From the NCBI GenBank assembly GCA_033398695.1, contig CM065804.1:37339501-37403500 (forward strand): a stretch of DNA of 64,000 nucleotides. Reading direction: 5' to 3'. This document shows positions 1 through 64,000 of the stretch, piece after piece. Origin of the DNA: Orobanche coerulescens. Its lineage: Eukaryota > Streptophyta > Magnoliopsida > Lamiales > Orobanchaceae. A program made the translations under genes and the position numbers. Within the stretch, counting starts at the first letter, position 1; each line of letters opens with the position of its first letter. The notes beneath the pieces are model-generated. The model was given only the letters and a program-made list of their open reading frames with translations. It was not told the DNA's origin and did no database searches.

Positions 1-338
1 AGACGGTTGGATTTTAATTTGTCACAGTGGAGGTCGATTGAAGCTGTGATTGCCAAGTGTATTTTTAAAGCATATAGTATTATGCCACTTGTGATCTAAA
101 AATAATATGATACTATTATATAAATAGCAGATAATAATATAATATTTAGAAGTCGGTTAGGTTTAGAAAACTTAGCTGGTTGACCGTTGACTGCTTGCAT
201 CAAGTGAGTTGACTCCTTTGACTTCTCGCCTGTGGTTTTGATCACCTAGGTTCCTTCGTCTGTCCTTCGTCTTCTTGTCTGCATCAGGTAGGGTTAGATT
301 CCTATGATCAGCTAGGTCTATCCTTCGCCTGATCTGCT
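1..338 (-). other. Cop1 internal region downstream of pol
   Basis: This stretch lies 3' of the pol stop codon on the element's strand. In the related Cop4 the equivalent zone leads into a third ORF, but I cannot read a convincing protein here. I see short TTGAC-containing direct repeats and T-rich sequence only. It may be the spacer between pol and the third ORF. Confidence 0.5.
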
Positions 339-1918
339 TCAGCTTGGTTTTTCTTCTGTACTAGATTCCCAATCTAGTAAATTATGTTCTCTGCTCAGCT
401 CCAAAAACCTTTCTTCTGGCAAAGGTTTGGTGAAGATATCAGCAATTTGGTAGTCTGTGCTGACTCTTTCAACTATGAATCTCTTGTTAAGCACGTGATC
501 TCTAATGAAGTGATGCTTAACATCAATGTGCTTGGTCCTTGAATGTAATACCGGGTTGTTGGTTATTGCAATAGCACTGTTGTTGTCACACCAGATAGGA
601 ACTTCATTGGCAATGATGTTGTAGTCCCTCAGTTGTTGTCTGATCCATAGGATCTGGGCACAACAACTACCTGCAGCTAGGTATTCTGACTCTGTGGTGG
701 AGATAGAGTTAGAAACCTGCTTCTTGCTAAACCAGGATATCAGTGCGGTTCCTAGGAATTGGCATATTCCACTAGTGCTTTTCCTATTTATTTTGCATCC
801 TGCGAAATCTGCATCTGAATATCCTGATAGCTCGAAGTTATCGTCGTTAGGATACCATAGTCCAACATTGACCGTAGACTTAAGGTATTTATTTATTCTC
901 TTGGCTGCATCTTGGTGCGACTGCTTTGGCTTGGATTGAAATCGTGCGCATACTCCTACGGCATATGATATATTTGGTCTACTTGCAGTGAGGTATAGCA
1001 ATGATCCAATAAGTCCTCTGTAGTGGGTTAAATCCACTGATATGCCTCCCTGATCTGCATCTAGGTGAGTACTTGTGCTCATAGGAATTCTTGCTGGTTT
1101 GGCTGATTCTATTCCAAATCTCTTGATGAGGTCTCGGGTATATTTTGCTTGATTGATAAAAATTCCATTTTCCATCTGCTTGAATTGTAATCCAAGAAAG
1201 AAGTTAAGCTTTCCCATCATACTCATCTCAAACTCTCCTTGCATGAGGTTTGAGAATTTCTCACACAACTCTGGGTTGGTTGAGCAAAGTATAATGTCAT
1301 CCACATATATCTGGACTATTAATATGTGGCCTTCGTTCTCCACTCTGAATAAGGTCTTGTCCACTTTCCCTTTGCAGAAACCGTTATTCTCAAGAAATAC
1401 AGATTAGGTTTCATACCAGGCTCTTCGTGCTTGCTTAAGTCCATATAGAGCTTTCAACAGCTTGTAGACTTTGTCTCCTTTGACAAATCCTGGGGGTTGC
1501 TCCACACAGACTTCTTCTTCTAGGATTCCATTAAGGAATCCACTTTTTACATCCATCTGATAGACTTCAAAATCCTTGAATGCAGCGCAGCATATGCGAG
1601 GAATAGTCTGATGGCTTCTAATCTTGCAACAGGTGCATAGGTTTCATCAAAATCTATTCCTTCACACTGTGTATATCCTTTAGCAACAAGTCTGGCTTTA
1701 TTCCTAACAACAGCTCCATCTTCGTTGCTTTTGTTTTTGTACACCCATTTGGTGCCAATAACCTTCTTATGATCTGGTCTGTTTGTTAGTTCCCAAACAT
1801 TGTTCCTTTCCATTTGTTCAAGCTCCTCTTGCATGGCATTGATCCAAGAATAATCTTCCAAGGCTTGTTCTATTGTCTTGGGTTCTATATGGGACATAGA
1901 GCAAGAGAACATTGCCAT
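339..1918 (-). pseudogene. Cop1 reverse transcriptase and RNase H (broken)
   Basis: Copies element RNA into DNA and removes the RNA strand. The N-terminal part reads at 1547-1918 ([48 protein letters not shown]), then shifts frame just before the expected [10 protein letters not shown] block. The C-terminal part reads at 339-1364 with the active-site box YVDD, the SLLYLTASRPN thumb motif, and RNase H motifs SDADFAG, TESEYLAA, CDNNSAI, HIDVKHHFIRDHV and DIFTKPLP. About 180 bp between the parts carry a stop or frameshift. The catalytic residues survive but the polyprotein is disrupted. Confidence 0.93.
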
Positions 1919-2458
1919 TCCTGCGGGTAGAGTAGACTGTCTTGTCTTAACTCCATCAATCAGCTTCCCAATGATTTGTTAGATTGGATGGTCTTTGAGC
2001 CACTTGGGGATATCTTCTTCTTCAGGGCCTGTTCCCCCTGTAGATTTGCTCTGGTGGATTTCCTCTCTGTCTGCATCAGCTTGGATCTAGTCTCCTTGGT
2101 CTGCAACTGGATCAGCTACCGTCTTGTCATCTGCAGGTTGGGTCTGGTCTGCAGATGAGTCTTTATCAGCTACATATGGGTCTTCATCAGCGGCAACTGA
2201 AACAGGTAGTTTTGGTGTTCCTATCGGATCTGCAGTTGGGTCTTTAGCAGCTACAGTTGGGTCTTTAGGCTGATCTATAGATGAGTCCACCATTCCAGTG
2301 TCATGTATAATGACTTCTTCGAGGGATGCGGATTTGAGCTTATCCTCAGTTAGCTCTACTTGTTTCCTGTACTCAACAGTAGTTTCATCAAATACAACAT
2401 GGGGTGTTTCCTCCACAACTAAGGTTCTTTTGTTAAAGACTCTATATGCCTTGCTTCT
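1919..2458 (-). pseudogene. Cop1 integrase-RT linker, Asp/Pro-rich
   Basis: This is the low-complexity spacer between integrase and RT. Residues in 2087-2416 read EETPHVVFDETTVEYRKQ and then repeats rich in D, P, A, T and V with a recurring ADxDP/VADKD pattern. The matching region of Cop4 (44463-44903) has the same start and composition, so it belongs to the polyprotein. No catalytic motif is expected here. Confidence 0.75.
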
Positions 2459-3700
2459 TTATGAATATCCCATAAAGAGACCATCATCAGTTTGAGCATC
2501 AAAGGCATTTAGTTTTGTTTTACCGTTGTTGTGGATGCAACATTTACAACAAAAAATATGAAAGTAAGCAACAGTAGGTGTTCTGTTATTCCAAACCTCA
2601 TAGGGAGTTTTGCCATGTCTCCCTACTATCATACTCATGTTCTGAGTATGGCAAGATGTGTTTTTAGCTTCAGCCCAGAACCTCTTGGGCAGGTCTGCTT
2701 CTGCAATCATGGACCTGGCTGCTTCTTTTAGGGTTCTGTTTCTTCTTTCGGCAACACCATTCTGCTGGGGGGTCCTGGTTGCAGAGAGCTCATGCTGGAT
2801 TCTATTCTGATCGCTGTAATCAGTGATAGCCTTGTTGAGAAATTTGCCTCCTCTATCTGATCTGATCCTGATGATTGAGAGGGATTTCTCATTATGAATC
2901 CTTCTCAGCAGCTCAGGTAGCTTGGTCAAGATTTCACTTTTTTTGTACAAGAAGATAATCCATGTGAAACTTGAATAGTCATCCACTACTACAAGGGTAT
3001 CCTTTCTGCCACTTAGAGTCCTCGGCTTGATAGGGCCAAATAGATCCATATGAAGTAGATCTAAGATCCTCGTTGTGAGGGTTGTAGGCTGGACTGGCAT
3101 GAATGATGCTCTGGTCTGCTTTCCTTTCTGACACGCATCACAAAGAGCTTCCTTCTTGAATGCTTCCTCTAGAAGTCCTCTGACCAGCTTCTGAGAACTA
3201 ATTTTGTTGATGGCTTTGAAGTTCAGATGACATAATCTTTTGTGCCACATCCATCTATTCTTAGCTATTGTCTTAGATAGAAAACAGGTATTGGGAGTTC
3301 CTGTGTTCCAATCTATCATGTAGACATCTCTCCTTCTGAATCCTTGTAGCTTCACCTCTCCATATTGGATATCAATCACCATACATTTCCAAATGGTGAA
3401 GACTACTAGATTCTTTTCATCACAAAACTGGCTTATGCTCAGGAGATTATACTTGAGCCCTTTGACATAGTGAACTTTGGATATAATGATATTTCCTCGG
3501 TGCAGATCTCTAAAGCCCTTTGTTTGTCCTCTAGAGCTATCTCCAAAGGTTACGTCTGGACCTCTTTTTTTGGTATATTTTGTCAGCATCTTCTTGTTCT
3601 TGGTCATGTGCCTCGAGCATCCGGAGTCTACAAACCATTCTTCACCTCCAAAATTTGAGTTTGTGGAGATGTGGTAGTAGTCCTTCCACCTTTTCTGCAA
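2459..3700 (-). pseudogene. Cop1 protease, GAG-pre-integrase and integrase
   Basis: A 413-residue open stretch. Near its start is an aspartic protease site (WFVDSGCSRHMT), followed by the zinc-binding pre-integrase region (WHKRLCHLN...CDACQKGKQ). The integrase core has its first Asp in HMDLFGPI, second Asp in RSDRGGKF and Glu in GVAERRNRTL, so the DDE triad is present. DRGGEF has become DRGGKF, a non-catalytic change. It ends in the usual LFMGYS segment. This is one of the longer intact blocks of the element. Confidence 0.94.
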
Positions 3701-5779
3701 TTATACAAGCAGAGACTTAGGTACCCAAATCTGTGTGGGTCCTCTAGGGTTAGATGGTTTCCTGGAGAATTGATTTCTCCTTGGATTGTGAAAATTTTTG
3801 TTATTACCCCTATAAGGCGTGTAAGGTCTGGGTCTATATCCTCTGTTAGGATTGTATACCGGATATGCCTCATAATATTGACAGTGTGGGCCATTTCTAA
3901 ACCTTGGCTGAGACCATTTATTAAATCTTTGAGGTCTCCACACTTGTTAATTTTGAAAGTTAGGATAACCTTGAGGTTTCCATTTGCCCCTCCCATTTTG
4001 AAATCTATTTTTGGGGAGTTTTGATAATAATGGGCATGTTGTCTGGGTTGCTGCTTCTGCCTTGGCCATTGCCTAGTCGCTTGTCTAAGTGGCTGCCTTG
4101 TGAACCCTGGCTGCAGCCTAGACTTGTGACTTGGCTGTTGCCTATTTTTAAATACCGGTTTGTATATAGGCTCAGCAGACGAGACAATTGTTTCTCCCTT
4201 GATGAAAGTGATTTTAGAACTAGATGGATTGTGAGGATCATATCCAAGGCCTGATCTAGAATATAGTGTCCTTTTATTAGTACACAATTCGTCCAGAGTT
4301 AGAGACGCTTTCAGGGAGGTTATTTCCTGCGCCTGAGTCTTACTTACCTGAGTCAGTTTAGTAAATTCGGCTTTGACATGAGCAAGTGCAGCTGATTTTT
4401 CACTATTCAAAACAGTTAATCGTTTTATCTCAGCTGTAGTGACATCAGCCTGGTTTTTCAAGTTAACTGTAGCCTGGTTTTCAAGATCAGATTTGACTTT
4501 ATATAATTCTAGGCTGAGTTTTTCAAAATCATTTTTCTGCTGCCTATTCTCATCTTGCAGCTGAGTCTTCTCGGCTGATACAGTTAGGTGTGTAAATTTT
4601 AGTGTCTCAAAATCCTTAAGTAGCTGATTTACAGATTCGTGCAATCCATATCTTGTGCCATGGCTGAACTATTATTTGAAACAGAGGGTTTTGATGTTAC
4701 CTCTTCATCAGCTAGGTTGGCCATCAGGCAATCATACTCTTCATCATCATCAAAGAAGAATCCGCTGCTTGACTCTACACGCTCTTAATCTTCTCCGATG
4801 AGGGCCTTCCTTCGGTCTTATTTTCTGCTCACCTCCTTCTTGCTCTCGTCCTTCTTAAGATCAGGACAATCGATTTGAATGTGTCGTGTCTTATGGCAGT
4901 TTTAACACTCCACCTTCCAGCTTCCGGCTTTTTGGTTTCTTCTAGGATTCTCCTTATAATTCTTTTTATATTTGGAGTAATTCTTCCTGAAGTTGCTGAA
5001 TCTCTGCATGATGAACGCCATTTCTTCCTCGAAATCGAGTGTATTAGGAGGTTTAACTTCTGATAAGATTTTGGCGGGGGACTCGGCTGCAAACGCTATT
5101 CGTTTCTCTGCAGGCTCGTTTGATGATGAACTTGGGAGTTCGAATTCATAAGCCTTCCATCAGAGAATAGTTCTTGAATTTTGATTTTATTGAGGTCTTT
5201 GGATTCCCTCATGGCTACCGCCTTCATATTCCACTCTGGGTTGAGTGATCTCAGAACCTTCAGGTCCATCTCCCTGTTGCCATAGGATTTTCCCAGAGAA
5301 TTAATTTCATTAATGATCTCTGTGAATCTTGTGTCTACTTTATCGATAGACTCTCCATTCTTCATTTTGAAGTTGTCAAACTTTTGGGTAGCGATTGACA
5401 ACTTGTTCTCTTTTATCAGCTCCGTTCCTTCACACATTAAAGCTAATGTGTCCCAGATTTCCTCTGCATTCTTGCAATTCTTGATCTTAACCATTGTAGA
5501 TTTGTCAAGAGTTTGGTATAGCACATCTCTGTCACGGTTGTCTAGGTTGGACAGCTTTTTTTCTTCTGGGGTCAGCTCTGTCCTATTGTTTGGGATCTTC
5601 TCTGGCTTCCCTGCTGCAATCTCCTCGGGAGTGTTGTCCTTCTCGAAGATGAATGGACCGTCCTCTATGATGCACCACATGTCATCATGTATTGAAGAGA
5701 AGTGTGCTTGCATCCTTATCTTCCAAAGATCATACTCGTCAACTGAAAACACAGGTAATCTAGAGTGCATGTGTTCCAT
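3701..5779 (-). pseudogene. Cop1 gag (UBN2-type) with coiled-coil C terminus (broken)
   Basis: Structural nucleocapsid-type protein. The N-terminal part (5096-5779) starts MEHMHSRLPVFSVDEYDLW and carries the copia gag domain (EEIWDTLALMCEGT, ATQKFDNFKM, LRSLNPEWNMKAVAM). The middle (4829-5092) holds a zinc knuckle reading C-stop-NCHKTRHIQIDC: a TAA replaces the Tyr codon found in Cop4. The C-terminal part (within 3628-4644) is rich in heptad-like L/K/E repeats, probably a coiled coil as in Sirevirus gags, and then a basic Gln/Arg-rich stretch. Frames change at least twice. The start ATG at 5779 is supported by the matching start in Cop4. Confidence 0.85.
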
Positions 5780-5849
5780 TTTACAATGAGAGTTAAAAAA
5801 TATATATCCTCGATATATGGATCTGGTTCGTGAAATAAATGAACCAACC

Positions 5850-5863
5850 CCTCTGATACCACT
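5850..5863 (-). promoter_or_regulatory. Cop1 primer-binding site
   Basis: On the minus strand this reads AGTGGTATCAGAGG directly after the LTR end. TGGTATCAGAG is complementary to the 3' end of initiator tRNA-Met, the usual primer for plant copia elements. Confidence 0.88.
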
Positions 5864-7202
5864 TGTAGGTCACAAGTCGTCCAGGAATAAGTCTAGGGGG
5901 GGATGAATAGACTTATTGAAACTCTTAAACTCTTTTTCACGAAGAGTGAGTTTCTCAGCTGATAGATATGCGGAAATCAGCTGATGATGAAATTAAGACT
6001 AAGCAATGGAACAGTAATGAATGAATGCAATAGTTAAGTATGATGCTGAAAACAGTAAAACACGCGGGCAATTTATAGTGGTCTCAGAGGTGGGGTAATC
6101 GTCTACTAATCCACTTTCTCCAAACCAGTTGGAGATGAATACACTATAATTCTCAACCAGTGATAAAGATTACAGTGATTCTAGAACTTAGCTACAACAA
6201 CTTCCAACCAGTGGAAATCACGTCTTTGCAACTCCTCTTTGACTGCCTTGCACCACTTGATTATTCAAATCCTTGGATGCCTATCAGTCTCGCAACTTCA
6301 ACCATTGAAGTACCCCGAACTCAGGTTTTAAGACAAGAGAGTTTGTCTTCTCCAACTAAGAGCTTTCTCCAAGATAAGAACTTTGAGTACTGCTCTTTTC
6401 ACGATGCTATGAGATTGCTTTGATTGCTTTGATAACTTTGATTGGTTGAGAGTTTTGTTCGCATCGTACTGCTCATCTTCAAATCTTCGGATATATATAG
6501 GTGACGATCCTTGAGCATTCTTCATAGCCGTTGCAAATCCTGTAACAAATCCGTCTGTTGGAGAAATAGACTTCTTTGTTTATTTTTCTGAATGTTGCAA
6601 GGCTGGATTCCCATATTTTAATCTATCTTTAGACCGTTGTGAAGACTTTGCATGTGAGGCGCTGAATATTTTGAATACAATAATATTAAAGTCTTCAGTG
6701 GTAGGTCTGGATGAATTATTTAATTCATATCCTTGCGGGAATCTCCCCAATTTGTCTCTTCACGCTTGCATGTGACTTTCCGTAATATTTGACTTTTCAA
6801 CGCATGCTGACGTGGTCTTGTAGTACTTGGTTGATCAAGTTGGCTGATGTACAGTCATCTTTTCTGCAGTTTGGACCTCTCTGTCGGTGGTTGTTTGAGA
6901 CTCGCCTGATCAGATGACTTGTCTGAAGTCACTTGGCTGCAGTCTGGTCAAACATCTCTGATGAATTTTTGTTGACCAGAACTTCTCTGACTTGACTTAG
7001 CTGTACCTATGTACTTAGCCGATTTGAGCGTAACTTATTTGGCCTATAGAAGATACTGATTTGGTTCTTCTTTACATTTTACCAAGTATTTAACTTAACA
7101 CAATTTGGCCTATGGAAGATACTCATTTGGTTCTTCCTTACATTTTTGCCAAGTAATAAACATTTGAATGACATCATCAAAATCTAACAAGTATTCCTAA
7201 CA
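5864..7202 (-). repeat. Cop1 5' LTR
   Basis: The plus strand begins TGTAGGTCACAAGTCGTC and ends ATTCCTAACA, giving TG...CA ends. It is about 1.34 kb, shorter than the Cop4 (about 1.61 kb) and Cop5 (about 1.53 kb) LTRs, so it probably has internal deletions. A TATA-like ATATATATAG lies at 6491-6500. Upstream of it (6780-6990) are several TTGACC/TTGACT motifs. GTCGA follows at 7203-7207. Confidence 0.92.
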
Positions 7203-7203
7203 G

Positions 7204-7275
7204 TCGAGACATGGTGTCTAGGAGGCAACTTGGGAAACCGAGAATAGCATGCGTGCTAGGTACCCCGAGTTGTTT
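7204..7275 (+). pseudogene. Gyp1 chromodomain tail (stop inside)
   Basis: Reads SRHGV-stop-EATWETENSMRARYPELFVS, matching the end of the Gyp4 chromodomain (SRHGVEEATWEL...HPELFDS). The chromodomain tethers integrase to methylated histone H3 in chromoviruses. A GAG-to-TAG change truncates it after SRHGV. Only the last 23 or so residues are present, because Cop1 interrupts the rest. Confidence 0.85.
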
Positions 7276-7306
7276 GTTTCTTAAGTTTCGGGACGAAACT
7301 TATTTT

Positions 7307-7319
7307 TAGAGGGGAAGAA
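7307..7319 (+). promoter_or_regulatory. Gyp1 polypurine tract
   Basis: AGAGGGGAAGAA directly before the LTR start. This is the expected plus-strand primer position, and it matches the reverse complement of the CTCCCCCTCT tract next to the Gyp4 LTRs. Confidence 0.8.
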
Positions 7320-7502
7320 TGTAATATCCTCATATTTATGTTCACTATATTTTCATTTTTTTTGGTGTAATTCTCATAATTTTTGCTCGGAACTGCCGTA
7401 CGGGGTTGCCGTAGATCCATTGTATGTTATCATACGTATTGTGTTGTTCCGTTTGATGCTTCGTTCGTGCTTTGGTGTTTCGGACCGTTGTTACCCTGTG
7501 CC

Positions 7503-7922
7503 TAACGCGCGCTAATGTTATTGTATAGCGCACGCTAAACATCCTTCAGTAGCGCACGCTAGCGAGTCTGTCCAGTACTAGACAATTTGCTACTAGACTC
7601 GGTCAGGTGCCCAGGTAGCGCACGCTATGGCCGATAGCACGCGCTACCGATACGCTTTTAGCGCACGCTATGTTTGGCCGGCAGCGCACGCTAACGGGGT
7701 TAGGTGAGTACTGGGCAGTTCACTTCTGGACTCGGCTGATGTCCAGGTAGCGCACGCTATGGCCGATAGCACGCACTACCGAGAGGCTATTAGCGCATGC
7801 TACGTTTCGGGTAGCGCACGCTAACGGCCCATAAATCTGGTTACTGGACTGGGACGTTAACTTTCTGGACTTGAGTTTTGTCCCGTTAGCGCACGCTAAC
7901 TTTTCAGGATTAGCGTGCTCTA
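7503..7922 (+). repeat. TAGCGYRCGCTA palindrome cluster, Gyp1 LTR
   Basis: About a dozen 12-bp units with 5-bp inverted arms TAGCG/CGCTA and a variable YR centre. Exact TAGCGCACGCTA copies are near 7527, 7549, 7616, 7658, 7747, 7811 and 7885, with degenerate copies between (TAGCACGCGCTA, CAGCGCACGCTA, TAGCGCATGCTA). Spacing is irregular, from about 10 to 70 bp. The cluster ends just before the TATA box. Confidence 0.93.
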
Positions 7923-7934
7923 ACGCTTCCTGGC

Positions 7935-7942
7935 TATATAAA
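7935..7942 (+). promoter_or_regulatory. Gyp1 LTR TATA box
   Basis: TATATAAA immediately downstream of the palindrome cluster, in the position of the U3 core promoter. Confidence 0.75.
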
Positions 7943-8626
7943 CCAGGGAGTTGACCCATATTTTTACCTTTTCTCATTTCTTCTCCTCCCCGCGGCTTAG
8001 AGCTCCATCAGGCGATTTTCGGGCGATCACTTCCTCCGATCATTTCAAGCGTATTCTACCTTGAGATTTTGAAGTAGATTAACAACACCTACTTGTGTTC
8101 TTCATCCTCAATCCAAGGTAAATCTCTTAAAACCCTACTTTTGCGAAATTTGGGGGTTTTTGGATTTTGGTCCGTTTCGTTCCATTTTGTTGGTTAATTC
8201 ATGATGAATATGATTAATCTTGCTAGTATTCTTGTTTTCCCTACGGATTCATGGTATATTTTGTGGTTGTTGCGTATTCGAGAGGGTTTGGTTGTGGTCC
8301 ACCCTCGTTGTTATTTTATACGAATATACATGTATCGTAGGCGGGTTTTCGGGTGTATTCCATTTCCATATTCGTTTAGAGTTGGTTGTGATTATGTTCT
8401 TCGAATCATTAGGTTCCGTTCCCTTGGTTCCTAGCATTCGTTGGTGATTTTCCTTTCCGTTCATTGCGTCGTCAATTATCCAAGGCAAATATTTTTGGAA
8501 ACCTTTATGCTTAACGTGGAATGGTAATGTATATTGTGTTTGATTTGCTCACCTCGGGAGGGTCCGACGGGGCCACGGAGGGAGTCCAATGGTTCGAGCC
8601 CTGGATTCATGAGTTTGTTTAGCTAG

Positions 8627-8782
8627 CCAGCTCGGGAGGGTCCTTAGAGGCCTCGAGTGGGATTTGTGGCTTCGTCCCGGTCCTAGGCGATGCACGTGCA
8701 TGATTTGTTTTATGATATGGCCAGCTCGGGAGGGTCCTTAGAGGCCTCGAGTGGGATTTGTGGCTTCGTCCCGGTCCTAGGC
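8627..8782 (+). repeat. 62-bp direct repeat in Gyp1 LTR
   Basis: Positions 8627-8688 and 8721-8782 are the same 62 bases (beginning CCAGCTCGGGAGGGTCCTTA), a 94-bp period. A shorter related stretch (CTCGGGAGGGTCCGACGGGG) lies just upstream near 8552. This is a local tandem duplication inside the LTR transcript region. Confidence 0.9.
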
Positions 8783-9343
8783 AAATGTGATTGACTGTTT
8801 GTTTCCGTAAAAGACATGTCTGGTTTTGGTTTTGAAATGATTTGGTGCATTTTACTATGAAACATGTAAGCGAATGGTTTGCCTTGATTACTTGTACTAG
8901 AGTAATTGCTAACCCCTTTGGGGACCCGTTTTGGGGAAATTCTTGTTATGGATTTCAGGTTATGTTCTACCGGACGAGCGGGCGCTGGGATAGTACGAGG
9001 ATGTTGGCCAGGGTCGTTGACATGTGCATTCGAGTCTTCTTATTTCTCTTGTCTTTTTTGATATGGTTGTTTCCCACATTTATAAACTTATAGATTGTAC
9101 TCATGAGTACCTAGGCTTTTCACTCCGAATTTCATTTTGTATCAACTCAAATTGCTATATTGTCGGTTGATGTTTATTACGTCGGTTGCTCCGGGCGTAT
9201 CTTTATATGTCATATTATTTAAATGAGTGTCCTCGCTAACTGAGATGGTTAGTCGAGTGGTGTTTTTCTTGCTTTAGCCTAGTGGGTCCCATATAGGGGT
9301 CCACGGCGCTGTAATATACTCCGAATATCCCGGGGGTGTTACA

Positions 9344-9600
9344 CATTCTCCCTTAAAGGTACATACAAGATTCAATTCTTACAGCAATTGACGATTAATA
9401 CTGTATTCTTGGGTCCTATTGTGTTCCCCCTTAATTAATGCACACGTCATCTATAGGAAGGTAACTGTATCTTCTTATTCCTATAGTAAGAATATGACTC
9501 GTAGTTCTGAGTGTACGATCAAGTAAAATGAACAATGTATTCATGGGTCTTACATCATTCCCCCTCAATTGATGAATAAAATTAAAAACTTACATGTAGT
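9344..9600 (-). other. Cop2 3' non-coding region with repeated polypurine-like tracts
   Basis: Between the pol end and Gyp1 are three pyrimidine runs on the plus strand (9345-9354 TTCTCCCTTA, 9424-9432 TTCCCCCTT, 9549-9556 TTCCCCCT), purine-rich on the element strand. Two sit in a repeated context, GTATTCwTGGGTCyTA...TTCCCCCT, starting at 9403 and 9537. Multiple polypurine tracts are a known feature of Sireviruses. Confidence 0.6.
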
Positions 9601-10342
9601 TTAATCGAGATGTATCATTCCCAATTCGTGACGGAGCATATAAGACCTTGTTCTGGTTAGAGGCATCGTGAATATGTCGGCTATTTGGATATATGTATGA
9701 ATTTTCTCGATCCGAACATCTTTATTCTCCACATGATTCCTGATGAAGTGATGCTTCATATCAATGTGCTTGGTCCTAGAGTGAAATACACGATTATACG
9801 TGATTATGATTACACTCGTGCTTTCGCACATGATTGAAGTTTGTATTGCCTTGGTGGCATAGTTTTCTAGATGTTGCTTTATCCACAAGATTTGCATGCA
9901 GCAGCTTCTAGCAGCATAATATTCCGACTCAGCTGTAACAAATGAGTTGACCAATTATTTCTTACTGAGCCATTACACAAGTCTAGGTCCAAAAAAGTGA
10001 CATGTCCCACTCGTACTCTTCCTATTCAACTTGCAGCCTCCAAGATCCGAGTCGATGTAGCCTACCAAATCGAATCCTCCTTCCTTGGGATACCACAATT
10101 CTACATTGATTATTCCTTTGATGTAGTTAAGGATTCATTTGGTTGTGGTAAATTGTGACTCCTCCAATGCTACTTGATATCGAGCACATACTCCTAGCAA
10201 GTTGGATATCGAGTCTGCTGGCTGTTAGGTACATGAGTGAGCCTATAAGCTTCCTATAGAATGGTTGATCAACTGGCTTTCCAGCTTCCTCAACACCTAT
10301 CTGTGAAAGTGCTCATGGGGGTAGATGATGACTTTGACTTGT
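9601..10342 (-). pseudogene. Cop2 RNase H and RT thumb (broken)
   Basis: Residues read from 9601-9954 include TAESEYYAARSCCMQILWIKQ, HSRTKHIDMKHHFIRNHV and QIADIFTMPL, the RNase H C-terminal motifs, ending HELGMIHLD. The usual CDNxSAI is degraded to CESTSVI, losing a catalytic Asp. The part between 9955 and 10342 still matches copia RNase H/thumb in pieces (for example the GYIDSDLGGC-like block near 10030-10070) but has multiple stops. Confidence 0.85.
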
Positions 10343-10631
10343 TCATCTTGAATTCTTGAGCATCTCCTTGCCGTATTTCTCCTGGTTGATGAATATACCT
10401 ATAGGTAGTTGTTGGACCTGCAACCCAAAGAAATAGCTAAGTTCTCCCATCATATTTACTTTGCTTGGGATGAGAGATCTGTTTACATAGATCAAGGTTA
10501 TTGAACCAAAAATAATATCATATACATAGATTTGCACCATAAGGAGATCATCACCTTCCCAGAGTTTGAAGAGAGTTTTGTCGACAGCACCTTTCTCAAA
10601 TCCATTATTGATATGATATTGATAGGGTTTC
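10343..10631 (-). pseudogene. Cop2 reverse transcriptase palm (catalytic Asp lost)
   Basis: Reads HINNGFEKGAVDKTLFKL, LLMVQIYVYDIIFGS, NMMGELSYFFGLQVQQ and GIFINQEKYGKEMLK. The copia box YVDD has become YVYD (GAT to TAT), which removes a metal-binding Asp. The reading continues at 14592 after the GTTTC duplication. Confidence 0.88.
10627..10631. repeat. Target site duplication GTTTC, left of Gyp2s
   Basis: GTTTC directly before the solo LTR, matching GTTTC at 14592-14596 exactly. Removing the LTR plus one copy restores a continuous copia pol context. Confidence 0.93.
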
Positions 10632-11605
10632 TGTAACACCCCAAACTAGGCGGATATTACAGTGCCGTGGACCGCCGACTGGGACCCACCAGGCGAATGA
10701 AAATGAATGAATTAGATAGGGTAAATGTAGTACCGAACCACATTACAACATTAATTACTCCGATGAGGAGTTTCATACAACACACCCAATATATTATAGA
10801 ATACATGTATATTTTATATGGAGATAAAATATACAACACTGAGTAAAATGAGTATTCAAACGGAATGTCTGCAGCGGAATAAAATGAAGGAAACATAATT
10901 GAATGAAAAAAAGACTGGAGTCCCTTACTAGTATCATTGGGACTCCTCGCCGTCAATGTGCTCTCCCCATGCCTTTGCCTTGCCATGACCTGAAAAACAA
11001 TATCCCCCAACGGGGTCAGTTACACAGAACAACAATCCTCAAGAGTTGAATAAACACAATCATGTTGAAAACATACGCAATCAAACATGCTATATGAATT
11101 CAACTATCAGTACGGCTCAAAGGAATGGTGCCATACTACGCCCGGGATGGAAATATGTCCGTGCACAAGCCACCAACGAGTATTGATCAAATACACGTGT
11201 GGTCTTGTACCTAATCAGTCTCACGAAGCAATCGACTTATGTGCACAGTCCAATGTGAGGACAACAACCAACACACGACTTAAATGTGCCCGACATGAAA
11301 ATCCTACACATACCAACCGGCATGCCAGTATGACCCGGAATGCCACGATATAACAAAAGTGACATCAAAAATCAATAATGACTCACCAAGATGAAATGAT
11401 AGTGAAATGAATGATAGCTCAATGAAATGATTGGAATCGTCGTTCCTCGTGACTGAAGTGATTAATTGACAATGACAAGTCTCGATACGGTTAATACAAT
11501 ATGAATGAATTATGATTATGAATGAACAACAACGAAAGGAATGAATATCTTTTTAACGGAGTAAGAATTAACTTACACAATCGGTGAAGAATGTCCGTCC
11601 ACGAA

Positions 11606-13087
11606 CAACGTCCTAAATGAAAATGTCGGTCGCTCGAACAACCTTGAATAACACAATTACCAATAATCCATTCAATACACATATCAAACACGATTATAAC
11701 CAACTCAAATGTCGATACAACAATATCCAAACTCGTAGATGCACTCTAACGAATACGTTGAAAATATCCTTCCCGTTGGTTACAACCAAATACCAAATTA
11801 TCGAAACCAACTTTCAAATGATTGATTCAAACCAGCAAAACAATATCAATGGCATCAATAATCCAATAGGAATCCACAATTCAAGATTACAACAACATCA
11901 ATCGGAAGTCCCCAAATTAACCGAAGTCAGCCCCAAGGGTCCTTGAAATAAATCCCCAAAATAGCCATTAAATCCATAGGAATATATTTATCCAAGGTAG
12001 ATAATCCATATCTAACATATTCCAACAACAATCCAAGCTTACACGAAGAAATCGGAAGGAAAAACCCAAAAATCCGAAATTCTAGATCCAAGAGATTAAT
12101 ACCTTTGATTTGATGTTTGAAGGTGATGAAATGATGATTACTCCGGATTATACGGTTGAAGATGATGATTGATGATTACACCTCGAAGAATACTCTCCAA
12201 AACGCTCCAAATCGCCTGGAACCGATGAGAGAATGAGAAGAAATGACAAATGATGAAACCGGGGCTACACTGTCCAATTTATAGAAATCCCAGTTTAGCG
12301 CGCGCTAGCCCCAGTTCTTAGCGTGCGCTAACGGGTGTTTTGGGTAGTCCAGTACCCACTGTCCGAAAACGGTAGCGTGCGCTACGTACCTTTTGTAGCA
12401 TGCGCTACGGCTGTACACTTAACGTGCGCTAACCCCGGAATGTTAGCGTGCGCTAACGAATTATCTGATTCCCAGTACTGGAGTCCAGAACCTTCTGTCC
12501 TCTGATATGATCGCGGTAGCATGCGATGCAATCAATATTTAGCGTGCGCTACAACATCGTTTGCGTACGCTAAAAATCACTCATAACGTGCGCTATGAAT
12601 TAATCCCATTCAGTCCAGTAGCCACTGGACTCAACCTGATCCGGCCTTATCGCGCGCTACACCGACTGTATAGCGTGCGCTACTTCGGCTTACTAGCGCG
12701 CGCTACTTACCATTCGTAGAGTGCGCTACTTACAACCCAACTGCAGTCCAGTGCCTTCTGGACTGCCTGCTTGAAACATACTAGCGTACGCTAGTGTTGA
12801 GAGGTAGCGTGCGCTACCCGTACTCAATTAGCGTACGCTAAAGAGAGTACATAGCGTGCGCTACTCCTCACACACAGCATACCATGAAAATGACAATTAT
12901 GACAAACATCTCACGATTCTCCAACTAGATTGATGATGAATGACGATTGATACACGATACAATTACTCTGAACGAAGAATACAATGATTGAATATGAGTG
13001 ATAAATGATCAATAGTGAGTGAGAATTACTGAGTGACAATTACTGAATGATAAATACTGAATGATAATGACTGAATTACAGCTGGGT
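11606..13087 (-). repeat. Gyp2s duplicated segment, copy 1
   Basis: Begins AACGTCCTAAATGAAAATGTC and runs to GAATTACAGCTGGGTATT. It holds the R/U5-side sequence, a TATA box (minus CTATAAA, 12278-12284) and a palindrome cluster (12296-12863). It aligns by eye nearly base for base with 13145-14591. Confidence 0.9.
12296..12863 (-). repeat. TAGCGYRCGCTA palindrome cluster, Gyp2s copy 1
   Basis: About 18 units. On the plus strand most read TAGCGTGCGCTA, so the element's sense strand reads TAGCGCACGCTA. TAGCGCGCGCTA and TAGCGTACGCTA (perfect palindromes) also occur. The hairpin AGTCCAGTAGCCACTGGACT lies within it at 12612-12631. The TATA box adjoins on the downstream (left) side. Confidence 0.93.
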
Positions 13088-13144
13088 ATTGACTGAATGA
13101 TAAATACTGAATGATAATGACTGAATGATAAATACTGAATGATA
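13088..13144. repeat. Short tandem repeats at the duplication joint
   Basis: Two and a half copies of a roughly 28-bp unit built from TGACTGAATGATAAATACTG. It lies exactly between the two large copies, and similar GAATGATAA words also end the LTR. Replication slippage or unequal exchange at these words could have made the duplication. Confidence 0.8.
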
Positions 13145-14591
13145 ACGTCCTAAATGAAAATGTCGGTCGCTCGAACAACCTTGAATAACACAATTACCAA
13201 TAATCCATTCAATACACATATCAAACACGATTATAACCAACTCAAATGTCGATACAACAATATCCAAACTCGTAGATGCACTCTAACGAATACGTTGAAA
13301 ATATCCTTCCCGTTGGTTACAACCAAACCCTTATTATCGAAACCAACTTTCAAATGATTGATTCAAACCAGCAAAACAATATCAATGGCATCAATAATCC
13401 AATAGGAATCCACAATTCAAGATTACAACAACATCAATCGGAAGTCCCCAAAATAACCGAAGTCAACCCCAAGGGTTCTTGAAATAAATCCCCAAAATAG
13501 CCATTAAATCCGTCGGAATATATTTATACAAGGTAGATAATCCATATCTAACATATTCCAACAACAATCCAAGCTTACACGAAGAAATCGGAAGGAAAAA
13601 CCCAAAAATACGAAATTCTAGATCCAAGAGATTAATACCTTTGATTTGATGTTTGAAGGTGATGAAATGATGATTACTCCTCGAAGAATACTCTCCAAAA
13701 CGCTCCAAATCGCCCAGAATCGATGAGAGAATGAAAAGAAATGACAAATGACGAAATCGGGGCTACACTGTCCAATTTACAGAAATCCCAGTTTAGCGCG
13801 CACTAGCCCCAGTTCTTAGCGTGCGCTAACGGGTGTTTTGGGTAGTCCAGTACCCACTGTACGAAAACGGTAGCGTGCGCTACGTACCTTTTGTAGCGTG
13901 CGCTACGGCTGTACACTTAGCGTGTCCTAACCCCGGAATGTTAGCGTGCGCTAACGAATTATCTGATGCCTAATACTGGAGTCCAGAACCTTCTGTCCTC
14001 TGATCTGATCGCGGTAGCGTGCGCTGCAATCAATATTTAGCGTGCGCTACAACATCGTTTGCGTACGCTAAAAATCACTCATAACGTGCGCTATGAATTA
14101 ATCCCATTCAGTCCAGTAGCCACTGGACTCAACCTGATTCGGCCTTAGCGCGCGCTACACCGACTGTATAGCATGCGCTACTTCGGCTTACTAGAGCGCG
14201 CTACTTACCATTCGTAGCATGCGCTACTTACAACCCAACTGCAGTCCAGTGCCTTCTGGACTGCCTGCTTGAAACAAACTAGCGTACGCTAGTGTTGAGA
14301 GGTAGCGTGCGCTACCCGTACTCAATTAGCGTATGCTAAAGAGAGTACGTAGCGTGCGCTACTCCTCACACACAGCACACCATGAAAATGACAACGATGA
14401 TAAACATCACACGATTCTCCAACTAGATTGATGATAAATGACGATTGATACACGATACAATTACTCTGAACGAAGAATACAATGATTGAATATGAGTGAT
14501 AAATGATCAATAATAAGTGAGAATTACTGAGTGACAATTACTGAATGATAAATACTAAATGATAATGACTGAATTACAGCTGGGTATTACA
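13145..14591 (-). repeat. Gyp2s duplicated segment, copy 2
   Basis: Repeats copy 1 from AACGTCC to the LTR end. Its palindrome cluster spans 13794-14361 and its hairpin 14110-14129. The TATA position reads AATTTACAG instead of AATTTATAG, so the second core promoter is damaged. It lacks about 50 bp present near 12130-12180 of copy 1. Confidence 0.9.
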
Positions 14592-14596
14592 GTTTC
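14592..14596. repeat. Target site duplication GTTTC, right of Gyp2s
   Basis: The exact partner of 10627-10631. Confidence 0.93.
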
Positions 14597-15060
14597 ATAC
14601 CCTGCTCTTGGTGCTTTCTTATGACCATACAGCTTTCCTTAGCCTGTATACAAGATCTCGTTTCTCTGTGTTGGCAAACCCTGGTGGTTGTTCAACATAC
14701 ACTTCTTCATCTAGGTCTTCATTAATAAATGCGCTTTTAACACCCATTTAATACACGATAAAGCACTTATGAGCCGCAAAAGCTAGGAATATCCTAATGG
14801 CTTATAGTCTGGCGTCAGGGGAAAATGTTCCATCATAGTCTATGCCTTCCTCCTGTCTGTAGCCTTAGACAACTAGGCTGGACTTTTTCCTTATCACAAG
14901 GCCATTCTCGTCCTTCTTGTTTTGAAGTACCCATTTATTTCCAATTACCGCTTGATGGGTTGGTATGGGGACCAGGTACCAAACATTATTTCTTTCAATA
15001 CCATTGAGATCTTCTTCCACATATAAGATCTAGTAATAATTATTGAGAGCTCCAGCGGTC
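14597..15060 (-). pseudogene. Cop2 RT N-terminal region (broken)
   Basis: On the minus strand, fragments of the copia RT start are readable in several frames: the NNVWYLVPIPTHQAVIGNKWVL-type block near 14930-15010, and the block around 14650-14760 that ends in YVEQPPGFANTEK-like text. Frameshifts and stops break it into pieces too short to give as one ORF. Confidence 0.75.
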
Positions 15061-15540
15061 AATATGGGTTCAGACTGAGCTAAGAATACGGCTAGTGTGC
15101 ACATGGCAAGTCCCCTAAGTTCATCTGTGGACTTCCATGCATGGATGGAGACTATTCAGATTCGGATTCTGTATCCTCTTTTGCATATAGTACAGTTCCT
15201 TATGTTCTCTGTTTCCTTCTACTGGTAGAGATACCAACATCAATATCACCAATTATCAACTCCTAAGGATGATCTTTTAACCGTCTCCTGTCGGGTTCTA
15301 ATTCAACATCCATTGATGTGTCGTATTGGGCTGTAGGGTGAGCTTCAGCTTCCAGAGCATTAGCCTCAACTACTTTTTATGTTCTTACAGTAGCAGGATT
15401 GATTTCTAGATTTGTTAAAGGTTCTTCCTGAGACTGTTGGATTTCCTAAAGAGATAACGTATGACGGATTGGGTTAGGTTTTCTATTCCTCTAGGGTTGC
15501 AATGGGGTTCATCGAAGACCACATGGACTGACTCCTCTAT
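15061..15540 (-). other. Cop2 integrase-RT linker region
   Basis: Positioned as the variable polyprotein linker between integrase and RT. No motif is recognisable and no intact frame is visible. Confidence 0.55.
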
Positions 15541-16565
15541 TGTCAGTCTCCTTTTATTGAGAATCCTAAATGCCTTGCTAGCAGAGGAGTATCCGACGAA
15601 TATACCTTCATCTTATTTCTCATCGAAGGTCTTGAGTTGATCCTTCCCATTGTTAAGAACGTAACACCTGCATCCAAAAATGGGAAAATACGCAACCATA
15701 GGAGTTTTATTATTCCAAACCTCGTATGCGGTTTTTTGTGGTGCTTTTTGATGATACAGTGGTTTTGTGTATAACATGATGTATTTGTTGCTTCTCCCCG
15801 AACACGTTGTGACAACTTGCTTGCAATTATCATAGTTCTCGTTACCTCCTTCAGTGTCCTGTTCTTTTGCTTGACAACACCAGTTTTTTGAGGAGTACGG
15901 GCTACTGAATTTTCATGTTGTATGCCATTGCCTGCACAGTACTGTTCTATGAAGCGGTTTATGAATTATGTGCCTCTGTCAAACTCAATGGATAAATTCT
16001 CAGCCGATTCTCATTTTGAAGCTTTTTAAGGTGTTCCGGCAGCTTTGTGGTTATCTCTTTCATATTTCTCAGGAAGATAGTCCATGAGTACCTGGAAAAA
16101 TCATCAACAGTGACTAGGTCCCAGGCTGACAGGGTCTACAGCACCATAAATATCCATATGTAGTAAGTCCAGGACCTTGTGGGTTGATAGATAAGATTTG
16201 CTTTTCAGAGATGACTTTACTTGCTTGCTTTCTGACAGGGCCCGCAGATGCTATTTTTATGAAAAGAAACATCGATCAAGTCCATGACCATTCCCTATAG
16301 AGCCAATTTGTTGATGGTCTTGAAGTTGATGTTAGAAATCCTTTTATGCTATATCCAGCTTTTATATGCAATGCTTTTGGCAACAAAACAAGGAAATACA
16401 GCAGTAGTGGGCCAGTCAGTAGTATACATGTTACCTGGCCGCCTTCCCGTGAGGAATATTTGTTTGGTCTTTATGTTCTTCACCCAATAATGATCTACAT
16501 AGAATTGACCGAAAACTGTTTGTCACAGAACTTACTGATACTAAAAAGATTATACTGTCAGTTTC
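15541..16565 (-). pseudogene. Cop2 integrase and pre-integrase region (catalytic Glu lost)
   Basis: The C-terminal part of integrase reads around 15543-15833. At about 15855-15900 the minus strand reads VARTPQKTGVVKQKN where the family has PQQNGVVERKN, so the catalytic Glu is now Lys. Further right are remnants of the core (a YSWYFPEKYERDNHKAAGTP-like region near 16030-16110) and of the zinc-binding region near 16200-16350. Many stops and frameshifts are present. Confidence 0.8.
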
Positions 16566-19005
16566 TGTAACACCCCCAAACTAGGCGGATATTACAATGC
16601 CGTGGACCCCCGACTGGGACCTACTAGGCGAATGAAAATGAATGAATTACATAGGGTAAATGTAGTACCGAACCACATTACAACAATAACTACTCCGATG
16701 AGGAGTTTCATATAACACATCCAGGATAATACAGAATACATGTATATTTTATATGGAGATAAAATATACAACACTGAGTGAAATGAGTATTCAAACGGAA
16801 TGTCTGCAGCGGAATAAATGAAGGAAACATAAATGACTGAAAAGACTGGGGCCCCCTTCTATTATCATTGGGACTCCTCGCCGTCAATGTGCTCTCCCCG
16901 TGCTTTCACCTTGCCATGACCTGAAAAACAATATCCCCCAACGGGGTCAGTTACACAGAACAACAATCATCAAGAGTTGAATATACACAATCCTGTCGAA
17001 ACATACGCAATCAAACATGCTATATGAATCAACTAACGGTACGGCTCAAAGGGTGGCGCCACACTACGCCCGGGATGGAAATGTGTCCGTGCACAAGCCA
17101 CCAATGAGTATCGATCGAATACACATGTGGTCTTGTACCTAATCAGTCTCACGAAGCAATCGACTCGTGTGCACAGTCCAATGTGAGGCCAACAACCATC
17201 ACACGACTTAAATGTGCCCGACATGAAAATCCTACACATACCAACCGGCATGCCAGTATGACCCGGAATGCCACGATATAACAAAAGTGACATCGAAAAT
17301 GAATAATGACTCACCGAGATGAAATGATAGTGAAATGAATGACAACTCAATGAAATGATTGGAACCGTCGTTCCTTATGACCGAGGTGATTAATTGACAA
17401 TGACAAGTTTTGATACGGTTAATACATTGATGAATGAGTTACGATTATGAATGAACAACAACAAAAGGAATGAATATCCTTTTAACCGAGTAAGAATTAA
17501 CTTACACAACCGGTGAAGAATCTCCGTCCACGAACAACGTCCTAAATGAAAAGTCGGTCGCTCGAACAACCTTGAATAACACAATTACCAATAATTCGAT
17601 CAATACACGCATCAAACACGATTATAACCAATTCAAACGTCGATACAACAATATCCAAACTCGTAGGTGCACTCTAACGAAATACGTTGAAAATATCCTT
17701 CCCGTTGGTTACAACCAAAACCCAATTTATCGAAACCAACTTTCAAATGATTGATTCAAACCAGCAAAACAATATCAATGGCATCAATAATCCAATAGGA
17801 ATCCACAATTCATGATTACAACAACATCAATCGGAAATCCCCAAATTAACCGAAGTCAACCCCAAGGGTTCTTGAAATAAATCCCCAAAATAGTCATTAA
17901 ATCCATAGGAACATATTTATCCAAGGTAGATAATCCATATATAACGTGTTCCAACAACAATCCAAGCTTATACGAAGAAATCGGAAGGAAAAACCCAAAA
18001 ATCCGAAATTCTAGATCCAAGAGATTAATACCTTTGATTTGATGTTTTGGAGATGATGAAGTGATGATTATTACAACTCAAAGACTTGAAGATGATGATT
18101 GATGATTACACCTCGAAGAATACTCTTCAAATCGCTCCAAAATCGCCCGGAACCGAAGAGAGAAAGTGAAGAAATGACAAATGCCGAAATCTGGGCTAAC
18201 TGTCCAATTTATAGTGATTCCAGTTTAGCGCGCGCTAGCCCCCTATGCTTAGCGTGCGCTAACGGGTATTTTGGGTAGTCCAGTACCCACTGTCCGACAA
18301 CGGTAGCGCGCGCTACGTACCTTTGGTAGCGTGCGCTATGGATGTACATTTGGCGTGCGCTAACCCCAAATGTTAGCGTGCGCTAACGAATTATCTGATG
18401 CCCAGTACTGGAGTCCAGAAACCTTCTGTCCTCTGATCTGATCTCGGTAGCGTGCGCTACAATCAATATTTAGCGTGCGCTACAATATCGGTTGCATATG
18501 CTAAAAACCACTCATAGCGTGCTGAATTAATCCGATGCAGTCCAGTAGCCACTGGACTCGACCTGATTCGACCTTAGCGCGCGCTATACCGACTGCATAG
18601 CGTGCGCTACTCCGGCCTACTAGCGCGCGCTACTTACCATTCGTAGCGTGCGCTACCTGCTCACTGCCGATCCGGTGCCTTCGGATCGCAGCCAGGACAA
18701 CATTAGCATGTGCTAATGCTGAGTGGTAGCGTGCGCTACCTGTACTCAATTAGCGCGCGCTAAATAGAGTACGTAGCGTGTGCTACTCCTCACACACAGT
18801 CCACCATGAAGATGACAAAGATGATACGCTCGGCCCGACTATCCAACCGGGTTGAATGATGAAATAACACTGATACGCGATACTAATAAACTCTGAACGG
18901 TGAATACAATGAATGAAATAAACGGTGAATTATCATTAATGAGTGAAAAAATTACTGAGTGACAAATACTGAACGATAATGAATGGATTACAACTGGGTA
19001 TTACA
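16566..19005 (-). repeat. Gyp2 3' LTR
   Basis: Plus strand TGTAACACCCCCAAACTAGG to AACTGGGTATTACA, 2.44 kb. It carries a TATA box (minus CTATAAA, 18208-18214), a palindrome cluster (18226-18785) and a hairpin (18539-18558). It matches the Gyp2 5' LTR closely and Gyp2s without the duplication. Confidence 0.95.
18226..18785 (-). repeat. TAGCGYRCGCTA palindrome cluster, Gyp2 3' LTR
   Basis: About 18 units, mostly TAGCGTGCGCTA on the plus strand (TAGCGCACGCTA in sense), plus several TAGCGCGCGCTA. A few are degenerate (TTGCATATGCTA, TTAGCATGTGCTA). The TATA box lies about 12 bp away on the downstream side. Confidence 0.93.
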
Positions 19006-19007
19006 TA

Positions 19008-19020
19008 CACCCCCCTTAAA
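19008..19020 (-). promoter_or_regulatory. Gyp2 polypurine tract
   Basis: The plus strand reads CACCCCCCTTAAA next to the 3' LTR, a purine run on the element strand. It is followed by TTTCGTCCCCGAAACT, a short hairpin conserved at the same place in Gyp1 and Gyp4 (TTTCGGGACGAAACT). Confidence 0.85.
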
Positions 19021-19045
19021 AGAGTTTCGTCCCCGAAACTAAGGG

Positions 19046-19233
19046 TCAAACAATTCGGGATAACCCTCCCGCATACTATCCTCGGTTTCCCAAGTAACCT
19101 CTTCGACTCCGTGTCTAGACTGAATTTTTACCAAAGGAATCATCTTGTTCCTCAACTGTTTGATTCACCGCTCTAAAACTCGTATAGGACGCTCCTCATA
19201 TGAATGATCATCGGCGATCTCGATTTCGTCAAA
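19046..19233 (-). pseudogene. Gyp2 chromodomain
   Basis: The minus strand reads VKIQ-SRHGVEEVTWETEDSMREGYPELFDP, ending with a stop near the polypurine tract. Compared with Gyp4 (VKVQWSRHGVEEATWEL), a Trp codon between Q and S is missing. It is separated from the integrase ORF by a stop at about 19233. Confidence 0.85.
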
Positions 19234-20126
19234 TTAGAGTATGTGACTCGGGTCGGCAACATACTTCCGTAACTGAGATACGTGAAACACATTATGAATT
19301 CGGCTCAATGCCGGAGGTAAGGCCAATCGATAAGCTAGCTCGCCTAATCGATCGAAAATCTCAAACGGCCCAATGAATCTCGGACTCAACTTTCCCCTCT
19401 TCCCAAAACGGAAGATACCACGACTCGGGGATACCTTGGCCAAAACATGGTCACCTGTCTCAAACTCTAATGGTCGATGACGATTATCTGCATAAGATTT
19501 CTGTCGACTCTGAGCGGTCAACAAACGACTCCTGATCAAAGCTACATTCTCACGGGCGGCCATAAGCATATCGGGCTCGGTGCTGATTGATTCTGATAAG
19601 TCATCCCAACATAAAGGAGATCGACAACGACAACCGTACAAGGCCTCGTAAGGTGCCATCTTAATCGAAGAATGCCAACTATTATTGTACGTGAACTCGA
19701 TCAACGGTAATTGGGCTTCCAATCATCTTTCCAATCGAGGACACATGCCCTCAACATGTCCTCCAAAGTCTGAATAGTCCTCTCTGATTGTCCGTCGGAC
19801 TGAGGATGAAAAGTTGTACTGAGATTAAGCTAAGTTCCCATAGCACGATGAACTGACTTCCAAAAATGAGACACGAATCGTCCGTCACGATCGGAAACGA
19901 TACTTTTAGGAGTACCGTGCAGTCTCACTATCTCTTTGATGAATAACTGGGCAAGTCTCTCGGGACCCCAAGTATCCTTAATCTCAAGGAAATGAGCTGA
20001 TTTAGTTAAGCGGTCCACAATTACCCAGATCGTATTCATGCCACGACCACTCGTCGGCAAACTCGTGATGAAATCCATAGAAATATCTTCCCACTTCCAT
20101 TCTGGAATAGGGAGAGGTTTCAGCAT
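19234..20126 (-). pseudogene. Gyp2 integrase (broken)
   Basis: The core reads at 19830-20126 (LKPLPIPEWKWEDISMDFITSLP, WVIVDRLTKSAHF, VSDRDGRFVSHFW), containing the first two catalytic Asp residues. A stop after MGT and about 100 bp of disrupted frame remove the region holding the catalytic Glu (GQSERTI in Gyp4). The C-terminal part reads at 19234-19722 (LIEFTYNNSWHSSIKMAPYEALYG, LSPRFIGPFEI, LPPALSRIHNVFHVSQLRKY). Confidence 0.93.
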
Positions 20127-20138
20127 ACCCGCCGGTCG

Positions 20139-20486
20139 CTAATGTTCAATCTTAACTTGTTGACAAGTTAAGCATCTCGAAACAAATTCTGCGACTTCTC
20201 GCTTCATATTACTCCACCAGTAATTTTGTTTCAAGTCCTTATACATCTTGCTAGACCCCGGATGAACAGAATAAGGGGTAGCATGAGCTTCTCTAAAAAT
20301 CGAGTTTTTCAACTCGTCATTCGCCGGTACGCACAACCGATTCTTAAATCTCAAAAGTCCATCCTCGTGGACCACGAACCCAGGGGCTTTCCCCTGAGCC
20401 ACATCCTCACGGATGCGCAACAATGATGGGTCTGAAACCTGCTTCTCTCTGATTGCCTCCTCAAGTGACGATGAAATCTCTAACAT
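20139..20486 (-). pseudogene. Gyp2 integrase zinc-binding region
   Basis: Contains H2C2 integrase-type residues: [24 protein letters not shown] and then [11 protein letters not shown]. It is separated from the integrase core by a stop at about 20138 (Q-to-stop after KIEH) and from RNase H by a stop at 20490. Otherwise intact. Confidence 0.92.
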
Positions 20487-20492
20487 ACAAAG

Positions 20493-21071
20493 CTATCCCT
20501 GAACTTGCTTAAGCCAGACCTCGATCTCGGGTCTAAGGAATTCCTGCTGAAACTCCTTCTGAACTGTTAAACGAGCAAGCATCTGCTCCTGAACGGACTT
20601 ACGACTCAAGGCGTCGGCGACAACGTTCGCCTTGCCCGGGTGGTAAAGGATCTCGATATCGTAATCTTTGATTAGTTCCAACCACCGTATCTGTCGCATA
20701 TTTAACTCCTTTTGAGTAAATATATACTTCAAACTCTTGTGATCGGTGAAAATTTGACAGGTGACGCCATAAAGGTAATGACGCCATATTTTCAAAGCGA
20801 ACACCACGGCCGCTAGCTCCAGGTCGTGGGTCGGATAATTAACCTCGTAAGGTCTCAATTGCCGTGAAGCATAAGCAATAACTTTCCCATTCTGCATGAG
20901 TACACATCCGAGACCCTGCCCGGACGCATCACTATAAACCACAAATCCTTCCGTCCCTTGCGGCAAGGAAAGAACAGGTGCTGAAGTTAACCAGCTCTTG
21001 AGTTCCTCAAAACTCTGTTGACACGCGTCGGACCACGTGTATTTCTTATATTTCCGTAAAAGATTCGTCAT
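20493..21071 (-). pseudogene. Gyp2 RNase H
   Basis: Reads [81 protein letters not shown] and [14 protein letters not shown]. The Asp-Glu-Asp-Asp set typical of gypsy RNase H is present. The frame is open over the whole 192-residue stretch. Confidence 0.95.
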
Positions 21072-22242
21072 GGGTTGAGCGATTTTAGAAAATCCTTCAA
21101 CAAACCACCGATAATAACCGGCTAATCCGAGAAAGCTCCGGATCTCCTTAACATTCTTCGGAGGTAGCCAATCTAGAATAGCCTCCGTCTTTTGAGGGTC
21201 GACACGAACTCCGTCTTATGAAATTACATGTCCGAGAAACGTCACTTCGGACATCCAGAACTCACATTTGGAAAACTTCCCATAAAGTTGCTCTCGTCTC
21301 AACACGTCGAGAACCTGATGAAGGTGAAACTCGTGTTCCTCCCAGTCACGAGAATAAATCAAAATGTCATCAATGAAGACAACCACAAATTGATCAAAAA
21401 GTCAATGAAAACCCGATTCATTAACTCCATGAATACCGCAGGTGCATTAGTTAATCCAAACGGCATTACCACGAATTCATAATGACCATAGCGTGTTCGA
21501 AACGCCGTTCTCGCGATATCCGACTCTCGAATCCGCAACTGATGATATCCAGATCTTAAGTGATCTTGGAAAATACTGAAGCTCCCTGAAGTTGATCTAA
21601 AAGATCATCGATACGGGGTAGAGGATATTAATTCTTGATCGTCACCCGGTTCAATTCTCGGTAATCAATACACAAGCGGAACGAACCATCCTTCTTCTTG
21701 ACAAACAACACTGGTGCTCCCCACGGGGACGCACTCGGGCGGATATAACCTTTCTCGAACAACTCCTCAAGTTGGTTCTTTAATTCCTGCATTTCGGTCG
21801 GGGCCATCCGGTACGCTGCCTTCGATATCGGGGACGTACCGGGCTCCAACTCGATCATGAATTCCAAATCTCTCTGTGGAGGCAAACTAGGTAACTCGTC
21901 TGGAAAAACATCAGCATATTCCCTCACTACTGGAATATACGCCAACATTACTGATGATTTCTCGGTTTTGGTCATATAGCACCAATAACCAACACACCCC
22001 TGACTGAGTAATTTCACTGCTTTCATTAAGTTAATGACTTTACCAAAACAGCCGAGATTACCTCCCTGAAAAACACATTCAACCCCATCGTCTGAAATAA
22101 TAGTGACCATACGCTTACGGACACTAATGATGGCATCGTGACGATCCATCCAATCAATACCCAGAATGACGTCGTCCCTCGGTAAATCTACCACGATTAG
22201 GTCTGCTAGCCATACACGTCCATGAAGCTGAATCGGACAATT
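21072..22242 (-). pseudogene. Gyp2 reverse transcriptase (stops and frameshift)
   Basis: The front part (21628-22194) reads [88 protein letters not shown] and [14 protein letters not shown], then a TAA. After it [17 protein letters not shown] shifts frame. The catalytic box FIDD is intact at about 21370, and the [14 protein letters not shown] and [16 protein letters not shown] blocks follow with one more stop. Confidence 0.93.
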
Positions 22243-22560
22243 CTAAATCTCAGGATTTCCGATAATTCTTCTACCGTGAGGTAGACCAATGACATAAGTT
22301 TCACAACTAGTAGCATTACCGAGATGTAGTCTACTCAAACATGACTCGGAAATGAATGAATATGATGCACCAGTATCAAAAAGGGTACACACAGGTTGAG
22401 ATAAAATATCGAGTGTACCTGAGATCATCCGGGCCTCTGGATCGTTGGTCTTCTTCATCTCATAAATTCGGGGCTTGCCGTCCCCCGAACCGGACGCTCC
22501 CGTCTGATAGCTCTTGGCTCCGCCTTTAGCTCCTGTCGTCTTGAGCAGCCCAGTAAATGC
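22243..22560 (-). pseudogene. Gyp2 aspartic protease
   Basis: Reads RMISGTLDILSQPVCTLFDTGASYSFIS with the active-site DTGA intact, then LPHGRRIIGNPEI and a stop. It is in a different frame from the main gag ORF. Upstream of it the YEMKKTNDPEA linker joins gag. It cleaves the gag-pol polyprotein. Confidence 0.9.
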
Positions 22561-23770
22561 TTTGATTACGCACGGCCGAATGACACAGGAGCTGAGATGG
22601 CGGAGTGGGTTTAGAGTCCCTTCGGCAAAAACAGGCCATATGCCCAGCAATCCCCCAGTTGTGGCACGTGACAGTCTGATTCGGACATTTGGTGCTGAAA
22701 TGACCCTGTTCCTCACAGTTGAAACAGGTGATGGCCGAACTGGATGCTCGTAACTGAGATTCCGCGGGTTTAGATGCCATGGGAGGTCTCTCGGAAAAAG
22801 TAGAGCCCGCACGTGGTTTCTTGAAAGTGGCCTGACTTCCGTCAGACTGATTACGGTTCTTAGACTTCTTGCCAGTAGATGAAGGTTGTTGCTTAGCAAT
22901 CTCCTTAGCAGTAAGCTCGTAAGTAAGAGCTTTCTCGATGAATTCAGCCAGAGTGGTGCAATTATGATTAAGCAACTGTAGCCGCATACGAGGTTTCAGC
23001 CTCTTGCTGAAATACTTGATCTTGTCCGCCTCAGAGTGAATGACAGACGAGGCGAACGGAAGAAGTTCCTGAAATTTTTCGGCGATGGCAAGAACATCAT
23101 CGTCCGTTGAGAGGTCGGGAGTGAGTAATTCCGACAACTTAGCCTCCCTGAGTGGGGCTGGATAATACCTCTCCATCATCAGAGTTTTGAACTGATCCCA
23201 AGTACAAGATCCTTCGGTGGGCTTCAACGATAACCACCACGAATGAGCACTCTTATCAAGATAGTAAGCCGCAACTGAAACTTGATGCCCTTCAGGGCAA
23301 TCCACCATCGCAAATAACTTCTCGAAATGCTCAAGCCAATGAACAATATCTGCCGGCTCAGATGAGCCCTCAAAGGTAGGTGGTCGCTGGAGAGAGATAT
23401 CGCCAATGATATTGATTACACCCCTCTCTTGCCTCTGAGGTGGCGGCGGAGGAGCCTGATGATTTTGAGTAATGGAGTTATGCATCGCCTCCATTAGTTG
23501 TGCCATCTGAGTCATTTGGGCCATCATGCCCTGCATAAAAGCGAGTGGGTCAACTCGAACACCCTCTGACTGAGCTGTGTCCCGGGTATGACTCCCTGAT
23601 AGTGAATGATCGCGTCCAGGTGAATGAGTGGCAGCGTCACTGCTCGATGAGTTAGCGTTATTCCTGGCATTCGCACGTGTATTCACACGAGCTCTAGGGT
23701 TTCGGCCTGCACCACGGCCTCTTCCCCCACGTCCTCTGCCAGCTCTTTCCATACTGAAGTGGAAAGTCAC
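22526..23770 (-). pseudogene. Gyp2 gag (long, mostly intact)
   Basis: Capsid/nucleocapsid protein, up to 414 residues. The likely start is the Met beginning MERAGRGRGGRGRGAGRN, seven codons into the open frame. A basic Arg/Gly N terminus and a Gln/Met/Pro-rich segment are followed by the retrotransposon gag domain (RPPTFEGSSEPADIVHWLEH, MERYYPAPLREAKLSELL, YFSKRLKPRMR). There is one intact zinc knuckle (CFNCEEQGHFSTKCP); a second has lost its second Cys (CHNWGIAGHMA). The C-terminal 30 residues are off-frame because of a frameshift near 22560; the other frame continues to protease. Confidence 0.94.
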
Positions 23771-24221
23771 ATGATGATTATATCTCTCGCATGAATATCA
23801 CATTATGATTATGACATGGGATGATGAAAATGAGCATACGCTCTAACACAGTGATTACATGAATGATTAACTGAGGTGACATGATTATCTGTTAAAATTA
23901 TTGAAATGATTATCTTGAACAAGTTAACAAGATTAATGATATGATCTACCAGATCAACAACTGAGTAATGAAATGAATTAAGTGATTAATGAGTTAACAT
24001 GACCGTCCTCGTCAAAATGAAAATGATGATTGAGGATTGTTAACTGATAAATTATGAATGAATGATTATTGCCAGAAATTATACCATGGCGTTAAAAATC
24101 TTACAGTTCGATTGGCTCGGCATTTGCACAGGTCACACGTGACGCGAAAGTCCAATGATACTAGTCCGATGACGATGATTTCAAATGAGACATGACTCGG
24201 AAGGTAGTATTCAAAACCACT
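23771..24221 (-). other. Gyp2 5' leader
   Basis: An AT-rich leader between primer site and gag, made largely of recurring ATGA/TGATTA/GAATGA words on both strands. No ORF is convincing. Low-complexity sequence of the same kind also appears in the U5 side of the LTR. Confidence 0.75.
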
Positions 24222-24232
24222 CTCTGATACCA
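24222..24232 (-). promoter_or_regulatory. Gyp2 primer-binding site
   Basis: TGGTATCAGAG on the minus strand, four bases inside the 5' LTR end. It fits initiator tRNA-Met. Confidence 0.92.
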
Positions 24233-24236
24233 ACTC

Positions 24237-26252
24237 TGTAACACCCCCAAACTAGGCGGATATTACAGTGCCGTGGACCCCCGACTGGGACCCACTAGGC
24301 GAATGAAAATGAATGAATTACACAGGGTAAATGTAGTACCGAACCACATTACAACAATAATTACTCCGATGAGGAGTTTCATATAACAGATCCAGGATAA
24401 TACAGAATACATGTATATTTTATATGGAGATAAAATATACAACACTGAGTGAAATGAGTATTCAAACGGAATGTCTGTAGTAGAATAAATGAAGGAAACA
24501 TAAATGACTGAAAAGACTGGGGCCCCCTTCTAGTATCATTGGGACTCCTCGCCGTCAACGTGCTCTCCCCGTGATTTCGCCTTGCCATGACCTGAAAAAC
24601 AATATCCCCCAACGGGGTCAGTTACACAGAACAACAATCCTCATGAGTTGAATATACACAATCCTGTCGAAACATACGCAATCAAACATGCTATATGAAT
24701 CAACTAACAGTATGGCTCAAAGGGTGGCGCCACACTACGCCCGATATGGAAATGTGTCCATGCACAAGCCACCAACGAGTATCGATCGAATACACGTGTG
24801 GTCTTGTACCTAATCAGTCTCACGAAGCAATCGACTCGTGTGCACAGTCCAATGTGAGGCCAACAACCATCACACGACTTAAATGTGCCCGACATGAAAA
24901 TCCTACACATACCAACCGGCACGCCAGTATGACCCGGAATGCCACGATGTAACAAAAGTGACATCGAAAATGAATAATGACTCATCGAGATGAAATGATA
25001 GTGAAATGAATGACAGCTCACTGAAATGATTGGAACCGTCGTTCCTTATGACTGAGGTGATTAATTGACAATGACAAGTTTTGATACGGTTAATACATTG
25101 ATGAATGAGTTACGATTATGAATGAACAACAACAAAAGGAATGAATATCCTTTTAACCGAGTAAGAATTAACTTACACAACCGGTGAAGAATGTCCGTCC
25201 ATGAACAACGTCCTAAATGAAAAGTCGGTCGCTCGAACAACCTTGAATAACACAATTACCAATAATTCAATCAATACACGCATCAAACACGATTATAACC
25301 AATTCAAACGTCGATACAACAATATCCAAACTCGTAGGTGCACTCTAACGAAATATGTTGAAAATATCCTTCCCGTTGGTTACAACCAAAACCCAATTTA
25401 TCGAAACCAACTTTCAAATGATTGATTCAAACCAGCAAAACAATATCAATGGCATCAATAATCCAATAGGAATCCACAATTCAAGATTACAACAACATCA
25501 ATCGGAAATCCCCAAATTAACCGAAGTCAACCCCAAGGGTTCTTGAAATAAATCCCCAAAATAGTCATTAAATCCATAGGAACATATTTATCCAAGGTAG
25601 ATAATCCATATCTAACGTGTTCCAACAACAATCCAAGCTTATACGAAGAAATCGGAAGGAAAAACCCAAAAATCCGAAATTCTAGATCCAAGAGATTAAT
25701 ACCTTTGATTTGATGTTTTGGAGATGATGAAGTGATGATTAATACAACTCAAAGACTTGAAGATGATGATTGATGATTACACCTCGAAGAATACTCTTCA
25801 AATCGCTCCAAAATCGCCCGGAACCGAAGAGAGCAAGTGAAGAAATGACAAATGCCGAAATCTGGGCTAACTGTCCAATTTATAGTGATTCCAGTTTAGC
25901 GCGCGCTAGCCCCCTATGCTTAGCGTGCGCTAACGGGTATGTTGGGTAGTCCAGTACCCACTGTCGGACAACGGTAGCGCATGCTACGTACCTTTGGTAG
26001 CGTGCGCTATGGATGTACAATTGGCGTGCGCTAACCCCAAATGTTAGCGTGCGCTAACGAATTATCTGATGCCCAGTACTGGAGTCCAGAAACCTTGTGT
26101 CCTCTGATCTGATCTCGGTTGCGTGCGCTACAATCAATATTTAGTGTGCGCTACAATATCGATTGCGTACGCTAAAAACCACTCATAGCGTGCGCTATGA
26201 ATTAATCCGATGCAGTCCAGTAGCCACTGGACTCAACCTGATTCGACCTTAG
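24237..26252 (-). repeat. Gyp2 5' LTR, truncated
   Basis: Starts TGTAACACCCCCAAACTAGG like the 3' LTR and follows it closely for 2.0 kb. It breaks at GACCTTAG (26245-26252), where the 3' LTR continues CGCGCGCTATACC. About 430 bp of the U3 distal end is missing. TATA box (minus) at 25879-25885; hairpin at 26214-26233. Confidence 0.93.
25897..26252 (-). repeat. TAGCGYRCGCTA palindrome cluster, Gyp2 5' LTR (cut)
   Basis: About ten units of the same series as in the 3' LTR. The last is cut after TTAG, so the deletion breakpoint lies inside a palindrome. Confidence 0.92.
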
Positions 26253-26580
26253 TGTTCCATGTAATCAACCTACTTCTGCAATAAAAATTCAAGCCAATCT
26301 CTCTGGTCCACATGTATCCTTGATACCTAGAAAGTGAGCTGACTTGGTTAAATGGTCAACTATCACCCAGATCATATTCATTCTAGTCTTGGTCTTCACC
26401 AAGTTAGTGATAAAGTCTATTGAGATATCGTCCCACTTCCATTTAGTAATTGGAAGTGGCTTCAACACTCCAACAGGTCACTGATGCTCGATGTTAACCG
26501 GTTGGCAAGTTAAACATTTTGAGACATATTCTGCCACTTCTTTCTTCATGTTACCCCACCAAAAATTTTGTTTCAGATTT
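26253..26580 (-). pseudogene. Gyp3 integrase core fragment
   Basis: Reads KCLTCQPVNIEHQ-stop-PVGVLKPLPITKWKWDDISIDFITNLVKTKTRMNMIWVIVDHLTKSAHFLGIKDTCGPERLA with stops. The first catalytic Asp region (DISIDF) is present; the second and the Glu are lost beyond 26253. Confidence 0.88.
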
Positions 26581-26581
26581 T

Positions 26582-27135
26582 TTACATCTTAGTGGAGCCT
26601 AGGTGAATTGAATAAGGTTTACTATGAGCTTCTTTCATGATTGTTTGCTTTAGAACATGATCATTCGGGACACATAGTTGACCTTGAAATCTCAAAACTC
26701 CATCTTCAAAGATTACAAAGCCCGGGGCCTTTCCTTTACTCACTTCATCACATAACCGAACCATCAGAGGGTCGTCTAATTGCTTAGATTTGGTTTCACC
26801 AGTTATTGATGAAGTTAGTTCCATCACACATAGTTGCCCTTGAACTCTTTGTAACCCCACTTCAATTTCTACACGAATTAACTCTTGTCGAATCTTGGAC
26901 TGGGTCGTGGACGTCTCTAACATTCGAATATAAATAGGTTTGCGGCTTAGTGCATAGACCACCATGTTTGCTTTGCCTAGATGGTAAAGAATTTCCAAAT
27001 CAAAGTCTATAATCAATTTCAGCCATCTCCTCAGTCGCAATTTTAATTCTTCTGACTGAAAATGTATTTAAGAATCTTATGGTCGGTGAAGATCTGACAA
27101 TATGTTTTGTACAAATAGTTTCGCCATATTTTTAG
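26582..27135 (-). pseudogene. Gyp3 RNase H end and integrase zinc-binding region
   Basis: Two open stretches: 26582-27040 (RRWLKLIIDFDLEILYHLGKANMVVYALSRKP, GKAPGFVIFEDGVLRFQGQLCVP, EAHSKPYSIHLGSTKM) and 27043-27135 ([31 protein letters not shown]). The ADALSR motif is changed to VYALSR. The upstream RNase H part lies across the Cop3 insertion at 36505 onward. Confidence 0.9.
27131..27135. repeat. Target site duplication TTTAG, left of Cop3
   Basis: An exact match to 36500-36504. Joining across Cop3 restores the Gyp3 RNase H reading. Confidence 0.93.
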
Positions 27136-27229
27136 TGTTGACTCAAAAGTATTTTGATGATGATTAGATCCAAAACATTTAATAAAATCTATCTCAGTAA
27201 GCTGCTCTATTGAAGATGAAAAACGTTCA

Positions 27230-28031
27230 TAGCGCACGGTACATAATGTATCGTAGCGCACGCTATCGAAGCTCATATGCAGGCAAGTCAAATCAGCCGC
27301 AGTCAAGTTGGAATCCTACCTGATGGCTTACACACGCAAAATATCTATTATTAGTGCACGATATATTACAAAATTAGCGCACGCTATATTCCTTATCTAA
27401 CGCACGCTATCGCATCCAAGTCAGAGAGGACAGTAAGGTCTGTAAAGAAAAGAAGGAATTCATCTGCGCACGCTATGGAAGAATATTTACGCACGCTATT
27501 CTGACTCATTAGCGCACGTTACCTAGAAAATCTTGTGCATGCTACCGGAAAACATGTTTGGTAGTCCAGTAGCCACTTGACTCAAAATAAGGAAGCACTT
27601 ATGTACGATATACAAGCTAACGTACATTAGTGAGGAAAGTATATAGCGCACGCTATTCAACACTTATTAGCGCACACTAAAACATTCAAATTTCTACCAT
27701 TGGACAATTTACCCATTGGAATGCAGAAGTCAATAGAAGATGTCGTAAATATGGAAAGTTAATATTAAATAATACTACCGCACGCTATTTACAATTGGTA
27801 GCGCACGCTAAGTATAAATATATCCGTTGGGAAAGAGTCGTTGGGGAGACAAACCGACATAATCTAAAGTCAAGATTAAGACATGTTGACCAACCGTTAG
27901 CGCACGCTACGAAGGTATGACTAGCGCACGCTAGACATATAATTTACCATTGGAATAGTTTTGTGATGGTTCAGATCGGCCAAGTCGGAAAACGATTGCG
28001 CACGCTATGGAGGTATTATTAGCGCACGCTA
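27230..28031 (+). repeat. TAGCGYRCGCTA palindrome cluster, Cop3 5' LTR
   Basis: About 16 units reading TAGCGCACGCTA in the sense direction, several exact (near 27253, 27374, 27641, 27901, 27922, 28020) and others decayed (TAACGCACGCTA, TGCGCACGCTA, TAGCGCACACTA). The cluster ends about 35 bp before the TATA box, the same arrangement as in the gypsy LTRs. Confidence 0.93.
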
Positions 28032-28066
28032 ATAATACAGATTTCAGCATATGAAGGACTTGATAC

Positions 28067-28074
28067 TATAAATA
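28067..28074 (+). promoter_or_regulatory. Cop3 LTR TATA box
   Basis: TATAAATA followed by CCCATAGGACTTGGG. The same sequence is at 35921-35928 in the 3' LTR. Confidence 0.8.
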
Positions 28075-28671
28075 CCCATAGGACTTGGGTATCTCACACA
28101 CAACTTCAAGAATTCTATATAAGCAATCAAAGCATTCTTGAGCTCAGTTTTCTATCTTTTATTGCATTCTAAGTTGTGATGAGAAAGATACAAAGAGTGA
28201 TACATCTTGTATGTTTATTATACTTTGTTTTCTTTCATTTGGTTATGAGTGTTGCATCACTCATACAAGGGCGTTAGAGAAACTAATTTAGAGTCACTAA
28301 TCTAGTGTTATTAGGATCTTTGATCCGGCATTATTAGGATTACACTCCAATATTCGTAATTAGGGATTATCTAGTTCCAATAGAACACTAGATAAACAAA
28401 GTTTATTTTGAGAGTGGTTGAGCTTGGACCAATAGAAGACAAGCGGTTGTAACAGTTGTTGTACTCGGACCGATCGAAGACGAGTCAAGTGTGTGGTTGT
28501 TTTTGAGCCAATAGAAAAATAAGTCGGAGAGAGGACGTAGGCAAGTTGCCGAACCTCTATAAATCTTTGAGTCTTTTACTTTCCACACTATTTTCTTTTA
28601 TTCGCGAGAAAGTTCGATATTCCGTATTACCACTATTCAACCCCCCTTCTAGTGGTGAATTTATCTCTTCA

Positions 28672-28732
28672 GTTGGTATCGGAGTGGGTCTCTTTTTAAA
28701 GGTTTAACCACCTAAGGGAAAAAGATCCGCAA
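28672..28732 (+). promoter_or_regulatory. Cop3 primer-binding site and leader
   Basis: GTTGGTATCGGAGTGGG directly after the LTR. TGGTATCGGAG differs by one base from the tRNA-Met complement TGGTATCAGAG. A short leader precedes the gag ATG at 28733. Confidence 0.85.
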
Positions 28733-30115
28733 ATGGCACTTCTTGGCCAAATCGAAGGAAATGCTCTCAACTGTCCTCCCTTCTTCGACGGTTCCAATTT
28801 CATGACATGGAAAAAGAAAATGGCTATATTCGTTCAAGCCTATGATATTGAAATTTGGAAAGTCATTGCACTTGGTCCGAAACTCGCCAAGAAAGAAGAT
28901 GGATCATTGAAAAAGTTTGACGAGTTCAACGACGAGGACTGGAGGAACACGCACATCAATTCACGTGCTACTCAACTTCTCTATTGCGCCCTTAATCCCG
29001 AAGAACTCAATAGGATATCTTCCTATGAAAGCGCAAAGGAAATTTGGGAAATCCTCGAAGTAACTCATGAAGGAACCACCCAAGTTAAGGAGACTAAAAT
29101 CAACATGCTTCTTCATGACTACGAACTCTTCTCCATGAAGGAAGAGGAAACGATCACCAATATGTTGGATCGGTTCTCGGCTATAACCAATGGACTTGTA
29201 TCATTCGGAAATCCTATATATAGTAGTGACAAAGCTAAGAAAATTCTTCGCTCGTTGCCACGTGAATGGGATGCCACAGTTACCGCAATCATGGAGTCCA
29301 AAGATCTCAACAAGCTCGAGTTTAGCGCCCTCATCAGGCCACTCATCAATTATGAGATCATTCTCAAGTCTAGAGGTACCAAACCAAAGCCTCGTGAAAA
29401 GGTAGTCGCATTCAATGTTGATAGCGACATTGAGGAAAATGTTCCCGAAGATGAAGACAACGAGGAACTTGCTCTCTACGCCAAGAACTTTAGAAGGTAT
29501 AAAAATATAATTCAAAGAAGGCGAAATTTCCTTGGTCGGGATGGTAAGGTGGAACAAAAGAAGAATAGCTATGTTCCTATAAAGAAGTTCGACAATAATT
29601 GTCGGAAATGCGGTCAAGCCGGTTACTATGCCAAGGATTATCGAGGATCCTCTTCAAAGCCTCAAGTCAAAAGATTCAAAAAGACGGAGGTTCTAATCGC
29701 GTCTGGGAGTGACGAGGAGGAGGAGATTGAAAGATCTCTCGATGCTAATCTCGCATTTATGGCTCTCGACTCCGGAAGCAATATCAAGGTAAGCTCTAAA
29801 CTCAATGATGATGAATATGATAATTTCGATTTTTGCGATTCACAAGAAGTCCATCATGACAATGAGCTATTAAGTGCGTTTGAATCTTTAAACATAGAAT
29901 ACGACGAGATGGTTAAATTAAATATGTCTTTAAAGAGGAAAATAAAATCTTTAGAACTCGAAAAATCCTCTCTTCAAAACAAGGGCAAAACTATTGAGCT
30001 CGACCATACCTTATGCCTTGAAAAGGAAAACGTCTTGAAAATCGAGTTGACGAAAACTCAAAAGGAGCTAAAATATATTTTGAACAAATTTACTATCGGA
30101 AACGAGAAATTCTAA
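28733..30115 (+). CDS. Cop3 gag (open, 460 residues)
   Basis: A full open frame from MALLGQIEGNALNCPPFFDG. It carries a UBN2/copia gag domain (FDGSNFMTWKKKMAIFVQAYD, AKEIWEILEVTHEGTTQVKETK, KKILRSLPREWDATVTAIMESKDL). The zinc knuckle reads CRKCGQAGYYAKDYR: the His and last Cys of CX2CX4HX4C are both Tyr, so zinc binding should be lost. After it come an acidic segment and a heptad-rich C terminus (residues about 380-450), probably a coiled coil. The TAA at 30113 is probably a decay stop, because the same frame continues with polyprotein-like sequence (IWVPKGTIVPN, RAWVPK) to about 30440. Confidence 0.92.
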   Translation: MALLGQIEGNALNCPPFFDGSNFMTWKKKMAIFVQAYDIEIWKVIALGPKLAKKEDGSLKKFDEFNDEDWRNTHINSRATQLLYCALNPEELNRISSYESAKEIWEILEVTHEGTTQVKETKINMLLHDYELFSMKEEETITNMLDRFSAITNGLVSFGNPIYSSDKAKKILRSLPREWDATVTAIMESKDLNKLEFSALIRPLINYEIILKSRGTKPKPREKVVAFNVDSDIEENVPEDEDNEELALYAKNFRRYKNIIQRRRNFLGRDGKVEQKKNSYVPIKKFDNNCRKCGQAGYYAKDYRGSSSKPQVKRFKKTEVLIASGSDEEEEIERSLDANLAFMALDSGSNIKVSSKLNDDEYDNFDFCDSQEVHHDNELLSAFESLNIEYDEMVKLNMSLKRKIKSLELEKSSLQNKGKTIELDHTLCLEKENVLKIELTKTQKELKYILNKFTIGNEKF

Positions 30116-30983
30116 AAGCTTGTATCCATTCAAAAATATCCATTATTAAAACACGGCCTTGGTTTCGACCCGTTTAAAAGGGAACAATCCCTTATCAACC
30201 TTGACAAAATAAAGAAAACCAAAGCCGAGAATTCAAAAACTCCTTTCAAACAACGAGTTCATGATAACGTTCATTCAAAGTTAAGAACCATCAAAGTTAA
30301 ACAAATATGGGTTCCAAAAGGGACAATTGTTCCTAATGCTATAAGTATCGTTAACTTTGGAGGACCCAAAAGGGCTTGGGTACCGAAACAACCAAGAAAC
30401 ACTATTTTAGTAGGTACCGGCACCAAGGAAAAACAAGTGGTACATTGATAGTGGATGCTCAAGGCACATGTGCGGCTCCGAGGACTTATTTGAAGACATC
30501 GAATATCAAGAACAAGGATATGTGACCTTTGGCGACAATCAAAAGGGAAAAATTAAAGGCATCGGAAAAGTCGGTAAGGAACCTTCTCCCTCTATCAACA
30601 AAGTATTATTTGTTGAAGGTTTGCATCAAAACTTACTTAGCGTTTCTCAACTTTGTGATGAAGGTTTTAAAATTCTCTTCGAGCAAACTCATTGCACGAC
30701 ATTTAGAAATAATAAAATTGCATTCATTGGTTTGAGATGTGGAAACATTTATATTGTCGATCTTAATGATAAAAGTTCATTCAATAAAAAGTGTCTTATT
30801 ACTTTGGATGATAATGCATATTTATGGCATCGTAAATTGGGGCATACATCTCTACCCATCATTTATATTTTATCAATACACGATATTGTCCATGGTTTAA
30901 CCAAACTCAAATTTGATCGTAAGCATTTGTGTGAGTCATGAATAAAAGGGAAACATACTCGAGAATCTTTCAAATGGTGTCGT
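30116..30983 (+). pseudogene. Cop3 gag-pol junction, protease and pre-integrase region
   Basis: The frame continuing from gag shifts just before WYIDSGCSRHMCGSEDLF (about 30437-30490), where the protease site DSG is intact. The open part 30468-30941 reads VTFGDNQKGKIKGIGKVG, LFVEGLHQNLLSVSQLCDEGF and the zinc-binding LWHRKLGHTS. It stops at HLCES-stop-IKGKHTRESF, where the second Cys pair should be. Immediately after, at about 30980, a deletion joins this region to the middle of integrase. Confidence 0.92.
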
Positions 30984-31595
30984 TTGGTGCAAAATGAGAA
31001 AAATCTTTCTATAATTTCAATTCGGATCGATCACGGAGGTGAATTTGATTGCAGTGCATTTGAGCTTTTATGTGACAAATATGGTATTAATCATAATTTT
31101 TTGGCTCCTAGAACACCTCAACAAAATGGGGTTGTTGAAAGGAAAAATCGATCTTTGGAGGAAATGTCAAGGACTATGCATAATGAATACTCTCTTCCAC
31201 AATACTTTTGGGCCGAAGCAATTTTTACAGCATGTTATGTGATTAACCGTGTCCATGTTCGTAGAACTAACCTTAAAACTCCGTATGAATTATGGAAGGG
31301 CAAAAAGCCAAATATATCGTATTTCCATCCTTTTGGTTGCAATGCGTTTATCCTAAATAATGGTAAGGATAACTTGGGGAAATTTGATGTTAAATCCGAC
31401 TCCGGAATATTTCTGGGTTATGCTACAAATAGCAAAGCATATCGTGTTTACAACATTAGAACAAATAAAGTTGAAGAATCCATTCATGTTAAATTCAACG
31501 ATATGATCTCACCCCCGAGAAAGGTAGAATACTTTGATGATGCAGGTATTTTTCCAGAATCTCATCCCTCAAACGAAATGGAGAAAATTTCGTAA
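30984..31595 (+). pseudogene. Cop3 integrase, first catalytic Asp deleted
   Basis: Reads NEKNLSIISIRIDHGGEFDC (second Asp), PRTPQQNGVVERKNRSLEEM (Glu), WAEAIFTACYVINRV, KTPYELWKGKKPNISYFHPFGC and FLGYATNSKAYRVYN. The upstream 70 or so residues (HIDLFGP...DDYSRFTW in relatives) are missing, so the first catalytic Asp is gone. Otherwise this is a clean 203-residue frame. It cannot encode an active integrase. Confidence 0.94.
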
Positions 31596-33309
31596 ATTCA
31601 AAAGAAGACAATCGAGAGTCTACCGAAAGATTGGAGGCACATCAAAGACCATCCAAAAGATCTTGTGATTGGAAACATTGAAGATGATGTTCCAACCCGA
31701 AGGAGAACCATCGAATATATAGCTCATTGTGCTTTCATATCCGAAATAGTTCCCAAGAATATATCCGAGGCTCTTGATGATGAAAGTTGGATGATGGCAA
31801 TGCAAGAGGAGCATGTACAATTCATGCACAATAATGTATGGAATTTAGTTCCCGCTCCTAAAGATAAAATAATTATCGCAACTAAATGGGTGCACAAAAT
31901 CAAGAGTGACGAACACGGTTACCCAATTCGAAATAAATCTCGTTTGGTGGCTCAAGGGTATAATCAAGAGGAAGGCCTTGATTACGAAGAAAGTTTTGCT
32001 CCCGCAGCTCGACTCGAAGCCATCTGTTTGTTATGTGCATTTGACGCTCACAAAAAGATCAAACTATTTCAAATGGATGTGAAAAGTGCATTCTTGAATG
32101 GCTACATTCAAGAAGAAGTCTATATCAAGCAACCTCCCAGTTTTGAAGATTACCAATTTTCGGATCACATCTACAAGCACTTGTTAGGTACTCTACGGGT
32201 TGAAACAAGCACTCCGAGCATGGTATGATCGTTTAAGTCAATTTCTAATTGCAAATGATTATAAAAGAGGTAAAGTCGATAGTACCTTGTTTGTGAAAAT
32301 ATTGAATAATGATATACTTGTTTGCCAAATCTATGTTGATGACATTGTTTTTGGAGCTACTAATGAATCATTGTGCCAAGATTTCTCTAATCTTATGAAA
32401 GGAGAGTTCGAGATGAGTATGATGGGAGAATTAACAGTCTTCCTCGGGCTTCAAATCAAGCAATGTGAAGATGGAATCTTTATTCATCAAACAAAGTACT
32501 CAAACGATCTCCTAAAGAAATTCAAAATGGAGAGTAGCAAAGTGATTTCAACGCCAATGTCCTCTTCATTAAAGCTTGAAAAAGATGAAAATGGCAAATC
32601 CGTAGATCAAAAATTATATCGAGGTATGATCGGATCTTTGCTATATTTGACTGCTTCTAGGCCAGACATAATATTTGGTACATGCTTATGTGGTCGATTC
32701 CAAGCTAATCCCAAGGAATCACATTTAATTGCTTATAAACGCATTTTTCGTTACTTGATAGGGACCATCGGACTAGGTCTATGGTATCCCTCTTGCTTGG
32801 ACTTTAATTTGATTGCATATAGTGACGCCAATTTCGGAGGATGCAAAATTGATAAAAAGAGTACTAGTGGTAAATGTCATTTCATCGTTTCATGCTTAAT
32901 ATCTTGAGAAAGTAAAAAGCAAACTAGTGTAGCGTTGTCTACAGCTGAGGCCGAATATGTTGATGCAGGGAGCGCCTGTGCTCAGGTACTATGGATTAAA
33001 AATATGGCATTTATTTTGAAAATACCCCTATTTTATGTGATAATATTAGTGCAATAAATTTGAGCAAAAATCCTGTGTTATAGTAGGACTAAGCATATAG
33101 ATATTAGACATCACTTTCTACGCGAGCATGTGCAAAAGAAAGGCATTTGCTTAACTTTTGTCGGGACGAGAGATCAACTAGCTGATATCTTTAGGAAACC
33201 TCTTCCCGGGGAATCATTTAATTCTATTCGCTTGCAACTTGGTATGGGACATCTTGACAATTTTTTAAACAAGTTGTCTACTCGAGAAATCAATCGCTTC
33301 ATTCGCTAG
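31596..33309 (+). pseudogene. Cop3 reverse transcriptase and RNase H (broken)
   Basis: 31665-32228 holds the RT front ([63 protein letters not shown]). A frameshift at about 32185 precedes [13 protein letters not shown]. 32200-32907 holds the palm with YVDD intact, MSMMGELTVFLGLQIKQ, SLLYLTASRPDI and YSDANFGGC. A TGG-to-TGA stop at 32905 starts the decayed RNase H: TAEAEYVDAGSACAQVLWIK, then frameshift, TKHIDIRHHFLREHV, QLADIFRKPLPGESF and LGMGHLDN. The stop codon TAG at 33307 forms the first three bases of a TAGCGCGCGCTA palindrome. Confidence 0.93.
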
Positions 33310-33318
33310 CGCGCGCTA
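33307..33318 (+). repeat. TAGCGCGCGCTA unit at the end of Cop3 pol
   Basis: A perfect 12-bp palindrome of the LTR series, found here outside the LTR and overlapping the pol stop codon. Confidence 0.85.
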
Positions 33319-33433
33319 ACTTCATCTTTTTAATGCAAACGAAGATCCCCTGTTCACAGCAAGAACCCTAGCTATAATCCAATTCCTATAATTCCGATTT
33401 CTTCCCTCCAATCCTTCAATTCCTGTCACAATC

Positions 33434-34629
33434 ATGTCGAGCAAGGGAAGAAAAGTTATGGAGAAGGCTTACAAAAGCACAAAACGTACCCGCGAACCAG
33501 AATATGATGCATCTCGTTTTGTGTCTTATACCGCTTTCAAGGTATTTTCGGAAATCCTCCCTCTGGAGCACTTAACCAAGGTAAATATCCGTGAATTGTT
33601 TGAAGCCTTGAGTATTGCTCAACTCGTAGAATGCAAAGAAATTATCTATCCTTCATTTGTTCGAGAGTTCTATGCTAACATGCATCTGGGAGATGGTGAG
33701 GGCTCCTCTGGTGGCTTAGTGCTCAATAGCTTGGTTAACGGAAATGTAGTGAAGGTTTCTTTGGAAATTCTTCATGAGCTATTTGGATTGACGTTTGAAG
33801 GTTTTACTTATAGTGGGAAGTCCATTGTTGATGAATCAGACTTGACTGAGAATGAAGTTGCCAATTTTCTATGTTCGAAAGTTGTCATCGAGGTTACCAA
33901 TGAAGTTTTCGAAAACAACTATTTTGGTCGCACTTACGAAATATTTGATGCCTAAAGTGAAAACGCAACATAAACTTGTCGGCATCGATAAACATGTGCT
34001 ATACCGGGTGTTGAACGAGGATAAGGTGGATTTCACCTCGATTGATATAAATTGGATGAAGGCGAAAGGAGACTCTTTCTGCTCCAAACACTATTTGTCG
34101 AGAACGCGGAAATCTGGACTTCCATTCGGATCTATTTTGACTGTGATTTTCTGTCGCTTCAATGTTGACTTGTCGGGCGAGGCATCGATTCCGGTATCTC
34201 GGGGACACGAGATTAGAGACCTCACCCTCAAAGCAATGCATTATGTTGAAACCATTAATAGAGGTTGGGTGTTATTCTTGTATCTCCGGGAAGACGACCA
34301 AGTTACAAAAGGAACGCGAACACCGACTACGGCCGAACGTGTTCTTCATAGAGGATCACAAATGCTTCGGGAACTACAAACCGGAACGTTTGTTCGTCAT
34401 CCGAAAACTAAAGGCAAACAATCGATGAAAGATTCTGTCACCGAGGAAGAAAAGAGTGACCTCATTGCCCGGATGCGGAGCATCAAGACCTCACAGATGG
34501 AAATTCGTGAGGATATTCGGTCTCTACGTTAGGAAGTCCGAGAAGTTCGTGGGCTGATTTCAGATTTCATTCGATTCACTCACCCGTCATTCCCGTTCCC
34601 ATCCTCTTCATCCGACCAAGCTCCTTAGA
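33434..34629 (+). pseudogene. Cop3 third ORF, plant transposon-type domain (frameshift and stop)
   Basis: Begins MSSKGRKVMEKAYKSTKRTREPEYDASRFVS. It reads to 33955 in one frame (FPSFVREFYANMHLGD-type block, LVNGNVVKVSLEILHELFGL), then shifts by one near 33950 and continues LMPKVKTQHKLVGIDKHVLYRVLN to DIRSLR at 34529. After a TAG it goes on with EVREVRGLISDFIRF and ends at 34629. Motifs such as FVREFYANM and the GNVVKVS...LFGL block resemble the domain called putative plant transposon protein, often found 3' of pol in plant retroelements; I infer this by eye. No signal peptide or membrane segment is evident, so an envelope role is not supported. Confidence 0.75.
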
Positions 34630-34950
34630 TTCTAGGAGTTTGATTCTCGATGTAGGAAACCTTGTTTTTGATGTCATGTGCCTTGGTTATGTCATGTTTG
34701 GATCATTTTCATTATTAAAATGCGCATTTCTTCTCTATGTCTCTTGGTTATTGTCTTACAGATGTTTTGTTAATATGTCCGTGCCATATTGTGTTATATA
34801 TGCAAATCTTCAGGGGGAGTCCGTTTTGTTAATGTCAAAAAGGGGGAGAAAACACTCCAAAACCGAACATACTAACATATCGAACAAATCACTTTGATTC
34901 GAATTTTTTAAATGGTTTTGCAGGAAAATATTAAATGTTTTGACATCATT
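34630..34950 (+). other. Cop3 3' untranslated region with two extra polypurine tracts
   Basis: T-rich non-coding stretch between the third ORF and the 3' LTR. It holds polypurine tracts at about 34810-34819 (TCAGGGGGAG) and 34837-34850 (AAAAAGGGGGAGAA), in addition to the one at 34951. Such repeated tracts are characteristic of Sireviruses. Confidence 0.8.
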
Positions 34951-34964
34951 AAAAAGGGGGAGAT
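34951..34964 (+). promoter_or_regulatory. Cop3 polypurine tract next to the 3' LTR
   Basis: AAAAAGGGGGAGAT immediately before the 3' LTR: the plus-strand primer. Confidence 0.9.
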
Positions 34965-36499
34965 TATTGAATCAAAAGTATTTTGATGATGATTAGATCC
35001 AAAACATTTAACAAAATCTATCTCAGTAAGCTGCTCTATTGAAGATGAAAAACGTTCCTAGCGCACGCTACATAATGCATCGTAGCACATGCTATCGAAG
35101 CTCATATGCAGGCAAGTCAAATAGTTGCAGTCGAGTTGGAATCCTACCTGATGGCTTACGCACGCAAAGTATCTATTATCAGCGCACGCTATATTACAAA
35201 ATTAGCGCACGCTATATTACAAAATTAGCGCACGCTATGTTCCTTATCTAACACACGCTATCGCATCCAAGTCAGAGAGGACAATAAGGTCTGGAAAGAA
35301 AAGAAGGAATTCATCTGCGCACGCTACAGAAGAATATTTACGCACGCTATTCTGACTCATTAGCGCATGTTACCTAGCAAATCTTGCGCACGCTACCGGA
35401 AAACAAGTTTGGTAGTCCAGTAGCCACTGGACTCAAAATAAGGAAGCACTTACGTACGCTATACAAGCTAACGTACGTTATGAGGAAACTATATAGTGCA
35501 CGCTATTCAACACTTATTAGCGCATGCTAAAACATTCAAATTTATACCGTTGGACAATTTACCCATTGGAACGCAGAAGTCAAAAGAAGATCCGAGAAAT
35601 CTGGAAAGTTAATATTAAATAATACTAGCGCACGCTATTTACAATTTGTAGCGCACGCTAAGTATAAATATATCGTTGGGAAAGAGTTGTTGGGGAGACA
35701 AACCGACATAATCTAAAGTCAAGATTGAAGACCTGTTGACCAACCGTTAGCGCACGCTACGAAGGTATGACTAGCGCACGCTAGATATATAATTTTACCG
35801 TTGGAATAGTTTTGTGACCGTTCAGATCGACCAAGTCAGAGAACGATATTGCAAGCTATGGAGGTATTATTAGCGCACGATAATAATACAGATTTTAGCA
35901 TATGAAGAAGGACTTGATACTATAAATACCCATAGGACTTGGGTATCTCACACACAACTTCAAGCATTCAAGTATACAAGCAATCAAAGCATTCTTGAAC
36001 TCAGTTTTCTATCTTTTATTGCATTCTAAGTTATGAGGTGAAAGATACAAAGAGTGATACATCTTGTAATACTTATTATACTTTGTATTCTTTCATTTGG
36101 TTGTGAGTGTTGCATCACTCATACAATAGCGTTAGAGACACGAATTTAGAGTCACTAATCCGGTGTTATTAGAATCTTTGATCCGGCATTATTAGGATTA
36201 CACTCCAATATTCGTAATTAAGGATTATCTAGTTCCAATAGAACACTAGATAAACAAAGTTTATTTTGAGAGTGGTTAAGCTTGGACCAATAGAAGACAA
36301 GCGGTTGTAACTGTTGTTGTACTCGGATCGATCGAAGACGAGTCAAGTGTGTGGATGTTCTTGACCCAATAGAAAAAGAAATCGGAGAGAGGACGTAGGT
36401 AGGTTTACTTTCCACACTATTTTCTTATATTTCCGAGAAAGTTCGATATTCCACATCACCACTATTCAACCCCCTTCTAGTGGTGAATTTATCTTTTCA
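34965..36499 (+). repeat. Cop3 3' LTR
   Basis: Starts TATTGAATCAAAAG (the first TG is mutated to TA) and ends TTATCTTTTCA. It has a palindrome cluster at 35059-35882, an exact hairpin at 35414-35433 and a TATA box at 35921-35928. TTTAG follows at 36500. Confidence 0.95.
35059..35882 (+). repeat. TAGCGYRCGCTA palindrome cluster, Cop3 3' LTR
   Basis: The same series as the 5' LTR with a different set of decayed units and one extra unit near 35200-35240, where TAGCGCACGCTATATTACAAAAT is duplicated. Most units still read TAGCGCACGCTA in sense. Confidence 0.92.
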
Positions 36500-36504
36500 T
36501 TTAG

Positions 36505-37900
36505 TGCAAAAACAACAGCTGGTAACTCCAAATCATGCCTTACATAAGTGAACTCGTACGGTTTCATCTGGTAGCGTAGGAGATTATCCTATCATTCTGC
36601 ATCAAAACGCAACCTAGACCATGATTTGAAGCATCACTACACACTATGAATCCTTCAGTTCCTTGTGCTATTGCTAAGATTGGAACCATTGCCAGCCTCT
36701 TCTTGAGTTCGTCAAAACTAACTTGACGCTTCTTATTCCATTTGAATCTTTGGGTTTTCTAAAATAATTGAGTAAGTGGGCATGTGATTTTGGAAAACCC
36801 CTCCACGAACCAACGATAGTACCCAGCAAGCCCTAAGAATCTTCTGACCTCTTTCACATTCTTAGGAGACTCCCACTGTGTGATTGCCTCGACTTTCTGT
36901 GGATCTACTCGGACTGCTTATGCTGATACTACATGATCAAGGAACATTACATCCTTCAACCAGAATTCACATTTAGAAAGATTGGCATATAACTATTCAC
37001 TCCTCAAAAGGTTCAACACAATCTGTAGGTGGTTTGCATGCCCGTCAGGACTTTTTGAGTAAACCAAAATATCATCGATAAAGACAACTTCGAATTTAGC
37101 CAAGTACTCTACGAATACTCTGTTCATAAATTTCATAAACATGGCAGGCGCATTGGTGAGACCGAATGGCATTACCATAAATTCATAGTGGCCGTAGCGA
37201 GTCTTAAATGCTGAATTTGGAATGTCATATTCTTTAATTCTCAATTGATAGTATCCCGATCTCAAATAGATCTTCGATAATATTGTTGCTCCTTGCAACT
37301 GGTTGAACAAATCATCAATTCAAGGCAACAGGTACTTATTCTTGATCGTCACTTTATTTAGTTCTCGATAATCAATGCACACCGAAGTGATCTATCTTTC
37401 TTTCGAACGAATAAAAATGGTGCACCAAGGGGGAAACACTTGGTTGGATATACACTTTGTCTATCAGCCCTTCAAGTTGTTTCTTCAACTCATACATCTC
37501 GGTAGGAGCCATCTGATACGAGGCCTTGGAAATGGGTGTGGCTATCGGCTCTAACTCGATGGTAAACTCTACATCTCTTTATGGAGATAATATAGGTTAT
37601 TCATGAGGGAATACATACGGAAATTCGTTTACAACAAGAATAAATGAAATTTCTACTATTCCTTCTTCTTTGTTTATTGCATAGCACTAGTATCCAGCAC
37701 AACAATATTGCAGCAGTTTGATAGCCTTCATTGCTTTAATCACTTTTCCTGAGATTTTTGGTCTCCGTGCTTCAAACAAATATTCAGAGCCACCTTCATC
37801 TATCATCGAGATGTTTCTATTTTGGTTGTTTATAATAGCACCATAACAGTTAAGTCAATCGTCTCCGAGAATCAGATCATCTCCTTGAATTTCCACCATG
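36505..37900 (-). pseudogene. Gyp3 RNase H start and reverse transcriptase (broken)
   Basis: The clearest open part is 36993-37310: [58 protein letters not shown] and then [13 protein letters not shown], with the catalytic FIDD intact. Left of it are the [12 protein letters not shown] and RNase H blocks (near 36780-36900 and 36560-36680) with stops. Right of it are remnants of the RT start (KYLLPRIDD-like and ELYEMSAPTEM-like text near 37320-37520). Confidence 0.9.
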
Positions 37901-38230
37901 ATCAGATTTGAAAGCCAATTTTTGCCTCCAATTGATACAGGAAAATTTGTAGCTTCTAAGTTCCCCACAATCCTTTTTCCCCTCGGTAACCCACAATATG
38001 AGGCTCACATTCATGAAAACAAGAAATTTTTAAACAATTTACACAAGATAGTGATATAAACGAATGTGTAGATCCGATATCGAATAAAACCCTAACTGGT
38101 TGTGAAAGAATTTGAATCATACCTGATGCAACCACTATATTCTGATCGTCTATTCTCCTCATTTCATAAAGGCGCGAAGGAACTGAGCCAGCACTCGATG
38201 CTTCATTTTAGTCATACTGTCATCTGCCTC
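37901..38230 (-). pseudogene. Gyp3 aspartic protease, active site changed
   Basis: 37956-38162 reads VVASGMIQILSQPVRVLFDIGSTHSFIS. The protease site DTG is now DIG (Thr to Ile, a C-to-T type change), which should weaken or abolish activity. It ends in GYRGEKGLWGT before a frame break. Confidence 0.88.
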
Positions 38231-39442
38231 TTCCTAGGCCAAAATTCTGACGTGGTTGAACACTTTGTTGAGTTTGATTGACACTCGCATCTTTCTGGAC
38301 CGATTGTGAAGTATGCACTCCAAAAGTGTTATAAACATCTCCGAAGTAAATCACACGGTATCCTTCCTATCCACATTCATAACACGTCATGGAGGGAAGT
38401 GAACAGTCACACCGATAATGTCTTGGTCGACCATAGTTGAAGCATTTTCTCGTTGCATCAGTAAAAGTAGGTGTTGATCTAGAACTCTTTTCACCTCTAG
38501 ATGGATGTGGGGGTCTCCTGAATGAGTGAAAAGATAATTGGGCTTTATGGCCTAATATTCTTGTGCTCTGCAAAACCACCAGATACTTTCTGCTTCTTGG
38601 AGTCGCAAGACTTCTCCACGGCTACTTTTTTCATCTCATAAGCCATAGATTTATCTTGATGCTGACAAGGTTGGTGCATTCAAACCCCAACATGTATTGT
38701 TGTATCTCCGGTTTCATCCTCATGTCAACATGAAACATCATTTCTACATTGGTCCTGACAAGGTGTCGAACAAATGCCAACTCTTGATTAAAATTCATAA
38801 TCACTTGAGCTACTGGTAAGTCCAAAGGTTGCGCAGGGAAGGATTCTCTCTCAAACTTTAGCTTCCCTGATCGGACGAGGGCAATAATTATCTTCCATCA
38901 TTAGCTTGAATTCTCCCCAATCGTCATCATGGTGAATAGGTCGGATGGCCTCCCACCATTAGGACACTTCTCCAGTCAGAAAATATTAGGCGATGGGGAC
39001 TTTTCGGTCATCCAGGCAGTTGATTCCCGCAAACACTTCTCTATTCTCTTACCCAATGACCCCACATCGTCACTTCAGAAAAACCATCAAACTTTGGTAG
39101 GTGCATCTTCGCCACTTTTTGAACCCATTTATCCCCTCGATACCCCAGGTTTGGAACACCTTAATATCCTTGCCCCAGTTGTATACCTATCGCCACTTGC
39201 ATTCGATCTACCACTTGTGCGCATTAGGTCATCTGGTTGACCAGTTGATGAAGCATGACGGGAACAGCCAGATTGTTATTTACCTCCACAGTTTTCTCTC
39301 GATTATTGTTGACAGATTCCCGTTGCTCGCTAGAACTGAGATCAGACGGATTCGACAAAGAATCAGGAACAGAGGGTGAAGCTTCCCTCTCATCATTTCC
39401 ACGTCCGCGTCCAGGACCACGACCACGACCTCTTCTCAACAT
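38231..39442 (-). pseudogene. Gyp3 gag (broken)
   Basis: Starts MLRRGRGRGPGRGRGNDEREASPS at 39442, with an Arg/Gly N terminus like that of Gyp2 gag. Fragments follow at 39224-39442, 38631-38825 and 38367-38579. The zinc knuckle reads CFNYGRPRHYRCDC, with the second Cys replaced by Tyr, followed by a partial second knuckle (CYECG). Stops and frameshifts separate the pieces. Confidence 0.87.
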
Positions 39443-39447
39443 GCTGT
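39443..39447. repeat. Target site duplication of Cop4, left copy (GCTGT)
   Basis: GCTGT precedes Cop4; GTTGT follows it at 49925-49929. One C/T difference. Joining the flanks restores ATGCTGTTGTAAG, the region just upstream of the Gyp3 gag start. Confidence 0.8.
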
Positions 39448-41060
39448 TGTTAAGAATACTTATTAGATTTTGATAATGTCATCCCTATATTTGTTTATTT
39501 AAATATATGTTTTTAATACTTGGCAAATTGTAAAGAAGAACCAAATGAGTATCTTCTATATGCCAGATTATGTATAGTTGAATACTTGGCAATATGTAAA
39601 GAAGAACCAAATGAGTATCTTCTATAGGCCATATAAGCTAGGCTAAAATCGGCTAAGTATAAATCGCAAACAAGTTCATATCAGAGAGGTCTAACCAAAC
39701 ACTGTAGAAAGCCGATTTGCAGACAAGAGTTTATCAGAGATGTCTTGGTCAACTCAACTGTTCAAAAAAGGTTGACCACAGATGGCTTATTTTCTGACAA
39801 CATTCTACAGAAGCGATTTATCAGAGAAGTCCTGGTCAACTCATTTATCAGAGAAGTTTGACCAGACTACAGTCAAGTGATCAGACAGAGTCCAAGTCAT
39901 CTGAAGTTTGACCATCAGATCAAATAAGTTCATCAGGTCAGAAGACTTCAGATAGGTCGTCAGATCAAAGAAGATTCGTCGAGACATCAGAGAAGTAATC
40001 AGAGAAAGTCCGACATCAGAGAAGGCTGACTGCACATCAGACAGATTGACCAAAAAGATATCAGATAAGTCCTGTCAAAGTAATCAGCCAAGTAATCCAG
40101 TCCACGTCAGCATGCGATGAAAAGTCAATAATCACGGAAAGTCACATGCGGGCGAGAAGAGACAGACTGAAAAGATTTCCGAAAAGCAATGAATTAAATA
40201 ATTCATCAAGACCAACCACTGAAGACTTTAAGCATATTATAATCTAAAGTTTCGGCGCCTCAACGTGAAAGTATTCATAATGGTCGGAAATGGATTAAAA
40301 TAATGGAATCCAGACTTACAATGTTCGGAAAGAAAACAAAGAAGTCTATTTCTCCCACGGATGGATTTGTTATAGGAATTGAAACAGCTATGAAGGAAGC
40401 TCAAGGATCGACATCTATAAATACCTGAAGATTGGAATTGAGCAAAGTACGATGCGAACAACTCTTACAAGCGAACAAAGCAAACAAAGCAGTTAAAGCG
40501 AACAATAGCATCGTGAAAGAGCAAGAGTTCAAAAATTCTTATTTGAAGAAGCTCTTAGTTGGAGAAGACAATCACTCATGTCTTTAAAAACCTGAGTTCG
40601 GGGTACCTCGCTGGTTGAAGTTCAAGAGGCTGTAAAGGCATCCAAGGATCGTAGATCAAGAGGTGCAAGGCAGTCAAAGGGAGTTGCAATGGCAAGGAAT
40701 TCCACTGGTTGGAAGGTGTTGTAAATTGGTTGAATCACTGTAATATTTATCACTACTTGAGAATTATAGTGAATTCATCTCCAACTAGTTTGGAGAAAAG
40801 TGGATTGGTAGGGGATTACCCCACCTCTAAGACCACTATAACTGCATGCGTGTTTTACTGCTTTCATCATTATACTTACCTGCTGCATACATACTTAACT
40901 GTTCAATTGTTTAGCTATTTGCATTCATCATCAGCTGACTTCTGCGACTTCAAGTCATATGTACCTATCAGCTGAGAAACTCACCCTTTGTGGAAAAGAG
41001 TTTCAATAAGTCTATTCACCCCCCCTTCTAGACTTATTCCTGGACGACTTGTGACCTACA
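39448..41060 (+). repeat. Cop4 5' LTR
   Basis: TGTTAAGAATACTTATTAG to GACTTGTGACCTACA, 1.61 kb. U3 has a dense run of ATCAGAGAAGTC-like and TTGACC/GGTCAA words at 39680-40060 and a TATA box, TATAAATA, at 40416-40423. Confidence 0.95.
39680..40060 (+). promoter_or_regulatory. W-box-rich repeats in the Cop4 U3
   Basis: At least six TTGACC or GGTCAA motifs (near 39745, 39771, 39834, 39857, 39907, 40047) plus TTGACT/AGTCAA copies, embedded in degenerate TTTATCAGAGAAGT repeats. TTGAC[CT] is the W-box core bound by WRKY transcription factors. A regulatory role is inferred from motif density and position upstream of the TATA box. Confidence 0.6.
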
Positions 41061-41144
41061 AGTGGTGTCAGAGAGGTTGGTTCAATTTTTCAGAACCAGA
41101 TCCATATATCGAGGAGATATATTTTTTTAATCTCTCATTTTAGA
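41061..41144 (+). promoter_or_regulatory. Cop4 primer-binding site and leader
   Basis: AGTGGTGTCAGAGAGGTTGG directly after the LTR. TGGTGTCAGAG has one change from TGGTATCAGAG. A short leader runs to the gag ATG at 41145. Confidence 0.87.
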
Positions 41145-42740
41145 ATGGAACACATGCAACACATGCACTCTAGGTTACCTGTTTTTTCAGTTGACGAGTA
41201 TGATTTTTGGAAAATAAGGATGCAGGCACATTTATCTTCCATACATGACCACATGTGGTGCATAATTGAATACGGTCCTTTCATCTTCGAGAAGGACAAC
41301 TCCCCAGAAGAAATTACAGCCGGGAAGCCAGAGAAGATACCCAAGAAGAGGACGGAGCTGACCACTGAAGAGAGAAAGATAGCCAATCTTGACAACCGGG
41401 CCAGATATGTGCTGTACCAGACTCTTGACAAATCAACAGTGGTCAAGATCAAGAATTGCAAGAATGCCAAAGAAATTTGGGATACTCTAGCTGTGATGTT
41501 TGAAGGAACTGAGCTAGTAAAAGAGAACAACTTGTCAATCGCTACCCAAAAGTTTGACAACTTCAATATGAATAATGGAGAGTCTATCGACCAAGTAGAC
41601 ACAATATTCAAAGAGATAATTAATGAAATTAATTCTTTGGGGAAAACATATGGCAATAGGGAGATGGCCCTGAAAGTTCTAAGATCTCTCAACCCAGAAT
41701 GGAATATGAAGGCAGTGGCCATGAGAGAATCCAAGGATCTTAACAAAATAAATATCCATGAGCTGTTCTCTGACCTAAAGGCTTATGAGTTTGAGCTTCC
41801 AAGTTCATCATCAACCGAGCCTGCAGAGAAGGGAATAGCGTTTGCAGCTGAGTCCCCCGCCAAGAGCTTATCTGAAGTCAAGCCTCCAAATCCCCTAGAT
41901 TTTGAGGAAGAAATGGCGTTTATAATGCAGAGGTTCAACAACTTCCGGAAGAATTACTCCAAATATAAGAAGAATTATAAATAAAATCCCAGGAGAAATT
42001 AAAAGGCTGGAAGTTGGAAGGTGGAGTGCTACAATTGCCACAAGACATGACATATTCAAATTGACTGTCCTGATCTCAAGAAGGATGAAGGCAAGAAGGA
42101 AGTGGGAAGAAAAGAAGAGAAGAGAAAAGCTTTCATTGCAGAAGACCAAGAGAGAGTAGATTCTAGCAGTGGATTCTTCTCTAATGATGATGAGGAGTAC
42201 AATTGCCTGATTGCCAACTTAGCTGATGAAGAGGTAACATCTAAACCCTCAATTTCAAATAATAACAACTCAGACATGTCTCAGGATATGGACTTACATG
42301 AGTCTGTCAATCAGCTTCTCAAAGATTTTGAGAAATTAAAATCTGCACACTTGACTGTATCAGCCGAGAAGACCCAGCTGCAAGATGAGAATTGGCAGCT
42401 GAAAAACAACTTTGAAAAACTCAGCTTAGAGTTAAATAAAAGTAAATCTGAATTTGAAAAACAGGCTGTAGACCAGTTGAAAAATCAGGCTGATAATACT
42501 ACAGCTGTGATCAAAAGATTAACTGTTTTGAATAGTGAAAAATCAGCTGCACTTGCTCATGTTAAAACTGAGTTTGCTAAACTCACACAACTAAGCAACA
42601 CACAGGCTAAGGAGATAACTTCTCTCAAAGATTCTATAACCTTGGATGAGTTGTGTATGAATAAAAGGCCACTATATTCCAGATTAGGTCTTGGATATGA
42701 TCCCAACACTCCCTCTAGTTCTAAAACTACTTTCATCTAG
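41145..42740 (+). pseudogene. Cop4 gag with coiled coil (in-frame stops)
   Basis: 41145-41984 reads MEHMQHMHSRLPVFSVDEYD and the gag domain (EIWDTLAVMFEGTELVKENN, LRSLNPEWNMKAVAMRESKDL). The same frame resumes after TAA (41982), a second TAA and a TGA (42048), the last inside the zinc knuckle CYNCHKT-stop-HIQIDC (CGA to TGA). 42102-42740 then gives an acidic stretch and a long L/K/E heptad region (ESVNQLLKDFEKLKS ... SEKSAALAHVKTEF), a likely coiled coil. It corresponds well to Cop1 gag. Confidence 0.9.
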
Positions 42741-43222
42741 GGAGAAACACTTGTCCCATCTGCTGAGCCAACTTAAAAACTTGTATTTTAAAATAGGCAG
42801 CAGCCAAGTCAAAAGTTTAGGCAGCAGCCAAGGTATACAAGGCATCCACCTAGACAAGAGACTATGCAATGGCCAGGGCAAAAGCAAGAGCATAGACAAC
42901 ATGCCCACTATTATCAAAGACTCCCCAAAATAGATTTCAAAATGGCAGGGGCAAATGGAAACCTCAAGGTTATCCAAGTTTTCAAACTCAATAGGTGTGG
43001 AGACCCCAAAGATTTTATAAATGGTCTCAGCCAAGATTTAGAAAGGGCCCACACCACCAATTTTATGAGGCATATCCAGTACACAATCCTAACCAATGAT
43101 ATAGGCCCAGACCATAGACACCTTTTAGGGGCAATCATCTAAGGAGAAATAAATTCTCCAGGAAACCAACTAATACCCGAGGACCCACAAAGATTTGGGT
43201 ACCTAAATCTCTGCTTGTTTGA
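42741..43222 (+). pseudogene. Cop4 gag-protease spacer (broken)
   Basis: Gln- and Arg-rich sequence equivalent to 3701-4250 of Cop1, readable in short pieces in three frames (for example LVPSAEPT, then KPSNPRGPTKIWVPKS-like text near 43160-43210). A stop at 42738 and frameshifts break it. Confidence 0.75.
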
Positions 43223-43826
43223 TTGCAGAAATGGTGGAAGGACTACTACCACATCTCCACAAATTCAAATATAGGAGGTGAAGAATGGTTTGTAGATTCT
43301 GGATGCTCAAGGCACGTGACTGGGAACAAGAAGGTGCTGTCAAATTATACCAAGGAAAGAGGCCCAGATGTAACCTTTGGAGATAGCTCTAGAGGTCAAA
43401 CAAAAGGATTTGGAGAGTTGCCTAGAGGAAACATAACAATATCCAAAATCCATTATGTCAAAGGGCTCAAGTACAACCTTTTGAGCATATGTCAGTTTTG
43501 TGATAGATACTCTATCTGGAGAAGTGAAGCTACAAGGACTCAAAAGGAGAGATGTCTATATGATAGATTAGAACACAGGAACTCCCAATACCTGTTTTCT
43601 ATACAGGACAATAGCTGAAAATGGATGGCTATGGCACAAAAGGCTATGTCACCTGAACTTCAAAGCCATCAACAAGATTAGTTCTCAAAAACTGGTCAGA
43701 GGACTTCCAGAAGTATTCAGAAAGGAAGCTCTCTGTGGTGCATGTCAGAAAGGGAAGCAAACAAGGGCATCATTCAAACCACTTTAGCCTACCACTCTCA
43801 CCACAAGGATTCTAGATCTACTTCAT
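43223..43826 (+). pseudogene. Cop4 protease and pre-integrase region (broken)
   Basis: Open to 43618: EEWFVDSGCSRHVTGNKKVL (protease DSG intact), GPDVTFGDSSRGQTKGFGELPRG and HYVKGLKYNLLSICQFCD. About 50 bp present in Cop1 after QFCD are deleted, and the frame shifts. 43619-43826 still shows WLWHKRLCHLNFKAINK and CGACQKGKQTRASF in another frame, the zinc-binding residues. Confidence 0.9.
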
Positions 43827-44516
43827 ATGGATATATTTGGCCCCATCAAGCCAAGGACGTTGAGTGGAAGAAAGCATGCTCTAGTAGTAGTACATGACTA
43901 CTCAAGAGATACATGGATTGTTTTTCTCTATAAAAAGAGTGAAACTTTGACAAAGCTACCTGAGATGCTAAGGAAGATCCAAAATGAGAAATCCCTCTCA
44001 ATCATCAAGATCAGATCAGATAGAGGAGGAGAATTTATCAACAAGGCAATCACTAAGTACAGTGATCAGAATGAGATCCGGCACGAGGTATCAGCAGCCA
44101 GGACTCTACAGCAGAATGGTGTTGCTGAAAGAAGAAACAAAACCTTGAAGGAAGCTGCCAGGTCCATGATTGCTGAAGCTGACCTGCCAAAGAGGTTCTG
44201 GGCTGAAGCTATCAACACAGCATGCCACACTCAGAATAGGATTATGATTGTAGGGAGACATGGCAAAACTCCCTATGAGGTTTGGAATGGCAGAACACAA
44301 ACTATTGCATATTTTCATATTCTTGGTTGTAAGTGTTTCATCCACAACAATGGTAAAACCCAACTGAATATCTTTGATGCTAAAACTAATGATGATCTCT
44401 TTATGGGATACTCACAAATAAGCAAGGCATACAGAGTATTTAACAAAAGAACCTTAGTTGTGGAAGAAACACCTCATGTTGTGTTTGATGAATCTACTGT
44501 TGAGTACAGGAAATAG
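43827..44516 (+). pseudogene. Cop4 integrase core (open)
   Basis: A 229-residue open frame starting within HMDIFGPIKPRTLSGRK (first Asp). It includes KIRSDRGGEFINK (second Asp), LQQNGVAERRNKTLKEAARSM (Glu), RFWAEAINTACHTQNR, KTPYEVWNGRTQTIAYFHILGCKCFIHNN and FMGYSQISKAYRVFN. The DDE triad is complete. VVDDYS is changed to VVHDYS. It ends at a TAG after EYRK, at the start of the linker. Confidence 0.94.
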
Positions 44517-45049
44517 GTGGAATTAATTGAGAATAAGCTCAAATCTGCCACCCTAGAAGAAGTCATTATTCATGATACATGAATGATGGACTCACCTGCA
44601 GATCTGCTTGAAGACCAAACTGCAGATCAGATAGTACCTCAAAACCTACCTGATCCAGATGTACCTGATGAAGACCCATCTGTAGCTGATAAAGACCCAT
44701 CTGCAGATCAGATAGGATTCCCACCTGTAGATGACAAGACCGTAGATGATCCAGTTCCAGACCAAGGAGATCAGAACCAAGCTGAAGAAGAGAGAGAAGA
44801 AGTCCACCAAGGCAAATCTACAGGGGGAACAAACCTGAAGAAAAAGAAGAAATCCACAAATGGCTTAGAGATCACCCCATCCAACAGATCATTGGAAACC
44901 TAAATGATGGAGTCAGAACCAGACAATCCACAGTTCCAACAGGAATGGCAATGTTCTCTTGTTTCATGTCTTAAATGGAACCCAAGACGACAGAGCAAGC
45001 ATTGGAGGATTACTCATGGATCAATGCAATGTAAGAAGAGGTCAACCAG
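44517..45049 (+). pseudogene. Cop4 integrase-RT linker, Asp/Pro-rich
   Basis: 44583-44903 reads repeats such as DPDVPDEDPSVADKDPSADQ, matching Cop1 2087-2416, followed by a Lys-rich segment. Stops occur at 44514 and 44579, and the frame shifts near 44980. Confidence 0.78.
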
Positions 45050-45867
45050 ATGGAGAGAAACAATGTCTGGGAACTAACAGACAAACTAGATCACAAGAAG
45101 GTTATAGGCACCAAATGGGGGTACAAGAACAAGTGTGTTGAAGACGGAGCCGTTGTGAGGAATAAAGCCAGATTAGTCGCCAAAGGATATGCACAATGTG
45201 AAGGAATATATTTTGATGAAACTTATGCACCTGTTTCAAGACTGGAAGCCATCAGACTATTCCTTGCATATGCAGCATTCAAGGATTTTGAAGTCTACCA
45301 AATGGATGTGAAAAGTCCCTTTCTCAATGGAATTCTAGAAGAAGAAGTCTATGTGGAGCAACCCCTGGATTTGTCAAAGGAGACAAAGTCTATAAGCTTT
45401 TGAAAGCACTATATGGACTCAAGCAGGCACCAAGGGCATGGTATGAAACACTCTCCGTGTTTTTAGAGAAGAACGGATTCAGCAAAGGCAAGGTGGACAA
45501 GACTCTATTCAGAGTAGAGCATGAAGGCCATATATTATTAGTACAAATATATGCGGATGACATCATATTTAGCTCAACCAACCCGGAGGTATGTGTGAAA
45601 TTCTCAAATCCCATGCAAGGAGAAGTTGAGATGAGTATGATGGGAAAGCTAACTTTCTTTCTAGGATTGCAAGTCAAGTAGATGAATAATGGAATTTTCA
45701 TCAATCAAGCCATATACACAAGAGACTTAATCAAGAGATTTGGAATGGAATTAGCCAAACCAGCAACAATCCCTATGAGCACAAGCACACACCTAGATGC
45801 AGATGAAGGAGGAATATTAGTGGATTCAACCCACTACATAGGACTTATTGGATCTCTTGTTTATCTG
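45050..45867 (+). pseudogene. Cop4 reverse transcriptase, RNase H deleted
   Basis: 45050-45403 has [55 protein letters not shown]. 45400-45681 has [16 protein letters not shown] and the box YADD (YVDD with Val to Ala; both Asp kept), then a stop. 45682 onward reads NNGIFINQAIYTRDLIKRFGM to HYIGLIGSLVYL, where RT sequence ends abruptly. The thumb end and the whole RNase H seen in Cop1 are absent. Confidence 0.93.
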
Positions 45868-48052
45868 GACCAAGAGACATTGAAGATATTGGGTGGAGAA
45901 AGGAAGGCAGCCCCGATGCTAAGGGAAATGTCTAGTGGGCCTCCTCCATACAGACACCCCTCGGATACAGACGAGTCTAATGCCGGAGACCAAGCTGCAG
46001 TTCATGAGTCACCTCCAGACAAGGAGCTACCTGCAGATCATACCGACTCAGATTTTGACAACACTGCCCTGTCCCTGAGGTTCAAGAGAAAAGGACCAGC
46101 ACCAGAGGAGCCAATTCAAATACAATCCTCACCTGACCCTTCTCCCAAGAGTTCCAGGTGACTCAACTTTGAGTATGTAGACCAGATACCTCAGTCATCT
46201 GCACCTGAACCACTCTCTGCAGTTCATATGCATATAGTAACCACACCAGCTCCTGCTCCTGATCACTCTGAAGAAGACCTGTCTGAGCATCCTGATCGCT
46301 CAGACTTAGTTGCTGATGTAATTCCTCTACTCACCGTGCCGAGCATGATAGAGGAAGAGGAAGCTGACCTGTTCATCAACATTCCTGAGGCAGGATACTC
46401 ACTCAACCTCCTTGACATCAACCCCTTGAGGCTATCTGTGGAACAGCTCCACATGGTAAAACACCACATTCTTCAAGTTTCATTCATAACTGTCTTTGAA
46501 GAGTGGAAAAATTTCAAATCACTCTCATTCACTAAACTGCAAACCCTTGTTGAAAATAGCAGCTGGGAACTCCCCCAGGCTACCGAGCAATTTCTCATGA
46601 GTTTTCGTCATGAGATAGATGTTCTCTTAATGCATTAGACAAACTAGTTCTTGTCCAATTTTAAAACCAACATGGACAAGTTTGTCTTCTTGGTAATGGA
46701 AAATGTTTTAGCTGGGATAGTAGAGAAGAAGGAAGTGGAGTAGAAGAAAAAGGCATAAGAATAGAAGAAGTCGAAAAGGAGGAGGAATCTGAGAAAAATG
46801 AAGAGGAAAAAGGAGAAAAGATTAAAGTTGAAGAGTCTGTGACAGAAGAGGAAGAAAATATACTAGTTGAAAAATAGACTGTTGAAGAACAAGAAGAAGA
46901 TACAAAGGAGTTGGAGGAAGAATAAGAAGGAGAACAAGTAGTATAGGAAGAAGAAGAAAAAGAAAAGGAAGAAGAAAAAGCAGATAAGGAAGAAGAGGAA
47001 AAGAAAGAGAAAGAGGATGAGGCTGAAGAAGAAGAGAAGAAGAAAGACAACGAAGATGATGCAGATGAGCCTGGGGCACCTGATCAATCCCCCATCTCAG
47101 ATCATTCAGAAGATGAGGATGACAGATCGGGGACCCCTAATAAAACCCCATCTGATCACCCTCCTGCCGACAGGAGTCTGCAGTCAGGCAGGTCGATCGG
47201 CAAGCGACCTGCAGGCGTTGAAGGCTCTGGAGAGCACTCCCCTCAGGCAAAACCTATCTCAACTGATATGGATGACCTGATTAGATGCCTTGTTGAAGAG
47301 ACAGTCAAACCTTACATCCAATCCCTCCATGCAAAACTGGACACATTGCTACAGAAATGTGTTCCTTCTCCTCCTAAAAATTCCAGAATGCCACTTGGCA
47401 TGTCTGATTGGATGTCTCGAGTTGAATAGCAGCTAACCATATTGGTTGATGCTAGCAAAAATGGGGAAGATAGAGGAAAGACGGAACAGGAAGATAAGTT
47501 GCAAGCTCAAATCCAATAATCAGCGGAAGAAGTGAGAAAGGAGCTAAGGACCAAACAGAGAAATGACCTCCCTCTGATTGAAGCTGGGACGTCTAATCTG
47601 ACGGGGAAAGAGTTGGCTTCTCTTGTTCCAGCTGAAGCCCAACCTGCAGTAAAGAGAAGGAGAACCAGAGTAGAGGATGATCAGAGATATGAATGGGAAG
47701 GCAAGGAGCTATGGTATGTTGAGGAGTTCCTTCCTACAGAGTATATGACTCTTTGGGGAGAGGTAAATAAGCAGTTCATAGAGAAGTATTATCTCTGGGA
47801 GTTACTCCAGGATAAAGACTGCTCCCCACAATAGATATTCATCAACTACATGAACTCAACATGGCTCTACAGAGTAATATCAAGGAATTATGTGTGAAAA
47901 ACAACTTCTCATCTGCAGAGGAGCAAGATTTTGCATCTCTGGTAATCAAGAGGAAGTATGGACTAGCTCTTGTCAACCAGAGACCCATTCGCGCAAAGCT
48001 TTTCAGGCCTCCTAACCAGCCTGTCCGAAGAGGAAGAGGTAGATACAGATAG
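45868..48052 (+). pseudogene. Cop4 third ORF: acidic protein with basic tail (several stops)
   Basis: Fused in frame to RT at about 45868. It reads DQETLKILGGERKAAPMLRE, a Pro/Ser/Asp-rich part, then past a TGA (46159) a helical region (INIPEAGYSLNLLDINPLRLSVEQLHMVKHHIL), a long Glu/Lys-rich acidic stretch (about 46700-47060), and a conserved C-terminal domain: YEWEGKELWYVEEFLP, KYYLWELLQDKDCSPQ, NFSSAEEQDFASLVIKRKYGLA, ending RRGRGRYR. The C-terminal domain also occurs in Cop5. Half a dozen stops and a frameshift near 47850 are present. I do not recognise its function, and no membrane segment is visible. Confidence 0.82.
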
Positions 48053-48318
48053 GAGTTTGTACTTTACTTGTACTTTATATATTTCTAAATTTTTGTTTTT
48101 GGAATTTACTTGTAAAATTTTCTGTATTTTGTTCATTCAGAATCACTGTACTTGTAAACATCTCTGAAAGATTTTATAACAGTCACTTGAATGACAACCA
48201 CCAGTTGTCTCAAAACAAGATTTGATTTTGATTTGAGTCTTGCACTTAATCATGTGCAGACCTGTTCTACATTTGAATATTTTGTTTAAGTTTTGCCATC
48301 ATCAAAATAGAGGTAATT
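48053..48318 (+). other. Cop4 3' untranslated region
   Basis: T-rich non-coding sequence from the third ORF stop to the 3' LTR. The polypurine tract position reads AAAATAGAGGTAATT (48304-48318), degraded relative to AAAATAGGGGGAATT at the same place in Cop5. Confidence 0.8.
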
Positions 48319-49924
48319 AGTTAGGAATACTTATTAGATTTTGATGATGTCATTCCCGTATTTGTTTATTCAAATGTATGTTTTTAATACTTGGCAAATT
48401 GTAAAGAAGAACCAAATGAGTATCTTCTGTAGGCCAGATTATGTATAGTTGAATACTTGGAAATATGTAAAGAAGAACCAAATGAGTATCTTCTATAGGC
48501 CATATAAGCTAGGCTAAAATCAGCTAAGTATAAATAGCAGACAAGTTCGTATCAGAGAGGTCTGACCAAACACTGCAGAAAGCTGAGTTGCAGACAAGAG
48601 TTTATCAGAGAAGTCTTGGTCAACTCAACTGTTCAGAGAAGGTTGACCACAAACGGCTTATCGTCAGACAACATTCTGCAGAAGCGATTTATCAGAGAAG
48701 TCCTGGTCAACTCATTTATAAGAGAAGTTTGACCATACTGCAGTCAAGTGATCAGACAGTGTCCAAGTCATATGAAGTTTGACCATCAAATCAAATAAGC
48801 TCATTAGGTCAGAAGACTTCAGACAGGTCGTCAAATCAGAGAAGATTTGTCGAGTCATCAGAGACGTCATCTCAGAGAAGTCATCAGAGAAAGTCCGACA
48901 TTAGAGAAGGTTGACTGCACGTCAGACATATTGACGAAAAAGAGATCAGATAAGTTATGTCAAAGTAATCAGCCAAGTAATCCAGTCCACGTCAGCATGC
49001 GTTGAAAAGTCAATAATCACGGAAAGTCACATGCGGGTGATAAGAGACAGACTGGAGAGATTCCTGGAAAGCAATGAATTAAATAATTCATCCAGACCCA
49101 CCATTGAAGACTTTAAGCATATTATAATCTAAAGTTTCGGCGCCTCAACGTGAAAGTCTTCACAACGGTCGGAAATGGATGAATATAAGGGAATCCAGCC
49201 TTGCAACATTCAGAAAGAAAACCAAAGAAGTCTATTTCTCCAACGGATGGATTTGTTACAGGAATTGCAATGGATATAAAGGAAGCTCAAGGATCTACAT
49301 CTATAAATACCTAAAGATTCGAATTGAGCAAAGTACGATGCGAACAACACTTAAAAGCGAACAAAGCAAACAAAGCGAACAATAGCATCGTGAAAGAGCA
49401 AGAGTTCAAAAGTTCTTATTTGAAGAAGCTCTTTGTTGGAGAAGTTAGGGGTACTTCACTGGTTGAAGTTCAAGAGGTTGTAAAGGCATCCAAGGATCGT
49501 AGATCAAGAGATGCAAGGCAGTCAAATGGAGTTGCAACGGCAAAGAATTCCACTGGTTGGAAGCTGTTGTAAATTGGTTGAATAACTATAATATTTATCA
49601 CTGGTTGAGAATTATAGTGAATTCATCTCCAACTGGTTTGGAGAAAAGTGGATTAGCAGAGAATTACCCCACCTCTGAGACCACTATAACTGCTTGCATG
49701 TTTTACTGCTTTCATCATCATACTTACCTGCTGCATACACACTTAACTATTCCATTGTTTAGTTATTTGCTTTCGTCATCAACTGACTTCCGCATACCTG
49801 TCTACAGACGACTTCAAGTCATCTGTACCTATCAGATGAGAAACTCACCCTTTATGGAAAAGAGTTTCAATAAGTCTATTCACCCCCCCCTCTAGACTTA
49901 TTCCTGGACGACTTGTGACCTACA
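48319..49924 (+). repeat. Cop4 3' LTR
   Basis: Starts AGTTAGGAATACTTATTAG (the first T is changed to A) and ends GACTTGTGACCTACA. It matches the 5' LTR with many point differences and small indels. W-box-rich repeats at 48540-48990; TATA box TATAAATA at 49302-49309. Confidence 0.95.
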
Positions 49925-50146
49925 GTTGTAAGCATACATACTAAATATACGAGGAACAATATCATTCTAAAGTTTAATTATCATAAAAGGCATAACATTA
50001 AAGGACAATAATAGAGTTTGAGGAAACTTACAACCAAAATTCGTATGAAGTGGTAGGCGGTACATTGATGCTATTCGCGGCCGACTATCCAAAATACACA
50101 TCTGGACCCTAAATTAACCCAACTGTCAAGATATCCATAAATCTTA

Positions 50147-50158
50147 GCTCTAGTACCA
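50147..50158 (-). promoter_or_regulatory. Gyp3 primer-binding site
   Basis: TGGTACTAGAGC on the minus strand. It differs from TGGTATCAGAGC by a TC/CT swap and is placed five bases inside the LTR end. Confidence 0.8.
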
Positions 50159-50163
50159 TATTC

Positions 50164-51423
50164 TGTAACAGCCCAAGATATACATGATTATTACAGCACC
50201 TTAAATCCTTCATATAAGGATTTACTAAGCTAAGAATTCGAAAAAACATCATAATATATTAAAAAGTGGAGTTATTATTACAAGCTAGTTTTCTTTTTTT
50301 TTTACAATAAAAGATAATACCGAGAGGAATGCATTAATACACAACCAATCAAAACAATACAGGTAAGCAATGTACTCTAGTACTTATTCAAACACAACAC
50401 AACTGAAAGGACTCTTCGAACCGTCAACATCACTATGCACGCTCCTCATCAACATCACTATGCACCCTCGTCATCATGCTGCTCGTGTGGTTGTTTTCCA
50501 ACTCTCCTGGATCCTGAACATAAAACACATGTCCATCTCTGAGGGGTTAGCACAACGATGCTAGTATATGCAGTATGATAATTTATACAACAATAGATTT
50601 ATAGACGTTGCATGAAGAACAATAACAACAACAAAAACAAGCCTCTCCTACAAGAAGACTAAAAATGCATTACACAACATGACAATCATAATATACACAT
50701 GGCAACCCGATGATCAAGCATTCACTACATAGATCCCAAGATAATCACATCGGACCAACACGAGGTGGAAAACTCGTCCAATGATCTAGCGCATGCTAGC
50801 ATAGATCCCAAGATGATCCAATCGGACCAACACGAGGTGGACAAACGACAACGATACATATGCACGACAATATGAATAACATTAATACGAAAAACATAAT
50901 GAAAGTACTTCCCTTAGAATGACGATGAGGATTAAATACTTTCAATGAACGTCGACACCCTCAAAGGATGCCCCTTCGATCAAGCTCTTGCAAAACTCGA
51001 ACCTTATACAAAAGGAATAACGAAGAGTTCAACTTATGTAAACATAACTAACACACGAGCATATAACGTTCCTAAGCTATGATTGAGTCAATCATCCTAC
51101 ATACGGCCGGTTTGACAGTTCAACCATCCGACGAACACTTAGTCTTATTTTCAATATACATCATGTGAATTAAATGCCAATAACATGGATAACTTGACGA
51201 CGTCTACGAAATTCAAGTATATTCATATCGTCAAGAATTCAATACTCGAACCGTGATTATCAACTTATACATGTATGGTGCGGCTACTCAACGGTCCTCT
51301 ATCAAGAACATGATTGTGATGAACATATTCCAAAACATCATATAAAGGAACATGCTCATTCGGTTCTTCTAAGTTTAATTCAAAACATAACTAAAAACTC
51401 CAATCCTTCTTCAATGATCAAAC
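50164..51423 (-). repeat. Gyp3 5' LTR, interrupted
   Basis: At least 1.26 kb. It shares TGTAACA and ATTACAGCACC near its end with the Gyp2 and Gyp4 LTRs but is otherwise different. It contains a direct repeat (50728-50769 and 50800-50841) and one TAGCGCATGCTA unit (50787-50798) between the repeat copies. I see no protein-coding sequence. Confidence 0.85.
50728..50841 (-). repeat. 42-bp direct repeat flanking a TAGCGCATGCTA unit
   Basis: CATAGATCCCAAGAT through ATCGGACCAACACGAGGTGGA occurs twice with a 72-bp period and a few differences. The palindrome TAGCGCATGCTA lies between the copies. Confidence 0.85.
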
Positions 51424-52951
51424 TGTAGGTCACAAGTCGTCAGAAATAAGTCTAGGGTGGTGAATTGAATTATTGAAACTCTTTTTCCAAGTAGAAATTA
51501 CGGAGTTTCTCAGCTGATAGTACATATGACATAGAGTTGTCTGTAGACAATATAAGTGTGGAAGTCAGCTGATGACGAATACAGAATATAAACAATGAAA
51601 TACTAAGTATGAATGCAGCAATTAAGTATGATGCTAAAACAATAAAGTACGCAGGCAATTTGTAGTGGTCTCAGAGGTGGGTAATCCTCTACTAATCCAC
51701 TTTCTCCAAACCAGTTGGAGATGAATCCACTATAATATTCAACCAGTGATCAATATTACAGTGATTCTACAACTTAGCTGCAACAACTTCCAACTAGTGG
51801 AAATCCTGTCATTGCAACTCCTCTCTGACTACGTCGCACCACTTGATCTACAAATCCTTGGATGCCTATCAGTCGCGAAACTTCAACCAGTGAAGTACCC
51901 CGTACTCCAGTTTTAAGACAAAAGTGTTTTCTCTTCTCCAAATAAGAGCTTTCTTCGTATATAAACTGAGAATACTGCTCTTCACGATGCTATAGACTTC
52001 TTAATCGCTTGATTTCTTTAATTGCTTGAGAGTATAGTTCGCATCGTACTTTGCTCTTTCAAATCTTCAGGTATTTATAGCTTGTCAATCCTTAGAGCTT
52101 TCTTCATAGCCGTTGCAAATCTCTAACAAATCCGTCCGTTGGAGAAATAGACTTCTTTGTTTTTTCTTTCTGAACGTTGCAAGGATGGATTCCCTTATTT
52201 TAATCCATTTCCGACCGTTGTGAAGACTTTCACGTGATGGATCAGAATATTTTGATTTAAATATATCTAAAGTCTTTAGAGGTGGGTCTGGATGATTTAT
52301 TTAATTCATATCTTTTCATAAATATCTCCAATCTGTCCCTTATCGCCCGCATGTAACTTTCCGTAAATATTGACTATTCAACGCATGCTGACGCAGACAG
52401 ACTTGCTTGGCTGATGACTTATCTGATCTTTTTAAGTCAATCTGTCTAATATGCAGTTAAACTTATCTGTCGTCGGACTTCTTTGACGATAACTTCTCTG
52501 ATGTCCTTGACGAGACTTCTCTGATCTGAAGTATTTTGACCTAATGAACTTGACTGATCTGATGGTCCGACTTCAGATGACTTGGGCTCCGCTTGACTGC
52601 AGTCTGGTCAAACTTCTCTGATAAAAATTATTGACCAGTACTTCTCTGATTTTCACTTGACTGTGATTCGACTGTTGGTCAAACTTCTCTGATGTTAATT
52701 GTCTGACCGAAACTCCTCTGATGTACTTACCTATACATTGTACTTAGCCGATTTTAAGCCTAACTTATCCGGCCTATAGAAGATACTCATTTGGTTCTTC
52801 TTTACATTTTGCCAAGTATCTAACTTAACAAAATTTGGCCTATGGAAGATACTCATTTGGTTCTTACTTACATTTGCCAAATAATAAACATACATTTGAA
52901 TAAACAAGTATAATGATACCATCATCAAAATCTAATCAAGTATTACTAACA
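51424..52951 (-). repeat. Cop5 3' LTR
   Basis: Plus strand TGTAGGTCACAAGTCGTC to AGTATTACTAACA, 1.53 kb. TATA box (minus TATAAATA) at 52072-52079. TTGAC[CT]/[AG]GTCAA motifs are dense upstream of it, at about 52430-52720. Confidence 0.94.
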
Positions 52952-52968
52952 AATTCCCCCTATTTTGA
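52952..52968 (-). promoter_or_regulatory. Cop5 polypurine tract
   Basis: The minus strand reads AAAATAGGGGGAATT next to the LTR: a clean tract, unlike the decayed Cop4 one. Confidence 0.88.
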
Positions 52969-53207
52969 TGATGGCAAAACTTAAGCAATTATTCAAATGA
53001 ATAACAGGTCTGCACATAGTCAAGTGCAAGACACAAACTAGAATTCAGTCTTTGTTTTGAGACAACTAGTGGTTGTCATTCAAATAACTGTTATATATTT
53101 CTCTGAATTGTTTACAAGTACATAGGCTTTAAAATGATCAAACAAAATATAGAGAAATAAAATAAGAATTTTACACGTAAGTTACAAAAACAGTAAATTA
53201 CAAAAAT

Positions 53208-53785
53208 CTATCTGCCTCTGCCTCTGCTTCTTCTGATAGGCTGCTTGGAAGGCCTAATAGGCTTTCCACCAATTGGTCTCTTCTTGACAGGTGCTAGGCC
53301 ATACTTCCTTCTGATAATAAGAGAGGCAAACTCTTGTTCTTCTTTGGATGAGAATTTGTGCTCTTCACATAGCTTCCTTATCTCTCTCTGCAGTGATAGC
53401 TCATCTAATTCATCGTTTAATAAAGTGGAAAGATAGTCATATATGAAGGGGGAATCATGGGGTAAACATCCCATTCTTTTGCATAATCTACTAAGATGGC
53501 CCAGAGAGTTGGCCATGCTGATTCCATTAAGTTGATGAATGTCTGCTGTGGGCAGCAGTCTTTATCCTGGAGTAACTCCCAGATATAGTATTTGTCAATG
53601 AACTGCTTCCTCGCATCTCCTCCCATTGGAACAGCTTCATCAGGTAGGATTTCTTCCACATACCAAAGCTCTTTACCTTCCCATTCAAATCTTGGATCTT
53701 CCCCAAATTTGGTTCTCCTCTTCTTGACTGCAGGATGGTCATCATCATCAGGAGCAGCCAATTCTTTCCTTTTCAAATTAGACGA
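53208..53785 (-). pseudogene. Cop5 third ORF, C-terminal domain (one frameshift)
   Basis: 53417-53776 reads KRKELAAPDDDDHPAVKKRRTKFGEDPRFEWEGKELWYVEEILPDEAV, KYYIWELLQDKDCCPQQTFINLMESAW. A shift near 53470 leads to 53208-53516, which reads CEEHKFSSKEEQEFASLIIRRKYGLAPVKKRPIGGKPIRPSKQPIRRSRGRGR and a stop. It aligns with the end of the Cop4 third ORF at most positions. KKRR and the Arg/Gly tail look like nuclear-localisation or nucleic-acid-binding sequence (inference). The N-terminal part is cut off by Gyp4. Confidence 0.85.
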
Positions 53786-53794
53786 CCCAGCTAC

Positions 53795-55866
53795 TGTAAC
53801 ACCCCCAAGACGTTCAGGGCATATTACAGCGCCGTGGACTCCACACTATGGAATCCACCAGGCTAACGTACCAACAAGACATTTGACAACGACAAACAAT
53901 CATCAATAATACGACAATTCAAATAAGATTACAATCCGACAATAAAATCCGACATCAATCCATTTCCCAAAACTGGAACACAACATTAACAATTTTGAAA
54001 TAAGAAGTACTCGAGTACTTAAACCAATTTTATAACACAAAGGTCCCAAAACAAGACATCAAAAGTAATAGACCGAACTGAACACCAACAAATGACAACT
54101 GATCAGTATCACGCTTGCCCATCATCCTCATACGGCTCAAGTGCTCATTTGTCCCCACGATCGATACCTGAAATACAAAAAGTATTTCCCCCATTTAAGG
54201 GGTTAGCGACAACTGCTAGTGCAAGTACAATCCATTTGAACTACATTCTAATCAGATGAATATATGCGCCAAAAGTCATTTTAGAAATATTTTATATTTC
54301 GGAATATTTACAATGTATAATCACAAAACACATTATCTCCAACAAATCACAATTCAAAGTTAACCGTTGGTACGAGACTCACGGCCACCGTACCCCGCAG
54401 AGCCCCGTCGGACATCCCTGGGTGACTAACCACAGTTCACGATACGCACACTCACGGTAATACGTATCCCTAGAGGCCCCGTCGGACCGTCCCTAGGTGA
54501 ACATACACATAACCATACACAACCACCACGATACAGCCATAATTCAAATACTAGAACATGTAAACAAATGTAAAGTACTTGCCTTTGAGACATTCTTGAA
54601 GAAACGGAAGTGAAACACAACTACGAACGGGCCGGGTGGAAAACGACGGTTCCTAAACGAAGGATCAACATAGTTCAGTCCCAACCGACAATAATAACCG
54701 ATCGGAATACACCCATAATCCCCGATTACAATTCATGACGAAAACGTTCAATCGATACGGGCGAGGGTTTACGTAAAATCTCCCCGTATCAATAGTTCGC
54801 GGATTAAAATAGAGAAAAACGGATTGGGAATCACCCAATAACAATAATCAGTGAGGAATATCACAACGTACTAGAATAATTCGAGTCCAATTAGCAAAAC
54901 CCGGAAAAACCCCCAAATTTGACGAGTTAGGGTTCTAGACGAAAATACCTTGAATTCGGACGATGGATGATGATTATGCTGATGACAATATGTTAACACG
55001 ACTCTACGGTGATGGAATTTGAAGAGAACTCCGATCAGTACCGGTGGAAATCGCCTCTGAGGTCGCACGTCGAAGAAACGAAGAGAAAAGAATAAAACTG
55101 ATGTTCTGAAACTGCCCGCTGACTTATATAATCTGTGAAGTTAGCGCACGCTAACTGCCATATATAGCGCGCGCTAACGTGGCCGTGACAGGTCCAGTGG
55201 CTACTGCCACCATTCGTTAGCGTATGCCAACAATAGGGGGTTAGCGTACGCTAAATGCTTATCGGTAGCGCATGCAAGGTAACAGGAGTAGCGTACGCTA
55301 CCTACACAAGCTTGATCGGGCTGATGTCACATCGCCAGCTCAAGATCGGGCGATGTCACATCGGCAGAAGTCATTGTCGAGGGTACAATACACGAAATGC
55401 ATGACGAGACCAGAATCCAGGAACATGAACGCGAAGCATACAAGACGACGGAGCTAAGCGCTGAAAGAAAAATACAATTCCGACCACCGAAGGGTCCGTA
55501 ATGTGACAACGAAAACGAGATTTCCCTAAACTATTAGGAAATTACAAAAATGGCCCAAATGACCGAAAATCACGAAACAACGTTGGATTTACAAACCGGA
55601 AGTCTCAACACGACCAACTCAATCATACGAACTTGTACAAACCAAGAAACAACGAAAACGAACGAGTTTTACAAGAATCGAACGTTCATACCGCAAAACA
55701 TGTCACAGAATGAAATTACGTGAAAACATCATCAAAACTCGTCCAAATGGAAAAACTCCAAGAACAAAGTCGATTCGAAATGTCGAAACGGTTACAAGCG
55801 AGTCGATAAAAATAGACATACACTAAAAATGGAAACTGCTAAAAATGGAAAATTACGGATATTACA
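53795..55866 (-). repeat. Gyp4 LTR 1
   Basis: TGTAACACCCCCAAGACGTTC to ATTACGGATATTACA, 2.07 kb. TATA box (minus TATATAA) at 55124-55130; palindromes at 55142-55300. A duplicated GATCGGG...GATGTCACATCG unit at 55314-55367 is single in LTR 2. Confidence 0.95.
55142..55300 (-). repeat. TAGCGYRCGCTA palindrome cluster, Gyp4 LTR 1
   Basis: Six units: TAGCGCACGCTA, TAGCGCGCGCTA, TAGCGTATGCCA, TAGCGTACGCTA, TAGCGCATGCAA, TAGCGTACGCTA (plus strand). On the plus strand 55192-55205 reads GTCCAGTGGCTACT, the complement of 14 bases of the Gyp2/Cop3 hairpin. The cluster is upstream of the TATA box on the element strand. Confidence 0.92.
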
Positions 55867-55882
55867 TTCTCCCCCTCTAAAA
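55867..55882 (-). promoter_or_regulatory. Gyp4a polypurine tract
   Basis: TTCTCCCCCTCTAAAA on the plus strand beside the LTR, then TTTCGTCCCGAAACTT, the short hairpin also next to the Gyp1 and Gyp2 LTRs. Confidence 0.85.
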
Positions 55883-55899
55883 TAAAGTTTCGTCCCGAA

Positions 55900-57113
55900 A
55901 CTTAAGAATCAAAAAGCTCGGGGTGTCTCGAACGCATATCCCCCTATAGCTCCCACGTCGCTTCTTCTACTCCGTGCCTCGACCATTGCACCTTAACCAA
56001 AGGAATGGTTTTGTGCCTTAACTGTTTGTCTCGACGCTCCAAAATCTTGACGGGCCTCTCTCCAAACGTAACATCCTCCTCGATCTCCACGTCCCCAAAG
56101 TCAATAATGTGGGACGGGTCCGGAACGTACTTCCTCAACTGGGAAACGGGAAATACGCTATGCACATGACTCAGCGACGGAGGTAAAGCCAAACGGTATG
56201 CCAACTCACCGACTCTCTCCAATACCTCGAAAGGTCCAATATATCTCGGGCTGAGTTTCCCCTTCTTCCCAAAATGGAAAACTCCTTTCGTCGGAGACAC
56301 TCTCAACAGAACATGATCTCCCACCTCAAACTCCAAAGGTCTACGCCTAACATCCGCATAAGACTTTTGTCGACTCTGAGCAGCCAACATTCTCTTCCTA
56401 ATCAATTCAACTTTCTCCCTCGTCTCCAACACAAGGTCCGGCTCGGTGCCAACCAAATCAGACGGCTCATCCCAACATATTGGTGATCGACAACGTCGGC
56501 CATAAAGTGCCTCATACGGTGCCATCTTAATCGATGTGTGCCAGCTATTATTATAAGTAAACTCAATTAAGGCCAAATGCTCCTCCCAGTTACTACTCCA
56601 GTCTAACGCACACGCGCGCAACAAATCCTCGAATGTCTGAATGGTACGTTCGGACTGCCCATCGGTCTGGGGATGGAACGAAGTGCTCAAACATAACTGT
56701 GTCCCCAATGCCTTATGTACCGCCTGCCAAAAGTGCGATACAAACCGGCCATCTCTATCTGAAATAATGGTCATCGGCGTACCACGAAGCCTCACTATCT
56801 GTGCAATAAAAATACGAGCCAACTTTTCTGGACCCCAAGTATCCTTGATGCCCAGAAAATGTGCCAACTTAGTCAGTCGGTCTACAATCACCCACACCAT
56901 ATTCACACCAGTCTTCGTCCTCAGCAAACCCGTGACAAAATCCATAGAGATATCCTCCCACTTCCACTCCGGGACGGGAAGTGGTTTCAATAATCCGGCT
57001 GGCCGCTGATGCTCAATCTTGACTTGCTGACAAGTCAAGCACTTAGCCACAAACTGAACTACCTCCTTCCTCATATCGTTCCACCAGAAATTTTTCCTCA
57101 GATCTTTATACAT
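55900..57113 (-). pseudogene. Gyp4a integrase with chromodomain (one stop near the end)
   Basis: A 389-residue open frame (55944-57113): zinc-binding part ([30 protein letters not shown]), core DDE (DISMDFVTG, ISDRDGRFVSHFW, PQTDGQSERTIQTFED), LIEFTYNNSWHTSIKMAPYEALYG, LSPRYIGPFEVLERVGELAYRLALPP and VFPVSQLRKYVPDPSHI, then the chromodomain IPLVKVQWSRHGVEEATWEL. A GAG-to-TAG change at 55941-55943 removes the last 14 residues (GDMRSRHPELFDS), which are intact in Gyp4b. This is the best-preserved integrase in the window. Confidence 0.95.
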
Positions 57114-58300
57114 TTTACTCGAGCCCGGATGGACTGAGTAAGGTGACGCATGAGCCTCTCACATGATACTCTGTCTCAATTCTGAGTCATTCGGAACGCA
57201 CAACCGACCTCGGAATCTCAACACTCCGTCTTCATGAATAAAGAATCCCGGGGCTTTCCCCTTCCCTACACTCTCTCGAAGCTGAATAAACATCGGGTCC
57301 TCCAACTGTCCCGATTTAATGTCCTCGACCAGAGATGAAGAAATCTCAAGAGTACGCAACTGCCTGGAACTCTCTGGAAGTACAATCTCAATGCTCAACC
57401 TCATAAACTCTCGCTGAAGTCCCGACTGGGCCGTAAGCAACTCAAGCGCCCGAAGCGATACCGATTTCCGACTCAAGGCATCTGCTACCACATTAGCCTT
57501 GCCCGGATGATAAAGGATCTCGAGATCGTAATCCATAATCAATTCCAACCACCTCCTCTGCCTCATATTAAGCTCTTTCTGGGTGAAAATCTACTTTAGG
57601 CTCTTTTGATCGGTGAAAATCTGACACGAGGAGCCATACAAGTAATGACGCCAAATCTTCAACGCAAAAACAACTGCGGCCAACTCAAGATCGTGCGTAG
57701 GGTAATTCAATTCATACGGTTTCAACTGACGGGAAGCATAGGCAATCATCCTCCCGTGCTGCATAAGTACGCATCCGAGCCCTTGGCCCGAAGCATCACT
57801 ATAAACGGAGAAACCATCATTACCACTCGGTAAAGCCAAAACGGGAGCGGTCGTCAACCGCTTCTTCAACTCCTCAAAACTATTCTGCCTCTCATCGGTC
57901 CACACAAACTTCTCTAACTTCTGTAACAACTGAGTCAGCGGTCGAGCGAGTTTAGAGAATCCCTCGACGAATCTACGGTAATATCCGGCTAATCCCAGAA
58001 AACTGCAGACCTCCTTCACGTTCTTGGGCGGCGCCCAATCCAACACTGCCTCTACCTTATGTGGGTCCACACGAAAACCCTCGGCCGAGATCACATGACC
58101 GAGAAACATAACCTCCCGCAACCAAAACTCACACTTTGAGAACTTCGCAAAAAGATGCTGAGTTCTCAAAATGTCTAACACGATATGCAAATGACGGGCG
58201 TGCTCCACCTCGCTCCTCGAGTAAATCAGGATATCGTCGATAAAAACGACTACACACTTATCGAGGTACTCGATAAAGACTTTGTTCATAAGCTGCCTGA
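57114..58300 (-). pseudogene. Gyp4a RNase H and back half of RT
   Basis: 57591-58331 holds FMQL-type RT sequence (here [28 protein letters not shown], catalytic FIDD intact), [33 protein letters not shown] and RNase H ([50 protein letters not shown]). A Tyr-to-stop change (57590) precedes 57159-57566 ([16 protein letters not shown] to the zinc-binding start). A TGA near 57158 replaces the CGA of Gyp4b. The first eleven residues of the open frame at 58331 come from LTR and primer-site sequence, not RT. Confidence 0.94.
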
Positions 58301-58301
58301 A

Positions 58302-58312
58302 CTCTGATACCA
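58302..58312 (-). promoter_or_regulatory. Gyp4a primer-binding site, fused to RT
   Basis: TGGTATCAGAG on the minus strand, five bases inside LTR 2. RT coding sequence (TTC-ATG/AGG-CAGCTTATG) follows at once, with no leader, gag or protease. Confidence 0.92.
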
Positions 58313-58317
58313 TATTC

Positions 58318-60359
58318 TGTAACACCCCCAAGACGTTCAGGGCATATTACAGCGCCGTGGACTCCACACTATGGAATCCACCAGGCTAACGTACCAACAA
58401 GACATTTGACACGGACAAACAATCATCAATAATACGACAATTCAAATAAGATTACAATCCGACAATAAAATCCGAAATCAATCCATTTCCCAAAACAGGA
58501 ACACAACATTAACAATTTTGAAATAAGAAGTACTCGAGTACTTAAACCAATTTTATAACACAAAGGTCCCAAAACAAGACATCAAAAGTAATAGACCGAA
58601 CTGAACACCAACAAATGACCACTGATCAGTATCACGCTTGCCCATCATCCTCATACGGCTCAAGTGTTCGTTTGTCCCCACAATCGATACCTGAAATACA
58701 AAAATTATTTCCCCCATTTAAGGGGTTAGCGACAACTGCTAGTGCAAGTACAATCCATTTGAACTACATTCTAATCAGATGAATATATGCGCCAAAAGTC
58801 ATTTTAGAAATATTTTATATTCCGGAATATTTACAATGTATAATCACAAAACACATTATCTCCAACAAATCACAATTCAAAGTTAACCGTTGGTACGAGA
58901 CTCACGGCCACCGTACCCCGCAGAGCCCCGTCGGACATCCCTGGGTAGCTAACCACAGTTCACGATACGCACACTCACGGCAATACGTATCCCTAGAGGC
59001 CCCGTCAGACCGTCCCTAGGTGAACATACACATAACCATCCACAACAACAACGATACAGCCATAATTCAAATACTAGAACATGTAAACAAATGTAAAGTA
59101 CTTGCCTTTGAGACATTCTTGAAGAAACGGAAGTGAAACACAACTACGAACGGTCCGGGTGGAAAACGATGGTTCCTAAACGAAGGATCAACATAGTCCA
59201 GTCCCAACGGACAATAATAACCGATCGGAATACACGCATAATCTCTAATTACAATTCATGACGAAAACGTTCAATCGATACGGGCGAGGGTTTACGTAAA
59301 ATCTCCCCGTATCAACAATTCGCGGATTAAAATAGAGAAAAACGGATTGGGAATCACCCAATAACAATAATCAGTGAGGAATATCACAACGTACTAGAAT
59401 AATTCGAGTCCAATTAGCAAAACCCGGAAAAAACCCCAAATTTGACGAGTTAGGGTTCTAGACGAAAATACCTTGAATTCGGACGATGGATAATGATTAT
59501 GCTGATGACAATATGTTAACACGACTCTACGGTGATGGAATTTGAAGAGAACTCCGATCAGTACCGGTGGAAATCGCCTCTGAGGTCGCACGTCGAAGAA
59601 ACGAAGGGAAAAGAATAAAAGTGATGTTCTGAAACTGCCCGCTGACTTATATAATCTGTGAAGTTAGCGCACGCTAACTGCCATATATAGCGCGCGCTAA
59701 CGTGGCCATGACAGGTCCAGTGGCTACTGCCACCATTCGTTAGCGTATGCTAACAATAGGGGGTTAGCGTACGCTAAATGCTTATCGGTAGCGCACGCAA
59801 GGTAACAGGAGTAGCGTACGCTACCTACAGCCAGTCAAGATCTGCTGATGTCACATCGCCAGAAGTTTGCCGAGGGTACAATACACGAAATGCATGACGA
59901 GACCAGAATCCAGGAACATGAACGCGAAGCATACAAGACGAAGGAGCTAAGCTCTGAAAGAAAAATACAATTCCGACCACCGAAGGGTCCGTAATGCGAC
60001 AACGAAAACGAGATTTCCCTAAACTATTAGGAAATTACAAAAATGGCCCAAATGACTGAAAATCACGAAACGACGTTGGATTTACAAACCGAAAGTCTCA
60101 ACACGACCAACTCAATCATACGAACTTGTACAAACCAAGAAACAACGAAAACAAACGAGTTTTACAAGAATCGAACGTTCATACCGCAAAACATGTCACA
60201 GAATGAAATTACGTGAAAACATCATCAAAACTCGTCCAAATGGAAAAACTACAAGAACAAAGTAGATTCGAAATGTCGAAACGGTTACAAGCGAGTCGAT
60301 AAAAATAGACATACACTAAAAATGGAAACTGCTAAAAATGGAAAATTACGGATATTACA
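58318..60359 (-). repeat. Gyp4 LTR 2
   Basis: The same termini as LTR 1, 2.04 kb. TATA box at 59647-59653; palindromes at 59665-59823. It serves as the 5' LTR of copy a and the 3' LTR of copy b, as expected for a tandem array. Confidence 0.95.
59665..59823 (-). repeat. TAGCGYRCGCTA palindrome cluster, Gyp4 LTR 2
   Basis: The same six units as in LTR 1. The third is better preserved here (TAGCGTATGCTA), and the fifth reads TAGCGCACGCAA. Confidence 0.92.
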
Positions 60360-61483
60360 TTCTCCCCCTCTAAAATAAAGTTTCGTCCCGAAACTTAAGA
60401 ATCAAAAAGCTCGGGGTGTCTCGAACGCATATCCCCCTCTAGCTCCCACGTCGCTTCTTCTACTCCATGCCTCGACCATTGCACCTTAACCAAAGGAATG
60501 GTTTTGTGCCTTAACTGTTTGTCTCGACGCTCCAAAATCTTGATGTGCCTCTCTCCAAACGTAACATCCTCCTCGGTCTCCACGTCCCCAAAGTCAATAA
60601 TGTGGGACGGGTCCGGAACGTACTTCCTCAACTGGGAAACGGGAAATACGCTATGCACATGACTCAGCGACGGAGGTAAAGCCAAACGGTATGCCAACTC
60701 ACCGACTCTCTCCAATACCTCGAAAGGTCCAATTTATCTCGGGCTGAATTTCCCCTTCTTCCCAAAATGGAAAACTCCTTTCGTTGGAGACACTCTCAAC
60801 AGAACATGATCTCCCACCTCAAACTCCAAAGGTCTACGCCTAACATCCGCATAAGACTTTTGTCGACTCTGAGCAGCCAACATTCTCTTCCTAATCAATT
60901 CAACTTTCTCCCTCGTCTCCAACACAAGGTCCGGCTCGGTGCCAACCAAATCAGATGGCTCATCCCAACATATCGGTGATCGACAACGTCGGCCATAAAG
61001 TGCCTCATACGGTGCCATCTTAATCGATGTGTGCCAGCTATTATTATAAGTAAACTCAATTAAGGCCAAATGCTCCTCCCAGTTACTACTCCAGTCTAAC
61101 GCACACGCGCACAACAAATCCTCGAATGTCTGAATGGTACGTTCGGACTGCCCATCGGTCTGGGGATGGAACGAAGTGCTCAAACGTAACTGTGTCCCCA
61201 ATGCCTTATGTACCGCCTGCCAAAAGTGTGATACAAATCGGCCATCTCTATATGAAATAATGGTCCTCGGCGTACCACGAAGCCTCACTATCTGTGCAAT
61301 AAAAATACGAGCCAACTTTTCTGAACCCCAAGTATCCTTGATGCCCAGAAAATGTGCCAACTTAGTCAGTCGGTCTACAATCACCCACACCATATTCACA
61401 CCAGTCTTCGTCCTCAGCAAACCCGTGACAAAATACATAGAGATATCCTCCCACTTCCACTCCGGGAAGGGAAGTGGTTTCAA
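60360..61483 (-). pseudogene. Gyp4b integrase and chromodomain (two stops)
   Basis: 60395-60715 reads ERVGELAYRLALPPSL to the complete chromodomain end VQWSRHGVEEATWELEGDMRSRHPELFDS. A TAT-to-TAA stop at about 60733 separates it from 60734-61483, which contains the whole core with the DDE residues (DISMYF shows Asp to Tyr at the first position, a change from DISMDF in copy a; SYRDGRF shows the second Asp changed as well). So copy b has lost two catalytic Asp residues while copy a keeps them. The next stop is TTA to TAA at about 61484. Confidence 0.93.
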
Positions 61484-62620
61484 TTATCCGGCTGGCCGCT
61501 GATGCTCAATCTTGACTTGCTGACAAGTCAAGCACTTAGCCACAAACTGAACTACCTCCTTCCTCATATCGTTCCACCAGAAATTTTTCCTCAGATCTTT
61601 ATACATTTTACTCGAGCCCGGATGGACTGAGTAAGGTGACGCATGAGCCTCTCGCATGATACTCTGTCTCAATTCTGAGTCATTCGGAACGCACAACCGA
61701 CCTCGAAATCTCAACACTCCGTATTCATGAATAAAGAATCCCGGGGCTTTCCCCTTCCCTACACTCTCCCGAAGCTGAATAAACATCGGGTCCTCCAACT
61801 GTTCCGATTTAATAGCCTTGCCCGGATGATAAAGGATCTCGAGATCGTAATCCTTAATCAATTCCAACCACCTCCTCTGCCTCATATTAAGCTCTTTCTG
61901 GGTGAAAATGTACTTTAGGCTCTTGTGATCGGTGAAAATCTGACACGAGGAGCCATACAAGTAATGACGCCAAATCTTCAACGCAAAAACAACTGCGGCC
62001 AACTCAAGATCGTGCGTAGGGTAATTCAATTCATACGGTTTCAACTGACGGCAAGCATAGGCAATCGTCCTCCCGTGCTGCATAAGTACGCATCCGAGCC
62101 CTTGGCCCGAAGCATCACTATAAACGGAGAAACCATCATTACCACTCGGTAAAGCCAAAACGGGAGCGGTCGTCAACCGCTTCTTCAACTCCTCAAAACT
62201 ATTCTGCCTCTCATCGGTCCACACAAACTTCTCTGACTTCTATAACAACTGAGTCATCGGTCGAGTGAGTTTAGAGAATCCCTCGATGAATCTACGGTAA
62301 TATCCGGCTAATCCCAGAAAACTGCGGACCTCCTTTATGTTCTTGGGCGGCGCCCAATCCAACACTGCCTCTACCTTATGTGGGTCCACACGAACACCCT
62401 CGACCGAGATCACATGACCGAGAAACATAACCTCCCGCAACCAAAACTCACACTTTGAGAACTTCGCAAAAAGATGCTGAGTTCTCAAAATGTCTAACAC
62501 GATATGCAAATGACGGGCGTGCTCCTCCTCGCTCCTCGAGTAAATCAGGATATCGTCGATAAAAATGACAACACACTTATCGAGGTACTCGATAAAGACT
62601 TTGTTCATAAGCTGCATGAA
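61484..62620 (-). pseudogene. Gyp4b RNase H and back half of RT, with a further deletion
   Basis: 61484-62224 reads RNase H ([54 protein letters not shown]) to HPGKA, then jumps to [26 protein letters not shown]. About 60 residues present in copy a ([11 protein letters not shown] to SSLVEDIKS) are missing, in frame. 62240-62650 reads [28 protein letters not shown] to [16 protein letters not shown] intact. Confidence 0.93.
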
Positions 62621-62631
62621 CTCTGATACCA
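62621..62631 (-). promoter_or_regulatory. Gyp4b primer-binding site, fused to RT
   Basis: TGGTATCAGAG joined to TTCATGCAGCTTATG (FMQLM of RT). The same junction as copy a, with the ancestral-looking Met. Confidence 0.92.
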
Positions 62632-62636
62632 TATTC

Positions 62637-64000
62637 TGTAACACCCCCAAGACGTTCAGGGCATATTACAGCGCCGTGGACTCCACACTATGGAATCCAC
62701 CAGGCTAACGTACCAACAAGACATTGACAATGACAAACAATCATCAATAATACGACAATTCAAATAAGATTACAATCCGACAATAAAATCCGACATCAAT
62801 CCATTTCCCAAAACAGGAACACAACATTAACAATTTTGAAATAAGAAGTACTCGAGTACTTAAACCAATTTTATAACACAAAGGTCCCAAAACAAGACAT
62901 CAAAAGTAATGGACCGAACTGAACACCAACAAATGACCACTGATCTGTATCACACTTGCCCATCATCCTCATACGGCTCAAGTGCTCGTTTGTCCCCACG
63001 ATCGATACCTGAAATACAAAAATTATTTCTCCCATTTAAGGGGTTAGCGACAACTGCTAGTGCAAGTACAATCCATTTGAACTACATTCTAATCAGATGA
63101 ATATATGCGCCAAAAGTCATTTTAGAAATATTTTATATTCCGGAATATTTACAATGTATAATCACAAAACACATTATCTCCAACAAATCACAATTCAATG
63201 TTAACCGTTGGTACGAGACTCACGGCCACCGTACCCCGCAGAGCCCCGTCAGACATCCCTGGGTAGCTAACCACAGTTCACGATACGCACACTCACGGCA
63301 ATACGTATCCCTAGAGGCCCCGTCGGACCGTGCCTACGTGAACATACACATAACCATCCACAACAACCACGATACAGCCATAATTCAAATACTAGAACAT
63401 GTAAACAAATGTAAAGTACTTGCCTTTGAGACATTCTTGAAGAAACGGAAGTGAAACACAACTACGAACGGTCCGGGTGGAAAACGATGGTTCCTAAACG
63501 AAGGATCAACATAGTTCAGTCCCAACGGACAATAATAACCGATCGGAATACACCCATAATCTCCTATTACAATTCATGACGAAAACGTTCAATCGATACG
63601 GGCGAGGGTTTACGTAAATCTCCCCGTATCAACAATTCGCGGATTAAAATAGAGAAAAACGGATTGGGAATCACCCAATAACAATAATCAGTGAGGAATA
63701 TCACAATGTACTAGAATAATTCGAGTCCAATTAGCAAAACCCGGAAAAAACCCCAAATTTGACGAGTTAGGGTTCTAGACGAAAATACCTTGAATTCGGA
63801 CGATGGATGATGATTATGCTGATGACAATATGTTAACACGACTCTACGGTGATGGAATTTGAAGAGAAATCCGATCAGTACCGGTGGAAATCGCCTCTGA
63901 GGTCGCACGTCGAAGAAACGAAGAGAAAAGAATAAAACTGATGTTCTGAAACTGCCCGCTGACTTATATAATCCGTGAAGTTAGCGCACGCTAATTGCCA
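62637..64000 (-). repeat. Gyp4 LTR 3 (continues past the window)
   Basis: Starts TGTAACACCCCCAAGACGTTC and follows LTR 2 nearly base for base to the window end. TATA box at 63964-63970 and the first palindrome unit TAGCGCACGCTA at 63982-63993. Confidence 0.95.

Follow-up and report, generated by a model that had tools for sequence, protein, structure and literature searches.

One palindromic word upstream of TATA in copia and gypsy LTRs of a plant genome, and different palindrome codes on closely related LTRs

Arrays of one palindromic word, code A (TAGCGYRCGCTA), sit upstream of TATA in LTRs of both superfamilies, namely those of the Sirevirus-like copia element Cop3 and those of several gypsy families, and close relatives of these gypsy elements carry different words. 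Judged from sequence, the arrays are probably sites for a trans-acting, probably dimeric protein, most likely a host transcription factor, and are carried on exchangeable U3 cassettes.

The window (the whole 64-kb stretch that was analysed) is plant DNA consisting mostly of nested LTR retrotransposons. Pfam identified copia-type gag, integrase and RT in Cop3 (28-35 kb, plus strand), gypsy-type gag and protease in Gyp2 (18-26 kb, minus strand), and gypsy RT, RNase H and integrase in Gyp4 (55-64 kb, minus strand). The RT and integrase of Gyp2 were assigned by similarity to Gyp4. The array coordinates reported in an earlier note on this DNA check out, and the features are as follows.

27136..28671, plus strand: Cop3 5' LTR (copia, Sirevirus-like); LTR ends located, 92% against the 3' LTR
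27230..28031, plus strand: code-A array of the Cop3 5' LTR, upstream of a TATA at 28066
33307..33318, plus strand: lone code-A palindrome of Cop3, located at the stop of pol and before the env-like ORF
33434..34532, plus strand: env-like region of Cop3, in which the ORFs 33434-33955 and 33852-34532 overlap and differ in frame
34812..34962, plus strand: terminal PPT octamer AGGGGGAG of Cop3, three copies (34812, 34841, 34955)
34965..36499, plus strand: Cop3 3' LTR, paired with the 5' LTR
35059..35882, plus strand: code-A array of the Cop3 3' LTR
35414..35436, plus strand: S motif run AGTCCAGTAGCCACTGGACTCAA of Cop3, same as the Gyp2s sequence
7320..9343, plus strand: Gyp1 LTR, preceded by a gypsy pol end; right end from the GTGTTACA match only
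7503..7922, plus strand: Gyp1 code-A array, TATA at 7934-7943
12296..12863, minus strand: Gyp2s code-A array
12615..12628, no strand: S motif CCAGTAGCCACTGG of Gyp2s, with further ones at 14113, 18542 and 26217
13794..14361, minus strand: second Gyp2s code-A array
16566..19005, minus strand: Gyp2 3' LTR
18226..18785, minus strand: code-A array of the Gyp2 3' LTR, TATA at 18204-18214
25897..26252, minus strand: array of the Gyp2 5' LTR; LTR similarity stops at 26252
53795..55866, minus strand: Gyp4 LTR
55142..55300, minus strand: Gyp4 code-A array, TATA at 55121-55131
59665..59823, minus strand: code-A array of the second Gyp4 LTR
63982..63993, minus strand: first palindrome of the array in a third Gyp4 LTR; array cut by the window end

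Gyp4 (window 53795-64000) is a row of LTR-internal-LTR-internal-LTR with shortened internal regions, and the ORFs of at least 200 aa in this interval gave no gag match. A protein search with the Gyp4 RT piece found up to 74% identity in Tanacetum coccineum (best 120 of 7,997 scored). The terminal TAG of the Cop3 pol ORF (window 33130-33318) belongs to the lone internal TAGCGCGCGCTA. An env-like ORF after pol is a feature of some Sirevirus members; the first env-like ORF of Cop3 matches PF20167 weakly, at E=0.00043 and 20.6 bits (the curated cut-off is 45).

Cop3 appears in part to have the sequence features of a Sirevirus. Like the PPT repeats of Sireviruses, AGGGGGAG is present three times before the 3' LTR and nowhere else on the plus strand, the likeness being one of repetition. 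The terminal PPT reads AGGGGGAG-AT followed by TATTGA in the 3' LTR, and the 5' LTR begins TGTTGA (Sireviruses have an AT/TG attachment site after the terminal PPT). The Cop3 copy has CA and then GTTGGTATCGGAG (in Sireviruses CA/ATTGG, with the PBS TATCAGAGC). The run CAACCCCCC stands shortly before the 5' LTR end; Sireviruses have a polyC-rich integrase signal of 19 bp near the LTR end.

Exact TAGCGYRCGCTA occurs 69 times in the window and in none of 100 shuffles. A search that tolerated one mismatch to TAGCGNNCGCTA gave 109 window matches, against an expectation of 0.53. The genome-wide scan that the earlier note had proposed found 1,309,842 copies of TAGCGYRCGCTA in the 3.65-Gb host genome and 108 of the reversed pattern, and the code-A arms with a purine-pyrimidine (RY) centre occur 768 times genome-wide versus 221 for the control. 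Within the window, 68 of the 69 exact copies lie inside the LTRs of Gyp1, Gyp2s, Gyp2, Gyp4 and Cop3, and the remaining one (33307) lies within Cop3, between pol and the env-like ORF. Palindrome clusters are absent from 1-7.2 kb and 36.5-54 kb of the window, where other copia elements lie.

The word TAGCG-YR-CGCTA, described in the earlier note as a palindrome, is real and has the core GCG-YR-CGC, but its commonest form is imperfect. With the element sense set by TATA, the centres of 185 sites are CA (140), CG (24), TA (12), TG (8) and GA (1). When the sense was taken from coding regions and LTR similarity, all 30 copia sites and 43 of the 68 gypsy sites had a CA centre; Gyp4 deviates, with TA, TG and CG centres and no CA. 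Deamination of a CG centre was set aside as the sole source of CA and TG because CA outnumbers TG 140 to 8 in element sense. The top changes at single-mismatch code-A sites are G to A at position 3 (20 sites) and A to T at position 2 (15 sites), both of which bring the site closer to TTACG, the half-site of codes B and C. CpG-type transitions are likewise common.

Palindrome clusters (5-bp arms with at least one G or C per arm, at least three repeats) were scanned for in 312 kb comprising the window and 26 places (L010-L035, 248 kb) that were picked before their content was seen. L001-L008 and L036-L041 were drawn from code-A places and are a non-random set. The scan found 36 clusters, and none in five dinucleotide shuffles: 24 of code A (15 in the sample), four of code B (TACGGCCGTA), three of code C (TTACG-CGTAA), two MITE-like and three others (L021, L022, L032). 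The earlier note named two refuting conditions. Absence of the motif elsewhere in the genome does not hold, and as to equal density in non-LTR sequence, the window has one of its 69 copies outside LTRs.

The arrays are regular in spacing and in their position relative to TATA. Of the 238 distances of up to 140 bp between neighbouring code-A sites, 134 measure 23 or 24 bp, and gaps ranging from 41 bp to roughly 100 bp separate groups of sites; no helical phasing is claimed for the longer gaps, the signal being weak and the period not sharp. TATA[AT]A is found within 80 bp on exactly one side of 22 of the 33 code-A clusters and never on both sides (random places, 7% per side), and 11 clusters have no TATA within 80 bp. 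TATA follows the last exact palindrome at a distance of 10-12 bp in 14 of the 22 oriented clusters. The distance is 35-43 bp in four clusters of copia type (one in Cop3, two in L010 and one in L012), 36 bp in Gyp1 and L001, and 21 bp in L030. The Gyp1 gap is 12 bp when its imperfect last palindrome is counted, and in the cluster at window 35626 the TATA match falls inside the array. Short spacers within 12 arrays have an identity of 0.18-0.42 compared to 0.24-0.29 when shuffled; values about 2 SD or more above shuffles were found for Gyp1, the Cop3 3' LTR and L010 (three spacers). Because the short spacers are little more alike than shuffled ones, the arrays are not simple tandem duplicates. 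Head-to-tail copies of a whole unit, as in a tandem satellite, were not found in them, and recent tandem duplication accounts for little of the arrays.

Divergence between elements is concentrated outside the palindromes. Non-CpG differences between the Gyp2 and L023 arrays number 3/131 at motif and 68/326 at spacer positions, and those between Gyp2s and Gyp2 number 7/131 and 35/323, with motif positions masked by a match in either sequence, which slightly favours low motif divergence. At CpG positions, Gyp2 and L023 differ in 11/81 motif and 13/40 spacer cases. Between LTR copies of the same kind, the non-CpG differences in motif and spacer are 9/154 and 24/553 (Cop3), 5/140 and 8/343 (Gyp2s), 1/73 and 4/241 (Gyp2), and 1/48 and 3/178 (Gyp4). 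Motif and spacer decay alike in these same-kind copies, as they would in dead insertions, and the copies bear no mark of selection once inserted. These two patterns indicate that the arms were conserved during the life of the lineages and decay following insertion. It is highly improbable that the arrays have no function and are a mutational product, for instance a satellite or a tract of gene conversion, that has spread through LTRs; their large copy number would suit such an origin, but the 12-mers and their spacing are kept amid near-random spacers, and the elements diverge mainly in those spacers.

The claim that one motif is common to copia and gypsy LTRs was borne out, and a second motif, S (CCAGTRGCYACTGG), is shared as well. 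S sits in long array spacers in both superfamilies. With up to two mismatches, 29 of 30 CCAGTRGCYACTGG matches are in arrays (20.9 kb; 28 in code A and one in code B) and one is in the other 314 kb, and allowing three mismatches gives 34 matches in arrays versus eight elsewhere; because the consensus was built from window arrays and some loci were selected for code A, the independent support comes from the matches in L018, L020, L023 and L025. Exact CCAGTRGCYACTGG occurs 13,034 times genome-wide versus nine for the control. Cop3 and Gyp2s have the same 23-bp run, AGTCCAGTAGCCACTGGACTCAA, in a long spacer (score 46, where the best of 60 shuffles reached 22), and Cop3 and Gyp4 share fifteen identical bases at S (score 30 versus 20 for shuffles). 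The earlier statement that copia and gypsy LTRs do not align outside the palindromic units is not quite right, given this 23-bp run; apart from S, the spacers of Cop3 and the gypsy arrays give no standout alignment. Cop3 spacers compared with Gyp1, L025 and L010 score no higher than the best shuffle, and neither do the spacers of L026, L028 and L025 compared with Gyp2.

The copia and gypsy arrays have roughly even chances of having arisen independently, through selection for sites of the same two factors and with no exchange between superfamilies. This origin is favoured by the lack of spacer alignment apart from S and by a difference in lay-out, the TATA gap being 35-43 bp in the four copia-type clusters and 10-12 bp in 14 others. 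The 23 identical bases at S, which include its non-palindromic centre, and the same CA orientation in both superfamilies argue the other way, toward a possible common origin of the arrays. Independent origin concerns where the arrays came from and not what they do, and can be combined with the transcription factor explanation.

Related gypsy-type LTRs have had their U3 blocks replaced. The L026 LTR is 86% identical to that of Gyp2 at its start (83 columns) and 88% identical over its last 1.26 kb, but its code-B middle cannot be aligned with the code-A middle of Gyp2, the top score being 32 and that of 100 shuffles 30. The code-A L023 aligns with the same Gyp2 block over 1008 columns at 85%. 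The RTs of L023 (A) and L026 (B) are 97% identical over 243 aa, and those of L018 (B) and Gyp4 (A) are 87% identical over 239 aa. A second LTR chassis consists of six LTRs with four codes: C (L028, L030), A (L034, L036), a CGCACGA type (L032) and TGCCGCGGCA (L022). Gypsy gag, RT and integrase adjoin the L028 LTR, and the other members were placed through LTR similarity. All 15 pairs have left flanks of 77-92% identity, and in the four pairs whose right flanks were compared these are 84-92% identical. The middles of the two same-code pairs align (89% over 426 columns and 84% over 520 columns), whereas those of the 13 different-code pairs align over at most 61 columns with scores of 20-41; five of these 13 scores exceed the best shuffle, so small pieces may be shared. 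The module exchange suggested in the earlier note is supported among related gypsy-type LTRs by these replaced blocks between conserved flanks; it is not supported between copia and gypsy, which may have converged on the same sites.

Other words occur beside codes A, B and C. A closed vocabulary of three codes was dropped when L032 and L022, on the same LTR chassis, showed different ones. The repeated words of the L032 block are not clean 12-bp palindromes; inverted and direct CGCACGA and CACACGAG words replace the 12-bp palindrome in its U3 (L032:5390-5600), on the chassis of L028. The L022 U3 (L022:3990-4300) has GTGTGCCGCGGCACAC palindromes, and GTGCCGCGGCAC is likewise present in L019, L021 and L024, a possible further code. 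A tandem repeat of ~60 bp containing GTACATGATGTGTAC was seen by eye at L022:5280-5640. One LTR family mixes code A and C sites (L025:2700-3450, L036:2804-3828); the queries used found no coding relative in L025, and the family may therefore be non-autonomous. A code D (TTCGGATATCCGAA, L016 and L029) was dropped as an LTR palindrome. It belongs to a short MITE-like element (L016:3540-4100, L029:6560-7160), which consists mostly of TTCGGATATCCGAA repeats bounded by inverted ends of the AGGGGTGTTCAAAA type and is not LTR material. The single IMG/VR match (L009) was taken as unrelated, being 71.5% GC DNA unlike the window.

The regular spacing, the place before TATA, the almost invariable YR centre and the conserved arms point to a DNA-binding protein near the promoter. 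The arrays would be promoter-proximal U3 control regions, rows of putative binding sites for a sequence-specific protein acting in trans. This factor and a second one at the S motif may together drive LTR transcription. Copia and gypsy families would share a code because they depend on the same factor, and close relatives would differ in code because recombination between elements, or template switching, exchanges the U3 block as a cassette, which could give access to another factor. The common host factor proposed in the earlier note fits the spacing, the place before TATA, the orientation-specific centre and the arm conservation, although the factor and its binding are what we infer from them. 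Strict orientation is unusual for an enhancer site and counts against this explanation, as do the 11 clusters lacking a nearby TATA, the decay of motifs in inserted copies, the unclean words of L032 and the capacity of arrays to fold as RNA. The TWRCGNNCGYWA class is present 228 times in L010-L035 versus once for the control class, and together with the mismatch trends toward TTACG this suggests that codes A to C may have related readers. NAC proteins are a lead only, as they fit just part of the sites. The ANAC092 consensus T[TAG][GA]CGT[GA][TCA][TAG] (PMC4106437, Table 3) fits the TAGCGTG and TAGCGTA halves and code C, and 160 of the 185 oriented code-A sites have at least one fitting half, but CG-centred code A and code B do not fit. 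Inverted NAC sites, as described in PMC4106437, have several bases between the halves and the palindromes here have none, and ATAF2 is reported in PMC3507807 to bind a different, A/T-rich site.

Two other roles for the arrays were weighed against that of transcription factor sites. They could be targets of VANC-type anti-silencing proteins, which seems unlikely. According to PMC5735166, the targets of VANC are short words that have accumulated in noncoding repeats and differ from one related element to another, and AT9TSD1, which is unrelated to VANDAL, also has VANC6 motifs. The arrays are also repeated noncoding words; codes differ among close relatives, and one code is common to two superfamilies. 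However, the last site lies 10-12 bp from TATA in most oriented clusters, as for transcription activators, a scan of 17 of the 18 ORFs of 200 aa or more showed nothing like an added factor gene, and the Cop3 env-like region yielded only the weak PF20167 match. A role for the palindromes as nucleic-acid structure, with hairpins in read-through RNA feeding siRNA and codes diversifying to escape silencing, is very unlikely. RNA folding gave z = -6.85 for the Gyp2s array (0/100 shuffles as stable) and z = -2.47 for the Cop3 array (0/20 shuffles), so a small-RNA role is possible, though the Cop3 signal is weak. One study reportedly dealt with silencing at maize Sirevirus palindromes. The palindrome regions of maize Sireviruses are described as hotspots of small-RNA mapping (PMC5311732). 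The CA centre breaks perfect self-complementarity yet is preferred over CG 140 to 24, and structure alone would call for neither the 23-24 bp spacing nor a single word in each array nor a position ahead of TATA. In a broader scheme, both superfamilies would compete for a few dedicated trans-acting factors through a changeable palindrome 'password', with U3 cassettes moving within gypsy and between gypsy and copia, and codes turning over in an arms race with host silencing, in a VANC-like manner. This scheme is conceivable but doubtful.

The nearest known thing is the repeated motif (RM) box of Sireviruses, which is described as a palindromic word present in many copies in U3 upstream of TATA, with extra copies upstream of the env-like gene (PMC2829016). 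Code A is likewise a multicopy palindromic word in U3 upstream of TATA, and Cop3 has one internal copy before its env-like ORF. The Sirevirus comparison in the earlier note was therefore apt, Cop3 having Sirevirus features, but the Cop3 motif departs from the CGG-CCG core that nearly all RMs described in PMC2829016 possess (Tnd-1 excepted). The RM is also called Sirevirus-specific and absent from classic retrotransposons (PMC2829016), whereas the code-A word is in gypsy LTRs together with a second shared motif. Subfamilies of Tnt1 and Retrolyc1 consist of elements that are otherwise alike and are distinguished by the U3 regulatory region (PMC1838419). These elements form one copia group, the accessible text of PMC1838419 mentions no gypsy-shared code, and here several codes are interchanged within one LTR chassis. 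VANDALs, which are DNA transposons (PMC12844716), have short words multiplied in noncoding regions that differ in related elements (PMC5735166, PMC10398659). VANC motifs are 8-9 bases long, the string 'palindrom' is absent from the PMC5735166 main text, and a VANC-like gene was not seen here in the scanned ORFs and env-like region.

The known kinds are the Sirevirus palindromes and the variable Tnt1 U3; the sharing between superfamilies and the swapped codes are new. Neither one palindrome word common to copia and gypsy LTRs nor interchangeable palindrome codes were found in the literature searched (titles and abstract openings, among the matches listed, with most subscription papers outside it). 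The findings suggest that the control region of an LTR retrotransposon can evolve apart from its coding region and change hands as a unit, and that elements may rely on one trans-acting factor even though their enzymes are unrelated. The sites, which are short, abundant and centre-specific, occur in natural variants, such as codes A, B and C, on LTRs that are close relatives, and this makes a direct test of the factor possible. If the proposal is true, a single protein acting at 1.31 million sites of one word could license or silence much of a 3.65-Gb genome.
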